Notes under the pieces: model-generated | Database searches by the model: none | Seen by the model: only the letters and a program-made list of their open reading frames with translations | Told to the model about the DNA's origin: nothing | Program-made: the position numbers and the translations under genes | Shown: positions 1 through 64,000 of the stretch, piece after piece | How positions within the stretch are numbered: the first letter of the stretch is position 1 | Layout of the letters: every line of letters begins with the position of its first letter | Source of the DNA: a virus | Length of the DNA: 64,000 bases | Direction: 5' to 3' (one strand) | Virus record (IMG/VR): IMGVR_UViG_3300032053_000002 | Coordinates: 172,752-236,751 of that record

Positions 1-308
1 AATTTTTCCCCTTTTGACATTTCTCGCATTTTATCAAGATGATTTACTAACTGATTGCATGCAAGAATTAGAAAATCAAATCGGGGGTAACAAGTTATCG
101 GAACAAATCCTTCCAACGCAAGTCCTGTGGATATACCCATTTGTAATTCTTCAGCAACAGGCATCTCATATCGTTTTTCTTTTGGTACACGTTCCATTGT
201 ACCAGACATAGCATGACCACTATATACAATTGCTTGCCCAATAAAAATAGTATTTGGTTTTTCTGCTAGCCATTCCATTGCCTTAATTAATTCTTCTCTG
301 TATTTCAT
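1..308 (-). CDS. TPP-dependent dehydrogenase E1 beta-like subunit, partial
   Basis: The 3' part of this gene runs off the left edge of the window, so only about 102 N-terminal residues are visible. They read as the pyrimidine-binding domain of a transketolase-like or 2-oxoacid dehydrogenase E1 beta subunit. The stretch MPVAEELQMGISTGLALEGF matches the family pattern in which a glutamate activates thiamine diphosphate, and it is followed by YPRFDFLILACNQLVNHLDK. The ATG at 306-308 lies 13 bases past the end of the E1 alpha-like gene, so the two form one transcription unit and probably one enzyme. With sugar-nucleotide genes alongside, a role in transferring a two-carbon unit to a keto-sugar is more likely than pyruvate oxidation. 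That role is inference; the fold assignment is fairly secure. Confidence 0.75.
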   Translation of the reverse strand, partial: MKYREELIKAMEWLAEKPNTIFIGQAIVYSGHAMSGTMERVPKEKRYEMPVAEELQMGISTGLALEGFVPITCYPRFDFLILACNQLVNHLDKMREMSKGEK

Positions 309-321
309 AAGTTTTTCGCCT

Positions 322-948
322 TTAAAAATTTAAAAATTTGCCAGTTCCGTGGTGAGGATACTCTAATTTGTATGAATACGTAATAATATCACTGTAAAAA
401 GGACTTGGGATGCCCCACGCAATATTAGTTGGCGTATGAACGCTCATACCGTTGTCCTCGACAACAAATTGAATGGGCAAATTGAAATTTTTTGAATACT
501 TATGGCTTTCGTGAAATATTCCCGTTTCATAAGTCATATCGCCAATAAAGCACCACACTTTTCTTTCAGATTGTTTAAATTTTAGCGCCAGTGCAACACC
601 AACCGCTATTGGTATTATTCCACCAACAATTGAAGATGCATAAAAGTTTTTATAACTGGTACTCATACTTCTACCATTTAATATGTCTTGAAACAAAATA
701 TCTGGCGACATCCCATGTAATAATGCATGATAGTGATTTCTCCACGTAGAAAACACCCAATCGTCCGGATGAACATATTGAAAAATTTCCATTAGTTCAT
801 CTTCATTTCCTTTTGATAAATGAATCGCGGCTTTTATTTTTCCGTCGTTATAATATTCGGCAACCGCCGTTTCAAAGTCAATAAGTTCTTGTTTAGTAAT
901 TGTAATATCTCTAATTTTTTTAAGATTTTTTGGAATGTGTATATCCAT
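322..948 (-). CDS. TPP-dependent dehydrogenase E1 alpha-like subunit (compact)
   Basis: This is the thiamine-diphosphate-binding half of a two-subunit E1-type enzyme. Residues 70-79 (RNHYHALLHG) match the conserved E1 alpha segment around the TPP phosphates. GDM at 136-138 followed by EDNG at 164-167 is the GDG...N metal and diphosphate motif, with the third glycine replaced by methionine. At 208 residues it is far shorter than the roughly 320-400 of pyruvate or branched-chain E1 alpha, so the peripheral helices are missing. The ATG at 946-948 follows GAGGGA at a normal distance and sits one base after the neighbouring stop. It pairs with the E1 beta-like gene next to it. Enzymes of this split type act on sugars in some antibiotic pathways; the substrate here is unknown. 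Confidence 0.75.
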   Translation of the reverse strand: MDIHIPKNLKKIRDITITKQELIDFETAVAEYYNDGKIKAAIHLSKGNEDELMEIFQYVHPDDWVFSTWRNHYHALLHGMSPDILFQDILNGRSMSTSYKNFYASSIVGGIIPIAVGVALALKFKQSERKVWCFIGDMTYETGIFHESHKYSKNFNLPIQFVVEDNGMSVHTPTNIAWGIPSPFYSDIITYSYKLEYPHHGTGKFLNF

Positions 949-949
949 A

Positions 950-1726
950 TTATACGTCCCTCAATAAATTTTTAATTTTGCTTCCTGAACGCACCCAAAC
1001 ACTTCTCGAAGGCTTTCCAACTACCGCATCTACCATCGAACCCAATTCTATGCAATGTATATTCTTATTTAAATTCCACAATCTCTTTGTAATAACTCGC
1101 CCCGCCATACCTGCAGTAGGTAAAACCAATTCAACATCATCGACATACTTTAATACTTCAGGCCACCACTCGTCCATAGAATAATATGCTCCCGAAAATA
1201 CTTTCTGTTCTTCTACTTTTGCGCAAGGAATTTTAACATAATAATCTATTTTACCTACTAATTTTTCGATTTCGTTTTTATCTACACTTCCTATAAAAAG
1301 TTTTTTCTTTGGACGTATAAAAACATCTAGAAAATTCATCATTATATCTTGTTGGCACACGGCTAAATAAGTTAATAAAACGTGAGAATCGAAAGTTATT
1401 TCTTCTCTTTCGCCATCATAAAGACGCTCAATAAGATCTAATATTTGTTTATTGCGAGCCGAATTTACGGGTTGCAAACTAAAACCATTAAACGTAGGCT
1501 CGTTTACCATAACACCTTTAATATAATTCGGAGCGTCAATCATAAACGCGCCAACCAATTCTTTTTGAAGTTCGGGTGACGCGGCGTGTTCTATACACCT
1601 TCCCGTACCAAACATAATATTTAAATCGCCGTCACCAAATCTGCAATAGTATACTTTAGTATTCGTACTCAACAAATTATACAATTTGTTAAGCGTTGTT
1701 TGTATGTCATTGGTTTTTATTATCAT
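950..1726 (-). CDS. GT-D fold glycosyltransferase (DUF1792-like)
   Basis: The protein (258 aa) looks like the DUF1792/GT-D family of glycosyltransferases, which add a sugar, often glucose, to glycan chains on surface proteins. RFGDGD at residues 29-34 resembles the N-terminal signature of that family. The C-terminal part, with an LGSMVDAV segment, resembles the end of the same domain. A clean AGGAG precedes the ATG, and the stop lies one base before the E1 alpha-like start, so it is translated from the same message as the sugar genes around it. There is no signal peptide or membrane segment, so it should act in the cytoplasm. The donor and acceptor cannot be read from sequence. Family assignment is moderate, from motifs only. 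Confidence 0.6.
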   Translation of the reverse strand: MIIKTNDIQTTLNKLYNLLSTNTKVYYCRFGDGDLNIMFGTGRCIEHAASPELQKELVGAFMIDAPNYIKGVMVNEPTFNGFSLQPVNSARNKQILDLIERLYDGEREEITFDSHVLLTYLAVCQQDIMMNFLDVFIRPKKKLFIGSVDKNEIEKLVGKIDYYVKIPCAKVEEQKVFSGAYYSMDEWWPEVLKYVDDVELVLPTAGMAGRVITKRLWNLNKNIHCIELGSMVDAVVGKPSRSVWVRSGSKIKNLLRDV

Positions 1727-1727
1727 T

Positions 1728-2690
1728 CTATTCTCCTCGAATATAAAGAAGATCGTCGCCTTCTTTACCTTTTATTCCTAACTGATAATTATGTTCTAAC
1801 ATATATGTATGAAAATCGTTAACCTGCGTTGGCGAAAGAATTAATGGATGTTGTTCCGCAAAAATAACTTTTGGTCTTATATTTTTTAGCCCTTTTATTA
1901 CGTTTAATTCCAACCCCTCCACGTCAATATGAAGCAAATCAATTTCCGTAATGTTGTTTTCTTGACAATATGTGTGCAAAGAAATTGTTTTTATTTTTAT
2001 GGGATCCGAAAATATAATTCTATAATCCCCATCTTTCGCTCTCGATTCAATAAATGTTCCGCTCCCGCAAATTACTTGCCGCCCCGATGCAACTTTAGCT
2101 GAATAAAAATTGCGCTCACCATCTTCGTCCGATACTCCAATATTTGAAAGGATGATGCCTTCATCTTTCATATAATCTTTAATTTTATCATTGATTCCAG
2201 GATCCGCTTCAAATGCATGCACTTGCGCGTTTTTCCACTTACGTTTGAATCGTATTGAATCTCCACCATTATTGCACCCGACATCAAAAATTACTTTAGG
2301 AATTATTTCCAGTTCGTCTATCCAATTTAAATTAAATGCGCTATAGTTAAGATAGAGAATCGTTTCTTTTCCGAATTCATTTATTGTGGTTTTATAAAAA
2401 TTCTCGGTTTCTCCGGGTAAATAATCGGATTTTATCTTTTTATTTACGATTGTAGGCATTGCCGTCACCCGCGCATTTTCTTCTTTCAATTCTTTATATT
2501 TGGATTTTATTTCATCATATAATTTTTCCAATCGAATCTTTTCTTCTTTCAACTCTTTATATCTCGTTTCTATCTGGTCGAGCGTTTTTTTCAAATAGTC
2601 AATTGTTTTTTGAACGTCGATAATTTGAAATTTAGTCTGGCCCAATTGAAACGCCAGATTTTCATATAAGACTTTAATGGAATCAGGCAT
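1728..2690 (-). CDS. FkbM-family methyltransferase with N-terminal coiled coil
   Basis: Residues about 20-75 are rich in K, E and L in heptad order and should form a coiled coil. Residues 133-145 (VIFDVGCNNGGDS) are the SAM-binding motif I of a class I methyltransferase, and IDLLHIDVEGLE near residue 250 is the FkbM family hallmark. FkbM enzymes O-methylate sugars or other small substrates. Its 3' neighbour is a GT-D glycosyltransferase, and its start overlaps the radical SAM gene by 8 bases, so it belongs to the sugar operon. Methylation of a deoxysugar or of a finished glycan is the natural inference. The coiled coil may tether it to a partner glycosyltransferase. Fold certain, substrate unknown. 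Confidence 0.85.
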   Translation of the reverse strand: MPDSIKVLYENLAFQLGQTKFQIIDVQKTIDYLKKTLDQIETRYKELKEEKIRLEKLYDEIKSKYKELKEENARVTAMPTIVNKKIKSDYLPGETENFYKTTINEFGKETILYLNYSAFNLNWIDELEIIPKVIFDVGCNNGGDSIRFKRKWKNAQVHAFEADPGINDKIKDYMKDEGIILSNIGVSDEDGERNFYSAKVASGRQVICGSGTFIESRAKDGDYRIIFSDPIKIKTISLHTYCQENNITEIDLLHIDVEGLELNVIKGLKNIRPKVIFAEQHPLILSPTQVNDFHTYMLEHNYQLGIKGKEGDDLLYIRGE

Positions 2691-4086
2691 AATTTACATC
2701 TCTTTTATATAGTTCTTTATTATTCATCATTTTTTCAAATACGTCTAAATTTTTTATTGGCGCCAAATCATACGCTAATTTCTGATATTTTCTAAGTGTT
2801 TCTATGCTCATTCTTTCACTTTCCATAACTATCCCGTGTTGTTTTCCGTACTCATCCCAATCATTAGATAATATTTTTAATCCATATTCTCCTTTAGTTG
2901 CCCACTCTCTCAATATTGTCCCTGGAAATGGAACCGCTATTGGGTATGTTAGGGAATATACTTTTGGATATAAAAGTTTGGAAAATTCTATAATTTCTTT
3001 CGCCGTTTCTTCGGTTTCCCCCGCCAAATTAAAGATAAAACTTCCCGCCGTAATAATTCCCGCATCCCACGCAGCATCCACCGCACTTTTTATTTGCCAT
3101 TTTGTTTTAATTCCCTTACCCACTCTCGCAAGCATATCTTCATTCGCAGCTTCAAATCCGAAAAATATGTAATAACATCCTGCTTCCCTCATCAATTTGT
3201 AAAACGAAAGGTCGTCTATATGAACCGTCGTTTCGCAAGACCATTTTATTTTTTTGGAGATTCCGGTCTCTATCATTTTTTTAAATAATTGTTCAGACCA
3301 ATTTTTATTAACTACAAAAGATTCATCTAAAAAAACTATTGCCTCTACACCAAAATCTCTGTGATTTCTTTCCATTTCATATATAATACTATCGATTGAA
3401 CGATAAGTACGTTTCTTTCCAAAAGGTCTGGCGCAGAAATGACAATTGTACGGACACCCTCTGCTTGTGCTCATGGGAAGTTCCCGAGATGTTCGGTGTG
3501 GGTCGCCTCCCATATATTTATTTAAATCCGCAAAATCTTCCCACGCGGGTGATGGTAAGTCATCTAACACCGTCACTCTTAGCGAATCGGACGGGGAAAA
3601 GGATTCCGCCGTATAAATTCCCGGAACTTTATTTGGAGTATTTAAATTTTCAAATATCAAAGGCAGAAGTGTATCAGCTTCACCTTTGACTGAAAAATCA
3701 AAGACCGGAAATTCTTTTAATGTCTCCACCGGCATAGCGGATGCATGAGAACCGCCAACGCATATTTTTATTTGCGGAAATTCGTTTTTAATATGTTGCG
3801 CAATCTTGGCAGCAGTTTTAATTTGCACAGTGAATGCGGTGAATCCTATCAATAATGGTTGTTCTTTTTTTATAATATCAATCAATTCTGGTATATTAAC
3901 ATTTTCCGTTACCAAATTAACAACCTTTGACTTTATATTATATTTTTTAGCGGATGCCTGTAAATATGCCAATCCAATGTTTGGCACATTTCCAGTAGAT
4001 AAGTTTTTTAATACTTGTTCTTTTTTAAATTTATCAACCATTCTAGGATCAAACTGCGTATCAATTAATAATAAATCTAAACTCAT
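2683..4086 (-). CDS. B12-binding domain radical SAM protein
   Basis: This 467-residue protein has an N-terminal Rossmann-like cobalamin-binding domain (about 1-170, with TGNVPNIGLAYL and a GGSHAS turn). A radical SAM barrel follows, with the 4Fe-4S ligands C211, C215 and C218 in CPYNCHFC. B12-dependent radical SAM enzymes usually methylate unactivated carbons or rearrange small molecules, often in natural-product or lipid and sugar pathways. The B12 domain lacks an obvious DxHxxG motif, as is common in the base-off type. It overlaps the FkbM gene and, through ATGA, the RmlD-like gene, so it is co-translated with sugar biosynthesis genes. C-methylation or rearrangement of a deoxysugar would fit. 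The class is clear, the reaction is inferred. Confidence 0.88.
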   Translation of the reverse strand: MSLDLLLIDTQFDPRMVDKFKKEQVLKNLSTGNVPNIGLAYLQASAKKYNIKSKVVNLVTENVNIPELIDIIKKEQPLLIGFTAFTVQIKTAAKIAQHIKNEFPQIKICVGGSHASAMPVETLKEFPVFDFSVKGEADTLLPLIFENLNTPNKVPGIYTAESFSPSDSLRVTVLDDLPSPAWEDFADLNKYMGGDPHRTSRELPMSTSRGCPYNCHFCARPFGKKRTYRSIDSIIYEMERNHRDFGVEAIVFLDESFVVNKNWSEQLFKKMIETGISKKIKWSCETTVHIDDLSFYKLMREAGCYYIFFGFEAANEDMLARVGKGIKTKWQIKSAVDAAWDAGIITAGSFIFNLAGETEETAKEIIEFSKLLYPKVYSLTYPIAVPFPGTILREWATKGEYGLKILSNDWDEYGKQHGIVMESERMSIETLRKYQKLAYDLAPIKNLDVFEKMMNNKELYKRDVNYA

Positions 4087-4781
4087 AATAGATTACTCAT
4101 TTTTGTTATATTCATAGAAATATCTTCGGAATCAATAAACTTTCTGTTCTTATGTATAGGTAAAACTTTTGGATTGGTTTTCTTTGCCATATCATAAACC
4201 GTTTTTAACTCTGTTCCGATATTATATATTCCGATTGCATCCTTCTTTATTACTTTTATCATCAACTTTGCTATCACATCAACATAATCGAAATTTCCAA
4301 CTAAATCAATCCATGCGCTATCGTAAGGAAATGGTATCGGTTTAAAAGAAGATCTTAATATTAAGTATTTGTTCGACTTTGCAACTATATATGCATCGGC
4401 TAATAACTTTGTATAAGTATACCAATTATCATAATGAATAGGAATATCTTCTTCTGTCGCCATCTTTTTTGAATTCGCATAAACATAATCCGTGCTGATA
4501 TGAACTAATTTTATATTTAACTTGTTGCATAATTCTACCAAATCAATCACCGCAACATAATTTGTATTCCAGTGCATATTTCTTGTGTTATCCAACGTGT
4601 TCGTATACGCAATGCAATTTATCAATTCTTTCGGGTTGTATTTTAACAATAAAGGATAATAACTATTGCTATCAATAAAATCAAATTTATCTTTTAGGCG
4701 ACTTATACAATTCCATCTTGTCAAGTTAATAATTTTACTTCCTAAAAGTCCATCACCTAAAATTAATCTTTTCGGTTTCAT
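4083..4781 (-). CDS. RmlD-like NAD(P)-dependent sugar reductase
   Basis: A short (232 aa) extended-SDR protein. It opens with a degenerate dinucleotide motif (GDGLLGSKI, residues 8-16). It then shows HISTDYVYAN, the conserved STDYVF-type strand of RmlD, and a YTYTKLLAD segment carrying the catalytic Y...K pair. RmlD reduces dTDP-4-keto sugars. About 60-70 residues of the usual length of roughly 290 are absent, and the GxxGxxG motif is worn, so cofactor binding may differ. The gene overlaps both neighbours by four bases (ATGA), which ties it to the RfbH-like dehydratase upstream. It probably reduces the 4-keto product of the RmlB/RfbH steps. This is inferred from family and context. Confidence 0.75.
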   Translation of the reverse strand: MKPKRLILGDGLLGSKIINLTRWNCISRLKDKFDFIDSNSYYPLLLKYNPKELINCIAYTNTLDNTRNMHWNTNYVAVIDLVELCNKLNIKLVHISTDYVYANSKKMATEEDIPIHYDNWYTYTKLLADAYIVAKSNKYLILRSSFKPIPFPYDSAWIDLVGNFDYVDVIAKLMIKVIKKDAIGIYNIGTELKTVYDMAKKTNPKVLPIHKNRKFIDSEDISMNITKMSNLL

Positions 4782-6085
4782 TGAGAAAATTCCTTAACTA
4801 TTTTTTTAATATAATTTATTGTTTTTTTATTGTATTGCGGGGAACATCCAACAAAAAATACTCTTTTCAACACTTTATTTGCATTTTCATATTCTTTCCA
4901 ATCGCCTAAATGTTTATATGCTGGATGAATTAAAATGTTTCCTGCAAAATAATTTCTAGTTTGAATTCCGCTTTTTTCCAAATATTCGACCAATAAATAT
5001 TTCATTTCTTCATTATCGCATATTAGCGGAACTCCAAACCAACAAACGTCCGATAGAGAAAGAACATCTACTCCCCGTAAACCGATTATATTCGATAAAA
5101 ATATTTCTTCTATTTCATTTTTATATTTTATTCTTTTTTTATGTATTTCGCCAAATTTTTGTAGTTGAACCAACCCAATCGCGCCTTGTAAATCTAACGG
5201 TTTTAAATTATACCCAACATTGGTAAATATGTATTTGTGGTCGAGTATTCCATCGTGTTCAGGTATCCATTTATCAAATCTATGTTTGCAGGTTCCGCCG
5301 GGTAACAAATTTGCAGCTCCAACACAATAACAATCCCTTCCCCACCATGCCATACTTCTGGCGATTTTTATTATTTCCGAATTATTGGAACAAATCATTC
5401 CACCTTCTCCGGTTGTAATGTGGTGCGCGGGATAAAATGAAAATGAACTCGCAATCGCAAAATTATGCAAATACTCACCATTCCACTTTGTCCCTAAGCT
5501 ATCACAACTATCTAATATTAATTCTATTTTATGTTCGTTTGATAAATTCACTAAACAATCCATATCCGGCGGATTTCCGAGAACGGGAGATATGAATATT
5601 GCGCGTGTTCTTTCTGTTATTTTATTTTTTATTTCGGCGACATCAAAATTAAGAGTGCCGAATTCAATATCCACGAAAACCGGTTTTAAATTGTTAAGCG
5701 TTATTGCAGATAATGTTGTCGGAAATCCAACTACTGATACTATAATCTCATCCCCATCACTCCATTTTAAATATTTTTTTAACGCGGCTATCATCAACAA
5801 ATTGGCCGAACTTCCAGAATTCACCATTACAGAACTTGTTATGCTAAACATTTTTGAAAAGGTTATTTCAAATTTGTGGACATATTCTCCTCCAGAAAAC
5901 CATTTTCCGAAAATCAATGATTCCATTATTGCCAATATTTCTTTTTTATCAAAATACGGACCGGAATAAAAAACTCTATTCTCAAATTTTTTATTGTTGT
6001 AAACAAACTTTGGAAATTGACCAAAACTTTTTGTCAGTTTATTTATTATGCCATGAAGTTTTTTCTTATTTTTTTCCGTAATCAT
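4778..6085 (-). CDS. RfbH/E1-type PLP sugar 3-dehydratase (DegT fold)
   Basis: A 435-residue DegT/DnrJ/EryC1-fold protein. In place of the PLP lysine it carries histidine: H221 in SFYPAHHITTGEGG. This is the hallmark of 3-dehydratases such as RfbH, SpnQ and ColD that remove the C3 hydroxyl of 4-keto-6-deoxyhexoses. Cysteines C194, C252 and C254 have the C-X57-C-X1-C spacing described for the [2Fe-2S] cluster of the CDP-sugar E1 enzyme. The fourth (C266) lies 11 rather than 7 residues further on. This favours an E1-type iron-sulfur enzyme needing a reductase partner, which I do not see in the window. It overlaps the RmlD-like gene by four bases. Function is strongly supported by the residues, the nucleotide carrier is not known. 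Confidence 0.88.
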   Translation of the reverse strand: MITEKNKKKLHGIINKLTKSFGQFPKFVYNNKKFENRVFYSGPYFDKKEILAIMESLIFGKWFSGGEYVHKFEITFSKMFSITSSVMVNSGSSANLLMIAALKKYLKWSDGDEIIVSVVGFPTTLSAITLNNLKPVFVDIEFGTLNFDVAEIKNKITERTRAIFISPVLGNPPDMDCLVNLSNEHKIELILDSCDSLGTKWNGEYLHNFAIASSFSFYPAHHITTGEGGMICSNNSEIIKIARSMAWWGRDCYCVGAANLLPGGTCKHRFDKWIPEHDGILDHKYIFTNVGYNLKPLDLQGAIGLVQLQKFGEIHKKRIKYKNEIEEIFLSNIIGLRGVDVLSLSDVCWFGVPLICDNEEMKYLLVEYLEKSGIQTRNYFAGNILIHPAYKHLGDWKEYENANKVLKRVFFVGCSPQYNKKTINYIKKIVKEFSQ

Positions 6086-6110
6086 GTTTCCTCATCTAAA
6101 GTTATTATTT

Positions 6111-7157
6111 TTATTCAGTACCAATTCCATCTAATTCTTTTAATAAATAATAGAGATGTTCGGCTCTCTTTTCGGGTTTGTTCTGAGCTTCATATATTTC
6201 TTGAAAACGCGTATACATTTTTTTATGAATATCCTGCCATTTAGAAATCGCAAAATCGAGTTTTTCTTCTAAATTACTCCAGTCCCACTTAACGGAAATA
6301 TAGGATTCGCCATCGACGTAAGGATTCGGTATGGTTTCAATATGGCTCATATCATTTTTAATTAAAATGCTTCCAAACATTGAAGATTCTAAATCACGAT
6401 GGGTTATTTCACCATAACCCAAAGGCCCAATAACCACTTTTGCGTTTGTCATTTTTTGATAATATTGGTCTAGTGGCAATCTAACTCCGTTAATCAATTT
6501 ATTTATGCTATATTTTTTTTCTAATTTTTCTAACTTTTCTATCACCGGTCGACGAAGTTCATCATAATATTTTGATTGAAGTTCTTCATGTTCATAAACT
6601 TCTTTTCCCATTGGATATTGGAACATTGCTGAAATATCAACCGGTTTCGGATTATTTCTGAACGGCAAATTCCAATTAGGAATTGTGGTCGATAACCAAT
6701 TAAATCCGGCGAGTTTCATTTTATGTTTCATATCATCTATATCCGGAACCGAATATTTTCCTTCGCCCCAATATATTCTTCCAGTATTCCACCCCCTTTT
6801 ATACAGATCAAAATCTTTAAGATACGTGGGTTTAAGAAATAGTCGGCATCGTTTATCTTTATAGACGTGTCTAAAGACATCAACGGTTCCTATTAGTGTC
6901 GTGGCGTCTTGCCCATCAACGATTATGTAGTCGCCAGTAATGGAATCGAGTTTTTTCAACCCCATTTCTACCGACTCTTTTAATGATTTTTTCTTGTCGA
7001 TAATAGACGCCTGTCCAACCATCGCGAAATCGTAAGAAGTCGCGTCGGTGATTAATTCTATCCCGAGTTGTTTAAGTAAATTTTTAATAAATAAATAAGG
7101 TCGATATGTACATTCGTTTCTATGAATATCTGGCTCAAATAACTTTATTTTAATCAT
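6111..7157 (-). CDS. putative glycosyltransferase (GT-B-like)
   Basis: I do not recognise a precise family. The C-terminal third resembles the donor-binding half of GT-B or exostosin-like glycosyltransferases: a segment around VVIGPLGYGEITHRDLESS, then LIKNDMSHIETIPNPYVDG and an alternating tail of helices. The N-terminal part (LFEPDIHRNECTYRPYLFIK) looks like a Rossmann-type half. At 348 residues the length suits a single compact GT-B enzyme. It lies between RmlB and the RfbH-like dehydratase within the sugar operon, which supports a role in using the deoxysugar made there. There is no membrane segment. Treat the glycosyltransferase call as moderate. Confidence 0.5.
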   Translation of the reverse strand: MIKIKLFEPDIHRNECTYRPYLFIKNLLKQLGIELITDATSYDFAMVGQASIIDKKKSLKESVEMGLKKLDSITGDYIIVDGQDATTLIGTVDVFRHVYKDKRCRLFLKPTYLKDFDLYKRGWNTGRIYWGEGKYSVPDIDDMKHKMKLAGFNWLSTTIPNWNLPFRNNPKPVDISAMFQYPMGKEVYEHEELQSKYYDELRRPVIEKLEKLEKKYSINKLINGVRLPLDQYYQKMTNAKVVIGPLGYGEITHRDLESSMFGSILIKNDMSHIETIPNPYVDGESYISVKWDWSNLEEKLDFAISKWQDIHKKMYTRFQEIYEAQNKPEKRAEHLYYLLKELDGIGTE

Positions 7158-7175
7158 TATTCAACCTTTTCAATT

Positions 7176-8144
7176 TCAATATGCCGCATTTTTCCACCAA
7201 GCTTCATTTTTAACATACCATCTAATCGTTTGTAATAAACCAACTTCAAATTTCCATTTATGCGACCACCCTAACTTTTTCATCTTATCGTATTCTATCG
7301 AATACCTAAAGTCGTGACCTGGCCTATCATTCACAAACTCGATCATATCTTTTGGCTTATTCATATATTCTATAATTAAATTTGCTATTTTTATATTTGT
7401 GAATTCTTTTTCTCCACCGATGTTGTAAATATTTCCAGATTCGCCATAATTTAATACATATTCTATAGCTCTACAGTTATCTAAAATGAAAATCCAATTT
7501 CTAATATTTTCGCCTTTTCCATATATCGGTATGGGTTTATCCTGAATTAAATTAGTGATTGCTAACGGAATAAATTTTTCTGGATGCTGATAATATCCAT
7601 AATTATTTGAACTCCTAGTGATTACTACCGGAACACCATAAGTTCGATAATATGATAATGCTAACAAATCTGCGGCAGCTTTCGATGCGGCATAAGGATT
7701 CCCCGGTTTCAACATTGATTCTTCCGTAAAAGAACCGCTATGAATTTCCCCGTACACTTCGTCCGTGGATATTTGAATGAACTTTTCTATTTTATATTTT
7801 TTCGCCGCTTCCAGTAGGACATACGTTCCAAATAAATTAGTATCCAAAAACTGTTTCGCGGAATCTATGGAGCGGTCAACGTGAGTCTCCGCGGCGAAAT
7901 TTATTATAACATCAACATTTCTCATTAAATTATTAACTACATTTTCGTTACAGATGTTCCCGCAATAAAACATAATATTTTTATCGTTTATTATACCGTC
8001 TATATTTTTTATATTGCTAGCATAAGTCATTGCATCCAATATTATTATTTCCTGGTTGTTTTTATCCTGACCATTTTTATTGTGCAAGTATCTGACAAAA
8101 TTGCTACCAATAAAACCCGCTCCGCCGGTCACCAATATTTTCAT
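7176..8144 (-). CDS. rmlB: dTDP-glucose 4,6-dehydratase
   Basis: A 322-residue extended SDR that closely follows RmlB. It has TGGAGFIGSNF at residues 7-17 for NAD, STDEVYGE with the catalytic Asp-Glu pair after the serine/threonine, and YAASKAAADLL carrying the Tyr-x3-Lys pair. NYGYYQHPEKFIPLAI is the usual substrate loop and RNWIFILDNCRAIEYVL matches the family end. The enzyme turns dTDP-glucose into dTDP-4-keto-6-deoxyglucose, the branching point for deoxysugars. It feeds the RfbH-like dehydratase and the RmlD-like reductase downstream in the same operon. No RmlA or RmlC is visible, so precursor supply comes from the host or from outside the window. Confidence 0.92.
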   Translation of the reverse strand: MKILVTGGAGFIGSNFVRYLHNKNGQDKNNQEIIILDAMTYASNIKNIDGIINDKNIMFYCGNICNENVVNNLMRNVDVIINFAAETHVDRSIDSAKQFLDTNLFGTYVLLEAAKKYKIEKFIQISTDEVYGEIHSGSFTEESMLKPGNPYAASKAAADLLALSYYRTYGVPVVITRSSNNYGYYQHPEKFIPLAITNLIQDKPIPIYGKGENIRNWIFILDNCRAIEYVLNYGESGNIYNIGGEKEFTNIKIANLIIEYMNKPKDMIEFVNDRPGHDFRYSIEYDKMKKLGWSHKWKFEVGLLQTIRWYVKNEAWWKNAAY

Positions 8145-8145
8145 T

Positions 8146-8346
8146 TTATTTCCCGTTATTTATTATCGTATCTTTAATTATTTTCGCGCAACTAGAACAC
8201 AAATCATATTTATCCGTTTTACGTCCACTTGGAGTTAAATAAGATTCGTATGTAAACGTTCCCGCCAACTCTCTCGATATGTCGTTTGAAAGATAACCTC
8301 GTTCAATTATTTCTTTTTTACACATATCACAATAATGTTTTATCAT
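8146..8346 (-). CDS. small zinc-ribbon-like protein
   Basis: A 66-residue protein of unknown function with CDMC at residues 6-9 and CSSC near residue 51. This is the spacing of a small treble-clef or zinc ribbon. The interior is polar with no membrane segment. Its start overlaps the stop of the glycosyltransferase-like gene upstream by four bases and its stop is one base before the rmlB start, so it is translated in the same run. It might be a nucleic-acid-binding or adaptor protein. No function can be assigned. Confidence 0.6.
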   Translation of the reverse strand: MIKHYCDMCKKEIIERGYLSNDISRELAGTFTYESYLTPSGRKTDKYDLCSSCAKIIKDTIINNGK

Positions 8347-9290
8347 TTTATCTCCTCAAATCTTTTTTTTACCGCATCATATGAATATATTTCATTTACT
8401 TTACTCCAAGCATATTGAATAGCATTTATTCTTTTATTTATATCTTCAAAATATTCTGCAAACATATTTTCTAATATTCTTTTGTCGTTTGTCGCAGTAT
8501 CAGGCCATAAAAACTGATGTGAGTCGTTTATCCCTCCTATGTGAACCACTCCCAATGCAGAACATTGCATAGCTTGTTGCCCCGGATATTGTGGAGTAGG
8601 ATCTAAATTAAAGTGAAATGTGCATGGAGTCCACAACTTTAAAAAATCCTCCCACTGTGTTTTACTGTTTTGTGTGTGCTCTCTGATAAATGGAACTTTG
8701 TATTTTAAACTGATGTATTCCGTAAATTTTAATGTCTCCCCCCATCGAGATTGATTATGAACCGGAAAATATGAAAAGATTTTTTCAACCCTATTTTCTT
8801 TATAAAAATGGTCGTATAAATACTCAACATGAACAGGTTGCGGTAAAAAGACTATTTCTTTCTCGCAATATTTTAATTCTGGAAACAAATCAATTTTACT
8901 TACCGGAATGATAACTTTGTCGCATTTATTATAAACGGAAATTCTTTCTGAAAATGTTTGACCCCAATTCCATGTTTCCTTTAATGCGGCAAATAACTTT
9001 GCATTTGGGTATTTCCTTCGCAAATCACAAATTTTATATTTATTAAAATCTCTTTCAATTATGATAAAAATGACATCCAAATCTAAATTTGGAAGACTTT
9101 CCCATTCGCTCCAATTTATAAAACACCCGCCAAATACAAATGGATAACCCCAAAATCCAATAAAAGATTCATTTCCGACGGAATGATGAAATTTGTACGG
9201 AACTTCTGGAAATTTCATTTTGTATGCTTTTTGATTTCTTATAATATATGATTCTACTTTACAGTGATCTACAATCAACGCAAAATTCAT
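8343..9290 (-). CDS. putative glycosyltransferase-like protein
   Basis: A 315-residue protein not assigned to a known family by eye. It reads as two alpha/beta halves. The C-terminal half has a pattern seen in phage GT-B proteins: a PTPQYPGQQAMQCSALGVVHIGG segment, shown here only in part, resembles the GxxxxEA-A-G-P nucleotide-sugar region. A tail of helices follows. An AAGCC-type ribosome site precedes the ATG, and its end overlaps the small zinc protein. It sits between a GT2 enzyme and rmlB, which supports a glycan role. Confidence in a glycosyltransferase function is modest; confidence that it is a real gene is high. Confidence 0.5.
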   Translation of the reverse strand: MNFALIVDHCKVESYIIRNQKAYKMKFPEVPYKFHHSVGNESFIGFWGYPFVFGGCFINWSEWESLPNLDLDVIFIIIERDFNKYKICDLRRKYPNAKLFAALKETWNWGQTFSERISVYNKCDKVIIPVSKIDLFPELKYCEKEIVFLPQPVHVEYLYDHFYKENRVEKIFSYFPVHNQSRWGETLKFTEYISLKYKVPFIREHTQNSKTQWEDFLKLWTPCTFHFNLDPTPQYPGQQAMQCSALGVVHIGGINDSHQFLWPDTATNDKRILENMFAEYFEDINKRINAIQYAWSKVNEIYSYDAVKKRFEEIK

Positions 9291-9931
9291 TTGGCTTCCA
9301 ATATTTTACTATATTTTTGGTTTTGTTCTATTTGTCGCCAGAGAGTTTTAACGTGTTTTATGGCGACATATTCGGTCATATCCATTTCAAACGGCAAAAA
9401 TGCGTGATTTTTGTATCCGGTAAGTCTTTCGTGCACTTTATTTATCCAGCATATTCGCGGATAATCTTTTTTAAAAACCCGCTGTTGCGGATCCGGCCAG
9501 TTTACCCAACCTTTTTCGTTTACGCGAAACCCAAATCTTTGCGCCCATTCTGGCGTAAGTCCCTCAACAATGTTAACGCGCGGAAGCCACAGACATTCAG
9601 CTTTGTTTTGTTCGATGATAAGATGTATATTTTCTAAGAGATAATCAGGAAAAATCTCGTCCGCATCTGGATTTAATATGTAGTCGCCAACGCATTTTTC
9701 TATCATAAAGTTTTTTTGAGCCGCATAATCATTATTGAGATGTCGTTGATAAACTTTAACTCCCCTTTCTGCCTGATGATAACCGAGAATCCCCGCCGTT
9801 CCCTGATTATCAGAATAATCATCTATGATCACAACCTCATATTCATAGTCGCGATGTTTTAATAGGGAATCTAATAGTTTTTGTAAACTATCCGTTTCGT
9901 TATGAACGAGTATGCCAAATGATATTCTCAT
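9287..9931 (-). CDS. family 2 glycosyltransferase (GT-A fold)
   Basis: A 214-residue GT2 enzyme. ISFGILVHNETDSLQKLLDS opens the domain, VVIIDDYSD gives the first nucleotide-binding aspartates, and LNPDADEIF is the DxD-type metal motif. The length covers just the GT-A catalytic domain without a membrane tail, so it should act in the cytoplasm on a soluble or peripheral acceptor. It overlaps the neighbouring genes by four bases on each side. GT2 enzymes transfer a sugar from a nucleotide donor with inversion. The donor may be one of the sugars made by the adjacent rml/rfb genes, which is inference. Confidence 0.85.
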   Translation of the reverse strand: MRISFGILVHNETDSLQKLLDSLLKHRDYEYEVVIIDDYSDNQGTAGILGYHQAERGVKVYQRHLNNDYAAQKNFMIEKCVGDYILNPDADEIFPDYLLENIHLIIEQNKAECLWLPRVNIVEGLTPEWAQRFGFRVNEKGWVNWPDPQQRVFKKDYPRICWINKVHERLTGYKNHAFLPFEMDMTEYVAIKHVKTLWRQIEQNQKYSKILEAK

Positions 9932-10230
9932 AATGTATATTGTAATAAGTTTATCGGTTTCACTGTGATTTCATTAGTATTGTCGTTATATGATTTTAGC
10001 AAAAAGTTTCCTGCCCATAGACTGTTATCCTTCCCATAAAAATATAATGGTATATAGTTATTTTTATGATCTATTCTATTTTTTATGGATGTTGGGATCA
10101 GTTTTTTAAGTTTGACGGTGACTTCATTCCATTCAATGCGGTCGTGTGAATGTTTTGGGTCAAAAATAAAATCTGTTTCAACCATCCCAAGTTGATAATC
10201 AAACTCATATGGAAACATATAATATTCCAT
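9928..10230 (-). CDS. hypothetical protein, 100 aa
   Basis: Unknown function. The protein is rich in aromatic residues at its start (MEYYMFPYEFDYQLGM) and appears mainly beta in the middle, with no cysteine pairs, signal peptide or membrane segment. AGAGGT lies upstream of the ATG at a normal distance and the gene overlaps the GT2 start by four bases, so it is probably translated with it. It marks the 5' end of the sugar block proper: three small unknown genes follow upstream. Confidence 0.55.
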   Translation of the reverse strand: MEYYMFPYEFDYQLGMVETDFIFDPKHSHDRIEWNEVTVKLKKLIPTSIKNRIDHKNNYIPLYFYGKDNSLWAGNFLLKSYNDNTNEITVKPINLLQYTL

Positions 10231-10249
10231 TATTTACCTCTTTTTATAT

Positions 10250-10456
10250 TTATTTTTCCTTTACTACAGGTTTCGCCATTGGCTGCGACATGACCCAGTT
10301 CATAATTTTATCCACGTCCAACTTCTTATTTTTTTCTTCTTTGTAATAATCTAGCCAGGCTCTCATCCACGCAAACTTATCTTCGTTTCTTCCGCGGCGC
10401 AACATTTCGTCAAATAACTCGCCATCGTTAAATAATTTTAATAGTTTTTCTTTCAT
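10250..10456 (-). CDS. hypothetical protein, 68 aa
   Basis: A small, strongly helical and charged protein of unknown function (two helices around DGELFDEMLRRGRNEDK and WLDYYKEEKNKKLD). A perfect AAGGAG stands upstream of the ATG, which is the main evidence that it is expressed. It is typical of the short accessory genes of T4-like phages. No domain recognised. Confidence 0.5.
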   Translation of the reverse strand: MKEKLLKLFNDGELFDEMLRRGRNEDKFAWMRAWLDYYKEEKNKKLDVDKIMNWVMSQPMAKPVVKEK

Positions 10457-10473
10457 GGTAAACTCCTTTTATT

Positions 10474-10665
10474 TTATTGTTCTCTAAATTCTACGGTGGT
10501 TGTTTTTTTAACTTTTCCGATATTAACTAATTGATATACCGCGACATCAACACCATCATCGTAACCATCAACATCATTGTCAGCGATATAATAATCACTA
10601 TCATTCGCATCACTACCTCTCATAACATACAATTCGTTTGGAAATTCTACTTTTTTGTTTTTCAT
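10474..10665 (-). CDS. hypothetical acidic protein, 63 aa
   Basis: A small acidic protein with a run of Asp and Gly residues in the middle (SDANDSDYYIADNDVDGYDD) and a beta-like C-terminal half ending TTTVEF. AAGGA lies ahead of the ATG. The aspartates might bind a metal ion, but there is no clear EF-hand spacing. It occurs in a run of small unknown phage genes with about 18 bases between each. Function unknown. Confidence 0.5.
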   Translation of the reverse strand: MKNKKVEFPNELYVMRGSDANDSDYYIADNDVDGYDDGVDVAVYQLVNIGKVKKTTTVEFREQ

Positions 10666-10683
10666 AACTCGTTTTCCTTTTTT

Positions 10684-11178
10684 TTAAGTTTTTGATTTTA
10701 AGTCGTTAGGCATATTTTCGTCCAACCCAGAATAGAAATCTTTATAGTGATAATATATCAGGCGAAGATTTGTTATACCGCTTACTTTATATGTTCTATA
10801 AGGCGAATCGCCTTCACTGAAATGTAATCTAATAAATGGTTTTAATTCGTTGTCGTAAAACCTTCGTGGGTCTTGTATAGTTGCTTTCAATAAAGGAAGT
10901 CGCAAATGCAATAACTTCTGCAATCTTTCTGTTTTGGTCTCTTTAATTATGTCGTGTAGTTTAATCAATACTCTATCACTAACATAATCTAACACTACCC
11001 CATGTAAATAACTTCTCCAGTCCGGATTTAATATTAAAACAAGCGGGCGTTTTATATGAGATCTGTCGCCAGAATAGTTAAACCGAACAATCTGCCCGGC
11101 CTCCAATTTCGTTCTCAGAACAACATTTTCAGAAAGTATGTTTCGCTGGTGGAATCCTGTCCAAACCTTATTAGGCAT
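10684..11178 (-). CDS. hypothetical protein with SH3-like N-terminal half
   Basis: A 164-residue protein. I place the start at the ATG at 11176-11178 because AAGGAGACAAAA lies directly before it; an in-frame ATG 84 bases upstream falls inside the preceding gene. Residues about 25-75 (AGQIVRFNYSG, then RPLVLILNPDW, HGVVLDYVS) read as a small beta barrel like the PemK/MazF fold. The catalytic residues of that toxin family are not evident, so I do not call it a toxin. The C-terminal half is helical with many Arg and Tyr. Function unknown. Confidence 0.55.
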   Translation of the reverse strand: MPNKVWTGFHQRNILSENVVLRTKLEAGQIVRFNYSGDRSHIKRPLVLILNPDWRSYLHGVVLDYVSDRVLIKLHDIIKETKTERLQKLLHLRLPLLKATIQDPRRFYDNELKPFIRLHFSEGDSPYRTYKVSGITNLRLIYYHYKDFYSGLDENMPNDLKSKT

Positions 11179-11188
11179 TTTTGTCTCC

Positions 11189-11710
11189 TTATTGTGTTTC
11201 GTTTGGTTTTTTCGACATAAAATCTTCTTCGGGCAAAATCGCGCCCATTTCGATAAGAGCATCGTAGAATCTCGTGAATCTTTTAGCGCTGTTAGGATTT
11301 ATTCTATTTTCATAATATTTATTTTTACTGTTTGGAATTGGAAAGTTGATTCTTTCATTCTCCGGTATAATTTCTATCGGCGCGTATACCCATATTATAT
11401 TCGTCTTAGTTCCTTCTGGAAAAAGTATTCCTTTGGACGGCATATTGATAACGGTCGGGATCCACCAAATAAATCTAATGTTGTCGTATTCTCGAAAACC
11501 GATTATCAATTTTGGCGATGTATTTATTACCTGCCGAAATTCTTTAGAATTTTTCTTCCAGGTCGAGTTTGAAGTGTATCCGCAATTTATACATAACCAG
11601 GTTTTAATTTTATCAAAGTCTTCTTCTAGTGCGGAATACTTATTACATACCGGACAATAATCCGTTTTTCCTGACAACGGAATAAAGTTATTACTTCTGT
11701 CATTTTCCAC
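11189..11710 (-). CDS. zinc-ribbon phage protein, GTG start
   Basis: A 173-residue protein starting at GTG (11708-11710) behind AAGGAG, overlapping the end of the upstream small gene. CPVC at about residue 19 and CINCG at about 40 form a zinc ribbon. The rest is a beta-rich domain with several Trp and Ile residues (IRFIWWIPTVINMP) and a C-terminal helix. It could bind nucleic acid through the ribbon. I know of no defined function. Confidence 0.6.
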   Translation of the reverse strand: MENDRSNNFIPLSGKTDYCPVCNKYSALEEDFDKIKTWLCINCGYTSNSTWKKNSKEFRQVINTSPKLIIGFREYDNIRFIWWIPTVINMPSKGILFPEGTKTNIIWVYAPIEIIPENERINFPIPNSKNKYYENRINPNSAKRFTRFYDALIEMGAILPEEDFMSKKPNETQ

Positions 11711-11885
11711 CCGAATCTCCTTCTCGTTTTTTTAATATTATAGACATATAAATTCTTTCCAATTTTTTGTAAGGCAAGTTCGCTAAAGTTTCCCCATATT
11801 TCTCTAACTCGCCGTCAAAATATTTTTTTCGTATTTCAATTAATTCGGTGAACATTTTTATTCTATCTGTTTCATTCGTTTCCAT
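11700..11885 (-). CDS. hypothetical helical protein, 61 aa
   Basis: A short protein predicted all-helical (ETDRIKMFTELIEIRKKYFD and KLERIYMSIILKKREGD). GGAG precedes the ATG by seven bases. It overlaps the large GT4 gene by 14 bases at its start and the zinc-ribbon gene at its end, so it is translated from the same message. No domain recognised. Confidence 0.5.
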   Translation of the reverse strand: METNETDRIKMFTELIEIRKKYFDGELEKYGETLANLPYKKLERIYMSIILKKREGDSGGK

Positions 11886-13383
11886 TATTTTTCTCCAATG
11901 CGGGTTCCCCCATTTTATCAGGTTCTTCCATTCTAGGAAGACTTATTTTCATTGTGTCTTCTTTCGCCGCCTCATTACTTCCCGCCGCAGGTTCTTCTGC
12001 ATTTAATCTTTTCAATTTAGGCAAAATAATGTTTTTTTGCAGGTCTGGCGAAGATATATCTTCTATACCGCTTATTTTTCTAAGTTTTGGTAAATTAGGT
12101 AAACTGATAGATACTTCACTCGGAAATTCTGGTAAATACTTGTTTAATATTTCTTCAAATTTTTTCTTCATTTTTTCTCTTGTAAATCTGGCTTCATTTA
12201 TCGCTCCCAACTTTTTAGCGTTTAATTCATATTTTTGATAATTTCTATGCACATCTTTCATCGCAGCGATTGCGTAACCATAATTTACAGTAAACCATTT
12301 TGATTCTTTAACTATGACCCCTTCCCATACCGCCGATTTGTGTACATCCGTTATTTGTCCTGGAAGTAATACTGATAAATCCTTATTGAGAAAATCCATT
12401 TGCCCAGACCAACCACTCGCTATAATAGGTTTCCCGCTTATAGATGCTTCTAGTAAAGGTCTTCCAAATCCTTCCCCCTTAGTAAAAGAAATATGAACTT
12501 TTACTTTTGGATGATTATACAGAGCATTCATTTCCTCGTCAGTTAATTCTCCATGTAATAGATATATCGGTGGGTGAGTATTGACATCAGTTCCTATTGA
12601 TGACTTTATAGAATTTATTTTCATCGTAAGTTCTTCTCTATCCATAACAGAAAATCCCGCTCCGCTCGTTTTTAGAATCAACCCGGGAGGATTTTTTTCA
12701 TCTTTAAAAGCGTCTATAAAAGTTTTTAATAGCATACCAACATCTTTTCTATCCTGACCGATGTCGCCTTTTAGCCAGTGTCCAACAAATAGAAAATTAA
12801 AAGTGGTATGAATTTCTTTCATTTTATCCGCAATCGGCTTTGGATATTCGTCGATTTTCGATAGGCGACGATATATTTTCGAGTTAAATCCTTCAAATAA
12901 AACTTCTATTGGTTTTTCGCATTTTAGTTGTTTGACTGGTTGGTTGTTTTGATCTCGTTGAGTCCAAACCGTAGTAGTAAAAACATTTTTAGCGTGTTCG
13001 GACGGGACAATGTTCAAATCCATTCGATTCAATCCCATAATCCAATCCGCCGAACACATTGTCGTTTCTATTCCGGCCGTTATTCCTATATTAAATTTTG
13101 CAATAGTTTGATATTCATTCGGCACTACTAAATGAACGTGAATGTCGGGAGTTTTATTTAATGGTTGATTCATATTTATTAACCGTTGAATAATTGGAAT
13201 GTGATCCGGATTGTCGATCTTTAATGCGTTTCTTGGGGTGCTTCCCCAGCGAACATCTCCGATTTTTATATCAAACCTATCCATCTCAATTAATGCGTTC
13301 GCAATATCTACGGCATGGCTACCATAACCACTGCGAGTTCCAACTGGCGCGGTCATTATCAAAAAAGGTTTGCTTTTGCCCAT
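11872..13383 (-). CDS. family 4 glycosyltransferase (GT-B) with long tail
   Basis: A 503-residue retaining GT-B enzyme. FLFVGHWLKGD begins the C-terminal nucleotide-sugar domain, and KGEGFGRPLLEASISGKPII carries the E-x7-E signature of GT4. SGQMDFL follows as the usual loop. Beyond about residue 410 there is a 90-residue tail rich in Leu, Pro and Glu (for example RKISGIEDISSPDL) that is not part of the fold and may bind a partner. AGGA precedes the ATG. It is one of about ten glycosyltransferases in the window. Whether the target is phage DNA, the virion or the host envelope cannot be told. Confidence 0.85.
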   Translation of the reverse strand: MGKSKPFLIMTAPVGTRSGYGSHAVDIANALIEMDRFDIKIGDVRWGSTPRNALKIDNPDHIPIIQRLINMNQPLNKTPDIHVHLVVPNEYQTIAKFNIGITAGIETTMCSADWIMGLNRMDLNIVPSEHAKNVFTTTVWTQRDQNNQPVKQLKCEKPIEVLFEGFNSKIYRRLSKIDEYPKPIADKMKEIHTTFNFLFVGHWLKGDIGQDRKDVGMLLKTFIDAFKDEKNPPGLILKTSGAGFSVMDREELTMKINSIKSSIGTDVNTHPPIYLLHGELTDEEMNALYNHPKVKVHISFTKGEGFGRPLLEASISGKPIIASGWSGQMDFLNKDLSVLLPGQITDVHKSAVWEGVIVKESKWFTVNYGYAIAAMKDVHRNYQKYELNAKKLGAINEARFTREKMKKKFEEILNKYLPEFPSEVSISLPNLPKLRKISGIEDISSPDLQKNIILPKLKRLNAEEPAAGSNEAAKEDTMKISLPRMEEPDKMGEPALEKNNGNE

Positions 13384-13386
13384 AAT

Positions 13387-13593
13387 TTATTTCCTCATAA
13401 GTTTTAATTCATTCAATAATTGTTTTTGTTTTGCCTTCCCACCCGATATTTCTCTTTTCAGATAAATCCAATGGTCATCCTTAAACATAACTTCCCAACC
13501 GTTCAACCCGGCCGCATTTAATCTAATTATCAAATCCTCCGGTTCAATAACGCTGGCAATAATATCTATTTTTTTATACTCAAACTCCTTCAT
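13387..13593 (-). CDS. DUF4177-like small protein
   Basis: A 68-residue protein whose first half follows the DUF4177 pattern: a strand, then LIIRLNAAGLNGWEVMFK with the conserved G-x-x-GWE, then a strand ending YLKREI. The fold is a small alpha/beta domain of unknown function common in phages and bacteria. The C-terminal 20 residues are basic (GGKAKQKQLLNELKLMRK). It overlaps the upstream gene by four bases. Confidence 0.55.
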   Translation of the reverse strand: MKEFEYKKIDIIASVIEPEDLIIRLNAAGLNGWEVMFKDDHWIYLKREISGGKAKQKQLLNELKLMRK

Positions 13594-14048
13594 TTTTTCA
13601 ACCCCCTTTTTGCTGAAAGTTTCCCGTTCCCTTCAATGAAATCTTTATTCCATAATGAAGGATTTTTTCTTATTTTAAATTTTTCGCCCGTTTTGGTATC
13701 TTTTATGACAATGTTTTCCGGTTCCGTTTTTTCAACTGCCGCGATTGCTTTTTTTACCACATCATCTTTTACTCCATAACGCAACCGTAAAAGATTTTTA
13801 ACGTTACGAAAAAAATTCTTGATTTTAGTTTTTAGTGAAGGTTTGAGCATTTCAATTTCAAGATCATTTGGTGTATTTTTCTTCCTCTTCAAAGAACTTG
13901 CTGATGCGGGTTTTGATGCGGATATGAACCCGGTTCCCCATTTTTCATCAATATCAAAAATTTCAAAATTCGAATCGAGAGATTCTAGCGCCGATTTCTT
14001 TTTCGGTCGCGGTTTTGTTTGTGTGCTAATTTTCTTTTTGGTACTCAT
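13590..14048 (-). CDS. hypothetical basic protein
   Basis: A 152-residue, strongly basic protein of unknown function. The start is the ATG at 14046-14048. It overlaps the stop of the upstream glycosyltransferase as ATGA, and the GGGAGG just before it would lie inside the coding region if the ATG 15 bases upstream were used. The N-terminal 60 residues are low complexity (KKKISTQTKPRPKKK), suggesting nucleic acid contact. A helix rich in Arg and Leu (IKNFFRNVKNLLRLRYGV) and a small beta hairpin (IVIKDTKTGEKFKIRKNP) follow. Confidence 0.55.
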   Translation of the reverse strand: MSTKKKISTQTKPRPKKKSALESLDSNFEIFDIDEKWGTGFISASKPASASSLKRKKNTPNDLEIEMLKPSLKTKIKNFFRNVKNLLRLRYGVKDDVVKKAIAAVEKTEPENIVIKDTKTGEKFKIRKNPSLWNKDFIEGNGKLSAKRGLKK

Positions 14049-15658
14049 TTTGTTTCCTCCCATTTAGTCGCGAATTCTTTTTGAAAATCCGATATTCCGA
14101 AAGATTCGGCGACAAATTTTATTTTATCATCCACTGGTTTTATTTCAAAAATATCAAATCTTTTTCTCGATTTAAAATTTTCAAAAGTGATGTCTATAAA
14201 ATCCATAAAATTCTTACCCATCATTTCAGACGTCATTCCACATTTAATTAAATATTCTCGCCCTTCCAATCCACGCTTATCTCTTTCCTCTTTGGGCACG
14301 TCATACCAGTATTTTATCGCAACCGCCGCATCGTACCAGTCGCATCTATCGTCAAAAATGTATGGCGTTGGAGGCGACCCAACTAGTGCACGATTAGTCG
14401 GGAACAGTGGTCTTACCCAACTACCGTGTTTTTTATATTTTCCATCGTGATTTGAACCCCATTCCGAATTGAAGTGCTTATCGGGATCGATGTATTCTCC
14501 GTTCTCATCGACAAATCCCATTTGATCCTGTAATCCTCCAGTAACCGTTGCTATAATAGGTTTCCCGACCATAAGAGATTCGCAAGTAGATAACCCGAAA
14601 CCCTCGTTTGACGCCATGTTGATTGTCACATCGCAAACATTGTATAAATAATTTAAGTATTTTGGCTCTAGCCTATCATTAGAAAAGATTAGATTTATAT
14701 CAGGTGCAACTGCACGTTTAACCGCAATCAAATCCGTTCCATTTTCGTCTATTGGTTGAGTATGCATGACCAACGCAACTTTTTTTCGTTGTTCTTCGGT
14801 TAGCATATCAGTGAAGCATTTAAATGCTAAAATCACATCACCCGGCATTTTTCTGCGAATATTTCTATTATTGTAAAATACAATGAAATCAAAATCTCTT
14901 TCCTTAAAAATCTTTTTTCTGAAATCTCGTAATTCTTCGTATTCATTAGTGATTTTAACGGTTTCGGTTTTTTTATCTTTTATTTCGAAACTTTCTTCGG
15001 GAGATGATAAGCCGAGAGGTTTAAAGTTTATATGATCTACTCCGTGTGGTAAGTATCTTAGCGCCCAAGATTCAAGAGGCAATCTTTTTCTTGATTGTTT
15101 GACTATGTTGTATGTCTGTTTGCTAATACACCCAACACTGTCACATGATTCATAATAATCCTGATTATACATTGGAATCGGAACATCGTCCCATATCGCG
15201 TAAAATGACAATGGTATGTATTGCCGTATTTCGTGTTCCATCTGATATAACCAAATCCAGAATCTAGGGTCTGTAAAATGAATGATCGCATGGACTTTTT
15301 CTGCGTTAATCATGTAACGAACTAAATCCGGATCCCCGTATCCATCATACGGATATATTCTCATATAATTTTCGCCAATTCCGAACAATCTGTCCATCTC
15401 TTTAGACATATCAACGATTTTACCTTTCTCCGGATGCTTAATCGCGCCTCCAACTTGCACCCAATTATATCGATGAATAGTTTTTAATACGATTTCTTTA
15501 GACATTGTTCCGACACCACTTGGAAGTCTTAAATCGTCGGATAATAAAAGAATTTTCTTTCGTATATTAAAAGGCAAAAATGTATCCCGTCTCCACTCTT
15601 CACTTGACTTAAGCACTAAATTTTTTCTGTATTCCTGTAAGTCAAAATTATTTTCCAT
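14045..15658 (-). CDS. GT-B glycosyltransferase
   Basis: A 537-residue glycosyltransferase. I use the ATG at 15656-15658 because GGAG lies 9 bases before it; the in-frame TTG 15 bases upstream would bury that site. ILLLSDDLRLPSGVGTMSKE forms the acceptor-side start. DFIVFYNNRNIRRKMPGD starts the donor domain, and NEGFGLSTCESLMVGKPIIA holds the E-x7-E-like GT4 signature. The gene is next to another GT-B enzyme of similar layout, separated by two small genes. It carries no membrane helix. Donor and acceptor are unknown. Confidence 0.82.
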   Translation of the reverse strand: MENNFDLQEYRKNLVLKSSEEWRRDTFLPFNIRKKILLLSDDLRLPSGVGTMSKEIVLKTIHRYNWVQVGGAIKHPEKGKIVDMSKEMDRLFGIGENYMRIYPYDGYGDPDLVRYMINAEKVHAIIHFTDPRFWIWLYQMEHEIRQYIPLSFYAIWDDVPIPMYNQDYYESCDSVGCISKQTYNIVKQSRKRLPLESWALRYLPHGVDHINFKPLGLSSPEESFEIKDKKTETVKITNEYEELRDFRKKIFKERDFDFIVFYNNRNIRRKMPGDVILAFKCFTDMLTEEQRKKVALVMHTQPIDENGTDLIAVKRAVAPDINLIFSNDRLEPKYLNYLYNVCDVTINMASNEGFGLSTCESLMVGKPIIATVTGGLQDQMGFVDENGEYIDPDKHFNSEWGSNHDGKYKKHGSWVRPLFPTNRALVGSPPTPYIFDDRCDWYDAAVAIKYWYDVPKEERDKRGLEGREYLIKCGMTSEMMGKNFMDFIDITFENFKSRKRFDIFEIKPVDDKIKFVAESFGISDFQKEFATKWEETK

Positions 15659-15677
15659 AGTTAATTTCTCCAATCAT

Positions 15678-16127
15678 TCATTCTAAATAAATTATATCTA
15701 TGCCAACCTCGTTGAGCATTTCCCGTGAAACAATGTGGTTTTCTTTCCAACGTTCTTCCTTCCAACGACCGTTTTCTTCTGGATTATAACAAACCAACAT
15801 TGTTATTCCGGATTGTATTATAGCACGAGCACAATCAGCACAAGGAAATCCATTGACATATAAAGTACATCCAAACAAACATACACCGGCTCTTGCGGCA
15901 CTATATATTGCATTTCTTTCGGCGTGTTCGCTGTAAAAATATTTTATAGGTCGCTCGTGTCTTTTATCTATGTCGTCATTGCATCCACTTGGAAATCCAT
16001 TATAACCAGTACTTAGAATTCTATGATTTTTATCGGTGATAATAGCCCCATATTTAGTCGACCTATCTTTACTCCACAACGAAATATATTTCGCCAATTC
16101 AATAAATCTTTTATTCCAATCCATCAT
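15678..16127 (-). CDS. dCMP deaminase
   Basis: A 149-residue cytidine/deoxycytidylate deaminase. It has HAERNA with zinc ligand His and catalytic Glu, and PCADCARAI with the two zinc cysteines, in the order and spacing of T4 gene cd. STGYNGFPSGCNDD matches the substrate loop of dCMP deaminases. The enzyme makes dUMP, the precursor of dTMP, which suits an AT-rich phage that also encodes a dUTPase. The start is uncertain between two adjacent ATGs at 16127 and 16124; a longer frame reaching 16181 would overlap the Nudix gene and is less likely. Confidence 0.9.
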   Translation of the reverse strand: MMDWNKRFIELAKYISLWSKDRSTKYGAIITDKNHRILSTGYNGFPSGCNDDIDKRHERPIKYFYSEHAERNAIYSAARAGVCLFGCTLYVNGFPCADCARAIIQSGITMLVCYNPEENGRWKEERWKENHIVSREMLNEVGIDIIYLE

Positions 16128-16137
16128 ATTGTCTTTC

Positions 16138-16677
16138 TTATTCCTCTGAAAAGTATTCGTTAAATTTATAAAATGCAACATACACCATCGGATCCACTGC
16201 GGCTGATATATCAGACGTCCAATAACAATGAGCCATAGCTTCTAACTTAGTTCCATCTCCAGTTGCTTCTTTCTTTTCTATTTTAGTCAATTCAACCGTA
16301 AACAAATAATATACCGTATCAACCGATTTTGTTCCGCGACTAATTCCCAGAAAAACCATATCTTGCGGCTCAACTTCATACCCGGCTTCTTCTTTTAGTT
16401 CTCTTACTGCATCTAGTATTTTACTAGTAGAATCCTTTTCAACTTCGCCAGTGATACTGCTTATACTTTCGTTCATGCCCCACGGTGGCGTGACTTCACT
16501 CCTAAGTAAAAATTCCAGCAAATTAGTTTCTGGATTATACCGATACGGAAGTATAGCAACAATTTGACCATCGCAACGATCTTCGTGCAAATAGTCATAA
16601 CCATTTACACCATGTTCTGGGTCTATCATTTTGCGTAGGGAAACCCATTCGGTTTTACATAATATTTTTTCTTCCAT
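16138..16677 (-). CDS. Nudix hydrolase
   Basis: A 179-residue Nudix-fold protein. GEVEKDSTSKILDAVRELKE followed by EAGYE is the Nudix box, with REL-x-EE-x-G intact. The segment before it is one residue longer than the strict GX5EX7REUXEEXGU pattern and lacks the first glutamate. The N-terminal strands (VSLRKMIDPEHGVNGYDYLH, then DGQIVAILPYRYNP) resemble ADP-ribose or NDP-sugar pyrophosphatases. Its substrate may be ADP-ribose, a nucleotide sugar or a modified dNTP. It overlaps the upstream gene as TAATG. A macro-domain gene lies 3 kb away in the same orientation. Confidence 0.78.
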   Translation of the reverse strand: MEEKILCKTEWVSLRKMIDPEHGVNGYDYLHEDRCDGQIVAILPYRYNPETNLLEFLLRSEVTPPWGMNESISSITGEVEKDSTSKILDAVRELKEEAGYEVEPQDMVFLGISRGTKSVDTVYYLFTVELTKIEKKEATGDGTKLEAMAHCYWTSDISAAVDPMVYVAFYKFNEYFSEE

Positions 16678-16907
16678 TATTTCATACTCCCTGAAAAGAT
16701 TACGTGTTCTAATATAAAGTTTGGATTAAAGCTGCTTGATAAAATAAGATTTTCAAAATTTTCGTTATTGCTAAAAATAAATAATGCGGCTTCGACGAAT
16801 TTATTAAAAGTTAACTGTCTTTCTACCGATTTATACTTAAACTTACGGTATAATTCCGAATTTACCTTTACTGAAGTAATTTGTGTGTATTCTAATTTAT
16901 TTTCCAT
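16677..16907 (-). CDS. ribbon-helix-helix DNA-binding protein
   Basis: A 76-residue protein starting at the ATG at 16905-16907 behind AGGAG; the hydrophobic N-terminal extension of the longer frame has no ribosome site. TQITSVKVNSELYRKFKYKS and RQLTFNKFVEAALFIFS form the strand, helix and helix of an Arc/CopG-type repressor. Such proteins act as dimers on short inverted repeats. It could be a phage transcription regulator of the modification genes upstream. Its target is not identifiable from the window. Confidence 0.6.
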   Translation of the reverse strand: MENKLEYTQITSVKVNSELYRKFKYKSVERQLTFNKFVEAALFIFSNNENFENLILSSSFNPNFILEHVIFSGSMK

Positions 16908-16968
16908 AATGATTTTACTCCTAAAAAATATACATATACATATAAATATATGGAAATTAAAAAAAACC

Positions 16969-18591
16969 TTACTCAATTTCAAAAAATTTATTTTTTATTT
17001 CTTCTTTAACTCTTACAAAATCATCATTTTTACCGCGAAGCCACCAGGTTTTCCAATCATACTTTAGTCTCTCTGTCGCAATCTTGTAATACTCGGGGTC
17101 TATTTCAGAACCAATATACGGTCGGTCTAATATTTTACACGCGATTAAAGTTGTTCCGCTTCCGGTAAAGGGATCATAAACCGTTCCACCATCGGGAGTT
17201 GAAAACATTTTTACCAGATAATGCATGAGTTCTGTTGGCTTTACTGTCGGGTGGTTATTTTTAACTTTTGATATACGATTTAATCCAATATGATTTTGTA
17301 GGTATTCTGTTTTACCTTCTTTTTCTGCGTATTGCGCGCCACCACTTCTCGCCATCAATTTATCATCCAATTTTTCCAATCCCAAGTTTCTTTCAGAAGT
17401 GGACGCTTTTGCGGTATAAAAGAAGCGAGATGCTCCACCTTCATCTCCCAAACCACCCGCGTTATCACCAAGTTTTTTATTATATTTACCGTAAACCAAA
17501 TCTCCCAGTGCTCCCATGCTTTTTTCTCCTCGTCCCCCAGAAGATTTACTTATTCCGCTCTGTTCGTCCAATATCTTTACAGGGCAATCATCTGAACATT
17601 GCCAGTCTTCTACTTCTTCCATACCGTTTTCGTCGGCATATCCAATCGGAGTTCCCAACTCACTTTCGTCGCAACCAGAATATCCGCCGCTATATTGATG
17701 ACCGTGTTTCCAGTTTCCGCTTTTCGTTCCTGTTATGGCTTTTATTTTTTTCTTTCCGACCAATTTACACTCTGGAGCGTGACTTAAAACCAGATTGGCG
17801 GGAAAACGACCTTTTTCAGAAGCAGATGCGATATCGTTTTTAGTGGGATCGAAACCGCAATTTTCGCTAGAAAAAACGCCTTTTTGTCGCGGTTGGCAAG
17901 AAGTTGTTTTTGTTTCTTCGTTATGACTTATCCGACTACCATCTATATTTATTCCAGCGACACCGTGAGTAAGCGCATTATTTACAAAGTTTTTATCAGT
18001 TGGTTTCATTCCGATAATAATCGGCTCGTAAGCAGGCTTGAGAGCAGTTCCCCAACCGTTCCATTTTTTTGCTTCGTCGGTAGCAGGACGTGTTATATCA
18101 ACCATTCCGTTTTTTAGATGCATTTCTGAAACAAAATCTATGCCACTTTTTTTATTAGCAGTTCTTCTCTTTTTTCCATCAATAAACGGATTCCTTTGTC
18201 CAACAACTTCTCTTTCCGCATTAGCATTTTTATCTATTCCCTTGCTTATATCAAAACTTTTCGGAAATCCGCTTCCGTAAAGCCAGCAAATAGTATCGCG
18301 TATTTCAAATCCAACATCTTCCATTGCGGATGCCAATCGGTGTGATGTTCTCGTTCCACCAAATGCAACAAGAAACCCGCCGGGCTTTAAAACACGATAG
18401 GCTTCTTTTACCCATTCTAAATGCCACTTATACATTTTTTGACCGTCATTGTCGCCTTCGAGTTGTTTATGCTGCGAATCAAAAGCGGCATTCATGAAAT
18501 TGAGGAGATATGGTGGATCGGTTATTATGAAGGGAATAGAATTTTCTTCCATTTTTTGCATTGTCAGCTTGCAGTCTTCGTTATATAGCAT
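16969..18591 (-). CDS. DNA methyltransferase, amino-methylating, beta class
   Basis: A 540-residue N6-adenine or N4-cytosine methyltransferase. DPPY occurs near residue 24 and the SAM-binding VYDPFTGSGTTLIACKILDR near the C-terminus, the order of the beta class. VLKPGGFLVAFGG is motif VI. A long insertion with target-recognition content lies between (about 110-400). I start at the ATG at 18589-18591, four bases after the upstream stop, giving MLYNEDC, the usual opening of this family; an ATG 33 bases upstream is possible but lies in the other gene. It is adjacent to a second methyltransferase. No cognate restriction enzyme is seen, so it probably protects phage DNA. Confidence 0.88.
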   Translation of the reverse strand: MLYNEDCKLTMQKMEENSIPFIITDPPYLLNFMNAAFDSQHKQLEGDNDGQKMYKWHLEWVKEAYRVLKPGGFLVAFGGTRTSHRLASAMEDVGFEIRDTICWLYGSGFPKSFDISKGIDKNANAEREVVGQRNPFIDGKKRRTANKKSGIDFVSEMHLKNGMVDITRPATDEAKKWNGWGTALKPAYEPIIIGMKPTDKNFVNNALTHGVAGINIDGSRISHNEETKTTSCQPRQKGVFSSENCGFDPTKNDIASASEKGRFPANLVLSHAPECKLVGKKKIKAITGTKSGNWKHGHQYSGGYSGCDESELGTPIGYADENGMEEVEDWQCSDDCPVKILDEQSGISKSSGGRGEKSMGALGDLVYGKYNKKLGDNAGGLGDEGGASRFFYTAKASTSERNLGLEKLDDKLMARSGGAQYAEKEGKTEYLQNHIGLNRISKVKNNHPTVKPTELMHYLVKMFSTPDGGTVYDPFTGSGTTLIACKILDRPYIGSEIDPEYYKIATERLKYDWKTWWLRGKNDDFVRVKEEIKNKFFEIE

Positions 18592-18595
18592 ATTT

Positions 18596-19468
18596 TTACT
18601 CAAAAAACTTATTTTCCTTTTCATTTTTTATTTTGTCGCCAGAAACCTCTAGCTCGCCCTCTTTGCGAAAAATCAGCAAATATTCGTGCACTTTTGAAGT
18701 ATACCGTTTCGCCGCAACTTTCCCTATTTGATTTGAGGCGAAAGGCGAAATGTTTTTAATGATAATCGTGTCCCAATGCAACAAACCTTCGGCGACAAAC
18801 ATCCTAATAATATCTGAATGAAACGAGCGAAACTTTCCATCACTTCTCCAATCTGCACAAACCCACGCAACGAACCCGCCCGGTTTTAATACTCTTTTTA
18901 TATTTTTTCCAGTTACCGCCATTTCGGCTAAAAAGTCGCCATATTCTTTAATGTCGGACAGTTGTCCTTTTACGGATTCGTATTTTTCCAGATCGTGATA
19001 TGGTGGGCAGGTCATAACTAAATGGGCAAAGTTATCAGGTGTTTCCCCCATAAGGCAACCATTACTATTATAGATCGTCGCCTCGATTGAATGCGTCTCC
19101 AAATGTTTTTTCACCCGGCCAACCGTCGTTGGCGAGATTTCGTATCCGTAGTATTTTCTTCCCAACTTTGAGGCGACAAACGCTCTAGTCGCTCTTCCTG
19201 CAAACGGGTCTACTATTATTGAATCCACCATTGACCAGTATAAAACTATATTCTCGGCTAATCCGGCGTGAAACTCGCTGAACTCCAAACCCGGTAAATA
19301 CTTTGCGTCTTCGGAGCGTTTTAACTCTTTTACGGCGTCGTCAAGGTATGCGTCTTTCCATTTTGCTTTGGACTGTTTCTCAGGTTCTATTACCGACAAG
19401 GGAACAAATCCGAATTGCGAGTTTATCCGTCTTATATCTTCAAACGGAAGTATTTTTTCGTATCTCAT
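18596..19468 (-). CDS. DNA methyltransferase-like protein with CPPY motif
   Basis: A 290-residue class I methyltransferase. IIVDPFAGRATRAFVASKLG is the SAM motif and comes first. VMTCPPYHDLEKY takes the place of the DPPY motif, with Cys for Asp. VLKPGGFVAWVCADW follows. The order differs from the neighbouring beta-class enzyme. A CPPY in place of (D/N)PPY is seen in some phage base-modifying methyltransferases, so the target may be an exocyclic amino group on an unusual site. It overlaps the macro-domain gene by four bases. Confidence 0.75.
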   Translation of the reverse strand: MRYEKILPFEDIRRINSQFGFVPLSVIEPEKQSKAKWKDAYLDDAVKELKRSEDAKYLPGLEFSEFHAGLAENIVLYWSMVDSIIVDPFAGRATRAFVASKLGRKYYGYEISPTTVGRVKKHLETHSIEATIYNSNGCLMGETPDNFAHLVMTCPPYHDLEKYESVKGQLSDIKEYGDFLAEMAVTGKNIKRVLKPGGFVAWVCADWRSDGKFRSFHSDIIRMFVAEGLLHWDTIIIKNISPFASNQIGKVAAKRYTSKVHEYLLIFRKEGELEVSGDKIKNEKENKFFE

Positions 19469-19911
19469 AAATAATAAACTCTCGCGTTATTTTTTACAAA
19501 AACACTTTCTATTATTTTACTAACGACATCCCAGTCGCCACCAGCAAGTCCGCAACCAATTTTAGGCATAGCAAATGATTTACTACGAAAAACAAATTCC
19601 GCGGCTTCCAATCCAGTACGGATTGCGTCGTAGTCGGTATAAACTCCGCCGTGACCGTATTTATACTGGGAATATAAGTTGATTACTATTATATCCTGAT
19701 CATAATAATGATGTTTCCCGTACCAAAACGTAAAAGTTCCCAATTTGCCTTTGTCGCCTTTTTTTGTCAAGTCGTCTATGTTCCAGGCCTCAGGATATAA
19801 TTTTTTCATAGTTTTGGCGACACCGGCTCCCCAGGTACAGAAACAGTTACAGCCGTGCACGAGAATATCTTCTTTTGCTTTAAATAGATCGTCTTTGATT
19901 AGTTGTATCAT
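19465..19911 (-). CDS. macro domain protein (ADP-ribose binding)
   Basis: A 148-residue single macro domain. ILVHGCNCFCTWGAGVAKTM is the ADP-ribose contact region and MPKIGCGLAGGDWDVV the diphosphate loop, as in Poa1p-like ADP-ribose-1''-phosphatases and TARG1-like de-ADP-ribosylases. Such enzymes remove ADP-ribose from DNA or protein, or recycle ADP-ribose phosphate after RNA repair. It overlaps a methyltransferase gene. In a phage the likely roles are reversing a host ADP-ribosylating defence or handling NAD breakdown products; this is inference. No DarT-like partner is seen. Confidence 0.85.
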   Translation of the reverse strand: MIQLIKDDLFKAKEDILVHGCNCFCTWGAGVAKTMKKLYPEAWNIDDLTKKGDKGKLGTFTFWYGKHHYYDQDIIVINLYSQYKYGHGGVYTDYDAIRTGLEAAEFVFRSKSFAMPKIGCGLAGGDWDVVSKIIESVFVKNNARVYYL

Positions 19912-20333
19912 TCATTTCTTTCTTTAACATGTTTAATCATATCATTAATTATTCCTTCTGTATTTTCTACGATATTCTGCGCGGCATCATCGACTCTATT
20001 TTCGCCGCATGCATATACGGCATGTTTTAAAAAAAATTCATCCTGCGGAGTTCGTAAATTTAAAAGCGTCCATACGACGGATAGAGCGGACACATTATTA
20101 TTGTCCGGATTCACGTTGATTGATCTAATTCTGAGTCTCATATAAATCGTGTCGCTCTCCGTTATATTTCTTAAAAACGACGAGTTGGAAATTTTATAAA
20201 CAACACACGTAATAACCATTTTACCGACATAATTTTGCCCACTTGATACTACTTCAACAGGATGTTGCCCGAATGCATATCCAACCAATATAAAAATTAA
20301 AAGGCATTTAATAATATTTATTTTATTTTCCAA
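19908..20333 (-). CDS. secreted or periplasmic hypothetical protein, TTG start
   Basis: A 141-residue protein with a likely signal peptide: a positive start, the hydrophobic stretch CLLIFILVGYAFG and a small-residue cleavage region before QHPVEV. There is no lipobox cysteine, so it is probably soluble in the periplasm or outside. The start appears to be TTG at 20331-20333, with AGAGGA eight bases before it; no in-frame ATG exists nearby. The remainder is beta-rich without a known domain. It is the only clearly exported small protein in this block. Confidence 0.5.
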   Translation of the reverse strand: MENKINIIKCLLIFILVGYAFGQHPVEVVSSGQNYVGKMVITCVVYKISNSSFLRNITESDTIYMRLRIRSINVNPDNNNVSALSVVWTLLNLRTPQDEFFLKHAVYACGENRVDDAAQNIVENTEGIINDMIKHVKERNE

Positions 20334-20655
20334 CGCATTTTCCTCTTGGCTTTAATAACCACTCTTTCAATTTAATAAAAACGCCCGACTTCGTAACATC
20401 TTTAGCAGAAAAAAGTCCGTCGTTTATATCTTTTTCAGATACCCATCCAGCATCTTCATTAAAGAAAAATTCTTCTTTGTGTTCTCGCCGTGGAAGGGAG
20501 TTCCATCCCGCTATAGCGTCTTCTGGGTGCCCGTCGAATTGCGGGCCGCCTACTCCGCAATGTTTGCAAAAAACATAATCAAAATTCTTGTGAATTTCCA
20601 AATTAAAACTTTCGCAATTTGGGCAATTCGCTAATCTGTGGCTAAAATCTTTCAT
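20323..20655 (-). CDS. Lar-like restriction alleviation zinc-ribbon protein
   Basis: A 110-residue protein. I start at the ATG at 20653-20655 behind AGGAGAAAAAAA. LANCPNCESFNLEI, then VFCKHCGVGGPQFDG and AIAGWNSL reproduce the Lar family: two CxxC pairs, a GP turn and a closing AIxxWN. Lar relieves type I restriction by altering the host restriction-modification balance. A C-terminal extension of about 60 residues (NEDAGWVSEKDIN onward) is not part of the family. Its position beside two DNA methyltransferases supports an anti-restriction role. Confidence 0.72.
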   Translation of the reverse strand: MKDFSHRLANCPNCESFNLEIHKNFDYVFCKHCGVGGPQFDGHPEDAIAGWNSLPRREHKEEFFFNEDAGWVSEKDINDGLFSAKDVTKSGVFIKLKEWLLKPRGKCVGK

Positions 20656-20665
20656 TTTTTTTCTC

Positions 20666-20824
20666 CTATTTACTCTTTCTCTCTCGCACACGAACCGGAT
20701 AAAATGTATAACAATACGCACACCAAACATAATCGGGGTTCCGTTTGATTCCAAAAATTCTAAAAATCGGGCCTTCGGCGAATTTACCGTGGCATCTTGG
20801 ACAGGGGATTTCAATTTGTTTCAT
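20666..20824 (-). CDS. small zinc-ribbon protein, 52 aa
   Basis: A short protein with CPRC near its start and CAYC about 27 residues later, a compact zinc ribbon. I start at the ATG at 20822-20824, preceded by AGAGAG; the longer frame from a GTG overlaps the upstream gene. It lies 10 bases before the Lar-like gene and may be a diverged relative, since it shares the two CxxC pairs and a positively charged end (RVRERKSK). Function unknown. Confidence 0.55.
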   Translation of the reverse strand: MKQIEIPCPRCHGKFAEGPIFRIFGIKRNPDYVWCAYCYTFYPVRVRERKSK

Positions 20825-20834
20825 TTTTAACTCT

Positions 20835-21623
20835 CTATAACATTTTAAACAGTTGACCGAGAACACCCTTTTTATTTCCCGGTGTATGAAAAACCGAAGG
20901 GTATGTGTTGTATAATCGGTTTTTTACTTTTTTATTTTTATAGTCGTATGTCACATCAAAATAAGTTGTTTTTTCGTCGTCCCACTTTGACATCAGTTGC
21001 AAGTTCTGAAAAATTTTATTCTCATAATCCAATTTTATATCATATTCATTGGTTATATATAAAAGTTGATAAATAAGTTGATCGTCCTCTCCAGGATACG
21101 TTCCTGACATGGATAGCAAACCATTTTCATCTATGGATGGTTTAACCAAATCCATGTAATAAGAATTTTTATTCGCCAGTTTTTGTTTTAACACAATTGC
21201 GTCATCTATGAATTGGCGAAAATCTTTTACACGCGCTATACAGGCTCCAGAGTTTAAAAATCTTGACTTATGACCATTTTCTTGAAAATGTTTTGCAATA
21301 CAGCTTGCAGGATAACAAAAAATTTCCGCTCCAAAAAGTATTTTTGCATTTATTTCAAGAAATTTCTTCATAATGTTTTCGCCAGTTTCAAAAATAATGG
21401 TGTCTCTAAAATCGAGCATTAAAATAAAATCGTCGCCGTTCAAATTTTTCAAATGCGACTGAATTATATTTATTTTTGTTGCCAAATCAAATTTTTCAGT
21501 TCCCTGACCTATTATCCATAAATCTATTCCGAATTTTTTACAACTTTTCATCAAGGAATTGCCGTTGATCCCGTTAAATTTTGTTAGCGGGGTTGTTTCA
21601 ATCGCGCAGACGTGCAGAGTCAT
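20835..21623 (-). CDS. PLOD/LH3-type glycosyltransferase
   Basis: A 262-residue protein that follows the glycosyltransferase domain of procollagen-lysine glycosyl enzymes (LH3) and their viral relatives. FILMLDFRDTIIF carries the metal-binding acidic cluster, and ILFGAEIFCYP is the conserved AE strand. RFLNSGACIA gives the LNSG acceptor loop, PGEDDQLIYQLL the DDQ motif, and FHTPGNKKG the closing HxNG-like turn. These enzymes add glucose or galactose to hydroxylysine or other acceptors. No hydroxylase domain is attached. It is unusual among phage glycosyltransferases and unlike the GT-B genes nearby. Confidence 0.75.
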   Translation of the reverse strand: MTLHVCAIETTPLTKFNGINGNSLMKSCKKFGIDLWIIGQGTEKFDLATKINIIQSHLKNLNGDDFILMLDFRDTIIFETGENIMKKFLEINAKILFGAEIFCYPASCIAKHFQENGHKSRFLNSGACIARVKDFRQFIDDAIVLKQKLANKNSYYMDLVKPSIDENGLLSMSGTYPGEDDQLIYQLLYITNEYDIKLDYENKIFQNLQLMSKWDDEKTTYFDVTYDYKNKKVKNRLYNTYPSVFHTPGNKKGVLGQLFKML

Positions 21624-21963
21624 ATAATTTTCTCGGTATTATTATAGAGTTGCTAACATTTTTTACATACATCTGGGTTCTCTTATTTAAAGTAGATTTC
21701 ATCCCCAACGTGCTTACCTCATAAACCAGAACGTTATCCTTTAAAGACGCCTCGTGAATATCGGGGGGATACTTTCTTATGCTCGGAATTATGATAACTA
21801 ACGTCTTATTAAATTTGCGTAGAATGTCGCCGACCTCCGAAAAAAAGGTGTCATGTTTATTTCCAAATATAACAAACTCGTCAATCTCAGAATTCTGGCG
21901 AATAAAATTCTCCAATTCTAAATTAGTATATGCGGTTTTATCAACATCAAAAAACTTTTTAAT
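21598..21963 (-). CDS. hypothetical protein, probable ATT start
   Basis: Unknown protein of about 121 residues. The reading frame has no ATG or GTG. The TTG at 21913-21915 would cut off KKFFDVDKTAYTNLE, which looks like real protein. I propose ATT at 21961-21963, which overlaps the stop of the YspA-like gene as ATTAA and could be used through translational coupling. There is no good Shine-Dalgarno. The core reads as an alpha/beta fold (EIDEFVIFGNKHDTFF, KTLVIIIPSIRKYPP). It overlaps the next gene by 26 bases. Start choice is the weak point. Confidence 0.45.
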   Translation of the reverse strand: MKKFFDVDKTAYTNLELENFIRQNSEIDEFVIFGNKHDTFFSEVGDILRKFNKTLVIIIPSIRKYPPDIHEASLKDNVLVYEVSTLGMKSTLNKRTQMYVKNVSNSIIIPRKLYDSARLRD

Positions 21964-22369
21964 ACAACACCAACACTTTCTTTCCCATCTTTTTCGCCTT
22001 AGTAATGGTATCGTTAGTCCCGCGACTGTCTTCTATTTTCCAATTCTTAGGAATAAACGCAACTACTATGTCAGCGTATTTTGCTATTTTTGTATTTCTT
22101 TGCAAGTAATGATATACCCGATATGGCTTTCCATAATTAAAAGGTTCGTCGCCACAATGCTGATTGAATGAAAAATGTTCCGGTGGAAACTCGACATATT
22201 TCGCACCCAACTCAACCGCGAATTTTTTAGCAAATCCGTCGGCCCCTTTTGGTTGCCCACCAGAAACTATTTCCAATTCATCACCGTATTTTTCAATTAG
22301 TTTTCTAATAAAATTTTTGATCTTCAATGAATCGCGATACTCACGACTCCCTATTATCGCAACTTTCAT
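21959..22369 (-). CDS. YspA/DUF2493-type SLOG domain protein
   Basis: A 136-residue protein that matches the SLOG superfamily branch DUF2493 (YspA-like). It has VAIIGSREYRDS at the start, IVSGGQPKGADGFAKKFAVE as the nucleotide-binding turn, YADIVVAFIPKNW, then SRGTNDTITKAKKMGK. SLOG proteins bind NAD-derived or nucleotide ligands, and some serve in anti-phage signalling. In a phage this may be a ligand-binding or cleaving counter-defence protein; that is inference. AGGA precedes the ATG and the gene overlaps both neighbours. Confidence 0.8.
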   Translation of the reverse strand: MKVAIIGSREYRDSLKIKNFIRKLIEKYGDELEIVSGGQPKGADGFAKKFAVELGAKYVEFPPEHFSFNQHCGDEPFNYGKPYRVYHYLQRNTKIAKYADIVVAFIPKNWKIEDSRGTNDTITKAKKMGKKVLVLY

Positions 22370-22784
22370 TATTATTATTTTCCTTTTTATAGATTACTTT
22401 TTTTCCATGCCCACTTTCTACAAATTTAATAACAGATTTAAAATTGTCAATACCTTTTATTATATCACTTAGTTTTTGATAAACATATGAAAAACGATTG
22501 CATTGGGTATGGTTATTTTTAGCAAAACTATAATTTAATACATCAAACCAGACAAATTCTTCGTTGGGTCTATTTTTGGTAATTTTAATATGGGAACAAA
22601 AATTGTATAAGGGTTGTATCTTTTCTTTAAACATTTGTATTTGCGCATCGTCAACCCCACCGTTGTGCCAAAACACTATTCTTCTTATTTCGTGCTCTTT
22701 TGCGATAGATTCCAATCGGAACATGATTTCGTTCTCCAATTCCGCACGCAAAATATCTTCTAAGTTCAGCCGAATCTCGTTCAT
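22341..22784 (-). CDS. hypothetical protein, 147 aa
   Basis: I start at the ATG at 22782-22784 behind AGGAGAAATTTA; the longer frame begins inside the upstream nuclease gene. The protein has an N-terminal helix (EIRLNLEDILRAELENEIMF) and an alpha/beta middle (IRRIVFWHNGGVDDAQIQMF). The C-terminal end is rich in Asn and Glu and overlaps the YspA-like gene by 29 bases in another frame. No domain is recognised. Confidence 0.5.
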   Translation of the reverse strand: MNEIRLNLEDILRAELENEIMFRLESIAKEHEIRRIVFWHNGGVDDAQIQMFKEKIQPLYNFCSHIKITKNRPNEEFVWFDVLNYSFAKNNHTQCNRFSYVYQKLSDIIKGIDNFKSVIKFVESGHGKKVIYKKENNNNESCDNRES

Positions 22785-22794
22785 TAAATTTCTC

Positions 22795-23679
22795 CTAATT
22801 CTTTTTGTCGCATAGTTCTGGTACTTGATTGAATTCACAATACCTACAATTATTTTCAGTTGCTATTTTCGGATATACGATTCCACTCACACAATTCCCG
22901 ACACTATCAAAACAGGTGTTTAAAAACCGATTAAAATTTTGTATTGTTTTATTGACGGTCGGCTTTCCCGACGCCGGAACGAATCGCTGGATTCTCTTTT
23001 GTGGGTAAGGCGAATCTTCATATAATTCTCTTTTTAATATTATGAATTCAACGTCTATGTCTTTCAGGTCTACTTTAAATTTTTCAGAATAAAATGATTT
23101 ATAGATAACCAATTGCGAAGTCTTATTCTCATCATTTTTTTGATATTTCCAGCCTCGTCTAGAAGTTTTAAAGTCAACAATCCTAATCTTACCAGTAACC
23201 TTATTTCGTAGAACAACGTCTAGGTACGCAACGAAATTCAAATTTTCCCTGAGAGAATACTCTATGGGAACTTCTACTCCTATCAACTCTTCATCTCTAT
23301 AATTAAAATAGTCTCTGCGATGTTTTAAAAACCCGTCCAATATTTTTATTCCATCATAATAAAATTTGAGCATATCATTTTTAGTAATTTTATTATCTAG
23401 ACTTTCGCCGTATATTTCTTTTAATTTTCTATACTCGTTCCCCATATATTCGCGAAGAATATCTTTTAGTTCCATCGAGTCGGCAAATTTAACGCCATTG
23501 CTATAAAGTGCGGTCAAATACGCCTGTAACGTATGATGTATCGCACTTCCAAAAATCAACTCTATCCCCGGTTCATCAATCCGTTTCTTATCAATATAGA
23601 TCACTTTCCACCTATGAGGGCACTGACTCCAAAGAGAATATTGTGAATAACTTATTTTATTTTTATATTCTTCTTCCAT
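22795..23679 (-). CDS. RecB/Cas4-like PD-(D/E)xK nuclease
   Basis: A 294-residue exonuclease-type protein. YSQYSLWSQCPHRWKV is the opening helix of RecB-family nucleases with its cysteine, FGSAIHHTLQAYL follows with the conserved His, and FVAYLDVVLRN plus IRIVDFKTSRRG give the D and D-x-K metal site. At the C-terminus NCRYCEF and a final Cys sit where Cas4-like proteins have their iron-sulfur cysteines. It could trim DNA ends in recombination or degrade host DNA. No Cas gene or CRISPR array is present, so it is not a CRISPR Cas4 here. Confidence 0.83.
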   Translation of the reverse strand: MEEEYKNKISYSQYSLWSQCPHRWKVIYIDKKRIDEPGIELIFGSAIHHTLQAYLTALYSNGVKFADSMELKDILREYMGNEYRKLKEIYGESLDNKITKNDMLKFYYDGIKILDGFLKHRRDYFNYRDEELIGVEVPIEYSLRENLNFVAYLDVVLRNKVTGKIRIVDFKTSRRGWKYQKNDENKTSQLVIYKSFYSEKFKVDLKDIDVEFIILKRELYEDSPYPQKRIQRFVPASGKPTVNKTIQNFNRFLNTCFDSVGNCVSGIVYPKIATENNCRYCEFNQVPELCDKKN

Positions 23680-23681
23680 AA

Positions 23682-24323
23682 CTATCTTCCAACTATCTCA
23701 TCCACGAGCCCATGTTCCAAACATTCTTCCGCAGAAAAATATAAATCATGTTTCATCAATTCATCTATTTTACTTTCTTTCAGTTTAGTGGATTCTAAAT
23801 AGATCTTTTTCAGCGCCTTCATTAAATTTTCCGAATTCTTCTGGTCATCTGACAATTCCTGATGGGTAAATGTTCCCCAATATTCCATTCTAACTTGATG
23901 AATTAGCATAAAAGAGTTTTCATAGATAAACCTTTTAGTTCCCGCAATATTTAAAAGTGTCGCCGCGGATGCGGAAACTCCATCCACATAAGTATGAATC
24001 GGGATTTTGGATGTCTTGATTGCGTCATAAGTCGCCAACGCAGAATGAACCAACCCACCATACGATTGAATGTGCAGGTGAAGAATCGGATTTTCCGCTA
24101 GCGACCATATTTGTTTCTTAAACGCAAAATCGTCAATTTTTTCTTGCAACATTTTAGTCAACATAAGAATTCTATCTGGGGTTATGTCCGAATAAAAATA
24201 AATTTTATTATAGGTTGTAGATTCTAAAAATCCCTTTTCCTCATCGGACAGGGAAGCGCCTTGTGGGATCGAATGTGTTTTACCGGCGTCTTCTTGCATT
24301 TTCCAACTCGTTTTGTATAGCAT
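23682..24323 (-). CDS. ClpP-like serine protease
   Basis: A 213-residue ClpP-fold protease. HIQSYGGLVHSALATYDAI resembles the oligomer and head region, and DGVSASAATLL contains the nucleophile S119. IHQ gives H142, and HDLYFSAEECLEHGLVDEI gives D193 and the family ending. All three catalytic residues are present. In phages such proteins often act as prohead proteases, but this one stands among nuclease and glycosyltransferase genes, far from capsid genes, so a role in protein turnover or host takeover is equally possible. AGGAG precedes the ATG. No Clp ATPase is visible. Confidence 0.88.
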   Translation of the reverse strand: MLYKTSWKMQEDAGKTHSIPQGASLSDEEKGFLESTTYNKIYFYSDITPDRILMLTKMLQEKIDDFAFKKQIWSLAENPILHLHIQSYGGLVHSALATYDAIKTSKIPIHTYVDGVSASAATLLNIAGTKRFIYENSFMLIHQVRMEYWGTFTHQELSDDQKNSENLMKALKKIYLESTKLKESKIDELMKHDLYFSAEECLEHGLVDEIVGR

Positions 24324-24344
24324 AAATCAATCTCCTCATCATAA

Positions 24345-25781
24345 TCATAATTCAAAAAACTTAATAGATTTTTTAGATTCCATTGCAATAGTAGATGTGA
24401 ATGGTTTAATATAAACTTTAACGTCTTTAATCATTTCACGAAATTTATCTTTATCCTTTTCCTGAATAAAATAATTTGTGAATCTAGAGTCTGGATTATC
24501 CTTGACTCCATGCTGCAATAACCAACGGCGAGTCCATTGCCAGGCAGAATTTTCGCTCATTACGTCGCTCGTTTGAGAAATAATGTCTTTTTTATATCCT
24601 ATCCCATTTAAAATATAATAAATCCAATCGTTTCCGTATTTTGTATCTTGGATGGTTTTGGAATAAAAAGTTTCATTCATCGCGTTGTGAAGATTTTGTT
24701 TAAATTGGGTTTCAAAATCCGCCAATTTCCATTTAAACATTGGTGGAACGGTTTTAACTAATTGCTCAAATTCGTCTTTTGTTTTAAAGAAAAATGGGTA
24801 ATCAACTCCCAAAATTCTTTCCAGAGTTGGGTGACGATATACTATAACTGGTTTGTTTAATCTAACTCCGTCTTGTGATGATAAATTCCAGGTTGCGTAA
24901 CCACTGACAAAACAAACTGACGCCAGACTATTCTCTATTAAATATCTATATTGCGAAAATTTTAAGTTTCTGGCGACCAGTTCTTTTGGAGCCCTAATGT
25001 CAGTGCACCAGACAATATATTCACCGCTATTCCGAAGATTTTCAGTATATTCCATCATCATATCCCAGCCGGTTGATTTATTCCATCGGTGATTGAATAC
25101 CAGTATTTTTTTATTTGTCGGAAAGTCTGATATCGGTTCAGATGGAGGAAAATCGTCCGAACTTAACGGCATACATTCAACTTTTTTCATCAAATTATCA
25201 ATATTTAATCCAACAACCATATCTTTTCTAAAGTTTTTTTCATAATACAATGGAGATTGTTCCGTATGAAAAAACGCCTTATCGGCAATATTTATTGCTT
25301 CCAGTTGTCGCATAAATGTTGGTGGAACTTGAGAAGAACCGCGAGAAGACGGATTATCTACCCAGTGAAAGAATAAAAATCTATCAACGATTTCGCCGTA
25401 TCTTTTTTCCGACAGAGAAGTCATTATATCCAACATTACTTCTGATTGATGGTTAAAAATAAAATCAAAATCTATTTGCCGTAAATCTATATGTTTTCTA
25501 AATGCGAGAAAATCATAGTGGGTGCGATTCACCACTGCATTTTTTACATACTCAAAAGGAATATACGTAACGTTTTTTCGTTGGTCGTATCCGTCAAGTT
25601 TATTTATTTTCGGAACAATTACGTAGTGATGACAGAACGGCAGAAAATTAATTGTTTTTTCTAAAACTTTATAGTTTGAATCGGATTGATGCAAAAATGT
25701 TCCGTCCGGACTAAATTTTACTGGCGCAGAATAGTGAAGTATTCTCATTCCGTACAATGGGTGGTCAATATAATTTTCCAT
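24345..25781 (-). CDS. GT-B glycosyltransferase, paralogue of the 32.4-33.9 kb gene
   Basis: A 478-residue GT-B enzyme. I use the ATG at 25779-25781, three bases after the upstream stop, rather than the GTG 15 bases earlier. KKILVFNHRWNKSTGWDMMM marks the start of the donor domain, and ASVCFVSGYATWNLSSQDGV resembles the nucleotide-sugar loop. The same architecture and several motifs (SNYKVLEKTINFLP, FLFFHW, NHRWN) recur in the protein at 32380-33906, so the two arose by duplication. It may have a different donor or acceptor from its copy. Confidence 0.75.
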   Translation of the reverse strand: MENYIDHPLYGMRILHYSAPVKFSPDGTFLHQSDSNYKVLEKTINFLPFCHHYVIVPKINKLDGYDQRKNVTYIPFEYVKNAVVNRTHYDFLAFRKHIDLRQIDFDFIFNHQSEVMLDIMTSLSEKRYGEIVDRFLFFHWVDNPSSRGSSQVPPTFMRQLEAINIADKAFFHTEQSPLYYEKNFRKDMVVGLNIDNLMKKVECMPLSSDDFPPSEPISDFPTNKKILVFNHRWNKSTGWDMMMEYTENLRNSGEYIVWCTDIRAPKELVARNLKFSQYRYLIENSLASVCFVSGYATWNLSSQDGVRLNKPVIVYRHPTLERILGVDYPFFFKTKDEFEQLVKTVPPMFKWKLADFETQFKQNLHNAMNETFYSKTIQDTKYGNDWIYYILNGIGYKKDIISQTSDVMSENSAWQWTRRWLLQHGVKDNPDSRFTNYFIQEKDKDKFREMIKDVKVYIKPFTSTIAMESKKSIKFFEL

Positions 25782-25783
25782 AA

Positions 25784-26179
25784 TTATTTTGCCCACATGC
25801 CACTTTTAACAACTCTTGCAATTTTAGAATAAACTGCTAAATCGCGATAACTATCTTCTACAGATTCATTATTTGCTTCCAATGTTTCTTTTATCAGAAT
25901 AATATTAAACAATCTTTGCATCTTGTCATTGCATCGAAACCAAATCCCTTCTAAACTCACCATTATTTCCTTTATTGTTTTTAATTGGGTTCCGACCGCA
26001 ATATTCCCAGTTCCATAATCGCTTTGTTTTTTACAGAACACAATATACTCTTCTAAAAGATAATGCTTGAAAGACGATGTTGTTTGCGGATAGTTTTTTT
26101 CCATTGTTTGTATTACTTCAATGTCTTTTTCAGACAATTCTGTTAATAAATTTAATTCGTATTTTTTTTCTTCGCCCAT
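25784..26179 (-). CDS. Nmad1/DUF1599-like nucleotide-modification protein
   Basis: A 131-residue all-helical protein. KKQSDYGTGNIAVGTQLKT, then GIWFRCNDKMQRLFNIILIK and NESVEDSYRDLAVYSKIARV match the DUF1599 family (nucleotide modification associated domain 1), seen with modified-base or nucleotide-pool genes in phages. The DY-GxxN and E-D-x-x-x-D patterns resemble MazG-type metal-binding helices, so a pyrophosphatase or base-modification adaptor role is possible. The gene lies between the clamp-loader gene and a glycosyltransferase. Confidence 0.65.
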   Translation of the reverse strand: MGEEKKYELNLLTELSEKDIEVIQTMEKNYPQTTSSFKHYLLEEYIVFCKKQSDYGTGNIAVGTQLKTIKEIMVSLEGIWFRCNDKMQRLFNIILIKETLEANNESVEDSYRDLAVYSKIARVVKSGMWAK

Positions 26180-26180
26180 A

Positions 26181-26720
26181 TTAACTCCTAGTTTTTAATA
26201 AATTTTTTATTTCTTCTTCAGTCTTTGCATACATTTTACATATTTTTATGAGACTCTCTTTTAAAACGTCGGCAGAGAAAAATATCATTAAATAGTCGGT
26301 CGCATCTCGTTTTGATATCTGATAGTGATGCGCGATTAATTCTAATAACTCATTGTTAAATCTTTTTTCTTTTTTTCCTTTGACGTATTTTAAAAATGTT
26401 CTGCCCTTTGGAATTATATTCCCATAGATTTTATACAACGCCTCAGGCGAAACATCATAACTTATTTTTTGAATCATGCTTACGATAGATAGCCAATCGG
26501 GGTTCATTGACAGATACCTATTTATCATATATGTAGAAAATGTTTTCCTGTCAGATTCCGATAAATTATCAAAATATTCCTTATCGTACTTATGTTCCGT
26601 AATATATTTGAGATGGTCGAAAAGAGTTATGGATTTTATTTTTTCGGCTTCATCTTTCGCCTTTTCAATAGGAAATTCTATCGGCAAATCCTCTACGATA
26701 AAAAAATCTCTATTCTTCAT
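26181..26720 (-). CDS. 62: clamp loader small subunit (gp62-like)
   Basis: A 179-residue protein that follows T4 gp62, the small subunit of the sliding-clamp loader. FDHLKYITEHKYDKEY, DRKTFSTYMINRYLSMNPDW and GRTFLKYVKGKKEKR are the recognisable segments, and the helical C-terminus (KEEI-type repeats ending IKNLLKTRS) closes the subunit. It overlaps the gp26.9 kb zinc-ribbon gene by 11 bases. gp44 lies 560 bases upstream on the same strand, with gp45 and gp43 beyond it, the normal T4 order with small genes inserted. Confidence 0.85.
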   Translation of the reverse strand: MKNRDFFIVEDLPIEFPIEKAKDEAEKIKSITLFDHLKYITEHKYDKEYFDNLSESDRKTFSTYMINRYLSMNPDWLSIVSMIQKISYDVSPEALYKIYGNIIPKGRTFLKYVKGKKEKRFNNELLELIAHHYQISKRDATDYLMIFFSADVLKESLIKICKMYAKTEEEIKNLLKTRS

Positions 26721-26982
26721 CTATTAAATTTCCGCCAAATTCTTTTGGAACCGCTCCGCAATTTGTGCAGGAAAAAACTTGAACGGGAACAACCGCTTCT
26801 TTTCCAACCGGCGACTGTAACGCACTTACTTTTTTAATTATGTAGAAAACTTGAAAAAGATTGTGCCCACACTGGCATTTAAATGTGGTTAGATCTTTAA
26901 CATTTACATTTAATCTTAATTGTTCATTCGCACCCATTGACGGGTCATCTCCACCCGGAGTGAAAATCATTTTGTCGGCCAT
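26710..26982 (-). CDS. zinc-ribbon phage protein, 90 aa
   Basis: A 90-residue protein with CQCG near residue 36 and CTNCGA near residue 72, a zinc ribbon with a beta-rich insertion. The opening (MADKMIFTPGGDDPSMGA) is flexible. It is inserted between gp44 and gp62 homologues, a location that often holds small co-translated proteins in T4-like phages. It may contact replication proteins or nucleic acid. Function unknown. Confidence 0.55.
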   Translation of the reverse strand: MADKMIFTPGGDDPSMGANEQLRLNVNVKDLTTFKCQCGHNLFQVFYIIKKVSALQSPVGKEAVVPVQVFSCTNCGAVPKEFGGNLIDEE

Positions 26983-26996
26983 TTTTATTCTCCTTA

Positions 26997-27275
26997 CTAT
27001 TTATTATTTTCGCCAATCGCAGTTCCTTGTGACATATTATTCGATATTAAAGGAATCGATCCGATTGGAACGTATTGTTTCAATTTATTATGCAATAATT
27101 CATAAACTTCTTCTGGTATTGATAAGTTGTATACTACAGGTGTCATATACTCTCGAACATCAATGCCATTTCTCACCGCGATATAAAAATCCATTTTGCA
27201 ATCCATTTTTTGCTCTTCGCTCTTCAAAACCGCCTCTTTGGATATTCGTATCGGGATTAAATAAAAATTTAACAT
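26997..27275 (-). CDS. hypothetical protein, 92 aa
   Basis: The start is the ATG at 27273-27275 behind GGAG; an earlier in-frame start would lie inside the clamp-loader gene. The protein opens with LNFYLIPIRISKEAVLKSEE, a short strand and helix, and ends in a polar tail (ISNNMSQGTAIGENNK). It lies directly after gp44. No family recognised. Confidence 0.5.
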   Translation of the reverse strand: MLNFYLIPIRISKEAVLKSEEQKMDCKMDFYIAVRNGIDVREYMTPVVYNLSIPEEVYELLHNKLKQYVPIGSIPLISNNMSQGTAIGENNK

Positions 27276-27276
27276 A

Positions 27277-28203
27277 TTACTCTCCAAATTCATTTATTAG
27301 TGTTATTAACGTGCCCATAAAACAAATTTCTTTGTCTACGCTCATGAAATCATTTTGAATGCCATTGGCGAGTATTAAAATAGAATTCGCAACATTATTT
27401 GGAGCAAACTCGTCAATCTTATCATACAGAAATCTATAAACTTCGATGAAATCGTTTATATGATTATCCGCAACCAATTGCCTTACACTTCTAAATATGT
27501 CTTTCTTGTTTTTTCCTTTTAAAATCTCTAGAAGTTTAAGTCTAAAATCCGACTCAATTATTTGCGCTCTATCAACTTTTAATTCACCGTTCATACAATT
27601 CATTTGCGCAGAATTTATTAATTGTCTTATATCAGGATATGTTGCGTCAACCAATACCTTAATGTCCGCTACATCAAATTTTATATTTTCCGCCTTCAAT
27701 ATATTTCCCAATCGTACTGCAACATCCTTTCTCGTTGGCGGCACAATTTGATAAATCTGGCATCTTGAAATTATCGGATCGATTATTTTTTCATGGTAAT
27801 TCGCGGTTAAAATAAATCTAGTTGTTCGCGAAAAAGTTTCCATTAAATTTCTCAATGCCGCTTGCCCGGAAGGGGAAATAAAATCGCACTCATCCAAAAT
27901 AATTATTTTAAGCGACTTGAACCCCACACTCGATGCGAATCCCTTAATTTTATTTCTAACGGTTTCGACCGAGTTTTCATCCGACGCATTAACATACATT
28001 ACGTCAGATACAGTGTTTTCCGCGATAATTTTCGCCAGTGAAGTTTTCCCAGTTCCCTGTTTGCCATAAAAAAGTAAATGCGGTGGATCGTTTTCCTTAA
28101 TATATTGCGCAACTTTTTTCTTCACGTGGTCGTTTCCGACATATTCTTCCAGATTTGTTGGTCTATATTTTTCAACCCAGATTGTGTGTTCTTTTTTTAT
28201 CAT
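27277..28203 (-). CDS. 44: clamp loader ATPase (gp44-like)
   Basis: A 308-residue RFC-type AAA+ ATPase like T4 gp44. FYGKQGTGKTSLAKII is Walker A near residue 45, IIILDECDFIS the DExx Walker B, RFILTANYHEKI the sensor 1 strand, and DPIISRCQ the SRC arginine-finger motif. With gp62 it opens the gp45 ring and loads it on primer ends. AAGGA precedes the ATG. It is preceded by gp45 and gp43 on the same message, so the replisome core is co-expressed. Confidence 0.95.
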   Translation of the reverse strand: MIKKEHTIWVEKYRPTNLEEYVGNDHVKKKVAQYIKENDPPHLLFYGKQGTGKTSLAKIIAENTVSDVMYVNASDENSVETVRNKIKGFASSVGFKSLKIIILDECDFISPSGQAALRNLMETFSRTTRFILTANYHEKIIDPIISRCQIYQIVPPTRKDVAVRLGNILKAENIKFDVADIKVLVDATYPDIRQLINSAQMNCMNGELKVDRAQIIESDFRLKLLEILKGKNKKDIFRSVRQLVADNHINDFIEVYRFLYDKIDEFAPNNVANSILILANGIQNDFMSVDKEICFMGTLITLINEFGE

Positions 28204-28214
28204 GTGCGTATTCC

Positions 28215-28970
28215 TTAATTGGAAAAGTCAGTATCAGCTTCAACAATATAATACTTGGCGGTATAATTGTCGCCTTCGAAGGCGACAAACCCTAATCCTT
28301 CAGAACTAATCTTAAAAACCGCTTTTTTAGCACCTTTGTTAGCGGAAAAAATTTCTTTAATATAATCCGCGTTATATGATATTGTTTTGTCTACTGAATT
28401 TATTTCATTGACTTTGACATCCAAAAATGCTCGATTGGTATTTATCGATGAATATCCCAATACGAGTTTATATTCCCCGTCTCGATTTTTCAAAAGCGTC
28501 GCGATCTTGGTTTCGGAAAAAACACCTTTTACTTTAATGTAGTCGTTCATAAACTCTTTCGTTAAACCGATTTCCAAATCATATGGCGGTTCATCCTTTA
28601 ACCCCTTTGGTTTTGGAATAACCAATAAATCAGACAACATATAATTTAATTGCTGTTTTTTATCTCTCATTTGCACAGACACGTATTTTTCTTCTCCACT
28701 CTCATTAATATTTTGCAAATCGAGTTCGAATTCGTCGTCCATCAAAGACAAAAATTTTGAAAGTAGGCCGGAATTCAATATTCCTATTTTAGTATCTATC
28801 CCAGTAAATCCGGCCTTATTCACGACAACTTCTCCCATGAGAGATTTATCTTCAGTAATTATTTTCGTGCTCAACGTGTCTTCTGAAATATCCCACGCAG
28901 CTGCCTCAACCGTTCCGCTTAGATAATATTTTTCAATAAAATCAAGCAAATATGACTTCTTCATTTTCAT
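28215..28970 (-). CDS. 45: sliding clamp (gp45-like)
   Basis: A 251-residue processivity clamp. KKSYLLDFIEKYYLSGTVEA at the start, LGYSSINTNRAFLDVKVNEI in the middle and a beta-rich end (VFKISSEGLGFVAFEGDNYT) fit the T4 gp45 layout. The monomer is somewhat longer than T4 gp45 (about 228 residues). Besides holding gp43, gp45 in T4 activates late transcription, so this gene is central to late timing. AAGGAG precedes the ATG. A 22-base palindrome lies inside its coding region. Confidence 0.88.
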   Translation of the reverse strand: MKMKKSYLLDFIEKYYLSGTVEAAAWDISEDTLSTKIITEDKSLMGEVVVNKAGFTGIDTKIGILNSGLLSKFLSLMDDEFELDLQNINESGEEKYVSVQMRDKKQQLNYMLSDLLVIPKPKGLKDEPPYDLEIGLTKEFMNDYIKVKGVFSETKIATLLKNRDGEYKLVLGYSSINTNRAFLDVKVNEINSVDKTISYNADYIKEIFSANKGAKKAVFKISSEGLGFVAFEGDNYTAKYYIVEADTDFSN

Positions 28971-28992
28971 AATCTTACTCCTTTTATGTTAG

Positions 28993-31530
28993 TTAAAAAT
29001 CAAAATATTTATTTATCGCACTTCTTTGAAATGTCGGCATTTCCCAATTAACCGCTTTATAACAATCTTCTATTTTTGACTTTAAAATTCGCTCAAAGAT
29101 TTTTTCTCTGTCTATGTATTTTCTCGCGAATTCCAAAACTTCTATTGGGTCGTCATATCCTCGAATGGCGAGTCCATCCATACCGAATTCATTTTCTTTT
29201 AAATACATCCAACGTATTTTTTCGCCAGATTTTATTGGAGAAAATTTATTACGTAACTTGTAATAATCCAACAATTCATTGTGACTAACCGCCGCCTTAA
29301 CATGAGCGGGAGTAGCTTTAATCCAATTTCCAAATGTCTTATTATTTGTTTTTTTATAGGTTTCAAATTTTGATACATTTTTTACAGAAGTTGGAACCGC
29401 AATTTCTTCTATTTTCACATTTTTGATCATCTCTTTAAAATCCAAAACTTTTTTATCAATTATATCTCGGTCAATATTTTTTAACATATCGCTGAGAAGT
29501 ATAGTTAAAAAGTTTTTGAACGCGTTTGGAAAATTGGAACGAACAACATCCAATCCTTTATAGTCTATTTCATCGGTTATTACGCCCTTGTCATAAATAA
29601 CCCACAGCGCATATCTTTTTTTAGTTATCCATATTCCGCTCTTCGCGATTATTTCTCTTTTTACGTCAAACCTATGAGAATCAACATTTAAAAAGTTTTT
29701 TCCAAACAACTTGAAAGAATTATTCAAAAAATCTTGAACCTGTATTGTTATTTTAGAAATATGTTCCGTCATCTGCACGTCATCATTGGTGTCCACTTCC
29801 GGATATATTTTTTCTATTAATGGTTTTGCTGGGCAAAAAATAGAATCGGTGTCCATATAAATCACGTAATCTTTATGGCTTTCCATAATTTTGTTGTAAT
29901 AATGATTTGTCATTAACTCCGTATATTTTATTAGACTAACTCCCGTTGTGGTGACCGCTTCTGCATTGGCGAGATCATAAAATCTAAAACTTGGCAGTCC
30001 CAAAACACCGTAAACAGAATTTAACATAACCTTTGCAATGGTTCTTCGTCTTTTATAGTATCGTGATTTTTCCTTGTCGCCTTTATTTCCATATTCTTTC
30101 ATTAACGAGTCATAAATATTTTTATCCTTATTCCATTCTTCTAATATTTTTGGAATGATACCGATTTTGTCTTTTCTATAAACTACACCGTTAGAAGATA
30201 TACAAAATCCATATTTTTCTAAAGTTTCTTGAAGTTCGTCGCCAGTAAATTGATAATCTTTACCTAGCATATTTGCCGTGTATGAAACGGACTTATCTTT
30301 TAGATGAACAGAAGAGTCCCAATTTTCAACTTTTCCAACTTTAGTTTCTGGCGAAATATTTAATGTCAATACAATTGATGGGTATAGAGAAGTAAAATCT
30401 AGATCGTAAATCCATTCATATTTAGCAGTTTCCGGAGATTTTACGTACGCACCAGAAAATCTTACGTCGGTATCACTCATCAACTTTCTATTTTCTGGAT
30501 TTTTATTTGGAGCGACCAACTTATGATGCTTCATATAAGTCAATATCGCACCCTCTATCCACCGACTAGAATAAAATATATCTTCATACGGAACGTGACC
30601 TTTGTGGCAAATACCCTGAACTAAATCTATGAAATTTAATTTTTGATCTAGTTTAACCACTAATTTTGTGTCCACCAGAGAATATTCAATAAACTTGTTT
30701 ATATCGTCTTTTCTCAGTTTACCAAAGTTTCCATCGTATTTTACTTTCCCTTCTCCTAATTCGAGGCGAGAAATAAAATCCAAACTATACGATGAACGTT
30801 CTTTATACGCATAATTTCTATACAGTGGGAGATAATCCAGACACGACACCCCCGCAATAAAATATCTTCTTCGGTTTTCGTTATAAAAAATAATCCCAAT
30901 GGGACTTAATTTTCTTGCATAATTTTCGCCCAACACTTTTAACAGACGATGATATAAATATGGAACATCAAAATTATCTATGTTCCACCCAGTAATAATC
31001 GTCGGGTGAATCTCTTCCCACTTTTGCAGAAATGCTAATAAAAGGTCTTCTTCGTTAGCAAATGAAATAATTTCTTCGTTTTCACGACGATATTGTTGTA
31101 TTGTATTTTCATCGTCCAAAACATAAACAAAATAATCATCGGAGATCTGGTCGTATATGGAAATGGCGGTGATTTTATTTTCCGCTTTTCTAATGTCGGG
31201 TAGACTAAATTCGGTTTCTACTTCAATATCAAAAAATAAAATTCGATGGCCGGTGGAAATATCATCACTTTCATAATATAAATCAACTAAAATTCTAGTT
31301 TCAGACGACACATCCGATTCAAATATCTTTCCCTTTTCCGCATCCCACTTTGTCCACGAGTGTACCTTACTAACTTTTTGTCCGTAGATTGTTTCGTAAT
31401 CACCGACGTCGCCCAATTTATATGCATAATTGATAAAATCAAACTGTTTATAACCCAATTTGTCATCCCAAATATGCGCTATACTTTTTCCGAATGTCGG
31501 TGTTCTTTGAATAAAAATGTTTTGATAAAT
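28993..31530 (-). CDS. 43: family B DNA polymerase (gp43-like), probable ATT start
   Basis: The replicative DNA polymerase, about 845 residues with a 3'-5' exonuclease domain (FFDIEVE) and polymerase motifs A (DLDFTSLYPSIV), B (KVMLNSVYGVLG) and C (YMDTDSIF). No ATG, GTG or TTG stands near a ribosome site at the 5' end. The TTG at 31456-31458 lacks one and would remove TPTFGKSIAHIWDDK, which reads as genuine gp43 N-terminus. An ATT at 31528-31530 lies nine bases after a perfect AGGAGG and extends the frame to IYQNIFIQR. I take that ATT as the start. The GIY-YIG gene ends inside this ribosome site. Confidence 0.9.
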   Translation of the reverse strand: MYQNIFIQRTPTFGKSIAHIWDDKLGYKQFDFINYAYKLGDVGDYETIYGQKVSKVHSWTKWDAEKGKIFESDVSSETRILVDLYYESDDISTGHRILFFDIEVETEFSLPDIRKAENKITAISIYDQISDDYFVYVLDDENTIQQYRRENEEIISFANEEDLLLAFLQKWEEIHPTIITGWNIDNFDVPYLYHRLLKVLGENYARKLSPIGIIFYNENRRRYFIAGVSCLDYLPLYRNYAYKERSSYSLDFISRLELGEGKVKYDGNFGKLRKDDINKFIEYSLVDTKLVVKLDQKLNFIDLVQGICHKGHVPYEDIFYSSRWIEGAILTYMKHHKLVAPNKNPENRKLMSDTDVRFSGAYVKSPETAKYEWIYDLDFTSLYPSIVLTLNISPETKVGKVENWDSSVHLKDKSVSYTANMLGKDYQFTGDELQETLEKYGFCISSNGVVYRKDKIGIIPKILEEWNKDKNIYDSLMKEYGNKGDKEKSRYYKRRRTIAKVMLNSVYGVLGLPSFRFYDLANAEAVTTTGVSLIKYTELMTNHYYNKIMESHKDYVIYMDTDSIFCPAKPLIEKIYPEVDTNDDVQMTEHISKITIQVQDFLNNSFKLFGKNFLNVDSHRFDVKREIIAKSGIWITKKRYALWVIYDKGVITDEIDYKGLDVVRSNFPNAFKNFLTILLSDMLKNIDRDIIDKKVLDFKEMIKNVKIEEIAVPTSVKNVSKFETYKKTNNKTFGNWIKATPAHVKAAVSHNELLDYYKLRNKFSPIKSGEKIRWMYLKENEFGMDGLAIRGYDDPIEVLEFARKYIDREKIFERILKSKIEDCYKAVNWEMPTFQRSAINKYFDF

Positions 31531-31543
31531 TTTTAGTATCCTC

Positions 31544-32128
31544 CTATTTTTTTAATTTACAATTATCTAAGTGCCATCTATATAAATTCTGGATTGTCAT
31601 TTTCTTGTGACAATGGAGACATTCTCCCAATTTATTATGTTTGCCTTTATTTGATTCTGAAATTTTCTTTTTATGTGTATTTGACTTTGGCGCTTTTAAC
31701 CATTCATAAGAATATTTTCCGTTTTTATGACTTCTCTTTAGCCAATCCGAAAAAGTTGGTCTGGCCTGTCCCCTACATTTACTCGGTTTTCCTTTTAATG
31801 CGTCCGATTTTCGCTTAAGCCATTGTATATATTTTGTTTTTGTATATCCCATTCGCGTATTTCCACCATCCCCACCTTCAGATATATTATAACCCAATTT
31901 TATTGTATTTAATTTTTTTATCCAAAATATTTCACGCTTATTTAAATTTGCAATAGAATTACAAGATTCAACTATTTCTTTTTTGAAATTTTCTATACCA
32001 TATTTTTTAATGGCTTTTTTCAGATATATCCCAGACCCCAAATATTCAGAACTTTTTTCTTCCGACGATTTACATTTTCCAATATATACTTTTCCATTTA
32101 TTAAATTGGTGGTTTTATAGATATACAC
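31544..32128 (-). CDS. GIY-YIG homing endonuclease
   Basis: A 194-residue free-standing endonuclease, GTG start behind GGAG. MYIYKTTNLINGKVYIGK holds the GIY-YIG strands, SEYLGSGIYLKKAIKKYG the following helix with the conserved tyrosine and Arg/Lys residues, and EIFWIKKLNT a glutamate in the catalytic position. The C-terminal half has repeated KKKISESNKGK-type modules and a CLHCHKK zinc finger that would recognise the DNA target. It abuts gp43, whose sequence it probably cuts in competing phages. Its stop codon runs into the gp43 ribosome site. Confidence 0.9.
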   Translation of the reverse strand: MYIYKTTNLINGKVYIGKCKSSEEKSSEYLGSGIYLKKAIKKYGIENFKKEIVESCNSIANLNKREIFWIKKLNTIKLGYNISEGGDGGNTRMGYTKTKYIQWLKRKSDALKGKPSKCRGQARPTFSDWLKRSHKNGKYSYEWLKAPKSNTHKKKISESNKGKHNKLGECLHCHKKMTIQNLYRWHLDNCKLKK

Positions 32129-32240
32129 AATTCTCCTATTACGAAATACACATTAGGATTCCGCCCCCCCCGTTTTTAGATTTTCTTTATGCATAAAGAT
32201 TAAATCAAGTTAAAAGATTTAAGTTAAAACCATTATTCAT

Positions 32241-32269
32241 ATTATACTAAACTATTTAATAAAAGTTCC
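32241..32269 (-). promoter_or_regulatory. middle-type promoter motif, copy 1 (upstream of GIY-YIG/gp43)
   Basis: On the minus strand GGAACTTTT is followed, after 14 bases, by AGTATAAT. The TATAAT is a good -10, and the GGAACTTTT box is centred near -31, where T4 middle promoters carry the MotA box. The same motif with identical spacing occurs at two other gaps. It overlaps the end of a tiny membrane-protein gene. Confidence 0.6.
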
Positions 32270-32375
32270 ATTTTTTCTTTTTTTTATTGTCGCGAATCAT
32301 CCATATTATAGCGATAATCGCGATTATCGCCATCAAATAGCCAATACCGGCAATAATTGCCCAAAGATTTTCCAT
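32256..32375 (-). CDS. tiny single-pass membrane protein, 39 aa
   Basis: A 39-residue protein with GGAG seven bases before its ATG (32373-32375). Residues 5-27 are a hydrophobic membrane segment rich in Ile, Ala and Gly (LWAIIAGIGYLMAIIAII and beyond), followed by a basic cytoplasmic tail (IRDNKKKKKW). The positive tail on the inside predicts an N-out, C-in topology. Short phage proteins of this kind can serve as lysis regulators or superinfection proteins, but nothing identifies the role. The stop falls within the downstream promoter motif. Confidence 0.6.
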   Translation of the reverse strand: MENLWAIIAGIGYLMAIIAIIAIIWMIRDNKKKKKWNFY

Positions 32376-32379
32376 ATGA

Positions 32380-33906
32380 TTACTCCGTTTCAAACATATT
32401 TTTCTTAGATATTTTTATAAACTTCGGATCTTTTTTTGCTTCGCTACAAAACTTTTTGTTTTTCCATTCTGGGTCGTCTAATAATTTTTGTACTTCTTCT
32501 TTCCTATCATCTCGAATTTCCAAACGAGTGTCCGAATCAAATGGGTCGTCAACCGCACCCATCATTATAACCCATCTCCTCAGATGCTCCCACGAATTAG
32601 ACAAGTGAAGGTCTCGATGTGTATTATAGAGAATATTTCTCTTATATCCGTTTCCGTTTATAATATGTTGTAACCATTCTCTTCCGTATAATCGTTGCCC
32701 ACCGTCACTGTACTCGCGATCATCACCCAGACTATGCGGTTCTTTTTTTCTTGCATCTTCATAATTTTTTATACACTCCGTCATCGAAGAAAGTAAATTA
32801 TTTTTAAACACTTCTTCGTGCGATGGTGAAGGTAATTTCCATTTATTTTTATCGGGCGACATTTCGAGTAATGATAAAAAATCACTTTTCGTTTTAAAGT
32901 ACTGAGTATAATTGTCGCCCAAAACGTATTTCATAATTGGATGCTCATAAACCAATGACCTCGCGCCCAATTCTATTCCGTCCTGAACCGACAAGTTCCA
33001 TGTAGCATAATCGTCCACAAATGTCAATGTCGCAAAACAATTTTCTATCAAATACCGATATTCTCCACGGCTTGGAAGCGATTCTACCCTCATCCAGTTC
33101 GGAGCGGCTTCACCGGCAGTTGGGTGTAGAGCATTTTTATCCGTTACCCAAATCAGATATTCGTCCCTGGATAAATCTTTCGTGTATTCTATTAAACGTT
33201 TAATTCCCGTGGAATTATTCCAGCGGTGATTGAAAACTAAGATATTTTTCTTTGGTAACGAAATTGGTTTGGATGGCGGGAACGGGTCTGGCGACAGAGG
33301 CATATAAGTGATTTTCTTTTTTATTTCAGTGTCGATTATCTCTCCGGCAATTCTCGATCTTTTCCAGTTGTCTTTTAAATAATTTATGGAAACATCACTG
33401 TGTATAAATGTCTTCGCAGATAAATCTATCGCTTCAATCTGTCGCCAAAATCCATCCGTATATGTTTCGGACGGCTTTGACTTTGGGGAGTCTATCCAGT
33501 GAAAAAACAGAAATGTATCTACTGATGTTCCATATCTTCTCGATAACATCCCGCTCATAATATTATAAAATAGTTCTGGTTGATGTAGAAAAATAAAATC
33601 AATGTCGTATCTTCGCCAGTCGAAAAAACTGGCCAGCGCGGAATATTCAAAATATCCCCGATTCGCTAAAACCGAAATCGGGTATGGAAAAGGCACCCAC
33701 GTAACATTTTTCCTAATGTAGTCGCCTCCAATTTCGTTTAATTCAGGAACCAGAATAAAATGGTGGCAATCAGGTAAGAAGTTTACGGTTTTCCATAAAA
33801 CTTTGAAATTGGAATCCGCGTGATGTTGCCAGACGTTTCCACTCCATCTAACAGGCGACATACAATGTAAAACTCTTCTACCGTATAATATACTTTTTTT
33901 ATCCAT
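32380..33906 (-). CDS. GT-B glycosyltransferase, paralogue of the 24.3-25.8 kb gene
   Basis: A 508-residue GT-B enzyme. KKNILVFNHRWNNSTGIKRL starts the donor domain, and NCFATLTFVDDYATWNLSVQ then GARSLVYEHPIMKYVLGDNY resemble its nucleotide-sugar loop. The order of segments and many exact motifs match the protein at 24345-25781. The C-terminal tail (LDDPEWKNKKFCSEAKKDPK) is extra. AAGGA precedes the ATG. The two copies lie 7 kb apart on either side of the replisome genes. Confidence 0.75.
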   Translation of the reverse strand: MDKKSILYGRRVLHCMSPVRWSGNVWQHHADSNFKVLWKTVNFLPDCHHFILVPELNEIGGDYIRKNVTWVPFPYPISVLANRGYFEYSALASFFDWRRYDIDFIFLHQPELFYNIMSGMLSRRYGTSVDTFLFFHWIDSPKSKPSETYTDGFWRQIEAIDLSAKTFIHSDVSINYLKDNWKRSRIAGEIIDTEIKKKITYMPLSPDPFPPSKPISLPKKNILVFNHRWNNSTGIKRLIEYTKDLSRDEYLIWVTDKNALHPTAGEAAPNWMRVESLPSRGEYRYLIENCFATLTFVDDYATWNLSVQDGIELGARSLVYEHPIMKYVLGDNYTQYFKTKSDFLSLLEMSPDKNKWKLPSPSHEEVFKNNLLSSMTECIKNYEDARKKEPHSLGDDREYSDGGQRLYGREWLQHIINGNGYKRNILYNTHRDLHLSNSWEHLRRWVIMMGAVDDPFDSDTRLEIRDDRKEEVQKLLDDPEWKNKKFCSEAKKDPKFIKISKKNMFETE

Positions 33907-33909
33907 AAA

Positions 33910-34911
33910 TTATATTTCCTTGTATAAATTTTGTATCCAATTTTCTGCGAAAAACTTCTCTAAAATGTTTTGTTGCTTTAAAACTATTTCATTCTTTTTA
34001 TCAGTATTCGCCGTATAATAATTTATTTTTTCTATTAAGTCGCCCATCGAATCGTATCGTAACTCGTCAATAACATATTCTTTATATGCGGTTGTATTAT
34101 TATTAGGCACGAAATAACAGAGACCACTCACCATACCCTCAATTACCGCATATCCGAAATTATCATAATCCGATAAAGATAATCCGAATCCGCAAGTATA
34201 AAGAAATTGCTTGTACTGACCATCACTTATTTCTGGATTATACCTAACATCAAACTCCTCTTTAAATTTTTCCGGAAATGAAGAGAACGGTTGAAATGGG
34301 CAAGTAATCACCATTCTATTTTTTATTTCTTTTGGTAACTCAAATAATTTTTGCGGATTCTTTTCTTTAACAAGACGATGATTAAATAAAATGATATTAG
34401 AATTCCTCGGACTTAATTTTTTTTCAAAAATTGGTAAACCCATTGCGATTGTTTCATATGGTAATAAATCGGAAAACCATTTCGTCGCAACAAAAACTTT
34501 TGTCGCCAATTCAGCGACAACTTTTTCATATTCCCTCAATTTTTTAGAATTTCCCGGTTCGTATTTTGAAAAATTGGAACCGTGAACTATACCGTATATT
34601 TGTTCAGCAAACCCCGCTTTAATTATGTCGGGAGTAAAATCTTCTATCAAATTAGCGAAAAATACTTTCTTAATTTCCCTATCTCTCATTTCTTTAATAA
34701 TTGTCGCCAAAAGTTTATGCTGTTCCGTTCTCCCTGGTAAATACGTATCTTCTCTAAACGGGGATGGCGACACAAATACTTTTGATAAAAATACGTTTAA
34801 ATCACGAGACCACTTTACGTTGTAAAGATGCGGAACGAAAATAATATCTTTCCGTTTATACTTTTCCGCAAAAGAAAATTGGTCATCTTCTGATTCGAAT
34901 GTTTTACTCAT
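33910..34911 (-). CDS. GT-B glycosyltransferase
   Basis: A 333-residue GT-B-like enzyme. NSNIILFNHRLVKEKNPQKL starts the donor domain in the style of the paralogous pair, and LSLSDYDNFGYAVIEGMVSG has the acidic E-G signature. Its N-terminal domain is shorter than in the other two. It ends three bases before the paralogue downstream. No clear Shine-Dalgarno is visible before the ATG. Donor unknown. Confidence 0.7.
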   Translation of the reverse strand: MSKTFESEDDQFSFAEKYKRKDIIFVPHLYNVKWSRDLNVFLSKVFVSPSPFREDTYLPGRTEQHKLLATIIKEMRDREIKKVFFANLIEDFTPDIIKAGFAEQIYGIVHGSNFSKYEPGNSKKLREYEKVVAELATKVFVATKWFSDLLPYETIAMGLPIFEKKLSPRNSNIILFNHRLVKEKNPQKLFELPKEIKNRMVITCPFQPFSSFPEKFKEEFDVRYNPEISDGQYKQFLYTCGFGLSLSDYDNFGYAVIEGMVSGLCYFVPNNNTTAYKEYVIDELRYDSMGDLIEKINYYTANTDKKNEIVLKQQNILEKFFAENWIQNLYKEI

Positions 34912-34950
34912 AGATTATATTGTCGTAATGATTAATAAATAACTTTAAAT

Positions 34951-34979
34951 ATTATACTACACGGAAAATAAAAAGTTCC
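34951..34979 (-). promoter_or_regulatory. middle-type promoter motif, copy 2 (upstream of glycosyltransferase)
   Basis: Minus-strand GGAACTTTTT and, at the same spacing as the other copies, TAGTATAATA. It begins right at the stop of the dUTPase gene and lies about 40 bases before the glycosyltransferase start, in the only real gap here. Sharing both boxes and spacing with two other gaps makes chance unlikely. Confidence 0.6.
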
Positions 34980-35450
34980 CTAAATTCCTGTTGAGCCGAA
35001 TCCGCCATCTCCGCGAGAAGTATCCGATAATTCATCTACTACCTGTATCTCGGGAGTTATTACCGGACAAACCACCAATTGCGCGATTTTTTGACCTTTT
35101 TTTATTTCTACCGCATGATAATTGACATTATACAGTATCACACAAATTTCTCCCCGATAAAGATAGTCCACGGTTCCCGGTGTATTCAATATAGTCAACC
35201 CCTTTAATGCCAACCCGCTTTTTGGACGAACTTGCGCTTCCCAGATTATTTTAACTTTTGGATATGCGGGAATGTTGATACTTATTGGCGGTGGCAACTC
35301 AATGGCCATTCCAGTATGAATAAGTTCCTGTGATTTTGAAACCAACCAAAAATCTTTATCAACCGAATATAAATCCAACCCGGAATCAGTATCATGCGCT
35401 CGTATTGGTATAATCGCGTCTTCTCGTAGTTTTTTAATTTTTAATATCAT
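34980..35450 (-). CDS. dut: dUTPase
   Basis: A 156-residue trimeric dUTPase with all five motifs: DTDSGLDLYS (I), RPKSGLA (II), GTVDYLYRGEI (III), KGQKIAQLVV (IV) and RGDGGFGSTG (V, the nucleotide-clamping tail). It turns dUTP into dUMP, keeping uracil out of DNA and feeding dTMP synthesis together with the dCMP deaminase. The start overlaps the upstream gene by 17 bases. Confidence 0.95.
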   Translation of the reverse strand: MILKIKKLREDAIIPIRAHDTDSGLDLYSVDKDFWLVSKSQELIHTGMAIELPPPISINIPAYPKVKIIWEAQVRPKSGLALKGLTILNTPGTVDYLYRGEICVILYNVNYHAVEIKKGQKIAQLVVCPVITPEIQVVDELSDTSRGDGGFGSTGI

Positions 35451-36129
35451 GTTTTTTAACCATTTTTACTTTTTTCTTTATTTCTCTAAATACATCTTTT
35501 GATTTTTTACAGTCACCTTTTTTAATTTTTAATATTTGATTTTGTAATTCTTTTAATTTATCTTCTCGCCGAGAAGGGCTTCCAAACCAACTTATTTCAT
35601 AAAGTATTGCGCTTACTACATCATATACAGTAAATATTTTGGTAGATGAAAACAACTTTTTTGGTTTAATAGAATCCGAATAAATTTCAAATTTGGTATC
35701 CAGTTTAAGCGGATAGTTTTTAAAATTGTTTATTGGAGTAAGTTCCAACGCGAAACCAATATTTCTCCATTTTCCTTTTTCTTTTATTCGTCCTTCGCCA
35801 CCAAACTCCACCCCTTCAGCTAATTCTTTTTCAAATATATAGGTTCTCCATCGTATACTGAGATATGTCATTTCTTCGGCATAGGTATCGTTGAGTTTGT
35901 CAGTGAAAGGCAAATTCCACTCTTCAACCCAATCAGACAGATGTGCATGACCCAAATGACTGGCAAATGCTTCTGAATATTTATCGTGTTCTTTCATTAT
36001 GTGATTAAAAAAATCCTCGAAAGTAACACCATCTTCTATTTCTATGTTTTGTATTAAAAATGGCAATAAACTATTTACCTTCTTTTTTCCAAACCATATA
36101 CCGTTCTTTTTAATCTTAATTGTTATCAT
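35434..36129 (-). CDS. hypothetical protein, 231 aa
   Basis: Unknown protein of 231 residues. It opens with a short strand repeat ([16 protein letters not shown]). The middle contains [18 protein letters not shown] and an ordered mixed fold around [18 protein letters not shown]. The end is basic ([14 protein letters not shown]). There is no signal peptide or membrane segment. It overlaps the GGQ protein gene by 14 bases and the dUTPase by 17. Confidence 0.5.
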
Positions 36130-36499
36130 TTTTTATGTCCTCTTCCTTAACTTCTATCCATTTGGCATCTCTGGTAATTTCTATTTTAATGTTTTTCGCC
36201 TCTAATTGTTTCTCTACCCATTTTTCAACGTCTATCCAATTTTTCATTCTTTTCGCAGTTTCTATTTTGTGCCAATTTTTAAAGGCACTCGTTTCAATAC
36301 ATCGTTTGAAAGCAATAATTTTATTCTGATGCTGAGAACGAGTCTCGCGACATTCACCAACCGCGCCAGATGCGATATGTGTTATTCTCACGCCGGATGA
36401 AGTTTTATTCTGATGCTGCCCGCCTTTACCACCGGACCGAAAAGTATCAACTTTAAAATCTTTTCGAGTTATGCTGAAAAGTAGTTTTCGCTCTTGCAT
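36116..36499 (-). CDS. GGQ release-factor-like protein
   Basis: A 127-residue protein built on domain 3 of class I release factors. [20 protein letters not shown] has the GGQ tripeptide at residues 26-28 that triggers peptidyl-tRNA hydrolysis, and [19 protein letters not shown] follows as in PrfH/ArfB-like proteins. There is no stop-codon recognition domain. Such proteins free stalled ribosomes. AGAGG precedes the ATG. Why the phage carries one is unclear; rescue after tRNA or mRNA cleavage is a plausible reason. Confidence 0.85.
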
Positions 36500-36514
36500 T
36501 TCTAACCTCTTATT

Positions 36515-36667
36515 TTATTCCTTTTTATGTAGTTTGATAGCAACCTTTGCTCCCTCTTTAATTGCCATGTCGATTAGCTTTTTATTGTGATCATCCACGA
36601 CAAAATAAACCTCGCAAAATAGTTTTGATGTCCTTTCCAGTTCTTTTGTCAGTTCATTATTTTCCAT
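36515..36667 (-). CDS. hypothetical helical protein, 50 aa
   Basis: A 50-residue protein with AAGGAGG seven bases before its ATG, the best evidence that it is real. It reads ELTKELERTSKLFCEVYFVV, then DMAIKEGAKVAIKLHKKE: a charged helix, a short strand and a basic helix. A late-promoter-like TATAAATA lies about 25 bases upstream. No function is known. Confidence 0.6.
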   Translation of the reverse strand: MENNELTKELERTSKLFCEVYFVVDDHNKKLIDMAIKEGAKVAIKLHKKE

Positions 36668-36691
36668 TTGTTTTCCTCCTTGTTTATATTA

Positions 36692-36699
36692 TATTTATA
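36692..36699 (-). promoter_or_regulatory. T4-late-type promoter box TATAAATA
   Basis: TATAAATA on the minus strand, the consensus -10 of T4 late promoters, in the gap between the ribonucleotide reductase stop and the 50-residue gene. It is placed well for a short leader, but AT-rich gaps produce such octamers by chance, so support is modest. Confidence 0.35.
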
Positions 36700-39303
36700 T
36701 TATATGCATCGGCTCCATCCACAAAATGAACATTTTACGCAACCATTTTCGTAAATTAAATTAGTATTATTGCATGACGGGCAACTCATTCCGCTCACCG
36801 ATTCACCATCCTTAATATATTTTTTTAGAACTCGGGCAGCAGCAGCGGTGAGTGAATGCATCTCTTCTACAGATTTGCTCAATTGTTCCACGATAAAGCG
36901 AATCGGGACTCCGTGTCTGAGACCGGTGGAAACCATTCTAAATAACGCCTTTTCTACTGGCTCAAACTGTTCCGAAAAATCATCTATTATTATTTCATTC
37001 GCAATGACTAATTTATATTGCGATCTTTTAACTTTTTCTATGATTCCGGATTTTTCTTTTCCGAAAGAGAACTTCAATCCGTTCATTTTTCCACCGAACA
37101 TTTCGTATGGGACACCATTAAGTAATCCAATCGCCAACAAAAATCGTTCATCCTTAACCTGGATCGTGAAAACGTCAGCGTCCAGTATTCTTGGTCGAGC
37201 GGGGGCGAACGCAGGAGTGATGCTATCCCGACTTAAATTCAACTCTTTTAATTCGTCATCGTCGAAATTTTGCGGGTGTAAAGACACTCCCTCCGATTTT
37301 AATTTCATTGCTGATTCTCGGAACGGAATGAATGAAACTATCCCATACATTTTTTTATCAGGAAATGTGGCAATAGATTTAACTCCCCGTTTCCAACCTT
37401 CCAGTAAAAAGTTTTCTACATCGTGTATCTTTGTATTTTCTGGAAGCATATACGTTACAGAAATAGAACTATCTATCCATTTCATAACTTTCGCCATCAA
37501 GTCCATTTTTTTCATCGGACTTATTTCCGTTGAAGTTTTAAAACGTATCTCGATTTTTTCCTTATTTTCTTCTATAAACTTCGCAATTGGGCTCCCTCGT
37601 TTCCCGTCCCATGTATCTTCTATCATATCAGCTTCCATTGGAAGTTCCAATCCGCGTTCTTTAAACAACATCCTGACCTCATTCGGGACTACAAAATAGT
37701 ATTTATACTTTCCAGTAATTCGAGTTCTTTTCCAAAAATACATCCCGAACGCCGGTTCTATTCCATAACTCATTGTCGCCGTTCGTTTCATCAAGGTAAG
37801 TGTCCCGGTTGGGGCGACAGACGAAACGGTAACATTTCTCATCGCATCAAATTTTAATTCAGGAAATTCTTTATTCATATGTTGGATAAATTTTGATTTT
37901 TTAATTTTGTCCGGATCAAACAACTTGAAAGAACCTTTCTCCTTTCCAAGAGAAATTGTGCTCTCATACAAATAATAATTATACCACTTAGCAAATTCTT
38001 CCACTTTATTATTTGCGTCTTCATCACCGTATTCCAAATTCATTTTGAACACCCATCCACCCAAATCAGTTATTCCAGCACCGGTTCTTCGTAAACTCTC
38101 TATCGCTAATTTTTGAAATGGCGTCGCATACGTACCGTACACTAATTCGCACTCATTCACATCGTCTAAAAATCGGTTGATCGAATACGCGACAGTTTTC
38201 AGTTCTTCTTTGTATTGTTCGGGATAGATGGAAAAACTGCTCATAAAAATAGACGATAAAACGCATAAACTGTCTCGGGACATGTACTGTTCCGAACATG
38301 CGTTAGTCCCAATAATTCTGCTATCATATTCCGCACTTTCGTTGTATACGGCATCTGAGTTCGAGTATTTTCTGGCGACATCTATATTTTGAATTCCAGG
38401 TTCGGCATTTTTCCACATATTCTCGGCTATAAGTCTGAATAATTTTTTCGCAGAAATTGTTTTTTTAATCACTTCTTTTTCTTTGTTAAATTTTGCGGTA
38501 TAGTAATAACCGTTTTCATCTTTCTCGTGATCCATCAGCGCGGAATGAATATCAACGTATACTTTGTCGCCTTTTTTAACTTGCGGAATTGTAAAAACCA
38601 ACTCCCAATCTTTATCTTCCAGCACCGCTTTGTAAAATTCGTCCGTTACTTGCACAGATATATTTGCATTTTGTATCATCGTATAATCTTTTTTAACCGT
38701 GATGAATTCTTCTATATCTGGGTGTTTTATATTTAAAGAAAAAAGCATAGCGGGTATTCTACCTTTTTGCCCGACGAAATATCCGATAGAATCTATAAGT
38801 TTCATCCAGTGAATCGCACCAGTGGATTCGTTGGACGAGTTCATTATTTTTGAACCCCGTGGTCTCAGCCGAGAAAAATCCACACCGAGTCCCTGACGAT
38901 ACGCGGCAGTTTTGGCGACAGTGTAACCGAAGTTACGAAATATCCCTTCTAAACTGTCCCAGCTTAAATTGTCTAATCCACCGGCAGAAATGTGGGTGCA
39001 ATTTGCTAATGATATTTTGCGACCACTACCGGCCCCCTGCATAATAGAACCTGCTGGATGCCACCAATCACTTAAAATTTCCATTTGCCATCGTGCAGAC
39101 CAATACTTTCTAAGTTCTTCGGTTGTTTCTACAGACGAAATAAAATCACATACTCGTTTTACGGCGTCGGAATACGTTTCATCTCCCTGTCTATATTTTT
39201 TATTAAACGCGTCTATCGAAAATTGGTTGCCCCCAAAGTATTCTTCGGTTGTCATGTTTTTATATTTATTTATCACATCGTTCATTTTTCTAATTTCTTC
39301 CAT
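36700..39303 (-). CDS. nrdJ: class II (B12-dependent) ribonucleotide reductase
   Basis: An 867-residue adenosylcobalamin-dependent ribonucleotide reductase. Recognisable parts are ANCTHISAGGLDNLSWDSLE near the N-terminus, NACSEQYMSRDSLC with the NxCxE active site, SVAPTGTLTLM as the nucleotide loop, and a C-terminal zinc region CPSC...CVKCSFCGWSRC. I start at the ATG at 39301-39303, preceded by GGGGGG. It supplies dNTPs without needing oxygen or a small subunit; no NrdA/NrdB pair is present, unlike T4. It needs B12 from the host. An HNH endonuclease gene overlaps its start. Confidence 0.93.
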   Translation of the reverse strand: MEEIRKMNDVINKYKNMTTEEYFGGNQFSIDAFNKKYRQGDETYSDAVKRVCDFISSVETTEELRKYWSARWQMEILSDWWHPAGSIMQGAGSGRKISLANCTHISAGGLDNLSWDSLEGIFRNFGYTVAKTAAYRQGLGVDFSRLRPRGSKIMNSSNESTGAIHWMKLIDSIGYFVGQKGRIPAMLFSLNIKHPDIEEFITVKKDYTMIQNANISVQVTDEFYKAVLEDKDWELVFTIPQVKKGDKVYVDIHSALMDHEKDENGYYYTAKFNKEKEVIKKTISAKKLFRLIAENMWKNAEPGIQNIDVARKYSNSDAVYNESAEYDSRIIGTNACSEQYMSRDSLCVLSSIFMSSFSIYPEQYKEELKTVAYSINRFLDDVNECELVYGTYATPFQKLAIESLRRTGAGITDLGGWVFKMNLEYGDEDANNKVEEFAKWYNYYLYESTISLGKEKGSFKLFDPDKIKKSKFIQHMNKEFPELKFDAMRNVTVSSVAPTGTLTLMKRTATMSYGIEPAFGMYFWKRTRITGKYKYYFVVPNEVRMLFKERGLELPMEADMIEDTWDGKRGSPIAKFIEENKEKIEIRFKTSTEISPMKKMDLMAKVMKWIDSSISVTYMLPENTKIHDVENFLLEGWKRGVKSIATFPDKKMYGIVSFIPFRESAMKLKSEGVSLHPQNFDDDELKELNLSRDSITPAFAPARPRILDADVFTIQVKDERFLLAIGLLNGVPYEMFGGKMNGLKFSFGKEKSGIIEKVKRSQYKLVIANEIIIDDFSEQFEPVEKALFRMVSTGLRHGVPIRFIVEQLSKSVEEMHSLTAAAARVLKKYIKDGESVSGMSCPSCNNTNLIYENGCVKCSFCGWSRCI

Positions 39304-40174
39304 GAATAAACCCCCCAAAGTCCAGTTTGTCGTATTCTAATAGGTTATTGTCTCCCCACGCCTTCAAAATTCGGAAAGATTCTTCAGTTAAAAACATATT
39401 TTTACGACTGTTATGTTTATGGTTTATCATTTTAAGGTTAATTATGTCTGATACCAAATAAGGAGATATTTTATTGACAAACGAAAATTTGATTGGAACT
39501 ATGTGGTCAATAGATAGGGTTACTGAATTGTTTTGATGCCCTCTTTTATTAAAATTTTTTAAATTATGATATTTAATATTTTTAATTGACAATTTTTCTA
39601 TATTTCTTTTGTATTTTTTATATTCTGGCACAGAATCCAAATGTTCTTCATATGACTTTCCTCTAGAATATATTCCTTTTTCATATATTTTTTTTCTTAA
39701 TTCATTTCCTTGAATTCTATCCAACATATCCCACCATTCAGATCTGTTTCTAATTTTTATTTTATATTTTTTGAGCAAATTACTGCATGATTTTGAAGAA
39801 ATAGACAATATGTTAGATATGTCCGAAATTCCCATTTTTTTATTTATATATAAATCATACAAAACATTTTTCTTTATTGTTTTTACATATGTTCTAAATT
39901 TTATTTTTTTTATATTAAAAAATTTAAATAAAAATAAAATGTCGTTTTTATGGCAATCAAATTCTTTTGATAGTTTTTCAATAGAAAATCCTCTTTTGTA
40001 ATGTAAATTATATAATTTGCTTTTTGTTATATTATTACATAAAATAATTTTGTTTAATCTATTAAATCGTATCAAAACCCAACATTTCACTAAATGTTTT
40101 GGTTGAGTTTCTGATGTTATTTTATTACAAAAAAAATATAGTTTTTGATTTTTCACTTCCTCGTATTTTACCAT
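39290..40174 (-). CDS. HNH homing endonuclease
   Basis: A 294-residue free-standing endonuclease. SVTLSIDHIVPIKFSF and IINLKMINHKHNSRKNMF carry the HNH metal site. The N-terminal 180 residues hold several helix-turn-helix-like helices (IEKLSKEFDCHKNDILF, ISDISNILSISSKSCSNLLK) for site recognition. I start at the ATG at 40172-40174 behind GGAGAAAAATCT; a longer frame has no such site. Its last 14 bases overlap nrdJ, whose sequence it probably targets in rival phages. AT-rich composition and its own promoter suggest a recent mobile gene. Confidence 0.85.
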   Translation of the reverse strand: MVKYEEVKNQKLYFFCNKITSETQPKHLVKCWVLIRFNRLNKIILCNNITKSKLYNLHYKRGFSIEKLSKEFDCHKNDILFLFKFFNIKKIKFRTYVKTIKKNVLYDLYINKKMGISDISNILSISSKSCSNLLKKYKIKIRNRSEWWDMLDRIQGNELRKKIYEKGIYSRGKSYEEHLDSVPEYKKYKRNIEKLSIKNIKYHNLKNFNKRGHQNNSVTLSIDHIVPIKFSFVNKISPYLVSDIINLKMINHKHNSRKNMFLTEESFRILKAWGDNNLLEYDKLDFGGFIHGRN

Positions 40175-40263
40175 AGATTTTTCTCCAGAGTTGAATAGTA
40201 ACAAGATAATACATCACAGGCCGAACTCCTATGTGGTGATTTTGTATTTGAGATTAAATAAAA

Positions 40264-40281
40264 GAATGTTTATAAACATTC
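40264..40281. promoter_or_regulatory. perfect 18-bp palindrome, possible operator
   Basis: GAATGTTTATAAACATTC is an exact inverted repeat of 18 bases. It lies just downstream of the likely transcription start of the endonuclease promoter, where a repressor bound to it would block initiation. No second copy was noticed elsewhere. Confidence 0.4.
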
Positions 40282-40295
40282 GTATATCTATAAAT

Positions 40296-40323
40296 AGTAT
40301 AAAAAACTATTTTATAGTTAAAC
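40296..40323 (-). promoter_or_regulatory. sigma70-like promoter for the HNH gene
   Basis: Minus-strand GTTTAA, 16 bases, then TATACT. The sequence from about 40296 to 40350 is nearly repeated upstream of the next gene (40711 onward), including TTTAACTATAAAATAG and a CGGGAA block. The AT-only stem AACTAT/ATAGTT within it could instead form a weak terminator, so the call is moderate. Confidence 0.45.
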
Positions 40324-40348
40324 GACTTGAAAGAGTATTTTGTTCCCG

Positions 40349-40382
40349 AAAAAACAAAGAAGCGATCAACGCCTATCGCTTC
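40349..40382 (-). terminator. Rho-independent terminator after the 100-aa gene
   Basis: The minus-strand stem GAAGCGAT / ATCGCTTC (8 pairs, loop of 8) is followed by TTTGTTTTTT. It begins at the stop codon of the gene at 40382-40684, so it ends that transcript before the promoter of the endonuclease gene. Stem and U-tract are both good. Confidence 0.75.
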
Positions 40383-40684
40383 TAATTTTTATCTGAATTA
40401 TTGTTTTTTGATTTTTCTATTTCTTCTTTTTCACACTCTAAACAAATAAATTTGGGAGATTCGTTTTTGGGTAAAAAACTTACTCTATATTTTGTTTCAT
40501 GGTTTTCCGCACCAAAACTCGCGTCTACAAAATATATCTTTGTTTCTTTCTTTGGTAAGTCGCAAATACTACATACGGCGGGTATTATTTCATAATTTAC
40601 GGCCATATTTAAAAAATTCTCGTTATTATTAAACTTTCCATCCTCCCCTATAGCATCACCCCGCAGATTTTTGGGTATTCTCAT
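40382..40684 (-). CDS. hypothetical protein with two CxxC pairs, 100 aa
   Basis: A 100-residue protein whose CSICDLP near residue 38 and CLECEKEE near residue 81 form a split zinc-binding site around a short beta region (TKIYFVDASFGAENHETKYR). It may bind nucleic acid or form a redox pair. GGAG precedes the ATG, it has its own promoter-like element upstream and a strong terminator after its stop, so it appears to be an independent one-gene transcription unit. Function unknown. Confidence 0.6.
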   Translation of the reverse strand: MRIPKNLRGDAIGEDGKFNNNENFLNMAVNYEIIPAVCSICDLPKKETKIYFVDASFGAENHETKYRVSFLPKNESPKFICLECEKEEIEKSKNNNSDKN

Positions 40685-40710
40685 AATAATTTCTCCATTT
40701 CTTGTTTAAT

Positions 40711-40739
40711 AGTATAAAAAAACTATTTTATAGTTAAAC
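40711..40739 (-). promoter_or_regulatory. sigma70-like promoter for the 100-aa gene
   Basis: The second copy of the element seen at 40296-40323: GTTTAA, 17 bases, TATACT on the minus strand, about 30 bases before the gene start. The long shared stretch with the first copy argues for a duplicated control region rather than chance. Confidence 0.5.
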
Positions 40740-40773
40740 AATTTGATATAAGTTTTAATTCCCGAAGGATTGA

Positions 40774-41382
40774 CTATTCTTTATATTTCTTAGCAATTTT
40801 GTTTAATCTTTTTATTTCATTCGCGTCTAAAATATGGTCGCCAACTTCTTGTACGGCCCGAGTATACAGAGATTCAACAAAATTCATATCATTATCGTAA
40901 TTCTTTCTACCAAAGCCAATAAATACCAAAGAACGTAACCGATTCAATCTTTCCGCGATACTTTGTATTTTTTTCTCTCGATACCTAACAGTTGCGTCGC
41001 AAATTGCGTCAAATAACTCTTTATATTCCTCAACCGATTTTATAGATTTCCCCCGCACCGCTTCACATACTTCCCACTTTTCGTTAGAATAACAAACAAA
41101 ATATTGGTCTTTAAGATTAAAACTATATGGATTATCGGCCACCCATAAATGATAATTTCGATGTGGGCTGTTCGGACGTAAATCTTTAAGCCACTTTCCT
41201 GCCGATCTTAATATATTTTCGCGAGTCAAACAACGACGACCCGATAATAAATTAATAATAAAAAAATTTCCATAAAAATTATAAAAAAATTCCCAGTTCG
41301 GGTAAATATATTTTATTTCCCATCTATTGTCTTTTAGATACGTATATTGATACGGGTTTATTTTACGAAACACTCTAGGCAT
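40774..41382 (-). CDS. hypothetical protein, 202 aa
   Basis: Unknown protein of 202 residues. The first half is rich in aromatic residues (NPYQYTYLKDNRWEIKYIYP, NWEFFYNFYGNFFIINLLSG) and mainly beta. The second half is helical and basic (YREKKIQSIAERLNRLRSLV, ILDANEIKRLNKIAKKYKE). There is no signal peptide. It lies in a run of small unknown genes between strong promoters, typical of an early host-takeover block. Confidence 0.5.
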   Translation of the reverse strand: MPRVFRKINPYQYTYLKDNRWEIKYIYPNWEFFYNFYGNFFIINLLSGRRCLTRENILRSAGKWLKDLRPNSPHRNYHLWVADNPYSFNLKDQYFVCYSNEKWEVCEAVRGKSIKSVEEYKELFDAICDATVRYREKKIQSIAERLNRLRSLVFIGFGRKNYDNDMNFVESLYTRAVQEVGDHILDANEIKRLNKIAKKYKE

Positions 41383-41383
41383 T

Positions 41384-41680
41384 TTATCTTGTTAGTCTCC
41401 CCCGAATACCACGATATTCACGATACTGAGTTTTATTTTTTGCATTATTCATTAAAAGTTTAATTTTCTTTTTTCGTTTTTCGATGACTCCAGGGATTAA
41501 ACCGTCGGCCATTTCCACCAACATTTTTGCGTTGCATTGACCGCAATCACGATGGGATTTTTTTTCAGTGAGTTCCTTGATGTAGTTGTCTACATAAATA
41601 GGATTTTCGCCATCCGAAAATTGAAGTTTTTCGGAATACGCATGACCGCACTTGTATTTTAAAGTAATGATTTTTATCAT
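41384..41680 (-). CDS. hypothetical protein with CxxC, 98 aa
   Basis: A 98-residue protein with YKCGHAYSE near the start and CGQCNAK in the middle, likely ligands for one zinc ion. The C-terminal half is very basic (EKRKKKIKLLMNNAKNKTQY). AAAGGAG precedes its ATG, and it overlaps the upstream gene by four bases. A nucleic-acid-binding role is possible. Confidence 0.5.
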   Translation of the reverse strand: MIKIITLKYKCGHAYSEKLQFSDGENPIYVDNYIKELTEKKSHRDCGQCNAKMLVEMADGLIPGVIEKRKKKIKLLMNNAKNKTQYREYRGIRGRLTR

Positions 41681-41946
41681 ATCGGCTCCTTTTTATTAAA
41701 AAATTCAAAAATAGTTACTTCTTGTCGCGAGTCAAGATTGATACATTCTATTGGCGACAACAAATCAACTTTCGTCTCTTTTTGTATTTTTCCATCTTTT
41801 AAATACGCGCGTATGTGAACGTTTAGTGTATTACCTGCTCCCCTAGTTCCATATAATTCCATGAACGGAAGATAATAATACCACTTCTCATAAAATTTAA
41901 TACTGACCCACATTCCAACAGGTACAAATTCAAATAAAGTTTTCAT
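41677..41946 (-). CDS. hypothetical protein, 89 aa
   Basis: An 89-residue beta-rich protein (LFEFVPVGMWVSIKFYEKW, then LNVHIRAYLKDGKIQKETKV) with no known domain, cysteine pair or membrane segment. It is the first gene after a consensus sigma70 promoter that begins in the end of the neighbouring gene, so it should be expressed early from host polymerase. Confidence 0.5.
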   Translation of the reverse strand: MKTLFEFVPVGMWVSIKFYEKWYYYLPFMELYGTRGAGNTLNVHIRAYLKDGKIQKETKVDLLSPIECINLDSRQEVTIFEFFNKKEPI

Positions 41947-41951
41947 TACTC

Positions 41952-41980
41952 AATATACCAAATTTATTTGTTATTGTCAA
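41952..41980 (-). promoter_or_regulatory. consensus sigma70 promoter (TTGACA-17-TATATT)
   Basis: On the minus strand a perfect TTGACA -35 box is followed by a 17-base spacer and TATATT. The -35 box lies in the last codons of the gene at 41964-42431. It would drive the small genes at 41677 and below early in infection by host RNA polymerase. Confidence 0.7.
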
Positions 41981-42431
41981 CCGTTTTATATTCTCTATAC
42001 AAAAAATTTAATTTTTTTACCTGCGCGATTGTTAGTTTTTCAACTCCATAAAGAAGAGAACTGCCCGTCATAATAGTTGACACGTATCTTTCATTGGATT
42101 CGTCCATCTGCGTTTCAAGACTATTTTTAAAAATGCGGGTCGCCATTACAGATTGAATAAGTTCACGTAATTTTTTTAACCTTAAATAAATAAACGCACC
42201 TTTATAATATTTTTCCGCGTATGTTATGGCGGCATTTCGGTGTTCAATTTGAGCGATCGCCGGTATACCAAACATTTCCGGCGCAATATCCAATAAAATC
42301 GGAGCTTCTATTACATACCAATTACCAGTCGTACTAATCATTTGTTTAATTTCTACAGTACGAAAATATTTATTCCTGGGATCCCGCAAAACCCAGTAAT
42401 TAGTGAGCACTTCTTCCCAGGTAATTGTCAT
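41964..42431 (-). CDS. hypothetical protein, 155 aa
   Basis: Unknown protein of 155 residues. It is mixed alpha/beta with a conserved-looking core (NWYVIEAPILLDIAPEMFGI) and a helical C-terminal half (FIYLRLKKLRELIQSVMATR, ending LTIAQVKKLNFLYREYKT). No cysteine pairs or export signal. It follows the RlaP-like gene with one base between them. Confidence 0.5.
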   Translation of the reverse strand: MTITWEEVLTNYWVLRDPRNKYFRTVEIKQMISTTGNWYVIEAPILLDIAPEMFGIPAIAQIEHRNAAITYAEKYYKGAFIYLRLKKLRELIQSVMATRIFKNSLETQMDESNERYVSTIMTGSSLLYGVEKLTIAQVKKLNFLYREYKTVDNNK

Positions 42432-42432
42432 A

Positions 42433-43392
42433 TTATTTAACTCCGAAATGTCTTTTTAACATTTTTTTAATCAAATCCTGCACTTCATTATATCTGGGTT
42501 TCGAGGGAAGTTTGCTAGTATTAGATAAACTTTCAACTTCCTTTTCTAATTCTTCAGACATTTTTAAAACATCGGTCATTTTATACTTTCCATTTTTAAC
42601 ATCTAAAATCAGGTCGCGGTCTTTTAAAGGAAAAATCAACTCACCGGTTTTTAATAACTCAATTCCTTCAAACATAAGACGTAATAAATGACTTCCGAAC
42701 TTAGTGTCGAATCCTTTATTTAACAATAAATCTTTACGATTACTCACTTTAGATAATCTTTCAGCTAACATTTTTTTTACTTTTTTAACCATGAAATGTC
42801 GTTGAAAATTTAAATCCCCACATTGAATATTGTCGCCTTTAACAGTGAAAAAAGGAAGTTTTTCCAAAGGCAATTCAACCAATAATTTTTTATTTTCTTC
42901 TACGGTATTAAAGTTTTCTTCCAAATATTCATATGTGTTTTTTAAGGCATAAAAATTCTCGGTACGAATAACCATTTTTCTTTTTTGAGTAAACGCATAA
43001 CCTAAAAACCTATGTTTCAATCCAACATGAAGAAAAAGATGGCGATTATCCAATAATTCTTTCCCAAAATCGTTGGCGAAAAGCAAATTTTCTTTATTCA
43101 CAAAAAGAGTTTCTAGTACATTGGGATTATTGTCGAGCGACAACTTGGCGTATTTTCGTAATTCATAAAAAACAACATCTATCGCTTCTTTAGAATTTCG
43201 CCCACTTTCCAATTTATCTTTGACGGATAAATCAATAAAATTGGCGGTTTCAAACCCGAAAACTTGATTTTCTTCAGGCATAAAAACACCGGCATAGTCT
43301 TCATCGGAATTAACGGTGTTAGTTCCATATAGAAAACTACCAATACGAAATTTTAAAATCTTATTTTCTTTAACTAATTTTTCGGCGTTCAC
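42433..43392 (-). CDS. RlaP-type nucleotidyltransferase, GTG start
   Basis: A 319-residue DNA polymerase beta-superfamily nucleotidyltransferase of the RlaP (PF10127) group. GSFLYGTNTVNSDEDYAGVF holds the GS-x-x-x-G and D-x-D metal site, followed by EAIDVVFYELRKYAKLSLDN and NPNVLETLFV, both conserved in the family. RlaP proteins are linked with RNA repair and tRNA-end metabolism. The GTG at 43390-43392 follows AAGG. A strong sigma70-like promoter stands directly upstream, suggesting early expression. Whether it modifies RNA or nucleotides is unknown. Confidence 0.82.
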   Translation of the reverse strand: MNAEKLVKENKILKFRIGSFLYGTNTVNSDEDYAGVFMPEENQVFGFETANFIDLSVKDKLESGRNSKEAIDVVFYELRKYAKLSLDNNPNVLETLFVNKENLLFANDFGKELLDNRHLFLHVGLKHRFLGYAFTQKRKMVIRTENFYALKNTYEYLEENFNTVEENKKLLVELPLEKLPFFTVKGDNIQCGDLNFQRHFMVKKVKKMLAERLSKVSNRKDLLLNKGFDTKFGSHLLRLMFEGIELLKTGELIFPLKDRDLILDVKNGKYKMTDVLKMSEELEKEVESLSNTSKLPSKPRYNEVQDLIKKMLKRHFGVK

Positions 43393-43419
43393 GATACATA
43401 ACCTTTTTATTTATAATAA

Positions 43420-43448
43420 AATATAACCACAAAACTCTCAATTGTCAA
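43420..43448 (-). promoter_or_regulatory. consensus sigma70 promoter for the RlaP-like gene
   Basis: Minus-strand TTGACA, 17 bases, TATATT, followed by TTATTATAAATAAAAAGG running into the ribosome site. The same arrangement recurs before the next gene. A TATAAATA late box lies just downstream, so one leader might respond to both early and late polymerase. Confidence 0.75.
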
Positions 43449-43461
43449 GATAAAATTTCGT

Positions 43462-43701
43462 TTATTCAATATTTAAAACGGTCACGACGGTTTTTTCGGT
43501 TGGATTAAAAACCAATCCGATAATTTTACCATTAAGACGTACTGTTATGGTCAGGCTGTTGCGAAGGGCTTCTTCTTTGATAACATAAAACTTTTTCAAA
43601 CTAACAAGAAACCGAATAGCGTCCAATTCACGTTTTAGTTTTATATCGTACCTTTCAAACAACCGCATGACGGCATGGTTCGTTAATTTTATCTCGTTCA
43701 T
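43462..43701 (-). CDS. small HxxxR-ER protein (DUF4258/ParE-like?)
   Basis: A 79-residue protein. TNHAVMRLFERYDI resembles the opening His and Arg-Glu-Arg pattern of DUF4258 and RelE/ParE-like small folds, followed by three strands (SLTITVRLNGKIIG, VVTVLNIE). No antitoxin gene is adjacent, and the catalytic residues of RelE toxins cannot be confirmed, so I do not call it a toxin. It has its own consensus promoter and AAGGG ribosome site. Confidence 0.5.
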   Translation of the reverse strand: MNEIKLTNHAVMRLFERYDIKLKRELDAIRFLVSLKKFYVIKEEALRNSLTITVRLNGKIIGLVFNPTEKTVVTVLNIE

Positions 43702-43729
43702 AGTAACATAACCCTTTTATTTATAATAA

Positions 43730-43758
43730 AATATAGTCATTATAACCATATCAGTCAA
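43730..43758 (-). promoter_or_regulatory. consensus sigma70 promoter for the 79-aa gene
   Basis: Minus-strand TTGACT, 17 bases, TATATT, then TTATTATAAATAAAAGGG. It is nearly a copy of the promoter 310 bases away, including the TATAAATA and the purine-rich ribosome site, so the unit looks duplicated. Confidence 0.75.
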
Positions 43759-43807
43759 GAGAAAAATTAACTATTTTGAAGTTGGTGTACGAGTGTTCAC
43801 CATTGGA

Positions 43808-45208
43808 CTATCCCATGCCCTCAACTTTTTTTACCGGCGTCTCTATCAGTTCTTCAAATTTCTGATTTAATAATCTTCTTTCCAACAGAGTTCCGCTTTC
43901 CATTTCTTTTTTGATTTTCTGACCCGTGTCCGTCTTTTCATCAAATATTTCAATCGTACCATTCGCCGCATTTATTTTGGCCGGATAAGTAAACCCGTCC
44001 GGCCCGAATCTATTTTTGGCGACATGAATTCTTCCAGTGTGAGATAATTTATCCTTTGTTCTTCTCTGCAAAGTCATTATAAAGTCGCTTATCATCACCT
44101 TAGAATATGCTTCCGATATTCTATTCGCTTCGATGTATTCGTCTTCGGTAGATGACCGATTACTTTGTGATGCGCTCCATAACGGAACTTCAAATTCTCC
44201 GGCCATTCCTCTAAGTTCTTCGTATATGCCTTCTAATTCGAACCGTTTTTCTTTTGCGTTATATAAAATATTCCCTTTTATTAAATCTCCGTAATCCACT
44301 ATAATCATATCCGGTTTAAACCCAAAATTTATACAACGAGTTATATGCGCTCGTATGGTATCGATTGTCGCATGTTTTGTTGGATAGTGTTTTATTATAA
44401 CATTTCCTTTAACTTTTCCTATTTCTTTTAAAACGTCATCCTGATGAAATTTTATCTCTTGAGATGGATACCCCGATAATCTAGAATCATACCTCAGTCC
44501 GATATAATCGTCAGATAATTCTAAAGTATAATGCAAAACTATTTTTCCCTTATTCGCGGCAGCAATGCCTATGCAAGTCAATGCCCATGTTTTTCCAATT
44601 CCACCTGGCGCAACAATCACTCCCATTTCTCCCTTTCCCAGTCCGCCATCCAATATTTCATTTATGATTGGCCAGGGTGTTGAAATAGTATTTCTAACCG
44701 TTTCGCTAACTCGTCTCTTGAAGAACTCCAAGTCTTTATAAATCACCCCTAACTCTCTGGACTCCCCCGCTTTAAGCGCTTTATCGACGATTGGGCGAAC
44801 ACCGTCCAGCTTTCCTTTGTTTATCAAATCTGCGCATTCTATAATTGCATTTTTCATCGCTTGGTTTTTGGCGAAATTTAAAAAATTTTCCTTAACATAA
44901 TCTAAATCTGTCGCCCCCATATTTTGATATACGGAACGCAAATTCTCTATTATGGATTTTTTTAGTATATCAGGTAAATCATTTTTTTCTAACTCTATCT
45001 TGAAAACGTCTAAAGTCGGGTAGTTTTTATATTGTTGATGATACGATAAAATATTTCTAATGATCCACTTATTTGCGTCAGAATCGTAATATTGAGGCAA
45101 GACTATATCCGATATCTGTTCTAAATATTTGGAATCCTTTAATAAACAAGTAATAGTTTTTATTTGAAATGAAACTCCGAATTGAAATAGGCTATCGTAT
45201 TCGGTCAT
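43808..45208 (-). CDS. 41: replicative DNA helicase (gp41/DnaB-like)
   Basis: A 466-residue RecA-fold helicase of the DnaB/gp41 group. The N-terminal 130 residues match the helical primase-interacting domain. VIVAPGGIGKTWALTCIG is Walker A, PDMIIVDYGDLIKG Walker B, and VPLWSASQSNRSS the motif 3 strand. It unwinds ahead of gp43. It shares a start/stop base with the 5' nuclease gene upstream. No primase (gp61) is seen nearby. The stop is followed by a gap containing an early promoter. Confidence 0.9.
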   Translation of the reverse strand: MTEYDSLFQFGVSFQIKTITCLLKDSKYLEQISDIVLPQYYDSDANKWIIRNILSYHQQYKNYPTLDVFKIELEKNDLPDILKKSIIENLRSVYQNMGATDLDYVKENFLNFAKNQAMKNAIIECADLINKGKLDGVRPIVDKALKAGESRELGVIYKDLEFFKRRVSETVRNTISTPWPIINEILDGGLGKGEMGVIVAPGGIGKTWALTCIGIAAANKGKIVLHYTLELSDDYIGLRYDSRLSGYPSQEIKFHQDDVLKEIGKVKGNVIIKHYPTKHATIDTIRAHITRCINFGFKPDMIIVDYGDLIKGNILYNAKEKRFELEGIYEELRGMAGEFEVPLWSASQSNRSSTEDEYIEANRISEAYSKVMISDFIMTLQRRTKDKLSHTGRIHVAKNRFGPDGFTYPAKINAANGTIEIFDEKTDTGQKIKKEMESGTLLERRLLNQKFEELIETPVKKVEGMG

Positions 45209-46260
45209 TATTTTTCTCCCTGGGTTTGTAATGCAAATATATTTAACTTATTAAAATTAGTCAGCAACCACGAATTCAAATTAGGAATTGCGGAATACAT
45301 CTTGTCCTCTAGAAACAAGCGTTTAAATTGAAACTGATTTATTATACTTATCGGCTTATCAATAAGTTCCCGAATAATTGATTTACTAGTTCCGCTAATA
45401 TTACTGGTACTGAGTTGCATTAATTTATAATTTCTAATCAGTTCATCTTTTTTTTCAGATAAAGTTTTAAGTGTCTTATTATTTTCCGACTCTTTTTGTA
45501 TGTATTCCATGAAAGAATCAAAATCTATTTTTTTATCTTCGCAGATTATTGCGACATTTTTATGCACCGTTTTTTCGCCGATTCCTTTTATACCTGGAAC
45601 ATTATCAGATTTATCCCCGGTAATAATTTTAAATAAAATATGATTGTCAGATATAACTCCGTAGTCTTCTTTCACCGAAGAAGGGGTATAGAGTTTTTTT
45701 CGGGTTGGACTCCAAACCGAAACCTTATCGTTTATTAACTGTATAAAATCCGCGTCGGTCGACATTATAGTTACTTTTTCTTTGAATATATCATTCGCAA
45801 GATACGCCATCACATCGTCGCCTTCTACATTTTCTATCACAATAGTTGTTACCGGCAAAAAATCCAAATACTCCGCTATTCGTATTAATTGTCGCATCGC
45901 ATTTTTATGTTCTTCATCCGCATCTTCAAAATCGTATGCACGATTCAACCTTACTCGTAATCCTTTTCTGTTTTGCTTATATTCGGGGTATATTTTTCGC
46001 CTTCGTTGACTTCCACCTTTACCATCGAAAACAATTACACAACGAGTTGGGCTCAGCAATCGAACGGCATACGCGACAGTATTCAAAAACCCGACAATCC
46101 CTCCAATGTGAGTTCCGTCATCATTCATGGACGGATTGACCGAAAACGCTCTTAAATAAGAGTTGAGCCCATCGATTATTAAAACATTAGAATTTACGGT
46201 TTGCTCAACGGAATGTTCCTTTTGTATCTCTTTTAAGAGATTGTTAAAATTTACGGTCAT
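45208..46260 (-). CDS. rnh: 5'-3' exonuclease / RNase H (T4 Rnh-like)
   Basis: A 350-residue flap-type 5' nuclease. NVLIIDGLNSYLRAF and CVIVFDGKGGSQRRR give the first metal-binding aspartates, YPEYKQNRKG the arch basic patch, VEGDDVMAYLA and MSTDADFIQLI further metal ligands, and TGDKSDNVPGIKGIGEKT the helix-hairpin-helix. It removes RNA primers and flaps during lagging-strand synthesis. It overlaps the S24-like gene by four bases and touches the helicase gene. Confidence 0.9.
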   Translation of the reverse strand: MTVNFNNLLKEIQKEHSVEQTVNSNVLIIDGLNSYLRAFSVNPSMNDDGTHIGGIVGFLNTVAYAVRLLSPTRCVIVFDGKGGSQRRRKIYPEYKQNRKGLRVRLNRAYDFEDADEEHKNAMRQLIRIAEYLDFLPVTTIVIENVEGDDVMAYLANDIFKEKVTIMSTDADFIQLINDKVSVWSPTRKKLYTPSSVKEDYGVISDNHILFKIITGDKSDNVPGIKGIGEKTVHKNVAIICEDKKIDFDSFMEYIQKESENNKTLKTLSEKKDELIRNYKLMQLSTSNISGTSKSIIRELIDKPISIINQFQFKRLFLEDKMYSAIPNLNSWLLTNFNKLNIFALQTQGEK

Positions 46261-46811
46261 GGATTTAACACATCAACCAATTTCTCAGTCGCCTTTCCAT
46301 AAATTTGTTTAGTCCAACCGTTTGTTTTTCCGCGATTGTTTCCTATTAAACAACCTCGCTCTTCATTTTTTGCTTTTACTATATGAAGATAAAATTTCCC
46401 CTTTACTTTGCAATAAACAATGTCGCCTACTTTAACATCTTCCATTTTAATCGGCACCAATCTAACAGGTTGTTTTGATTTAATTAGGGGAGTCATAGAA
46501 TTTCCAGATTCTTTAACTATTATTGATTCTCCTTTTTGGAGCATTTCTACTTTCCAATTATTCAACTCCGTTTCCTCCAATATATTATTTTTTTTATGTA
46601 ATTCAAGTTCTTTTTCAAACTTTTTATCCGCCGCCCTAAAACAATGAAAGTTTTCGCATTGACTTCCAGGATCTCGTTCTTCTTTATGTTTTCTACACCA
46701 ACCTTTTTCTATATAGCCACCAAACTCATTTCCGTTAAAATTATAATAAATACAAAAATCGCAAACGGGCAAGCACTCATCGCAACAAGTTATTGGTAAA
46801 TTACTTTTCAT
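46257..46811 (-). CDS. S24/LexA-like protein with Cys-rich N-terminus
   Basis: A 184-residue protein of two parts. Residues 1-65 hold many cysteines (CCDECLPVCDFCIYYN, GWCRKHKEERDPGSQCENFHC), a zinc or iron-sulfur module. Residues about 90-184 follow the LexA/UmuD/S26 fold: KESGNSMTPLIKSKQPVRLV with a possible nucleophile serine, VGDIVYCKVKGKFYLHIV and IGNNRGKTNGWTKQIYGKA. The catalytic lysine is not obvious. Many phages carry such proteins without a known role. There is no DNA-binding domain like that of LexA. Confidence 0.65.
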   Translation of the reverse strand: MKSNLPITCCDECLPVCDFCIYYNFNGNEFGGYIEKGWCRKHKEERDPGSQCENFHCFRAADKKFEKELELHKKNNILEETELNNWKVEMLQKGESIIVKESGNSMTPLIKSKQPVRLVPIKMEDVKVGDIVYCKVKGKFYLHIVKAKNEERGCLIGNNRGKTNGWTKQIYGKATEKLVDVLNP

Positions 46812-47193
46812 ATTTTTCGACTATCCTCTGAATAAAAAGTTTTTTATTTGAAGTTTTTTTCCATTCACTTTGCCATATAATTTCTATATTAAATCCCATT
46901 TTCTTAGCGAAATCCATCTTTTCTTCGTCTTTTTCCCACTTTTCCCACGCATACTGATTTTTTATCTTATCATAGAAATCTGGCGAATATGTATTTTTAT
47001 TATAATGCCATCTGTCGCCATAATACTCAACGATTAAATTTAAATCTTCAATATACATATCGTATGGAAAAGTGTTTAAATAAAATTCATTTCTGATTTT
47101 AAATCCACAAGATTTAAATTCTTCGGCTACCTGAATATGTCCCTGACTATATCGACGGCGAAGTATTTTTTTCTTCTTATTGTTTTTAGGCAA
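46801..47193 (-). CDS. Vsr-like homing endonuclease, TTG or ATT start
   Basis: A 130-residue protein with a Vsr/PD-(D/E)xK-type core: EFYLNTFPYDMYIEDLNLIV, then EYYGDRWHYN with D-x-W-H and EKMDFAKKMGFNIEIIWQSE. Vsr-like endonucleases are known as the mobile partners of phage genes fractured by split inteins. The start is uncertain: no ATG exists, a TTG stands at 47191-47193 and an ATT precedes it. It lies 18 bases after the C-terminal UvsX gene. It would cut an intact uvsX in a rival phage. Confidence 0.75.
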   Translation of the reverse strand: MPKNNKKKKILRRRYSQGHIQVAEEFKSCGFKIRNEFYLNTFPYDMYIEDLNLIVEYYGDRWHYNKNTYSPDFYDKIKNQYAWEKWEKDEEKMDFAKKMGFNIEIIWQSEWKKTSNKKLFIQRIVEKYEK

Positions 47194-47211
47194 AATAGTT
47201 CTCTATGAGCG

Positions 47212-48102
47212 CTATTCTTCGCCCACAACTTCATCCGTGTGAACTACCGTATCATCTTCGCTCAACCCGATAGTCGATTCAGAACGATATTTGGTGATTA
47301 AAATATCGCAAATCTTATTATAAACGAATTCTTTAAATTCGGGTTTGCTCTCCAATATAGATTTCCAGTTACTTAACTCGAATTTTACTTCTTCTCCATT
47401 TTGGTCATCCATCTTATATCCCGGGCTTGAACGTTTCGCAACGTCATAGTCTTTTAGAATGTTAAGCCAACTTTCGTAGTCGTCTATTCCGCGATCAAAA
47501 TACATATCAAAGTCGGCAGTTCTAAATGGTGGTGCGACACGATTTTTAATAACCTGCGCTCTTGCTTTAACTCCGAGTACCCTATCTTCACTTTTTGTTT
47601 TTTGTTTTATTTGCCCTATACATTTTAAGCGAAGTCGTACAGAAGAATGAAATGCTATTGCTTTTCCGCCAGAAGTTGTATTATGATTTAATCTTCCATT
47701 GGCATAATAATTTTCGCCATCAACTTCAATGTCAACTATATTTAATGGTTCGTCAGTAACCCACTTAAAATCTTCATGGCTTCTTAGCGTAATATCTTTA
47801 TAGATTTTTTTTGTTTTAAATTCTTCTCCACCAAATGAATCCGCGGGTCTCCTCAACTCTATTATTCTATGATTTCCACTTCCTTTCAATTTTCCATCTG
47901 TATAATAATCTTCAACGGATTCTTTAACCAAAAAGGTTTTTACTTTCTTATATTCATCTTTTCCAGTTTCCAGATTCTTTCCCAACACTTGAATATCAAA
48001 ATCAGATAAATCATACTCGCATGGTGTCTTAAAATCATTTATACCGATAAATTTTTCAGCGAATTCTGCTAAAGTCAATTCTTCTTCAATGTATTTTTCC
48101 AT
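47212..48102 (-). CDS. uvsX-C: C-intein fused to C-terminal part of UvsX
   Basis: A 296-residue protein in two parts. Residues 1-141 are a C-terminal intein piece: MEKYIEEELTLAEFAEKFIG at the start, a GSGNHRIIEL block B-like motif at 74-83, and NIVDIEVDGENYYANGRLNH then Asn 141 as the splice end. Residues 142-296 are the rest of a RecA/UvsX: TTSGGKAIAFHSSVRLRLK, then NRVAPPFRTADFDMYFDRGI. The +1 residue is Thr, a valid splice nucleophile. Joined to the N-terminal gene it gives a 383-residue recombinase, close to T4 UvsX in size. Confidence 0.92.
   Translation of the reverse strand: MEKYIEEELTLAEFAEKFIGINDFKTPCEYDLSDFDIQVLGKNLETGKDEYKKVKTFLVKESVEDYYTDGKLKGSGNHRIIELRRPADSFGGEEFKTKKIYKDITLRSHEDFKWVTDEPLNIVDIEVDGENYYANGRLNHNTTSGGKAIAFHSSVRLRLKCIGQIKQKTKSEDRVLGVKARAQVIKNRVAPPFRTADFDMYFDRGIDDYESWLNILKDYDVAKRSSPGYKMDDQNGEEVKFELSNWKSILESKPEFKEFVYNKICDILITKYRSESTIGLSEDDTVVHTDEVVGEE
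47680..48102 (-). mobile_element. C-terminal half of split intein
   Basis: Residues 1-141 of the gene above. It contains block B-like and the terminal F and G blocks ending HN, followed by Thr of the extein. Its opening EKYIEEEL continues naturally from the ...KLNEK end of the N-intein, marking the original break point. Confidence 0.9.
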
Positions 48103-48104
48103 AA

Positions 48105-48536
48105 TTATTCTCCAAAAAATTCAAACGCAACTATTTTTTCGTTTTTTCGGATTCCCCGACCTTCTTGATTAAAATGATCACGTAAATACTCGTGACTTTT
48201 AAAAAATATCATTCTATTCTCTTTAAAAAAATCTTGATTCATAATAATTCTATAACTGTTTTTCGATTGTTCAAAAATATTTTTATCCGTTCTTTTTGAT
48301 CTTAAATATTCCCTACACATTTTATATATTTCTCTATCATTATATTCTTTCGTATATCTCTCTATACTATCGCATAAACCATCCAATTCAAAAATAAAAC
48401 TATGTATTAATATTTTTCTTTTTGATTCTAATAAATCTCTTTCTGATTCTTGATATCCTTTAAATTTCAATATAAAATTAATAACATCCGCAACATCGGT
48501 TTTTCTTTCTTCAATCATTTCTAAAATATAGTTCAT
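48105..48536 (-). CDS. unknown ORF between the two intein halves
   Basis: A 143-residue, mostly helical charged protein (ERKTDVADVINFILKFKGYQ, YNDREIYKMCREYLRSKRTD). No GIY-YIG, HNH, LAGLIDADG or PD-(D/E)xK motif is visible. GAGGAG precedes the ATG and its stop is two bases before the C-intein gene, so it is translated with it. In fractured phage genes this position usually holds a homing endonuclease, so a new endonuclease or splicing-related protein is possible. Function unknown. Confidence 0.6.
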   Translation of the reverse strand: MNYILEMIEERKTDVADVINFILKFKGYQESERDLLESKRKILIHSFIFELDGLCDSIERYTKEYNDREIYKMCREYLRSKRTDKNIFEQSKNSYRIIMNQDFFKENRMIFFKSHEYLRDHFNQEGRGIRKNEKIVAFEFFGE

Positions 48537-48552
48537 AATAAATTCTCCTCAA

Positions 48553-48588
48553 TTATATTTTTCCATCAACTATTTTAATTTTCTTCAT
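48553..48588 (-). CDS. possible 11-codon minigene
   Basis: AAGGAG stands nine bases before an ATG that encodes MKKIKIVDGKI and then stops, 16 bases before the next ATG. Either it is a leader peptide coupling translation or a relic left by the insertion. No function can be claimed. Confidence 0.25.
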   Translation of the reverse strand: MKKIKIVDGKI

Positions 48589-48638
48589 AAAATAAAACTC
48601 CTTTAATTATTTTTAATATTATCTAATATGAAGAATAT

Positions 48639-49379
48639 TTATTTTTCATTCAATTTATATCTAATTTTTATTTTTGTTGTATATGGGTCAACACACCACG
48701 GGTCTCCGAACATTACTCCGAGTTTCTGCCTAAGTTGATTTGTCAGAACAACGCATATCTTTTGTTTTCCGATTAGACGAGTTATTTTGCGAAGTGCTCT
48801 AGAAATGATAATCGCTTTATCGGTATTCCAACCTTCTTTAGAATAGTCGCCTTCGAGTTCTCCAGTAGTCGTCGCTGCGGCGACCGAATCCACAACAATC
48901 GTTACTAATTTATCTTTGTGCGCTTCACGAACTTCATTTATTATTTTATCTATTGCGGAAAAAATTTGTTCGACCGTATCAAGTTGAGTATAGACCATTT
49001 TACTTATATCTATTCCGATTGCTCGTAAGAAATCCATACTCAATGCATTTTCAGTATCAATATAAACCGCAACGCCGTCTCTCTTTTGAGTATTCGCCAA
49101 AATGTGGGCGGCCAATAACGATTTTCCTGATGCTTCCAATCCATTTATTTCTATGATTCGCCCAACCGGAATACCACCGTGCGGACGATTAGAAATCGCC
49201 AAGTCCAGCATCGTACTTCCAGTAGAAATCCAATCGTCAACATCCGTAGGAGTTTCTTCTTCACCTATAAAATATGCCACTTTTCCTATGTCTTTAAATT
49301 CTTTATTTAAGTTCTCCGCCAACGAATGCGCTAAATCATTTTTGTCCGTTTTATTCTTTTCACTTTTATTTGTCGCCAT
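48639..49379 (-). CDS. uvsX-N: N-terminal part of UvsX fused to an 18-residue N-intein
   Basis: A 246-residue protein. Residues 1-228 are a RecA/UvsX recombinase N-terminal part: INGLEASGKSLLAAHIL is Walker A, TIVVDSVAAAT Walker B, and VVLTNQLRQKLGVMFGDPW reaches the end of the conserved core. The remaining 18 residues (CVDPYTTKIKIRYKLNEK) do not belong to RecA and read as the start of an intein, with Cys 1 and a block A pattern. In RecA the next residues would be TTSGGK, which begin the extein part of the other gene. GGAG precedes the ATG. Confidence 0.92.
   Translation of the reverse strand: MATNKSEKNKTDKNDLAHSLAENLNKEFKDIGKVAYFIGEEETPTDVDDWISTGSTMLDLAISNRPHGGIPVGRIIEINGLEASGKSLLAAHILANTQKRDGVAVYIDTENALSMDFLRAIGIDISKMVYTQLDTVEQIFSAIDKIINEVREAHKDKLVTIVVDSVAAATTTGELEGDYSKEGWNTDKAIIISRALRKITRLIGKQKICVVLTNQLRQKLGVMFGDPWCVDPYTTKIKIRYKLNEK
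48642..48695 (-). mobile_element. N-terminal fragment of split intein (18 residues)
   Basis: The last 18 codons of the N-terminal UvsX gene. Cys 1 is the splice nucleophile and the pattern of alternating hydrophobic residues is that of intein block A. At 18 residues it is much shorter than the classical 100-residue N-inteins and resembles atypically split inteins such as those of some TerL genes. Confidence 0.9.
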
Positions 49380-49404
49380 AATTTTTCTCCATCTCCAATC
49401 AATA

Positions 49405-49434
49405 AAAATAAAATGAGCCGGAATCCCGGCTCAT
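49405..49434 (-). terminator. Rho-independent terminator after gp32
   Basis: Minus-strand stem ATGAGCCGG / CCGGCTCAT (9 pairs, loop of 4) followed by TTTATTTTT. It lies 20 bases after the gp32 stop and before uvsX-N, so it separates the SSB transcript from the recombination genes. Confidence 0.85.
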
Positions 49435-49454
49435 TTGTTAGTCGCAATTAAATG

Positions 49455-50306
49455 TTATTTCTCGTTAAAAACCGCATTAAACGCATCTTGTAATTCACCG
49501 GCATCTAGTGGTTTCGTAGATGGTTTCGGTGGTTTAGGCGGAGCGGGTTTTTTTGGAGCTTCTTCTTCTTCGACGACGCTGTCTGGGTCTGGAACTTCTT
49601 CTTCGTCTTCCGAATAACTGACAGCTTCCTTACCTTCTGGCGCATCTTCCGGATTCAGGTGTTTTTTGAGTATACTCGTCAACTCTTCATAGCTTTTTTC
49701 TTCGTACAATTCGGAAATGTCAATCTGAGAATCAACGATGATTTTCATAATTTCCTTATCGTCCGTAATAGGCGTTTGGTTTACCCGAATACGCATATTT
49801 GTTTTCGGATAATCTTGACCTTCGGCTTTTTTGGAGCTGACAATTATATCTCTACCGGATACTACGTCAGTAATATCACCGTATTCAGGATCGGCGATAT
49901 GTGCTAACAGTTCTTCGTATACCGTTTTACCGAATCCCCAGAACTTAACTCCCTCTTGTTCTTTTTTACGAATAATAATCGGAACAAAAGTTCTCAGTTT
50001 AGGTTCTAACTTTTTACCCATCTTCCAGTTTTCCTTGTCGCCAGAAGTTTTCAACTTTTGTGCGAATTCCATTATCGGGTCAGGACGACCAAATGAAACG
50101 GGCGACAAAAGTGTTTTACCGGCGAGTTCATAATGGAAATACAGTTCGATAAAAGGATTTTCGCGATTGAATTTGTACGGCACAATTCGTATAACCTGTT
50201 CTTGTACTGTAGGCTTCCAAATCATATCAGATTTACGATTTGTTTTCTTTAAAGCGTCCAGACGTTGCTTGATTGCATCGATGTTGATGCCTTTTTGAGG
50301 TGACAT
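49455..50306 (-). CDS. 32: single-stranded DNA-binding protein (gp32-like)
   Basis: A 283-residue protein like T4 gp32. INIDAIKQRLDALKKTNRKS is the basic cooperativity region, then KPTVQEQVIRIVPYKFNREN and HYELAGKTLLSPVSFGRPD in the OB-fold core, with the very acidic C-terminus (YSEDEEEVPDPDSVVEEEEA) that contacts replication proteins. The zinc-binding cysteines of T4 gp32 are absent. I start at the ATG at 50304-50306 behind AGGAG. A middle-type promoter motif stands about 90 bases upstream. Confidence 0.85.
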   Translation of the reverse strand: MSPQKGINIDAIKQRLDALKKTNRKSDMIWKPTVQEQVIRIVPYKFNRENPFIELYFHYELAGKTLLSPVSFGRPDPIMEFAQKLKTSGDKENWKMGKKLEPKLRTFVPIIIRKKEQEGVKFWGFGKTVYEELLAHIADPEYGDITDVVSGRDIIVSSKKAEGQDYPKTNMRIRVNQTPITDDKEIMKIIVDSQIDISELYEEKSYEELTSILKKHLNPEDAPEGKEAVSYSEDEEEVPDPDSVVEEEEAPKKPAPPKPPKPSTKPLDAGELQDAFNAVFNEK

Positions 50307-50394
50307 AGCAATTCTCCTTGTTTTATGATTCAAAGTTTAAGGTTTACCATTCAGACTTATTCGCCTAAATGCAACCCTTTTTGTTTTATGTTTT

Positions 50395-50423
50395 ATTATA
50401 CTACCTATAAATATAAAAGTTCC
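50395..50423 (-). promoter_or_regulatory. middle-type promoter motif, copy 3 (upstream of gp32)
   Basis: Minus-strand GGAACTTTTA, then TAGTATAATA at exactly the spacing of the copies near 32.2 and 34.9 kb. It stands upstream of gp32, a gene expressed from a middle promoter in T4, which supports the reading. Confidence 0.65.
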
Positions 50424-50428
50424 AAAAA

Positions 50429-50824
50429 TTATAAATTTATTATTTCAAATATTTTGGTGTTTATTTTCTTTAATCCATTTTCATCAGTGACTAATAGAGT
50501 GTTCTGAAATTTTTCCCAATCTATCTGAAAGTTTGGATCGGGTTTTCCGTCGTTTAATAGACTGACAATATGATTTAACGCGTTTATGGTATAAAGAGTG
50601 TTGGTTTGTTTCTTCCTATGAACTGAAATCGTATTGTGTAGTGTTTCGGAAGGAGTTTCTTTTAATTCGATATTATATGTGCACATTAGTTCTCGGTTAT
50701 TTTCTTTATTTTCTAATACATATATTCGCCCGAATACCACATTATAAGTTTTTTTTATCAAATCAATCGTTTCCTGTAATTTGTTTTTTTTAGTAAATGT
50801 ACACAGTAACTGAGTTTTATCCAT
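50429..50824 (-). CDS. hypothetical protein, 131 aa
   Basis: A 131-residue protein of unknown function. Its first half is a strand-helix pair (LCTFTKKNKLQETIDLIKKT) and its second half ends QIDWEKFQNTLLVTDENGLK. It overlaps the large gene upstream by eight bases, so it closes the late message that includes the polymerase-like and hub genes. No domain recognised. Confidence 0.5.
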   Translation of the reverse strand: MDKTQLLCTFTKKNKLQETIDLIKKTYNVVFGRIYVLENKENNRELMCTYNIELKETPSETLHNTISVHRKKQTNTLYTINALNHIVSLLNDGKPDPNFQIDWEKFQNTLLVTDENGLKKINTKIFEIINL

Positions 50825-53117
50825 CGCGTTTCTCCTCTTGTTTTTGTTTCAATTTTTCACCAATTCGCGTAATATGGCCCATTATTTCCTTTTGGGCTTT
50901 TTGATTGCCTTTATTTGCATTTAGTCGCTCTTCATATTCTCCTTTTAATTTTTTGAGAAAATTGACTCTTTGAATTGGATTCCATTTTTCTATATCAAAC
51001 GTTTTAAATTTTAAAGCGTTCGCCATATATGGGGTTTGATGTACTTCAAGTACTGGAGCGGCGCCGATTCCTCTTGTTCTAGAAGCTATAGTAAAAATGG
51101 GATATTCCTTACCATCTTCATGTTTTACTTTTATTACACCGTCTTTCGCTCCATCTTTAAAATCAATATAAATACTATCGTTTATATTTTTTATTATCAT
51201 ACCAGAATATTTTTTCTCCTCTTCTGAAGTTTCGGCTTTTTGAAATTGCTCGTAGATTTCCAAATTCTCGTATAATGCGGTAGTCTTTTTACCGAATAAT
51301 TCTAATAAAGTTTCCTTACTCAACTCGGCTCCATCCGGGGGTTCTCCATACGCAACAATAAATTGATCCAGTTTATTATTTTGTTCTAGATTAAGAATCT
51401 CCTTTATATGAACTTTATTTATAATATTTTTTTTAACATTTGCCGCGAATTTCGGATTCTCTTCAAAAACTTTTAATAGTCTAGAAGTAAGTCTATTATC
51501 AGCTAAATTTATATCGTCATATAAATTTGGATGTTTTTCGTAAATAGGGGAACCGCGACCAATGATTCTTGATACAGATTTTATTTCATCCGCAGTCAAT
51601 TTTTCTCCGAAACTATATTTTTTAACTAACGAATTAAAATTAGATAGTATCCCTAAATATTTAGGATAATTACTACCAAATACAGATTTAGATAATTCAG
51701 AATTAGATTTAAATTTTTTCAATGAGGATTGTAAGTCTTCTTTCATTTCTTTATTCAAAGTACTGACCGCCCTTCCTAACTTCTCATCTCTGTCGGCATA
51801 ATAAGTTTTTACTCCGGCCATATTGGAAATTTTTTGTTTTTCGGAGTCGCTCATGCCTTCTGTCAGATCAGACAATGCCAGTTCATATCCAAGATTTACC
51901 AAAAATACGTCGCCGTTTTTCTTTAATGATATACCGATTCTCGACATCCCCTTTTTTGTTTTCACTGTAATAAACATATCAGAAGGAGTTTCGTGTCCTT
52001 CAACTCCAACCAACTTTCTTCCGGATGGAGTATCCCACGCAACTTCACCTATATTTTCTATTCCATATTTTTTTACTATGAGTTTTGTAGTGCTAATCGC
52101 TCCATTAACCCACGATTCGTCTAAATAAGTGTTTTTTCCACCCATTTTTTTCTTACTCGCGATTTTCATTAAAGCATCTTCTATATCTTCAATAGATTTT
52201 CCTTCTTTTAATTGCCGGATAGCATAATGTACACTGGCCTCTCCCGCTCTAGATTCGGGCGTACCTAATCCGCGACTTAATAATTTTCCACTTTTTCTTA
52301 ATTTTTCTTCTTCATTATATTGATCTTCAGTAAATGTTAAAGCTTTATCCGTTTCATCATGATCGATTTTCCTTAATCTTTCTTTTTGTTTATCATCCAA
52401 TTTTTCAGGAGTCGTTGGTTCTTTTTCTGGGGGTTCTTCCGGTTTATCCTCCTTAGATGCTACATACTTTCCCGCTTTTGCCTTTTCAACATCTTCCGGA
52501 TTCGCGTCCTTTTTTATTAATGCTTGCCCTTTTTTTGGATCGTATTGTTGCACCGGATAAACATTTCCACTTTTTTTCTTTTTTACTAAATCTTCTTCGC
52601 CGACCAACTTTTTCGAATTTTTTTGCCACTCTTTTAAATCATCATATTTAACAAACAATCCTTTTTGTATTTCAACAACTATATCATTTGTAGGCAACCT
52701 CTTTATATTTTCAGCAATAGTTAATAAAGACAAATCTTCTACAGAAATCAGGTTTTCGGTTTTTTCTAATCTGTTATTATCGTAAAAATATGATGGCATA
52801 GTATTTTCTGAAACATCTTCTTTTTCGTCGCCTTCGATTTTTTCTGGCGACTCTTCTTCTTTTGGTTCTGGTTCTTCAGGCACTAATATTTTACGAACTA
52901 CCAAACTTTCTGGTTCGTCAATACCTTCTCCTTTTTCAGATATTGCTATCAATCGTTCTATGATTATATCTGAAGGTATGTTTGATTTTTTTAAAATATC
53001 TTTTAATACAATAAGATGCGACATATTAAAAATATCCGGCATACCATCGTGCACTTTGTATGCCCATTCTTCTAATAGTTCATCTATAAAATTTTCACTG
53101 TTTATATCAAGTAGCAT
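50817..53117 (-). CDS. large protein with PD-(D/E)xK-like core, 766 aa
   Basis: A 766-residue protein of unknown role. The first 40 residues (EEWAYKVHDGMPDIFNMSHL) resemble a module at the start of several large phage proteins. Residues 60-260 are acidic and Pro-rich linkers. A nuclease-type core follows: E293 in RAGEASVHYAIRQL, D380 in TPSDMFITV, and K399 in IGISLKKN, the E-D-x-K pattern of PD-(D/E)xK enzymes. The rest is long helices. GGAG precedes the ATG. A virion-borne nuclease or recombination enzyme is a guess; the motif is clear. Confidence 0.55.
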   Translation of the reverse strand: MLLDINSENFIDELLEEWAYKVHDGMPDIFNMSHLIVLKDILKKSNIPSDIIIERLIAISEKGEGIDEPESLVVRKILVPEEPEPKEEESPEKIEGDEKEDVSENTMPSYFYDNNRLEKTENLISVEDLSLLTIAENIKRLPTNDIVVEIQKGLFVKYDDLKEWQKNSKKLVGEEDLVKKKKSGNVYPVQQYDPKKGQALIKKDANPEDVEKAKAGKYVASKEDKPEEPPEKEPTTPEKLDDKQKERLRKIDHDETDKALTFTEDQYNEEEKLRKSGKLLSRGLGTPESRAGEASVHYAIRQLKEGKSIEDIEDALMKIASKKKMGGKNTYLDESWVNGAISTTKLIVKKYGIENIGEVAWDTPSGRKLVGVEGHETPSDMFITVKTKKGMSRIGISLKKNGDVFLVNLGYELALSDLTEGMSDSEKQKISNMAGVKTYYADRDEKLGRAVSTLNKEMKEDLQSSLKKFKSNSELSKSVFGSNYPKYLGILSNFNSLVKKYSFGEKLTADEIKSVSRIIGRGSPIYEKHPNLYDDINLADNRLTSRLLKVFEENPKFAANVKKNIINKVHIKEILNLEQNNKLDQFIVAYGEPPDGAELSKETLLELFGKKTTALYENLEIYEQFQKAETSEEEKKYSGMIIKNINDSIYIDFKDGAKDGVIKVKHEDGKEYPIFTIASRTRGIGAAPVLEVHQTPYMANALKFKTFDIEKWNPIQRVNFLKKLKGEYEERLNANKGNQKAQKEIMGHITRIGEKLKQKQEEKRDG

Positions 53118-53156
53118 CTATTTTCTCCAAAAAATGTTTTCATATCTATAAATATG

Positions 53157-54500
53157 TCATAATTCAAATATATTATTTAAAATTTTCATATCGCCATAGT
53201 TTTTTCCCTTAAATACCTTGAAAGGAAACACTTTAATAATATCATTTATTTTCGCAATTGCGTCTTCCCCATCTTCAATTGAATGGTCGAACAGAAACGA
53301 ATCGTATGTATATAACAGCAATTTAGTTTTATATGGCTTTAAAACTTCTATTATTCTTTCAATCATCGCGAAATTCGCTTCCGTTTCGATAAGTTGTAAA
53401 AAATAATTAAATACTTTTGTCGCATTTGGCGACCCGATTTTATCCAAGAAGATTTTTCTTTTTGTCAATGGCGACTCGTAATATCCAACCTTATTAACCT
53501 CTTTCCACATTTCATATACATATTTATTAACTTCGGCAAAAAATGGTATCGCCTCTCGTATGTCTCGTGGAATCCCGCCGTATAAATACTTAAAATTCAA
53601 CTTCTTCGCTTCTTCATATTCCCAATCGTCAAGAGTTTCTTTCCCGAAGTAATATTTTCCCAAATATGAATGAAGGTTTTTTTCGGCAAATTTAAATTTT
53701 ATTATTCTGGAAATTAAGTGTAAATGGAAGGAATCAAAATCAATCATAAAAAATTGGTCGTTTTGTGGAATGAAAGCGGAGCGGGAGCCATCTTTCTTAT
53801 TTACTGCGGCGAAATTAATATTTCCAAAGGAATTACTCGGTCTACCTGTTGAAGTATAGAAATTATAATCAGAATATACTTTATTCTCTCTGTTTATAAA
53901 TCTTGATACTTCTTCTCCATAGTATTTTTGTAATATAGTCGGGTCTACTTTGATACCGATGCGCTCTATACTGTATACTATCCCCCCGTACTTGGAGTAT
54001 TTTTTATACTCTTCAAAATCTAAAAAGTTCCCGACAATTTCAATTATTTTATCGGTATTAAATTGGTCTATTTCAATGTGTTTCATTAAAGGTATTATTT
54101 TATTAATGTTAATCATATTATTAAATTTTCGCCGAAAATAAATATGGGCGGGAGTTTCCAGTTGCCAACTCGGAGTAGTGTTATTTTGAAGATAATAATA
54201 CATAGTTGCGTCTTCTATGATATCTGAATTAAAATATGGTAAGAGATGTTTTTTGTTTATCGTCCACATTTTTCTCGGGCAAAGTTCGTTTATTATATTT
54301 CTCGGAAGAGATTTCGCTTCTTCGTGCCCGAAAGGTAATACGAAAAAATTCTTGTTTTCGAGATTGGTTATACCCAACATTAAAAGTTCAGATTGACTAT
54401 AATGTTGGACTGAGTCGGAAAATGTAGGCAAAACGACAACTTCTTTGCCTTCAATCTCTTTACGAAAGTTTTCAAATGTTTCTATATTTTCTATTATCAT
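53157..54500 (-). CDS. family A DNA polymerase-like protein
   Basis: A 447-residue protein that follows the palm and fingers of family A DNA polymerases. FFMIDFDSFHLHLISRI is motif A with D, AKKLNFKYLYGG resembles motif B, and LLLYTYDSFLFD is motif C with D but with Ser in place of the usual Glu. TSTGRPSNSFGNINFAAV is the conserved TGR loop. The N-terminal 130 residues are not an evident exonuclease. The phage also has gp43, so this is a second, diverged polymerase set among late genes. Its activity is unproven but the metal-binding pair is kept. Confidence 0.78.
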   Translation of the reverse strand: MIIENIETFENFRKEIEGKEVVVLPTFSDSVQHYSQSELLMLGITNLENKNFFVLPFGHEEAKSLPRNIINELCPRKMWTINKKHLLPYFNSDIIEDATMYYYLQNNTTPSWQLETPAHIYFRRKFNNMININKIIPLMKHIEIDQFNTDKIIEIVGNFLDFEEYKKYSKYGGIVYSIERIGIKVDPTILQKYYGEEVSRFINRENKVYSDYNFYTSTGRPSNSFGNINFAAVNKKDGSRSAFIPQNDQFFMIDFDSFHLHLISRIIKFKFAEKNLHSYLGKYYFGKETLDDWEYEEAKKLNFKYLYGGIPRDIREAIPFFAEVNKYVYEMWKEVNKVGYYESPLTKRKIFLDKIGSPNATKVFNYFLQLIETEANFAMIERIIEVLKPYKTKLLLYTYDSFLFDHSIEDGEDAIAKINDIIKVFPFKVFKGKNYGDMKILNNIFEL

Positions 54501-54530
54501 ACATAAAACCTTTGGTAAGACATAACCGGT

Positions 54531-54899
54531 TTACTTCCAAAATTCTAAACGGTTCCCCAATTTTAAATTTAGACCTGGGAATATGGGTTCTAATGATTTA
54601 ACTACTCTATCGTTGGAAAGTTCCACATCAGAACGTTCTCCCGAAATTTTCCAGCGAAGAGATGTCGATAAATACAAGTCCGACAAAGACGATGCGACCA
54701 CCGATGTAAACATTTTGAATTCTTTTTCTTCGACTTCTATAATAGAAGAATCTTTATTAGATTTTAACTTTATAAAATACCGAATAATATATCCTCGCGC
54801 ATAATCGTTCTGTGTTGGGGCGGGAGTATAATTTCTTGGATATTTATAAACCATTCGCCTATTGCCAGTAATTATTTTATATTCTTTATTTATATTCAT
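54531..54899 (-). CDS. hypothetical protein, 122 aa
   Basis: I start at the ATG at 54897-54899; a GTG six bases earlier would overlap the hub gene. The protein is 122 residues, with MVYKYPRNYTPAPTQNDYAR early and a helical middle ending SSLSDLYLSTSLRWKISGER. A protein of this kind commonly follows the hub in T4-like phages and may be a baseplate part. Function unknown. Confidence 0.5.
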   Translation of the reverse strand: MNINKEYKIITGNRRMVYKYPRNYTPAPTQNDYARGYIIRYFIKLKSNKDSSIIEVEEKEFKMFTSVVASSLSDLYLSTSLRWKISGERSDVELSNDRVVKSLEPIFPGLNLKLGNRLEFWK

Positions 54900-54901
54900 T
54901 G

Positions 54902-56926
54902 TCACCCTGCCGTTCCACTGGCCCCCTCATTACTTACATATTTTGTCGGTCTATAAAATGCTCGTATTTTAGTTGTCCATACGTCACTACTTATTTCGTG
55001 TGAAATCCCGGTCGCTTGAAACACCCCCCATTCTTTATATATTTGTGGAATATTTTCAACCGTAAATACATTTCCGGGAAGAATCCCGCTTATTCCATCG
55101 ATAGTAACTTCTATTTCTAACGGATATATTGGCATATGTCTAGTTTCATTACCACGCTTATCCCTTCTTAAATATTCTGATAGTGTTTTCTTGCACTCTT
55201 CGCTTAAAACTATGTATCCGCCGGGTTTTTTAAGTTTATTACTGTTTGGAGGAATGGATAATATAAAATCATCGTATTTTACTTTATAGTCCGCTTCTTC
55301 CTTGGCTTTAGCTTCTTCGGCCTTTTTTCTTTCCTCGGCCTGCTCTTTAGTTTCTTCTGGAAGTTTCAAATCTTTTAAAATTCGGTCTTTTACATCTCCA
55401 TATAAAAGTTTTACGATTACGTCTGAATATGCGCCTAAAACTTGATTGGGATCGGCTTTATTTCTTCCAAAATATTGAGTCAACGCAATTTGATTAGTCA
55501 TTTTTGAAGTAAATGATAAATCAGATACAATACTTCTCCCAGAATATCCACCAAAAACAAACGGCCGGTCTTTCGAGTATATACTATTTATATTATCTCC
55601 AGAAACATAATTTAAATCGATAACATATGAAGTATATCCTACATACGGATCTACATATAATTTAAAATTCCATATATCCGCCGCCGCCGAACTTATTTTT
55701 TTTAAAATTCGATTTAATCCTTCTTCAAGGGTTTCCGACTCGCTCAATTCTTTTTTGATCAAATCAATATTAACATAAACATATTTCAGGTATCCTGATT
55801 TTGTATTTGGTGCCTGTTTCTCAAAAGACTTGCGATTTGCGGAATCCTCTTTATACAAAAACATTATATTATCATCCGTCGTATATAAAAGAGGGTCATT
55901 ACATATTAGTGTTTCCCCACTGTCCATTTTAAAAGTCGGCTCTTCCTTTTTACCATTTGTTGCCAATGCGCCAAGATGCCCGTTGATTATAACTTTTTCT
56001 AAAAATTCCCATGTCACGAATATTAATGGTTTAGATAGGGATGTCGATGGATATACAACTCCCGGTAACGATGAAAACGAATAGCTACTAACCACTTCAT
56101 TCGCAATAAAAATAGAACCCGGTTCAGGGTTTCCATCTTTTCCGGTGCAGCGTTTAATTTGAGACCGAAGACCTTCTTCTGAAAAAGTAGTATCTAGATA
56201 TTCTTTAATAGTCACCGTTTTTTTATTCTTTTGTGCTTCATCAGTTCCCATCACATTACTTTCAATCTGTATATTAAGCGCTAACATTGTCTCGCCAAGA
56301 GTGGTTAGTTCTGTCATACAACTAAAAGAACCGTCATCGTTTTGATTCCAAGAGAAATTTGTTATCAATCCAATATAAAAATCCTGATTACCATTTGATG
56401 CTAATATTATATCATCGTATATTTTTCGCGGACTAAAATAATAGTCGTGTAATTTGCCAGTATTTTCTACTGATGTTTGGATCGGGGTTTCCGCAATGTC
56501 TGCCCATCCCCACTCCACTATTACAGAAATTCCCGGGGATAACCAATATTTCATGAGTTCGTCCAAATCTTCCGCACTGGGGCAAAACCAGTTTATTGTT
56601 ACTTTTCTTAAAGAACCATATTCTCCTTTACTTTCAACTGATATATTTTCTATACCTGGAATTGGACGATCTTGTATTTTTCTCCCCGGTCGCCTATATA
56701 CCGGTTCAAATCCACTGGCAATCTTTCCCGATTTTGTCAATAGCCCGCCGACCATTACATTCTTAGAAGAGTCAAACCCGGTTGGTGGAATACCATTTGA
56801 TATGGCTCTTACCCATATCGATTTTGGCTTATTAGAAGAACCGAATGAACGAGATTTTCTACTGTCTAGTTCTTTTATTATTTTTTCATCTATATTAGAA
56901 AGACGTGGGAAACTTTGAATAGCCAT
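54902..56926 (-). CDS. baseplate hub-like protein (gp27/VgrG-type)
   Basis: A 674-residue virion protein. VTINWFCPSAEDLDELMKYW then GISVIVEWGWAD is a beta layout seen in hub proteins, and the C-terminus LEIEVTIDGISGILPGNVFT with a late TKIRAFYRPTKY resembles the D domain of gp27 and VgrG hubs. A long Glu/Lys helix (AEERKKAEEAKAKEEADYKV) lies in the middle. The order tape measure, 687-residue protein, LysM protein, hub matches contractile tail clusters. The assignment is by context and short motifs. Confidence 0.6.
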   Translation of the reverse strand: MAIQSFPRLSNIDEKIIKELDSRKSRSFGSSNKPKSIWVRAISNGIPPTGFDSSKNVMVGGLLTKSGKIASGFEPVYRRPGRKIQDRPIPGIENISVESKGEYGSLRKVTINWFCPSAEDLDELMKYWLSPGISVIVEWGWADIAETPIQTSVENTGKLHDYYFSPRKIYDDIILASNGNQDFYIGLITNFSWNQNDDGSFSCMTELTTLGETMLALNIQIESNVMGTDEAQKNKKTVTIKEYLDTTFSEEGLRSQIKRCTGKDGNPEPGSIFIANEVVSSYSFSSLPGVVYPSTSLSKPLIFVTWEFLEKVIINGHLGALATNGKKEEPTFKMDSGETLICNDPLLYTTDDNIMFLYKEDSANRKSFEKQAPNTKSGYLKYVYVNIDLIKKELSESETLEEGLNRILKKISSAAADIWNFKLYVDPYVGYTSYVIDLNYVSGDNINSIYSKDRPFVFGGYSGRSIVSDLSFTSKMTNQIALTQYFGRNKADPNQVLGAYSDVIVKLLYGDVKDRILKDLKLPEETKEQAEERKKAEEAKAKEEADYKVKYDDFILSIPPNSNKLKKPGGYIVLSEECKKTLSEYLRRDKRGNETRHMPIYPLEIEVTIDGISGILPGNVFTVENIPQIYKEWGVFQATGISHEISSDVWTTKIRAFYRPTKYVSNEGASGTAG

Positions 56927-56927
56927 T

Positions 56928-57239
56928 TTATCTAGCCTTATTTACGGTATCTAAATCGGAAAAAATCTTGCCCAAATTTTGCGGAATTCTTAATTGAGTT
57001 CCTGGGTCTATATTCAGCGTTCCTTTTCCAATGTGGTTTGCCTGAGCAATAATCCACCACAGAGTTACATCTCCGTAATAACGATACGCTAATAAATCCA
57101 GTCTATCCCCAACATTTGAATAAATATAAATATCATTTTCATCGTCTTCTATTTTTGGATAAATTGTGGAACTAATTTTACGAAACCCGGAATCTGTATC
57201 ATTTGCAACAATCGAACTTCTATATCTATCACTGGACAT
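56928..57239 (-). CDS. 53: baseplate wedge protein with LysM domain (gp53-like)
   Basis: A 103-residue protein with one LysM domain: YSNVGDRLDLLAYRYYGD, then LWWIIAQANHIGKGTLNIDP and GTQLRIPQNL. T4 gp53 is a LysM-containing baseplate wedge part, and many contractile tails have a LysM protein between the tape measure and the hub. GGAG precedes the ATG. The N-terminal 30 residues are polar. It probably joins tail tube and hub. Confidence 0.78.
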   Translation of the reverse strand: MSSDRYRSSIVANDTDSGFRKISSTIYPKIEDDENDIYIYSNVGDRLDLLAYRYYGDVTLWWIIAQANHIGKGTLNIDPGTQLRIPQNLGKIFSDLDTVNKAR

Positions 57240-57257
57240 ATATTATCTCCGAAAAAA

Positions 57258-59321
57258 TTATACTTTCTTTGTTTTCCAATTTTTAATTGCTGAATAAAAT
57301 GGACTTGTGGAACTAATGGGTGAATTATCCAATCCGAATATCGTGAATCCACTAATTGTTACTTCGATAAATCTAGGTAATTTGGCTATATCAATTTCTT
57401 TTCCACTACTGTCTTTATTAGGCGTGGAGTCGCGAACCTCCCACGTCGCTTCATCAGGAATACTAATAGTTATTCCACCGTTTAATATTCCAGGAACATT
57501 CGCAAATAAGTCGCCAATGGTTAATTTGACGAACGGGGCTTCCATATATTTACCTTCATTATCTGATAAATCTCTATATTTTGGATAGCACAATCCTATT
57601 AAGTAATTTACTTTTTCCCATACCGGTCGGACTTCTATTTCAGAATGAACAGATACCTTAAAACCGAAATTAACAACACGAGTCGCACCTTTATAGATAT
57701 AAACATTATCCGCTCTGCCAATATATTTTCTGGAATTCCAATCTGGGGTAATTGAGTCGGTTAATCCAGTCAAAGCGGCTCTAAATATAATCCACTTGGC
57801 ATTATTCACATGATAAAACTTAAACGGGATTAAATCAGTTACTCCAGAAGGATAATCTTCGCCGTATGGAATGGTGTTTATCTTATCAGCGAGCCGAGTT
57901 TCTTTTATGGCTGCCCCGGGATTGGCGAACCCGTAATCCACGTAAATAGTTTTTGTTTTATTTTTTTGTAATTCTTTCGTGTAAGGTAATTTTTGGTCTG
58001 AACCTAAATCCACTATATTTGCGCCTCCGGCGGCATCCGCCCCTCTCTTCAAAACAATGTCTCCGTAACTCTGCAAATATCTTTTATTTAGTTTCGCGTT
58101 ATCTTGCGGATTGCGAAGAATCCTATTATCTGGAATAGTAGTATTACCCAATTTACGCGCAAGTTCTTCTCTAGATTGGAACGTCCCAGTAGTTGGTTTT
58201 CCCTTATCGATAGTTTGTATTTTTTTAATCCCTTCCAGCATTGCGGCGAGAGGAGATTCAGAATTTAAAATATCATATGTCGCAATAACGCGACCTTCTT
58301 TATTTAACATTCTAATAAACTTCGGAAGATTGGTATTATCAACATATCCGTAAGTTGGATTATATCTATTGAATATTTTTATTTCTGTCGCCTTCGTTCC
58401 CATTATACCGTAACCGAGAAGTTTTAAGAGCACGTCTGAATACGGAATAGCTTTTAATAAGTTGGATAAAAATCCCGCCCCTGCTTCCTGGTTCATAGTA
58501 ATCTGCGCGTCTATGATCGGATTATATCCGGTAGACATAGTAAACCTAAACGCCTGAGTCGCCAATCCGATATTTTTTTTCATTTCTTCGCGAGGACTTA
58601 ATCTACTGGTTAAAGGTAGACCCGCCCCATCCGCCCCGATAGGATATAAATACTTATTCGGATTCAAATTAAAATAAGTCTGAGGCATAGTCATTATATC
58701 CCGACCAACATTTGCGTAATCTAACCCGGGATATTCGTCGCCTTTTCCAATGGAAACCTGCGGAGACTGATGTATATTTCGGCTTTTATATTCTGAAGAA
58801 AATACGGCCTGAGTATAAGTTTCAGGAACAGCACCTTTTATGAAACTAGTATCCAGCCCGAACAAAGAAGAGAGAGACATATGCCTTCTTTCATGATAAC
58901 CAAACACTGGAAGTGTATTGCTAAATAGTGATAATGGATTCCATATCTTTGTTTCTATCGTCGGGTTAAACGTTTGTATCATTGTTTGATTAAAAATCAT
59001 TTGTAAACCTTTTGGACTAACTAAATAATTCGCCAATCTTTTCGCGCTAGTAAGTGCATAACTTGTTTTATCGGAAAATCGTTCTTTCCCAGATGTTTCA
59101 CTCGGAAGAGTCGAAAAAATCGTATCTCCCGCCAGAGCAGAGCGAACCGGTCTCGGCGCACTTTGATAAGATTGTTCCGCCATTTTTAAGGAATTGGTTT
59201 CATTCATAGCCGGTGGCATATTTTGCACAGGTTTATCCAGCGTTGCGGTTTTCGGGGTCGGCATTGCCGAACCCAGATTCCTAAAAATCGACCGTTCATA
59301 TAGTCCTAAAATCGTTGCCAT
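57258..59321 (-). CDS. tail or baseplate structural protein, 687 aa
   Basis: A 687-residue protein with no signal peptide, rich in Pro, Asn and Gly in its first half. The C-terminal 250 residues carry YIGRADNVYIYKGATRVVNF, then VNYLIGLCYPKYRDLSDNEG and KLTIGDLFANVPGILNGGIT, an ordered beta region seen in T4-like structural proteins. It sits between the tape measure and the LysM protein. A role at the tail tip or baseplate is likely; exact counterpart unknown. Confidence 0.6.
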   Translation of the reverse strand: MATILGLYERSIFRNLGSAMPTPKTATLDKPVQNMPPAMNETNSLKMAEQSYQSAPRPVRSALAGDTIFSTLPSETSGKERFSDKTSYALTSAKRLANYLVSPKGLQMIFNQTMIQTFNPTIETKIWNPLSLFSNTLPVFGYHERRHMSLSSLFGLDTSFIKGAVPETYTQAVFSSEYKSRNIHQSPQVSIGKGDEYPGLDYANVGRDIMTMPQTYFNLNPNKYLYPIGADGAGLPLTSRLSPREEMKKNIGLATQAFRFTMSTGYNPIIDAQITMNQEAGAGFLSNLLKAIPYSDVLLKLLGYGIMGTKATEIKIFNRYNPTYGYVDNTNLPKFIRMLNKEGRVIATYDILNSESPLAAMLEGIKKIQTIDKGKPTTGTFQSREELARKLGNTTIPDNRILRNPQDNAKLNKRYLQSYGDIVLKRGADAAGGANIVDLGSDQKLPYTKELQKNKTKTIYVDYGFANPGAAIKETRLADKINTIPYGEDYPSGVTDLIPFKFYHVNNAKWIIFRAALTGLTDSITPDWNSRKYIGRADNVYIYKGATRVVNFGFKVSVHSEIEVRPVWEKVNYLIGLCYPKYRDLSDNEGKYMEAPFVKLTIGDLFANVPGILNGGITISIPDEATWEVRDSTPNKDSSGKEIDIAKLPRFIEVTISGFTIFGLDNSPISSTSPFYSAIKNWKTKKV

Positions 59322-59339
59322 TCATTTTCTCTCTGTTAT

Positions 59340-62300
59340 TTATTTACGGGCAGTTTTTGCTAAAAATTCTCCTATACGGGCGCCATTGAGCTTTAGCTCT
59401 ACTCCGTTTTCCAACCGACTTGCAATGTTATCTAATCTATCAACCACTTCTCCCATATCTATTTCCGTCGAGGCCACTGTTCCAACGGCTTCAGCCGCAG
59501 GTGCTACTACGCCCCCAACCACCCCGCCAACTCCACCTGTCGCGATGATTTTTACTGCGTTAGCAGTTTCTTGCAATCCCGGTGCTAACGACGCAAGTTT
59601 TTCCAACTGCTCAATAAGTCCACCGCCAGGAAGCAAACCGGTTATAAATCCACCAACTCCCGCTACAGCATTCGCCGCTGAAAAAGCGACAAGCGCGGAC
59701 GATAAAGAAAGTATGGCAACAGAAGCGGTCATAAGACTGGTCGCAATCTCACCCAATTTAGAAAGTGGGTCTATTATTGCGTTTAATCCAGTAGATAAAA
59801 TTTGAGTGGAGAATCCAAGTGCGGTAAATGCACCCGCTAGTGCAAACATAGCAACTATTCCCGCGCCAAATAAAACCGCTCCGACACCGGATGTTATTAA
59901 TGCGCCCAACGCGAAGACCGCCGCAGTCAATCCAACTAACACAACCGCTGCTTTAGCTAAATCTCCCCAACCAACGTCAGTAAACTTTTGCATTGCGATT
60001 CCTAAAAGAAGCATTGATCCGGCCATTAAACCAATTGCGACCGCTCCAATGATAGCCTTTCCAGCAATTTTGGATAACACTTCAACGGCTACTACTAATC
60101 CGACTAAAGAAGCACCCGCCTTTGCCATGTCACCAACACCAACCGTCGCAAACTCTTGCATTGCTTTTGCCAGAATAAATACTGCTCCCGCAATCATAAT
60201 CAGAGACGCTCCTGCCGCTAACATCTGAGTAGGTTTCATATCCCCAAAAATACTGCCAAGTATTCCGCGTTTCCCGCCGACTTTACCCGCCGCCCCTTTA
60301 CCGCCAAGAAGACTTCCCAATCCAGTTTTTGCTAAACTAAATGTTTTGAATATCCCCCACAGCGCTCCAGCAGCTGCTGCTGCGTAAAGAAGTGCCTTTC
60401 CTATTCCAGTTATACTAATACCCGCTTCTTTGCTCACAGTAGTAGCTTTATCCCAACTACCCGTTAATTTGTCGATCCCTCCCATAACCCAACCAATACC
60501 GCTGGCGACCTTACTAAGCGTGGTCATAACCAGATTAAGCAAAGGTAATATGGTTTTGAGAACAACCGTTCCGATATTCGCCAGAGAGTTTTTTAATTGC
60601 GTTAACGGCGACAATACACCTTCTACATCGAGCGCTTCGGATAATGATAGCCCTTCAACTTCAAACGCGCTCATCGCGTGTGTGGCGACTTTATCTAATT
60701 CTTTTGATCGAGAAATCATTTTTCCTAATTCAGAAACAGAAACTCCAATAGCATCAGCCATTGCTTTTCTTTGTATAACATTCATTCGTTGAAATTCCGC
60801 TTCAGAACCGATCACGTTCACTATTTCTTTTTGAAGACCCATCAAGTCGCCTTCCAATGCGAGTGCGCGAGCCCTATCCAAGTTGACATTTCTTCCAGTC
60901 AAAACCATTGCGTTCATTTGTGCTTCGATGGAACTTTCAAAGTCTAATAACTTATCCGCAATCCCAGTTACTGTAGCAAGATTCACTCCGAGTTTTCTGG
61001 CCGCAACCGCTGCCATGACGATATTCTGGCCCATTCCTTTCGAGTATTTTGCGGCTTCTTCTGAACTTTCAGCAATATCTCTCATTACCACACCCGGCGC
61101 GACACCGCTAGCTTCCGCAAACTTTTTCGTGATTTTAATCATATTTATCGCCGTTTCGCTAGATCCGGCAGTCATATTCATAAATGAAGCGACAAGTTTA
61201 GCGGATTCATCTGCGGACATACCCAATGCGACAGATATAACGGTCGCATCTTCTATCAATTTAGTGTTTATCATATCAAGAGAACCAAACTCACCAACCA
61301 ACGCTTGAGTTTGTTCGAGCGCTTCTTTTTGAGTTATTCCAAATCTTCCCAGTGTTGACGCGACAGCTGTTGCCTGGTCATTCAAAACAGTAAATTGCGC
61401 TCCAGTTATAGCTGTTGCTTTACGAAAATCTTCACCGGCCTGAACCCAATCCACAAAAATCTTTCCAATCCAGGTCGCGATTGCTAAGGCAGCAGTAAGC
61501 GGGTTAAAAATAAATCCCATTACTGCGCCTTTTACGCGCTCAATTTTATTTCGGAGTTCGTCTATTTTATTAGCCTGTTCTTTATATCCTTCCAAGTACG
61601 CATCTTGTATTGTTTTTACTTTTTGTAATTGTTTGATGTTTTCATTAAATAGTTCACCGGCCTTTTCTTCGGACAGTACTTTTGCTTTTACTTTATCGAG
61701 TATCGATACCGAATCATCAAGAATTTCAGAAGACATTTTTTTAAATTGCTCAGTAATAACGCCTTCTTCGCGATATGTTTTAATCATATCTATGTGTAAA
61801 TCCCCAATTGTTTCGAATAGGTCTTTATATGATTCTTCGTCTCTAATCTTTTTTTCTAATTTTTTTACAATATCTTCCTCAACTTTTTTTATTTTTTCGC
61901 GGGATCCCTTACTCCGTTCATCAATTTTTTGTTGTTCTTTTTTGGTTTTAACAAGTTCTCCACTTAATTTGATTCTCTCTTTTGATTTTTTCGATAATTT
62001 TTCAGTAATTTTAAGAAGCTCTCCGGAAAGATTTGTTAGTATTTTTTCATAGCCACCCTGTTCCTTAATCATGTCCAGCATACTATCACGTCTATCACCA
62101 ATGTTATCTAGAGCATGAATAAGTATTCCCAAGTTCTTTATTTCTTTTTCGTAATTCTTTGAAAGATCGCCCTCTTCTTTTACTTTCATAACAGTTGAAA
62201 GCAATTCTTTTGCAAACCCAGTAAGTATTTGTAATTTTTTTGCACTTTCATTATACGTTTCAACCGAATCTTCTTGATAATTTCCAATTTTTTCCGATTC

Positions 62301-62936
62301 CGACGCAAACCCTTTTATTCTTTCCGTCAATTCATTTATGCGATTTTTATCATCAATATTAGCGTTGTCTTTGAGAGCCGTTTCTTTTTTTATGTTTTTT
62401 ATTGCATCGTTTGTTATTTCATTATATTTTTCAGATATTTTTTCTTTATTTTTTATTTCGTTCTTATAGTGGTCATTTTCGGCTTTTGAAACTTTGCTTA
62501 TATTTTCTATTTGGCTTAAAGATGTCTCGGATATTTCTTTCACTTTATCTCTAATACTAGTTAGGTAATCAATTCTATCTCGATGTTTCTTTGCAACATC
62601 TTCTTCTAAATCCTGGGTTTTTTCAAGATTATTATATATTTCTTTATATTTTGAAATTTGGTCGTTTAATGACTCTATCGCCCGAGGTAAAAGCTTAATA
62701 GTACTGACCATGCTTTTTAAAATTCCCTTTTCATTAAAGAATTGGGATTTTTTAAAATCCAATACTTTTTTAACTTTTTTTATAATTCTATCCGTAAGAT
62801 CTATATCGGCTTCAAGATAGTTGTTAGTTTTTTTACGTTCATCGGTTAATTTTTTAGTCAGCTTAACAACTCTATTAAGAGCCTTTTCGTGAGCGTCTAG
62901 TAATTTCTTTTGTTTTTCTAAATCTTCCATTGCCAT
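59340..62936 (-). CDS. tail tape measure protein
   Basis: A 1198-residue protein. The first 470 residues are almost pure charged coiled coil (ENDHYKNEIKNKEKISEKYN and similar). A hydrophobic stretch near 470 (VMGFIFNPLTAALAIATWIG) follows, then helices and several Gly/Ala-rich membrane-like segments near 860-1130 (AVIGAVAIGLMAG-type), and a polar end. This is the usual tape measure layout and sets tail length. GGAAGA precedes the ATG. It lies after the gp26-like pair. Confidence 0.85.
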   Translation of the reverse strand: MAMEDLEKQKKLLDAHEKALNRVVKLTKKLTDERKKTNNYLEADIDLTDRIIKKVKKVLDFKKSQFFNEKGILKSMVSTIKLLPRAIESLNDQISKYKEIYNNLEKTQDLEEDVAKKHRDRIDYLTSIRDKVKEISETSLSQIENISKVSKAENDHYKNEIKNKEKISEKYNEITNDAIKNIKKETALKDNANIDDKNRINELTERIKGFASESEKIGNYQEDSVETYNESAKKLQILTGFAKELLSTVMKVKEEGDLSKNYEKEIKNLGILIHALDNIGDRRDSMLDMIKEQGGYEKILTNLSGELLKITEKLSKKSKERIKLSGELVKTKKEQQKIDERSKGSREKIKKVEEDIVKKLEKKIRDEESYKDLFETIGDLHIDMIKTYREEGVITEQFKKMSSEILDDSVSILDKVKAKVLSEEKAGELFNENIKQLQKVKTIQDAYLEGYKEQANKIDELRNKIERVKGAVMGFIFNPLTAALAIATWIGKIFVDWVQAGEDFRKATAITGAQFTVLNDQATAVASTLGRFGITQKEALEQTQALVGEFGSLDMINTKLIEDATVISVALGMSADESAKLVASFMNMTAGSSETAINMIKITKKFAEASGVAPGVVMRDIAESSEEAAKYSKGMGQNIVMAAVAARKLGVNLATVTGIADKLLDFESSIEAQMNAMVLTGRNVNLDRARALALEGDLMGLQKEIVNVIGSEAEFQRMNVIQRKAMADAIGVSVSELGKMISRSKELDKVATHAMSAFEVEGLSLSEALDVEGVLSPLTQLKNSLANIGTVVLKTILPLLNLVMTTLSKVASGIGWVMGGIDKLTGSWDKATTVSKEAGISITGIGKALLYAAAAAGALWGIFKTFSLAKTGLGSLLGGKGAAGKVGGKRGILGSIFGDMKPTQMLAAGASLIMIAGAVFILAKAMQEFATVGVGDMAKAGASLVGLVVAVEVLSKIAGKAIIGAVAIGLMAGSMLLLGIAMQKFTDVGWGDLAKAAVVLVGLTAAVFALGALITSGVGAVLFGAGIVAMFALAGAFTALGFSTQILSTGLNAIIDPLSKLGEIATSLMTASVAILSLSSALVAFSAANAVAGVGGFITGLLPGGGLIEQLEKLASLAPGLQETANAVKIIATGGVGGVVGGVVAPAAEAVGTVASTEIDMGEVVDRLDNIASRLENGVELKLNGARIGEFLAKTARK

Positions 62937-62941
62937 TGGAT

Positions 62942-63232
62942 TTATTCTTCCTTAGATTTTCCTAACGATTTTACATATTCAATATCATCATATTTCGCTA
63001 ATCTTTGCGGTCTCTGTGCATCCCATTTTTTTGCGTAATTTTTTCCATATCTATCTTCCAGATACTTCAATAAATCTTTATAATTTTGATCTATTTTCGA
63101 CACGATGGCTTTTAATTCCGGATCTTTTTGTATTTTACTTTTAACTCGTTCCAATTCTTGCCGTTTCATCGAGTCAATGATGCGGTCAATAAATCTAGTA
63201 ATGATCCCCTCGTTCAGTTGTTTTTTAGGCAT
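62942..63232 (-). CDS. hypothetical helical protein upstream of tape measure, 96 aa
   Basis: A 96-residue charged helical protein (ITRFIDRIIDSMKRQELERV, NYKDLLKYLEDRYGKNYAKK). GGGAG precedes the ATG. It stands between the frameshifted gp26-like gene and the tape measure, where some phages place a small tail protein or chaperone piece. No family recognised. Confidence 0.5.
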   Translation of the reverse strand: MPKKQLNEGIITRFIDRIIDSMKRQELERVKSKIQKDPELKAIVSKIDQNYKDLLKYLEDRYGKNYAKKWDAQRPQRLAKYDDIEYVKSLGKSKEE

Positions 63233-63286
63233 CGGTATTCTCCCATTTAGAATATATAATTTACTAAATATAAATAGTTATATATC

Positions 63287-63568
63287 TTATTTTTTTGTTT
63301 TAGAAGATGGTTTTATGTTTTTATATCTGGATGGGGATGGAGGCGGCGAACTTTTTTTAGTGGATTGTTGTTCTATCTGTTGTTTTTCTTTTTGCTTGGC
63401 TTCAGTTAATTTTCGCAGAAAAAATCGTCTTTTATGAACAGGCATAAAATACACTTCGGAAAAACCAAATGCGCCCTCGGAATAATAGCACAGGTCAAAG
63501 ATTTCTTCGTGGAAGGCGACGTTATAACCTTCCGGATGGCCAAAAAAAGGAGAGTTCCATTGGTATAG
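63287..63568 (-). CDS. out-of-frame extension of the gp26-like gene (putative +1 frameshift product)
   Basis: An open frame shifted +1 from the gp26-like gene, running from the TGA at 63569-63571 to a TAA at 63287-63289. It encodes FGHPEGYNVAFHEEIFDLCY and then MPVHKRRFFLRKLTEAKQKE, protein-like sequence with no ATG, GTG or TTG before it. A T7 run at 63542-63548 in the overlap gives a +1 slip site. Expression as a frameshift extension, as for tail-chaperone G/GT pairs, would explain the missing start. A one-base homopolymer error in assembly is the alternative. Confidence 0.55.
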   Translation of the reverse strand, partial: LYQWNSPFFGHPEGYNVAFHEEIFDLCYYSEGAFGFSEVYFMPVHKRRFFLRKLTEAKQKEKQQIEQQSTKKSSPPPSPSRYKNIKPSSKTKK

Positions 63569-64000
63569 TCATTGTTTGCTGATGCATACAGGAATTACAT
63601 TCGAAATTAAAATCACTACTAATATCCGGGGAAACTCTGGCGATTTCAGATCGTAACGCTAATGAGTCTCTACTGAGCATAGTATTGACTAAATTGGTTA
63701 TAACGGCTTTTTCTTTATTCCCATCGACTTCCGTAATTGAATGTTTTAGACGAGTAGTGATTTCAAAGTCGGATTCGGATCTCAACTTTTTTAATCCTTG
63801 TAAATCTTTTTCTATTTCTTTATCTTCGATGTGAGTTAGCAGTTTAAATTTTACTTGTTTTTTAGACGTTGGTAACTGAAAATCAAATTCTTGTTGACCT
63901 TTGACATATGTATTAAAATCGATTTCTTTCGCCTCTAATGACGTTAGATCAATCTTAACATCTTTATTAACCGCATTACATTTAGGGCAAGTAACTTCCA
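63522..64000 (-). CDS. gp26-like baseplate/tail assembly protein, 5' partial
   Basis: The C-terminal 158 residues of a gene that enters from the right edge. CPKCNAVNKDVKIDLTSLEA, then LVNTMLSRDSLALRSEIARV and FECNSCMHQQTMTIPMELSF follow the T4 baseplate protein family (gp26-like, PF12322), with two zinc-type CxxC pairs and an RDSxxLR motif. It ends SFFWPSGRL. The gene is placed just before the tape measure, where tail assembly chaperones normally lie. The N-terminus is outside the window. Confidence 0.75.
   Translation of the reverse strand, partial: EVTCPKCNAVNKDVKIDLTSLEAKEIDFNTYVKGQQEFDFQLPTSKKQVKFKLLTHIEDKEIEKDLQGLKKLRSESDFEITTRLKHSITEVDGNKEKAVITNLVNTMLSRDSLALRSEIARVSPDISSDFNFECNSCMHQQTMTIPMELSFFWPSGRL

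Follow-up and report, generated by a model that had tools for sequence, protein, structure and literature searches.

Carbon-branched sugars and ThDP-dependent carboligases

According to the accessible part of a review (PMC12247030), the ThDP enzymes accepting ketones fall in three superfamilies, sugars are branched from pyruvate by two-gene E1-like enzymes, the alphaKADH2 enzymes that accept ketones have no solved structure and viruses are named as an unexplored source. The alphaKADH2 pairs AviB1/AviB2, Pau11/Pau12, EvdU5/EvdS3 and KbDH-alpha/beta are described, in the portions of the sources available (PMC12247030, PMC4425429, PMC10338323), as acting on a keto sugar, with pyruvate as proposed or shown and without any E2. 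YerE and the YerE-like ErwE and JanthE act as ThDP carboligases on a 4-keto-3,6-dideoxy sugar, YerE being a single chain of the decarboxylase superfamily (PMC12247030, same part). Regarding seven-carbon sugars, Campylobacter jejuni makes GDP-3,6-dideoxy-4-keto-heptose, and the consulted part of the source names four enzymes, no ThDP enzyme among them (PMC10440746).

The phage locus reported here holds, like the alphaKADH2 pairs, a two-gene E1-like ThDP enzyme located in a nucleotide-sugar cluster, with no E2 match in the record. It differs from them by its size (alpha 208 and beta 178 aa versus 325 aa for Pau11 and 345 aa for Pau12 at full length, as given in the available part of PMC4425429) and by its setting, since it is mostly viral and found in a GDP-heptose cassette, whereas these pairs belong to actinomycete antibiotic clusters. 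The reaction proposed below resembles the one of YerE, but the phage enzyme is encoded by two genes instead of a single acetolactate-synthase-type chain, is of E1 type and has its pyrophosphate-binding (PP) domain before its pyrimidine (Pyr) domain. The cassette shares with the C. jejuni pathway, as far as the latter is described in the part consulted (PMC10440746), the same enzyme set, i.e., a heptose 4,6-dehydratase, a ColD-type C3-dehydratase (in 39 of 77 loci), an epimerase and SDR reductases; unlike in C. jejuni, in phages and some cellular loci the ThDP pair is flanked by an epimerase or kinase gene on one side and by the ColD-type gene on the other. The family also includes, as one fused chain, phrog_34187 and the cyanophage "transketolase central region-containing protein" (S-SM2 ADO97531.1, P-TIM68 AIR93527.1). 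These cyanophage forms fall in the GDG sub-family, their neighbours being alcohol dehydrogenase and carbohydrate-kinase genes, and their annotated stretches name neither RmlC nor ColD. A literature search, with most subscription journals outside its coverage, listed no paper on this phage family or on phage branched sugars.

The phage locus

The window, i.e., the whole stretch of 64,000 nucleotides analysed, belongs to a 292.7-kb phage record (292,723 bases), whose phage nature is backed by genes for T4-type DNA polymerase, DnaB-like helicase and ribonucleotide reductase. All the genes listed in an earlier note on this DNA, which had read them as one operon that could build a branched 3,6-dideoxysugar, were found and belong to the expected families (Table 1). 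The named sugar genes follow each other closely on the minus strand, neighbouring genes being separated by -38 to +25 nt across 18 kb, making co-transcription plausible; as evidence of function this packing is weak because the same strand holds 375 of the 415 ORFs called in the whole record. Scans for promoters (47 versus 46.2 in shuffles) and terminators (4 versus 5.5) gave no signal above shuffled sequence. More SDR-type genes lie left of the E1-beta-like gene, beyond the window edge.

Table 1. Features of the sugar gene row (genes called as longest ORFs, start positions thus being approximate).
Feature	Position	Strand	Basis
E1-beta-like, N-terminal 102 codons (ThDP pyrimidine domain)	3..308, runs off window	-	Transket_pyr
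Whole E1-beta-like gene, 178 aa	L002:18524-19060 (parent record)	-	read in parent record
E1-alpha-like (ThDP pyrophosphate-binding domain), 208 aa, GDM motif	322..948	-	E1_dh 3.3e-16
258-aa protein, function unassigned	950..1726	-	63% identity to L007|10
FkbM-type methyltransferase with N-terminal extension	1728..2690	-	PF05050 5.4e-18, residues 136-304
B12-binding radical SAM protein	2683..4086	-	PF02310 + PF04055
Short RmlD-like SDR	4083..4781	-	PF04321 2e-17
RfbH/E1-like PMP-dependent 3-dehydratase	4778..6085	-	PRK15407 RfbH 341 bits
348-aa protein, function unassigned	6111..7157	-	55% identity to L016|10
RmlB, dTDP-glucose 4,6-dehydratase	7176..8144	-	TIGR01181 424 bits (curated cut-off 365)

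A compact E1-type enzyme

The alpha and beta proteins consist of the two ThDP-binding domains only. The whole beta protein matches Transket_pyr (33.8 bits) with no Transketolase_C match, the transketolase C-terminal domain being absent, and all 85 beta proteins of the cluster are short (159-229 aa). In the Pfam profile search, alpha matches E1_dh (59.5 bits) and DXP_synthase_N (22.4 bits) with no Transketolase_N match, and the best NCBIfam matches of the pair are pyruvate dehydrogenase (PDH) E1 models. Both proteins align to phrog_34187, alpha at positions 4-200 (1.5e-53) and beta at positions 237-381 (1.8e-28). The E1-type ThDP signature (GDx...N with the catalytic Glu and His) is present: in 32-row alignments, R70, D137 and N166 of alpha as well as the catalytic E53 and H124 of beta are invariant, and these residues align with full-length E1, while the GDM motif of alpha departs from the GDG of E1. 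The predicted alpha model (pLDDT 92.2) resembles human PDH E1 alpha (Z 20.1, 195 residues, rmsd 2.4), versus Z 15.1 for a split transketolase and 14.7 for DXS. For the natural fused form, in which the PP domain precedes the Pyr domain, the predicted PP+Pyr fold (pLDDT 92.3) aligns best to transketolases (Z 21.1).

The pair is not a pyruvate-dehydrogenase E1. In an alpha tree of 28 compact and 22 full-length rows, the latter drawn from a sampled phylum and a single cyanobacterium and including no named sugar-branching E1, one branch separates the two groups with 100/100 support and in 200 of 200 bootstrap trees. The 292,723-base record, which may be incomplete, has no match to E2 (PF00198), a search that gave matches in 10 of 14 control genomes, and a lipoyl-domain motif search across all loci returned a single match (L039|15, 439 aa). 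Grouping with ordinary 2-oxoacid dehydrogenases and an adjoining E2 gene were the observations named in the earlier note as speaking against sugar branching; with no E2 match, a beta devoid of its C-terminal domain and an alpha forming its own clan, neither is seen, and the branching idea survives this comparison. That a PDH E1 was captured as an auxiliary metabolic gene for energy metabolism, or is a decaying E1 fragment, is hardly credible despite the PDH E1 models topping the NCBIfam matches, since these same three observations, the invariant catalytic residues in the aligned rows and the short length shared by all 85 beta proteins argue against it. A phosphonopyruvate or sulfopyruvate decarboxylase type was likewise rejected, the fused forms running PP then Pyr; a simple motif search found no PEP-mutase-like motif among the genes called from the loci.

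This compact relative of pyruvate dehydrogenase is frequent in viruses and scarce in cells: among the matches listed it is common to hundreds of viral sequences (569 of 600 in the viral collection versus 10 of 596 in genomes, with slightly different peptide patterns used in the two scans).

A GDP-heptose cassette

Gene neighbourhoods were counted over the best 80 viral loci, the cellular split-gene loci, L006 and the window phage, dereplicated at 95% alpha identity (89 to 77 loci), 5 fused loci being left out. The conserved partners of the pair are a heptose 4,6-dehydratase-like SDR, a GDP-4-keto-heptose epimerase, a ColD-type 3-dehydratase, a heptose kinase and a nucleotidyltransferase. An RmlC-like gene is present in 60 of the 77 loci, all among the 72 with a GDM motif, and the top eight PDB sequences for its product are GDP-4-keto-heptose-type epimerases (146-155 bits versus 91 for the next). 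In the window phage, the SDR5 gene at L002:14436-15425 is nearest to GDP-heptose 4,6-dehydratase (7us5, 221 bits versus 172 for the next) and is predicted to encode this activity. Reciprocally, alpha, beta and RmlC occur in 6/6 close SDR5 relatives, at least four of them on contigs already found via alpha (L015, L048, L053, L055), and alpha in 0/36 distant ones.

The link to 3-deoxygenation that the earlier note had drawn for the pair holds in many relatives: a ColD-type His dehydratase is found in 39 of the 77 loci, but an RfbH-type gene, the proposed agent, in only 7, and within the available stretch 36 loci have neither. Heptose kinases (HddA or HldE-like) adjoin the pair in both phage and cellular loci, including loci without a nearby 4-keto enzyme; the HddA, HddC and HldE matches fall short of their curated cut-offs, and in L092 GmhB exceeds its own (TIGR00213, 166 versus 149.6 bits). 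In L087, L089 and L154, HddA-like genes adjoin alpha and a ColD-type gene follows beta, the heptose assignments of L154, like those of the L151 transporter genes, being read by eye from sequence. The heptose link is hence seen in the neighbourhoods of both viruses and cells, and the compact family and this link are supported. Members of the second sub-family, whose motif is GDG or GDA and which are either fused or lie beside a radical SAM gene, have heptose kinase or alcohol dehydrogenase genes as neighbours, and RmlC is lacking in 5/5 split members, so that 4-keto branching may not be the common reaction.

The window phage itself carries an incomplete set. Its record has no match to RmlC (PF00908), a PfkB kinase, an HddA-like protein or NTP_transferase (PF00483), the last being the nucleotidyltransferase that the earlier note suggested looking for, and the host would therefore have to supply GDP-heptose or a precursor. 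The cassette ColD at +2 is also missing; a ColD-like gene lies about 24 kb from the pair, next to a GDP-mannose 4,6-dehydratase, and only 1 of its 37 relatives occurs with an E1 pair.

A separate 3,6-dideoxyhexose module

The RfbH-like protein has RfbH as best model, at a score below the cut-off of 423 bits, and the CDP-4-keto-6-deoxyglucose 3-dehydrase E1 as best PDB match (3bcx, 222 bits). As in 3bcx and 3bb8, a His occupies the PLP-lysine position (SFYPAHHITTGEGG) and four cysteines are aligned: by hand count, C194, C252, C254 and C266 correspond to C193, C251, C253 and C261 of 3bcx, which we take to be Fe-S ligands. The loop from the third to the fourth cysteine is approximately 4-5 residues longer than in these two structures.

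It had been proposed that RmlB followed by RfbH gives dTDP-4-keto-3,6-dideoxyglucose, with the pair branching this hexose in a yersiniose-like manner. All the genes lying on one strand within 8 kb, the His and four-Cys signature, and YerE acting on CDP-4-keto-3,6-dideoxyglucose (PMC12247030, in the part consulted) speak for it; we nevertheless judge it unlikely. The reciprocal test speaks against RmlB and RfbH as the pair's own substrate makers, since 0/7 relatives of the window RfbH carry the E1 pair while 7/7 have a homologue of the short RmlD-like SDR. The scarcity of RfbH-type genes near the pair points the same way, as does the record, where the E3-type reductase that the earlier note proposed to look for (PF00175 and PF00111, 0 matches each) and a ferredoxin have no match. 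We conclude that RmlB and RfbH, together with the short RmlD-like SDR, constitute another 3,6-dideoxyhexose module, adjacent to the cassette but separate from it, and that the pair belongs to the GDP-heptose cassette on its left, outside the window.

Proposed function

To judge from its gene neighbours, the pair would put a carbon branch on a rare surface sugar with seven carbons. Alpha and beta would be the two subunits of a compact ThDP enzyme of the E1 (alpha-keto-acid dehydrogenase 2) type, cut to its two cofactor-binding domains and serving a phage cassette in which GDP-heptose is built and modified. It would decarboxylate a 2-oxoacid, most likely pyruvate, and transfer the two-carbon unit to the keto carbon of GDP-4-keto-6-deoxy-heptose without any E2; in many relatives, the adjoining ColD-type enzyme would 3-deoxygenate the heptose acceptor beforehand. 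This would yield a carbon-branched (3,)6-(di)deoxy-heptose, which SDRs may reduce before glycosyltransferases put it on a surface glycan or the virion. We give an even chance to the pair being such an E2-independent carboligase acting on GDP-4-keto-(3,)6-(di)deoxy-heptose, for which we infer donor, acceptor, branch position, product and destination. More tentatively, and at somewhat less than even chance, a family of minimal E1-type ThDP carboligases, mostly viral, so far without a name and lacking both C-terminal domain and E2, would make a type of surface sugar not yet described, GDP-linked carbon-branched (3,)6-(di)deoxy-heptoses, a chemistry shared by many phages and few bacteria.

Two other readings place the pair in heptose metabolism or on another target. 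A transketolase-like enzyme that forms no branch and instead provides the heptose kinases with their precursor, a heptulose or a longer ketose phosphate, would fit the adjoining kinases in loci without a 4-keto enzyme, the similarity of the modelled fused form to transketolases and the transaldolase gene that P-TIM68 has near its family copy. We consider it improbable: the sequence is of E1 type by its profile scores, the lone alpha is nearer to E1 than to transketolase, a GmhA-like motif is absent from the genes called in 94 loci, and RmlC, being frequent among the GDM loci, speaks for a chemistry of nucleotide sugars. That the pair is a decarboxylase or ligase acting elsewhere, e.g., providing an aldehyde or acyloin for a glycan side chain instead of a ring branch, is quite doubtful. 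The sub-families do differ in their partners (radical SAM, alcohol dehydrogenase, RmlC), so that the acceptor may vary, but the GDM group keeps its gene order with nucleotide-sugar enzymes, a 4-keto-sugar epimerase lying at -1 in 49 loci.

If the carboligase reading is true, phages carry a pocket-size ThDP ligase building a tertiary alcohol on a nucleotide-heptose, and phrog_34187 and the cyanophage "transketolase central region" proteins would gain a function. This two-domain enzyme of about 400 residues, existing also as a natural single chain, would then be a tractable model for ketone-accepting alphaKADH2 enzymes and hint that phages or infected hosts bear heptose-based glycans not yet described.

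Other genes of the row

The two unassigned proteins have no match in Pfam, NCBIfam or PHROG. In one relative (L007) the 258-aa protein is again encoded close to alpha, and the 348-aa protein recurs in related phage sugar islands. A B12 radical SAM gene also follows alpha, beta and ColD in two Verrucomicrobiota loci (L089 and L154, the latter read by eye), and the cluster of the window protein (c56) is present in L089 and L090.

A compact E1-type pair in a phage sugar island

The earlier note had proposed that RmlB, RfbH and a pair of E1-like genes act together on a branched 3,6-dideoxysugar, and all the genes that it listed are present in the window, in the families that it named (see table). 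The window spans C1:172752-236751 of its virus record. Intergenic gaps in this island range from -38 to +25 nt and, in the parent record left of the window, beta is complete at 178 aa, with SDR-type genes beyond.

Features of the phage and of related loci, with window positions unless a locus is named
Feature	Coordinates	Placement or basis
RmlB		first in minus-strand order from 8144 down to 1
348-aa unknown protein		after RmlB
RfbH-like 3-dehydratase	4778-6085	after 348-aa protein
Short RmlD-like SDR		after RfbH-like gene
B12 radical SAM		after short RmlD-like SDR
FkbM		after B12 radical SAM
258-aa unknown protein		after FkbM
E1-alpha-like	322-948	after 258-aa protein
E1-beta-like (start)	3-308	left window edge
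Second sugar module, same phage	L003:11704-17484 (record C1:145704-151484)	GDP-mannose 4,6-dehydratase, ColD-type 3-dehydratase, second B12 radical SAM
Carbamoyltransferase-like protein		second module; cluster similarity, read by eye
Cluster 8 protein (example)	L057:7133-8413	often right behind alpha
Fused ThDP genes	L004:14001-15209, L005:14049-15194	
Alcohol dehydrogenase-like gene	L004:12987-13997, L092:1624-2640, L094:8945-9979	zinc type per cyanophage annotation
Six large ORFs	24345-25796, 32380-33906, 50817-62936	no PHROG match

The E1 pair is not a dehydrogenase. No match to an E2 (PF00198) was found in the 292,723-base record, and beta measures 159-229 aa in 85/85 cluster members, whereas the complete betas of full-length E1 loci are about 300 aa long or longer. 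A tree was built from 28 compact and 22 full-length alphas; a single branch sets the compact alphas apart, with support of 100/100 and in 200/200 bootstrap trees. Among 396 Actinomycetota genomes, two matches stand out (282 and 277 bits), the seed genome supplying one; the next-best match, which has a 573-aa open frame, scores 115 bits.

A heptose-type cassette around the pair

Among 77 dereplicated loci, beta is found in 73, the RmlC-like gene in 60, the clusters SDR3 and SDR4 in 59 each, SDR5 in 42, a PfkB kinase in 21 and a nucleotidyltransferase-like gene in 16. His-type DegT proteins occur in 41/77 (ColD-type in 39, RfbH-type in 7, both in 5), with histidine at the PLP-lysine position in 56/56 cluster members. 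The most frequent order is RmlC, alpha, beta, ColD-type, SDR4, short SDR, SDR3, SDR5, PfkB; the window's phage keeps alpha, beta, SDR4, short SDR, SDR3 and SDR5 in this order, with top identities to relatives of 65, 70, 72, 53, 71 and 73%, respectively. Cluster 8 (~437 aa, 109 copies in 40 loci), whose representative has no Pfam match, is perhaps a glycosyltransferase.

Several members of this cassette point to a heptose. The phage SDR5 is closest to GDP-D-glycero-D-manno-heptose 4,6-dehydratase (221 vs 172 bits), and D-beta-D-heptose 7-phosphate kinase is the top PDB match of the cassette kinase. For the RmlC-like gene, the top eight PDB sequences, which we take to be all Campylobacter proteins, score 146-155 bits vs 91 for the next; five bear GDP-heptose names and three are named Thymidine diphospho-4-keto-rhamnose 3,5-epimerase. 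In three cell loci, L087, L088 and L089, the first or second NCBIfam match of the genes immediately ahead of the pair is HddA or HddC, with scores under curated cut-offs and with the HddA of L089 assigned by cluster; L087 and L089 also have a ColD-type gene behind beta. As read by eye, HddA, alpha, beta, ColD-type and B12 radical SAM genes are consecutive in locus L154, and locus L151 has two exporter-like genes (Wzm, Wzt) ahead of the pair and two SDRs behind it.

In Campylobacter jejuni, a dehydratase and a C3-dehydratase produce GDP-3,6-dideoxy-4-keto-heptose, the C3-dehydratase being 62-67% identical to two characterised ColD-kind enzymes, and an epimerase and a reductase act next (PMC10440746). 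The phage cassette comprises this enzyme set with the ThDP pair added.

In a reciprocal test, viruses were scanned without using the pair as query, some loci being shortened by contig ends: alpha, beta and RmlC accompany 6/6 close SDR5 relatives (64-73% identity), at least four of these contigs being already known from the alpha scan, and alpha accompanies 0/36 distant ones (21-31% identity).

Fold and proposed reaction

Alpha (208 aa) matches E1_dh, the transketolase pyrimidine domain is the sole domain match of beta, and both match phrog_34187 (405 positions, function unknown), alpha at 4-200 and beta at 237-381. The 32-row alignments show no variation at R70, D137, N166 and H199 of alpha or at E53 and H124 of beta. 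By alignment, R70, D137 and N166 match the YR.H, GDG and ENN motifs of full-length E1, and E53 and H124 match TPISE and QHSQ of its beta; in E1, these positions serve cofactor binding and catalysis. This sequence comparison covers those five residues and not H199; the structural match extends to E1 alpha residue 270.

The predicted model of alpha (pLDDT 92.2) is closest to human PDH E1 alpha (Z 20.1, rmsd 2.4, 195 aligned), vs Z 15.1 for a split transketolase and 14.7 for DXS. The model of the fused relative L094 (pLDDT 92.3) corresponds over its full length to residues 15-477 of human transketolase (target 617; Z 21.1, rmsd 3.8, 357 aligned), the transketolase C-terminal part lying outside the match. 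A less likely reading is that the pair acts like a transketolase and helps to make the heptose.

By analogy, we infer the reaction of sugar-branching E1-like pairs: the phage pair would act on GDP-4-keto-heptose as KbDH-type enzymes act on ketones. The KbDH-alpha/beta pair accepts ketones, sugar analogues among them, in vitro (PMC12247030), and the same type of reaction is proposed for AviB1/AviB2 and Pau11/Pau12 (PMC4425429) and for EvdU5/EvdS3 (PMC10338323). No matches to RmlC, PfkB kinase, HddA-like or NTP_transferase genes were found in the phage record, and the ColD gene adjoining the pair in relatives is missing beside it here.

Two further sugar modules

The window's RfbH/RmlB/RmlD-like module probably makes a separate 3,6-dideoxyhexose. 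In the reciprocal test, with some loci shortened by contig ends, relatives of its RfbH are accompanied by alpha in 0/7 cases and by the short RmlD-like gene in 7/7. RfbH retains four cysteines; no match to a reductase for it was found in the record, and a host reductase would therefore be needed. Between its third and fourth Fe-S cysteine, the RfbH-like protein has a loop that exceeds that of the solved enzyme by ~4-5 residues.

The second module may possibly yield a colitose-like or further modified GDP sugar. The GDP-mannose 4,6-dehydratase that partners its ColD-like gene has its best PDB match at 339 bits and its best named GDP-mannose dehydratase at 336. In the reciprocal test, relatives of this ColD-like gene are accompanied by alpha in 1/37.

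Distribution and sub-families

At least 569 members were confirmed among 600 candidate stretches listed from IMG/VR, and at least 10 among 596 candidates listed from 84,980 genomes. Leaving out the seeds, the family is present in 1/395, 0/385, 1/386 and 0/394 genomes of the phyla of the Acidimicrobiales, Prochlorococcus, Verrucomicrobiae and Desulfobacterales seeds, respectively (2/1560 in sum).

The ThDP motif reads GDM in 72/72 dereplicated cassette-type loci and GDG or GDA in fused and radical-SAM-associated members (alignments A2 and A4). The latter form a second sub-family, with five split and five fused members and partners other than those of the cassette, whose reaction may differ. Three consecutive genes of a 735-kb uncultured phage record are beta, one read by eye as radical SAM, and alpha. 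Cyanophages S-SM2 and P-TIM68 carry the fused form, annotated as 'transketolase central region-containing protein'; "fused compact E1-type ThDP enzyme" is a suitable annotation for phrog_34187 and for the fused genes tabulated for L004 and L005. An alcohol dehydrogenase-like gene directly precedes the fused gene in cyanophages, a Prochlorococcus and a Parcubacteria contig.

Finally, the window also encodes a DnaB-like helicase, a ribonucleotide reductase and a T4-type DNA polymerase. The six large ORFs measure 483 to 1198 aa, and GC reaches 41-42% near 58000-62000 vs about 34% elsewhere.

What the first reader, a model, noticed from the sequence alone, without database searches (positions are those of the whole stretch)
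47212..49379. UvsX encoded by two genes through an atypically split intein
The upstream gene ends RecA/UvsX at FGDPW and adds 18 residues beginning with Cys that fit an intein start. The downstream gene opens with 141 residues ending YYANGRLNHN and continues with TTSGGKAIAF, the RecA stretch that normally follows FGDPW. Splice residues Cys 1, terminal His-Asn and Thr +1 are all present. The rejoined extein is 383 residues, close to T4 UvsX. The N part ends KLNEK and the C part starts EKYIEEEL, so the break point is visible. Split inteins and fractured phage genes are established; an 18-residue N-intein in uvsX would belong to the rare atypical split class.
Basis: partly seen in the sequence, partly recalled or inferred. 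Interest (0 to 1): 0.92.

Follow-up and report, generated by a model that had tools for sequence, protein, structure and literature searches.

The report
Phage recombinase gene split by intein
A large phage makes its only DNA recombinase (UvsX) as two separate proteins, whose ends look like two pieces of a self-splicing intein with a very short 18-residue first piece, so the halves are probably stitched together after translation; this is a clear new example of a known kind of arrangement, and related phages carry the same intein unsplit, split with a nuclease gene inside, or split with nothing inside.

Summary
UvsX-N (49379-48639, minus strand) ends FGDPW plus an 18-residue tail starting with Cys. 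UvsX-C (48102-47212) opens with 141 residues ending NHN, followed by TTSGG. RecA profile positions run on with no gap across the break (199 then 198). An intein-free relative (Microcystis phage Mel-JY01) reads FSDPW-ITPGG there, so the tail is not UvsX. A profile made from relatives only, with the window left out, hits the 141 residues at E=1.3e-41. The predicted fold of those 141 residues matches inteins in the top 29 PDB hits. The same intein occurs at the same site in about 12 distinct viral loci: contiguous in two, split after 15-28 residues in the rest. In eight of these a 345-365-aa EDxHD-type endonuclease gene lies between the halves; in one pair of near-identical loci nothing does. The window differs: an orphan 143-aa ORF lies between the halves and a 130-aa endonuclease piece follows UvsX-C. 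No second uvsX exists in the 293-kb record. This is a fractured gene with an atypically split intein: a new member of a known kind. Splicing itself is not shown.

The parts
48696..49379 (-). UvsX N-extein, 228 aa, ending FGDPW
   Evidence: Pfam RecA E=1.4e-44, profile 5-199 of 262; PHROG 97 UvsX-like
48639..48695 (-). N-intein (IntN), 18 aa CVDPYTTKIKIRYKLNEK, plus stop codon
   Evidence: 16 viral contig stretches carry the same 14-residue pattern; aligns with the start of contiguous inteins L002b and L004
48537..48638 (-). Spacer, 16% GC, with a possible partial duplicate of the IntC start (AATAATTATGGAAAAATACATTGAAGAAGAATT)
   Evidence: local alignment score 34; 9 of 2000 dinucleotide shuffles as high; tentative
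48105..48536 (-). Orphan 143-aa ORF between the two halves (24% GC), own ribosome-binding site
   Evidence: no Pfam/NCBIfam hit, no usable PHROG hit; no relatives in viral contigs or phages; not a remnant of the usual endonuclease by profile comparison
47680..48102 (-). C-intein (IntC), 141 aa, ending YYANGRLNHN; block-B-like SGNH; own GGAG ribosome-binding site
   Evidence: leave-one-out HMM E=1.3e-41; AlphaFold pLDDT 88.5 and Foldseek hits to inteins
47212..47679 (-). UvsX C-extein, 155 aa, starting TTSGGKAIAF, plus stop codon
   Evidence: Pfam RecA E=2.2e-14, profile 198-262; 42% identity to Mel-JY01 UvsX
46801..47193 (-). 130-aa Vsr/EDxHD-like nuclease piece (IVEYYGDRWH), TTG start; lacks the N-terminal part of the full-length homologues
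   Evidence: HMM of relatives' endonucleases, window left out: E=1.9e-11 over the C-terminal nuclease domain only; PF18741 E=6.8e-6 below cutoff

Best explanation
The phage's only uvsX gene is fractured inside an intein. The upstream gene makes UvsX(1-228) with an 18-residue N-intein; the downstream gene makes a 141-residue C-intein followed by the remaining 155 residues of UvsX. After translation the 18-residue piece docks into the C-intein and completes the Hint fold. Cys1 then makes the thioester, Thr+1 takes over the N-extein, and Asn159 (helped by His158 and the block-B His96) cyclises, leaving an intact 383-residue UvsX recombinase. The split came from an intein, at a site in the RecA core, that some relatives carry in one piece. 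In most relatives the gap between the halves holds a free-standing EDxHD-type homing endonuclease gene that would spread the whole unit. Here that gap holds an unrelated 143-aa ORF and only the nuclease domain survives, behind UvsX-C, so homing is probably lost or weakened. Shown: anatomy, homology, conservation, predicted fold. Inferred: trans-splicing, homing history.
For: RecA profile is continuous across the break. Intein-free UvsX runs straight through the site. The joined intein is 41% identical over 168 columns to a contiguous intein at the same site in L002 (E 2e-35 at a nominal database size), and 46-56% to the others in the family alignment. Cys1, block-B [ST]xxH, block-F Asp142, His158, Asn159 and Thr+1 are conserved in every complete relative. 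Leave-one-out HMM E=1.3e-41. AlphaFold model of IntC pLDDT 88.5; the first 29 PDB hits are inteins or the closely related BIL domain. The contiguous relative's model matches mini-inteins at E 5e-5, TMq 0.74. GC steps at both splice points: 39.5% N-extein, 19.3% IntN, 30.5% IntC, 38.0% C-extein. Only one uvsX in the record. Each half has its own ribosome-binding site. Eight split relatives carry the endonuclease gene between the halves, with invariant D, E and GDxWH columns.
Against: No splicing was observed. The window intein alone is not called by Pfam, nor by a PDB sequence search; support comes through its relatives. It carries a 17-residue insertion after the block-B His that no relative has and that the model renders with low confidence (pLDDT about 60). 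The nuclease is only a fragment and lies outside the split, so the usual fractured-gene layout is not intact here. The record is a metagenomic assembly.
Confidence: 0.93

Rival explanations
1. The two halves assemble non-covalently or are a dead split gene; the intein pieces are decayed relics and do not splice.
For: No splicing data. The window IntC has a unique insertion, and the endonuclease is reduced to one domain.
Against: All catalytic residues are intact at about 50% divergence from relatives. Both reading frames are open with ribosome-binding sites. The break falls inside the conserved RecA core domain (profile 199 of 262), and no other uvsX is present.
Confidence: 0.05
2. The interruption is removed at RNA level (group I or II intron) or bypassed by the ribosome.
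For: Phage genes of DNA metabolism can carry introns (general knowledge).
Against: No ribozyme in a sensitive Rfam scan of 46700-49500. The flanking coding tails are conserved as protein, with Cys1 and His-Asn at the exact joints. The gap holds a separate ORF and new start codons.
Confidence: 0.01
3. Assembly or sequencing error split a contiguous intein gene.
For: Contiguous versions exist (L002, L004).
Against: 536 bases and a separate 143-aa ORF lie between the pieces. Split forms recur at the same point in many independent contigs, with and without a gene between.
Confidence: 0.01

Closest known systems
Fractured genes with split inteins and free-standing EDxHD-type endonucleases (Dassa et al. 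2009, NAR gkp095; text not held, known here from citations and memory)
   Same: Conserved DNA-metabolism gene of a phage split within an intein; relatives carry a free-standing Vsr-like endonuclease between the halves
   Different: In the window the gene between the halves is an unrelated orphan, and the nuclease is a fragment behind the C half; the N-intein is far shorter than canonical
Atypically split inteins with short IntN: VidaL (16 aa), PolB16 OarG (15 aa), AceL-TerL (25 aa) (PMC13014065, PMC10189870)
   Same: Split close to the N-terminus at the S1-like position of VidaL and PolB16 (AceL-TerL splits at S2), IntN of 15-18 aa, long IntC; cysteine-dependent like VidaL and AceL-TerL
   Different: Different host gene from TerL and PolB; Cys1/Thr+1 pair; no sequence match to any PDB intein except weakly Spl DnaX. 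From memory a Lake Vida UvsX intein (VidaL UvsX-2) was named in Neugebauer 2017; could not be checked here, and it may be the same family
Contiguous UvsX intein at the same site (L002, L004 in IMG/VR)
   Same: Same insertion point FGDP[WY]/TTSGG; clear sequence homology
   Different: One reading frame, cis-splicing expected; L004 keeps a 65-aa nuclease remnant behind uvsX

Membership tests
Intein (class 1 Hint domain) | Nucleophile at position 1, block-B [ST]xxH, terminal HN, C/S/T at +1 | tested here: met
   Cys1, SGNH (H96), H158-N159, T+1; conserved in relatives
Intein (class 1 Hint domain) | Hint fold | tested here: met
   AlphaFold of IntC and of a contiguous relative; Foldseek PDB hits are inteins
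Intein (class 1 Hint domain) | Match to Pfam Intein_splicing PF14890 | tested here: inconclusive
   Window sequence no hit; 4 of 9 family members hit weakly, best E 0.0018, below cutoff
Intein (class 1 Hint domain) | In-frame insertion absent from homologues of the host protein | tested here: met
   Mel-JY01 UvsX lacks it
Intein (class 1 Hint domain) | Catalyses protein splicing | not testable with these tools
   needs expression
Atypically split intein | Two ORFs; IntN of 15-37 aa, long IntC | tested here: met
   IntN 18 aa, IntC 141 aa; split relatives 15-28 and about 120-131 aa
Atypically split intein | Split just after strand 2 (S1) or after helix 1 (S2) | tested here: met
   The contiguous L004 model has strands 6-11 and 16-21 then a helix at 22-30; the split falls at about 14/15, between these strands and before the helix, i.e. 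S1-like; strand numbering against the literature is my inference
Fractured gene (split intein with endonuclease gene between the halves) | Conserved gene broken within an intein into separate ORFs | tested here: met
Fractured gene (split intein with endonuclease gene between the halves) | Free-standing homing endonuclease gene between the halves | tested here: not met
   Window has an orphan 143-aa ORF there; 8 relatives do have the endonuclease there
EDxHD / Vsr-like homing endonuclease (130-aa ORF) | Vsr-like catalytic core with E...GDxWH | tested here: met
   IVEYYGDRWH; HMM E 1.9e-11 over the nuclease domain
EDxHD / Vsr-like homing endonuclease (130-aa ORF) | N-terminal DNA-binding region | tested here: not met
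   more than 200 N-terminal residues present in relatives are missing

The most novel reading that the evidence does not exclude
The uvsX intein family is a trans-splicing system kept after the endonuclease is lost (window; L032/L033), so that phages maintain an essential recombinase as two or even three separately translated pieces for a regulatory reason, not only as a relic of homing. The orphan 143-aa gene may belong to a new mobile or accessory element that has taken over the gap.
Probability: 0.12. Interest if true: 0.75.

Novelty: new member of a known kind. Interest (0 to 1): 0.55.

Why it matters
Natural inteins with an N-piece of 15-18 residues are rare and valued, because such a piece can be chemically synthesised for protein labelling. 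This locus and its relatives give about ten natural sequences, with contiguous and split versions at the same site. That series allows a direct look at how an intein breaks, and gains and loses its endonuclease. A recombinase that must be spliced in trans is also a case where splicing could gate phage recombination.

Tried and rejected
Pfam, NCBIfam and PDB sequence searches of the window intein found nothing useful, so relatives were sought first. A close-relative scan with the UvsX-C ORF found nothing. The annotated phage collection has no member of this intein, and one scan of bacterial/archaeal genomes found none. Intein and extein trees were too poorly resolved to say whether split or contiguous is ancestral. 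The 143-aa ORF: no family, no relatives, no similarity to the endonuclease. Group I/II intron rejected. The identity of VidaL UvsX-2 with this family could not be checked; the papers are not held.

Full report
Where it lies. The window is part of a 292,723-base virus record. The locus is on the minus strand in a T4-like replication block: gp32-like (50333-49455), UvsX-N (49379-48639), a 143-aa ORF (48536-48105), UvsX-C (48102-47212), a nuclease piece (47193-46801), an S24-like ORF (46811-46257), a 5'-3' exonuclease (46260-45208) and a DnaB-type helicase (45208-43808). Microcystis phage Mel-JY01 has RecA/UvsX followed by a gene annotated DNA polymerase I and a helicase, without the extra ORFs.

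The observation. The Pfam RecA profile ends at position 199 in UvsX-N and resumes at 198 in UvsX-C. The spliced extein is 383 aa and aligns along its length with Mel-JY01 UvsX, which reads FSDPW-ITPGGKAIPF across the site. The 18-residue tail is therefore not part of UvsX. No other uvsX is found in the record.

Is it an intein? Direct searches of the joined 159 residues in Pfam and PDB were negative, so the case rests on relatives. L002 (a 184-kb viral contig) carries a one-piece intein at exactly the same site, 41% identical to the joined window sequence. Using the pair as query, and then the 14-residue N-intein as a DNA pattern, gave about 12 distinct viral loci. Cys1, [ST]xxH, Asp142, His158-Asn159 and Thr+1 are conserved in all complete members. 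A profile built without the window hits the window IntC at E=1.3e-41 and nothing else of note. AlphaFold gives IntC a confident model (pLDDT 88.5, pTM 0.78); its PDB neighbours at ranks 1-29 are inteins or BIL domains. A contiguous relative (L004) folds to a mini-intein match with TMq 0.74. Base composition drops at the splice points: 39.5% GC in the N-extein, 19.3% in IntN, 24.1% in the ORF between, 30.5% in IntC, 38.0% in the C-extein.

The split. In the contiguous L004 model, strands 6-11 and 16-21 flank the break and a helix follows at 22-30, so the N piece contributes the first strand or strands only. This corresponds to the S1-type site described for VidaL and PolB16 (PMC13014065). IntN lengths in the split members are 15, 17, 18 and 28 aa.

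Four natural states at one site. (a) No intein: Mel-JY01. (b) Contiguous: L002 and L004; L004 has a 65-aa nuclease remnant behind uvsX. (c) Split with a 345-365-aa endonuclease gene between the halves: L007, L008, L011, L012, L013, L014, L015, L016; their C-terminal domain is DUF559/Vsr-like, with invariant D, E and GDxWH columns. (d) Split with only 65-106 bases between: L032, L033. The window is a fifth state: split, with an unrelated 143-aa orphan between, and a 130-aa piece of the same nuclease domain behind UvsX-C (leave-one-out E=1.9e-11). The spacer ahead of the orphan ORF may hold a partial copy of the IntC start (9 of 2000 shuffles as good), which hints that the orphan came in with a short duplication; this is tentative. 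Trees do not resolve the order of states.

More than one intein per uvsX. L012 and L014 carry a second split intein in the Walker A loop (GLEG/TGKS in L012, GWEA/SGKS in L014; 13-aa IntN), so their UvsX is encoded in three ORFs; L031 shows the second of these ORFs and the endonuclease after it. L013 has the Walker-A intein in one piece. L002 has a second intein 6 residues upstream of this site, with a 16-aa IntN and an endonuclease gene between.

Mechanism. Trans-splicing by the class 1 pathway is the most likely outcome (0.93): the residues, the fold and the lack of another uvsX support it. No splicing was measured. Cys1 with Thr+1 is an established pair (12% of a surveyed set, PMC11766414). 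An RNA intron is disfavoured. An assembly error is disfavoured because the split recurs in independent contigs.

What is known. Fractured genes with split inteins and Vsr-like endonucleases, and atypically split inteins with 15-37-aa N pieces, are published kinds. From memory, a Lake Vida UvsX intein has been named in the literature; this could not be checked. The window case is therefore a new member, with a departure in what sits between the halves.

Noticed in passing
L012:2635-5831, L014:2649-5822, L031: uvsX in three ORFs: a second split intein in the Walker A loop (GLEG/TGKS in L012, GWEA/SGKS in L014; 13-aa IntN CVTEDTIIxVIIE) plus the one at FGD../T[TV]SGG; contiguous Walker-A version in L013; L031 shows the second ORF onward
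   Followed up: partly
L002:3953-7083: Two inteins 6 residues apart in one uvsX: one atypically split (16-aa IntN, with a Vsr-like endonuclease gene between), one contiguous
   Followed up: partly
G000:C1:261672-263318 (outside window; L018): Two contiguous inteins (one LAGLIDADG-like, one HNH-like by eye) in one 1343-aa frame of the same phage, perhaps the portal protein
   Followed up: partly
G000:C1:245244-245450 (L035): Weak second match to the EDxHD endonuclease profile inside a 648-aa frame
   Followed up: no
L004:3775-4554: Helicase frame interrupted at Walker A (GVGK/CVGGDTEIDIEYDE...), probably another intein
   Followed up: no
L015:2936-4120: UvsX-C frame stops soon after TTPGGECYAS and resumes about 150 bases later; frameshift or a further insertion
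   Followed up: no
window 46257-46811: 184-aa ORF with Cys-rich N-terminus and S24 peptidase-like C-terminus between the nuclease piece and the exonuclease gene
   Followed up: no
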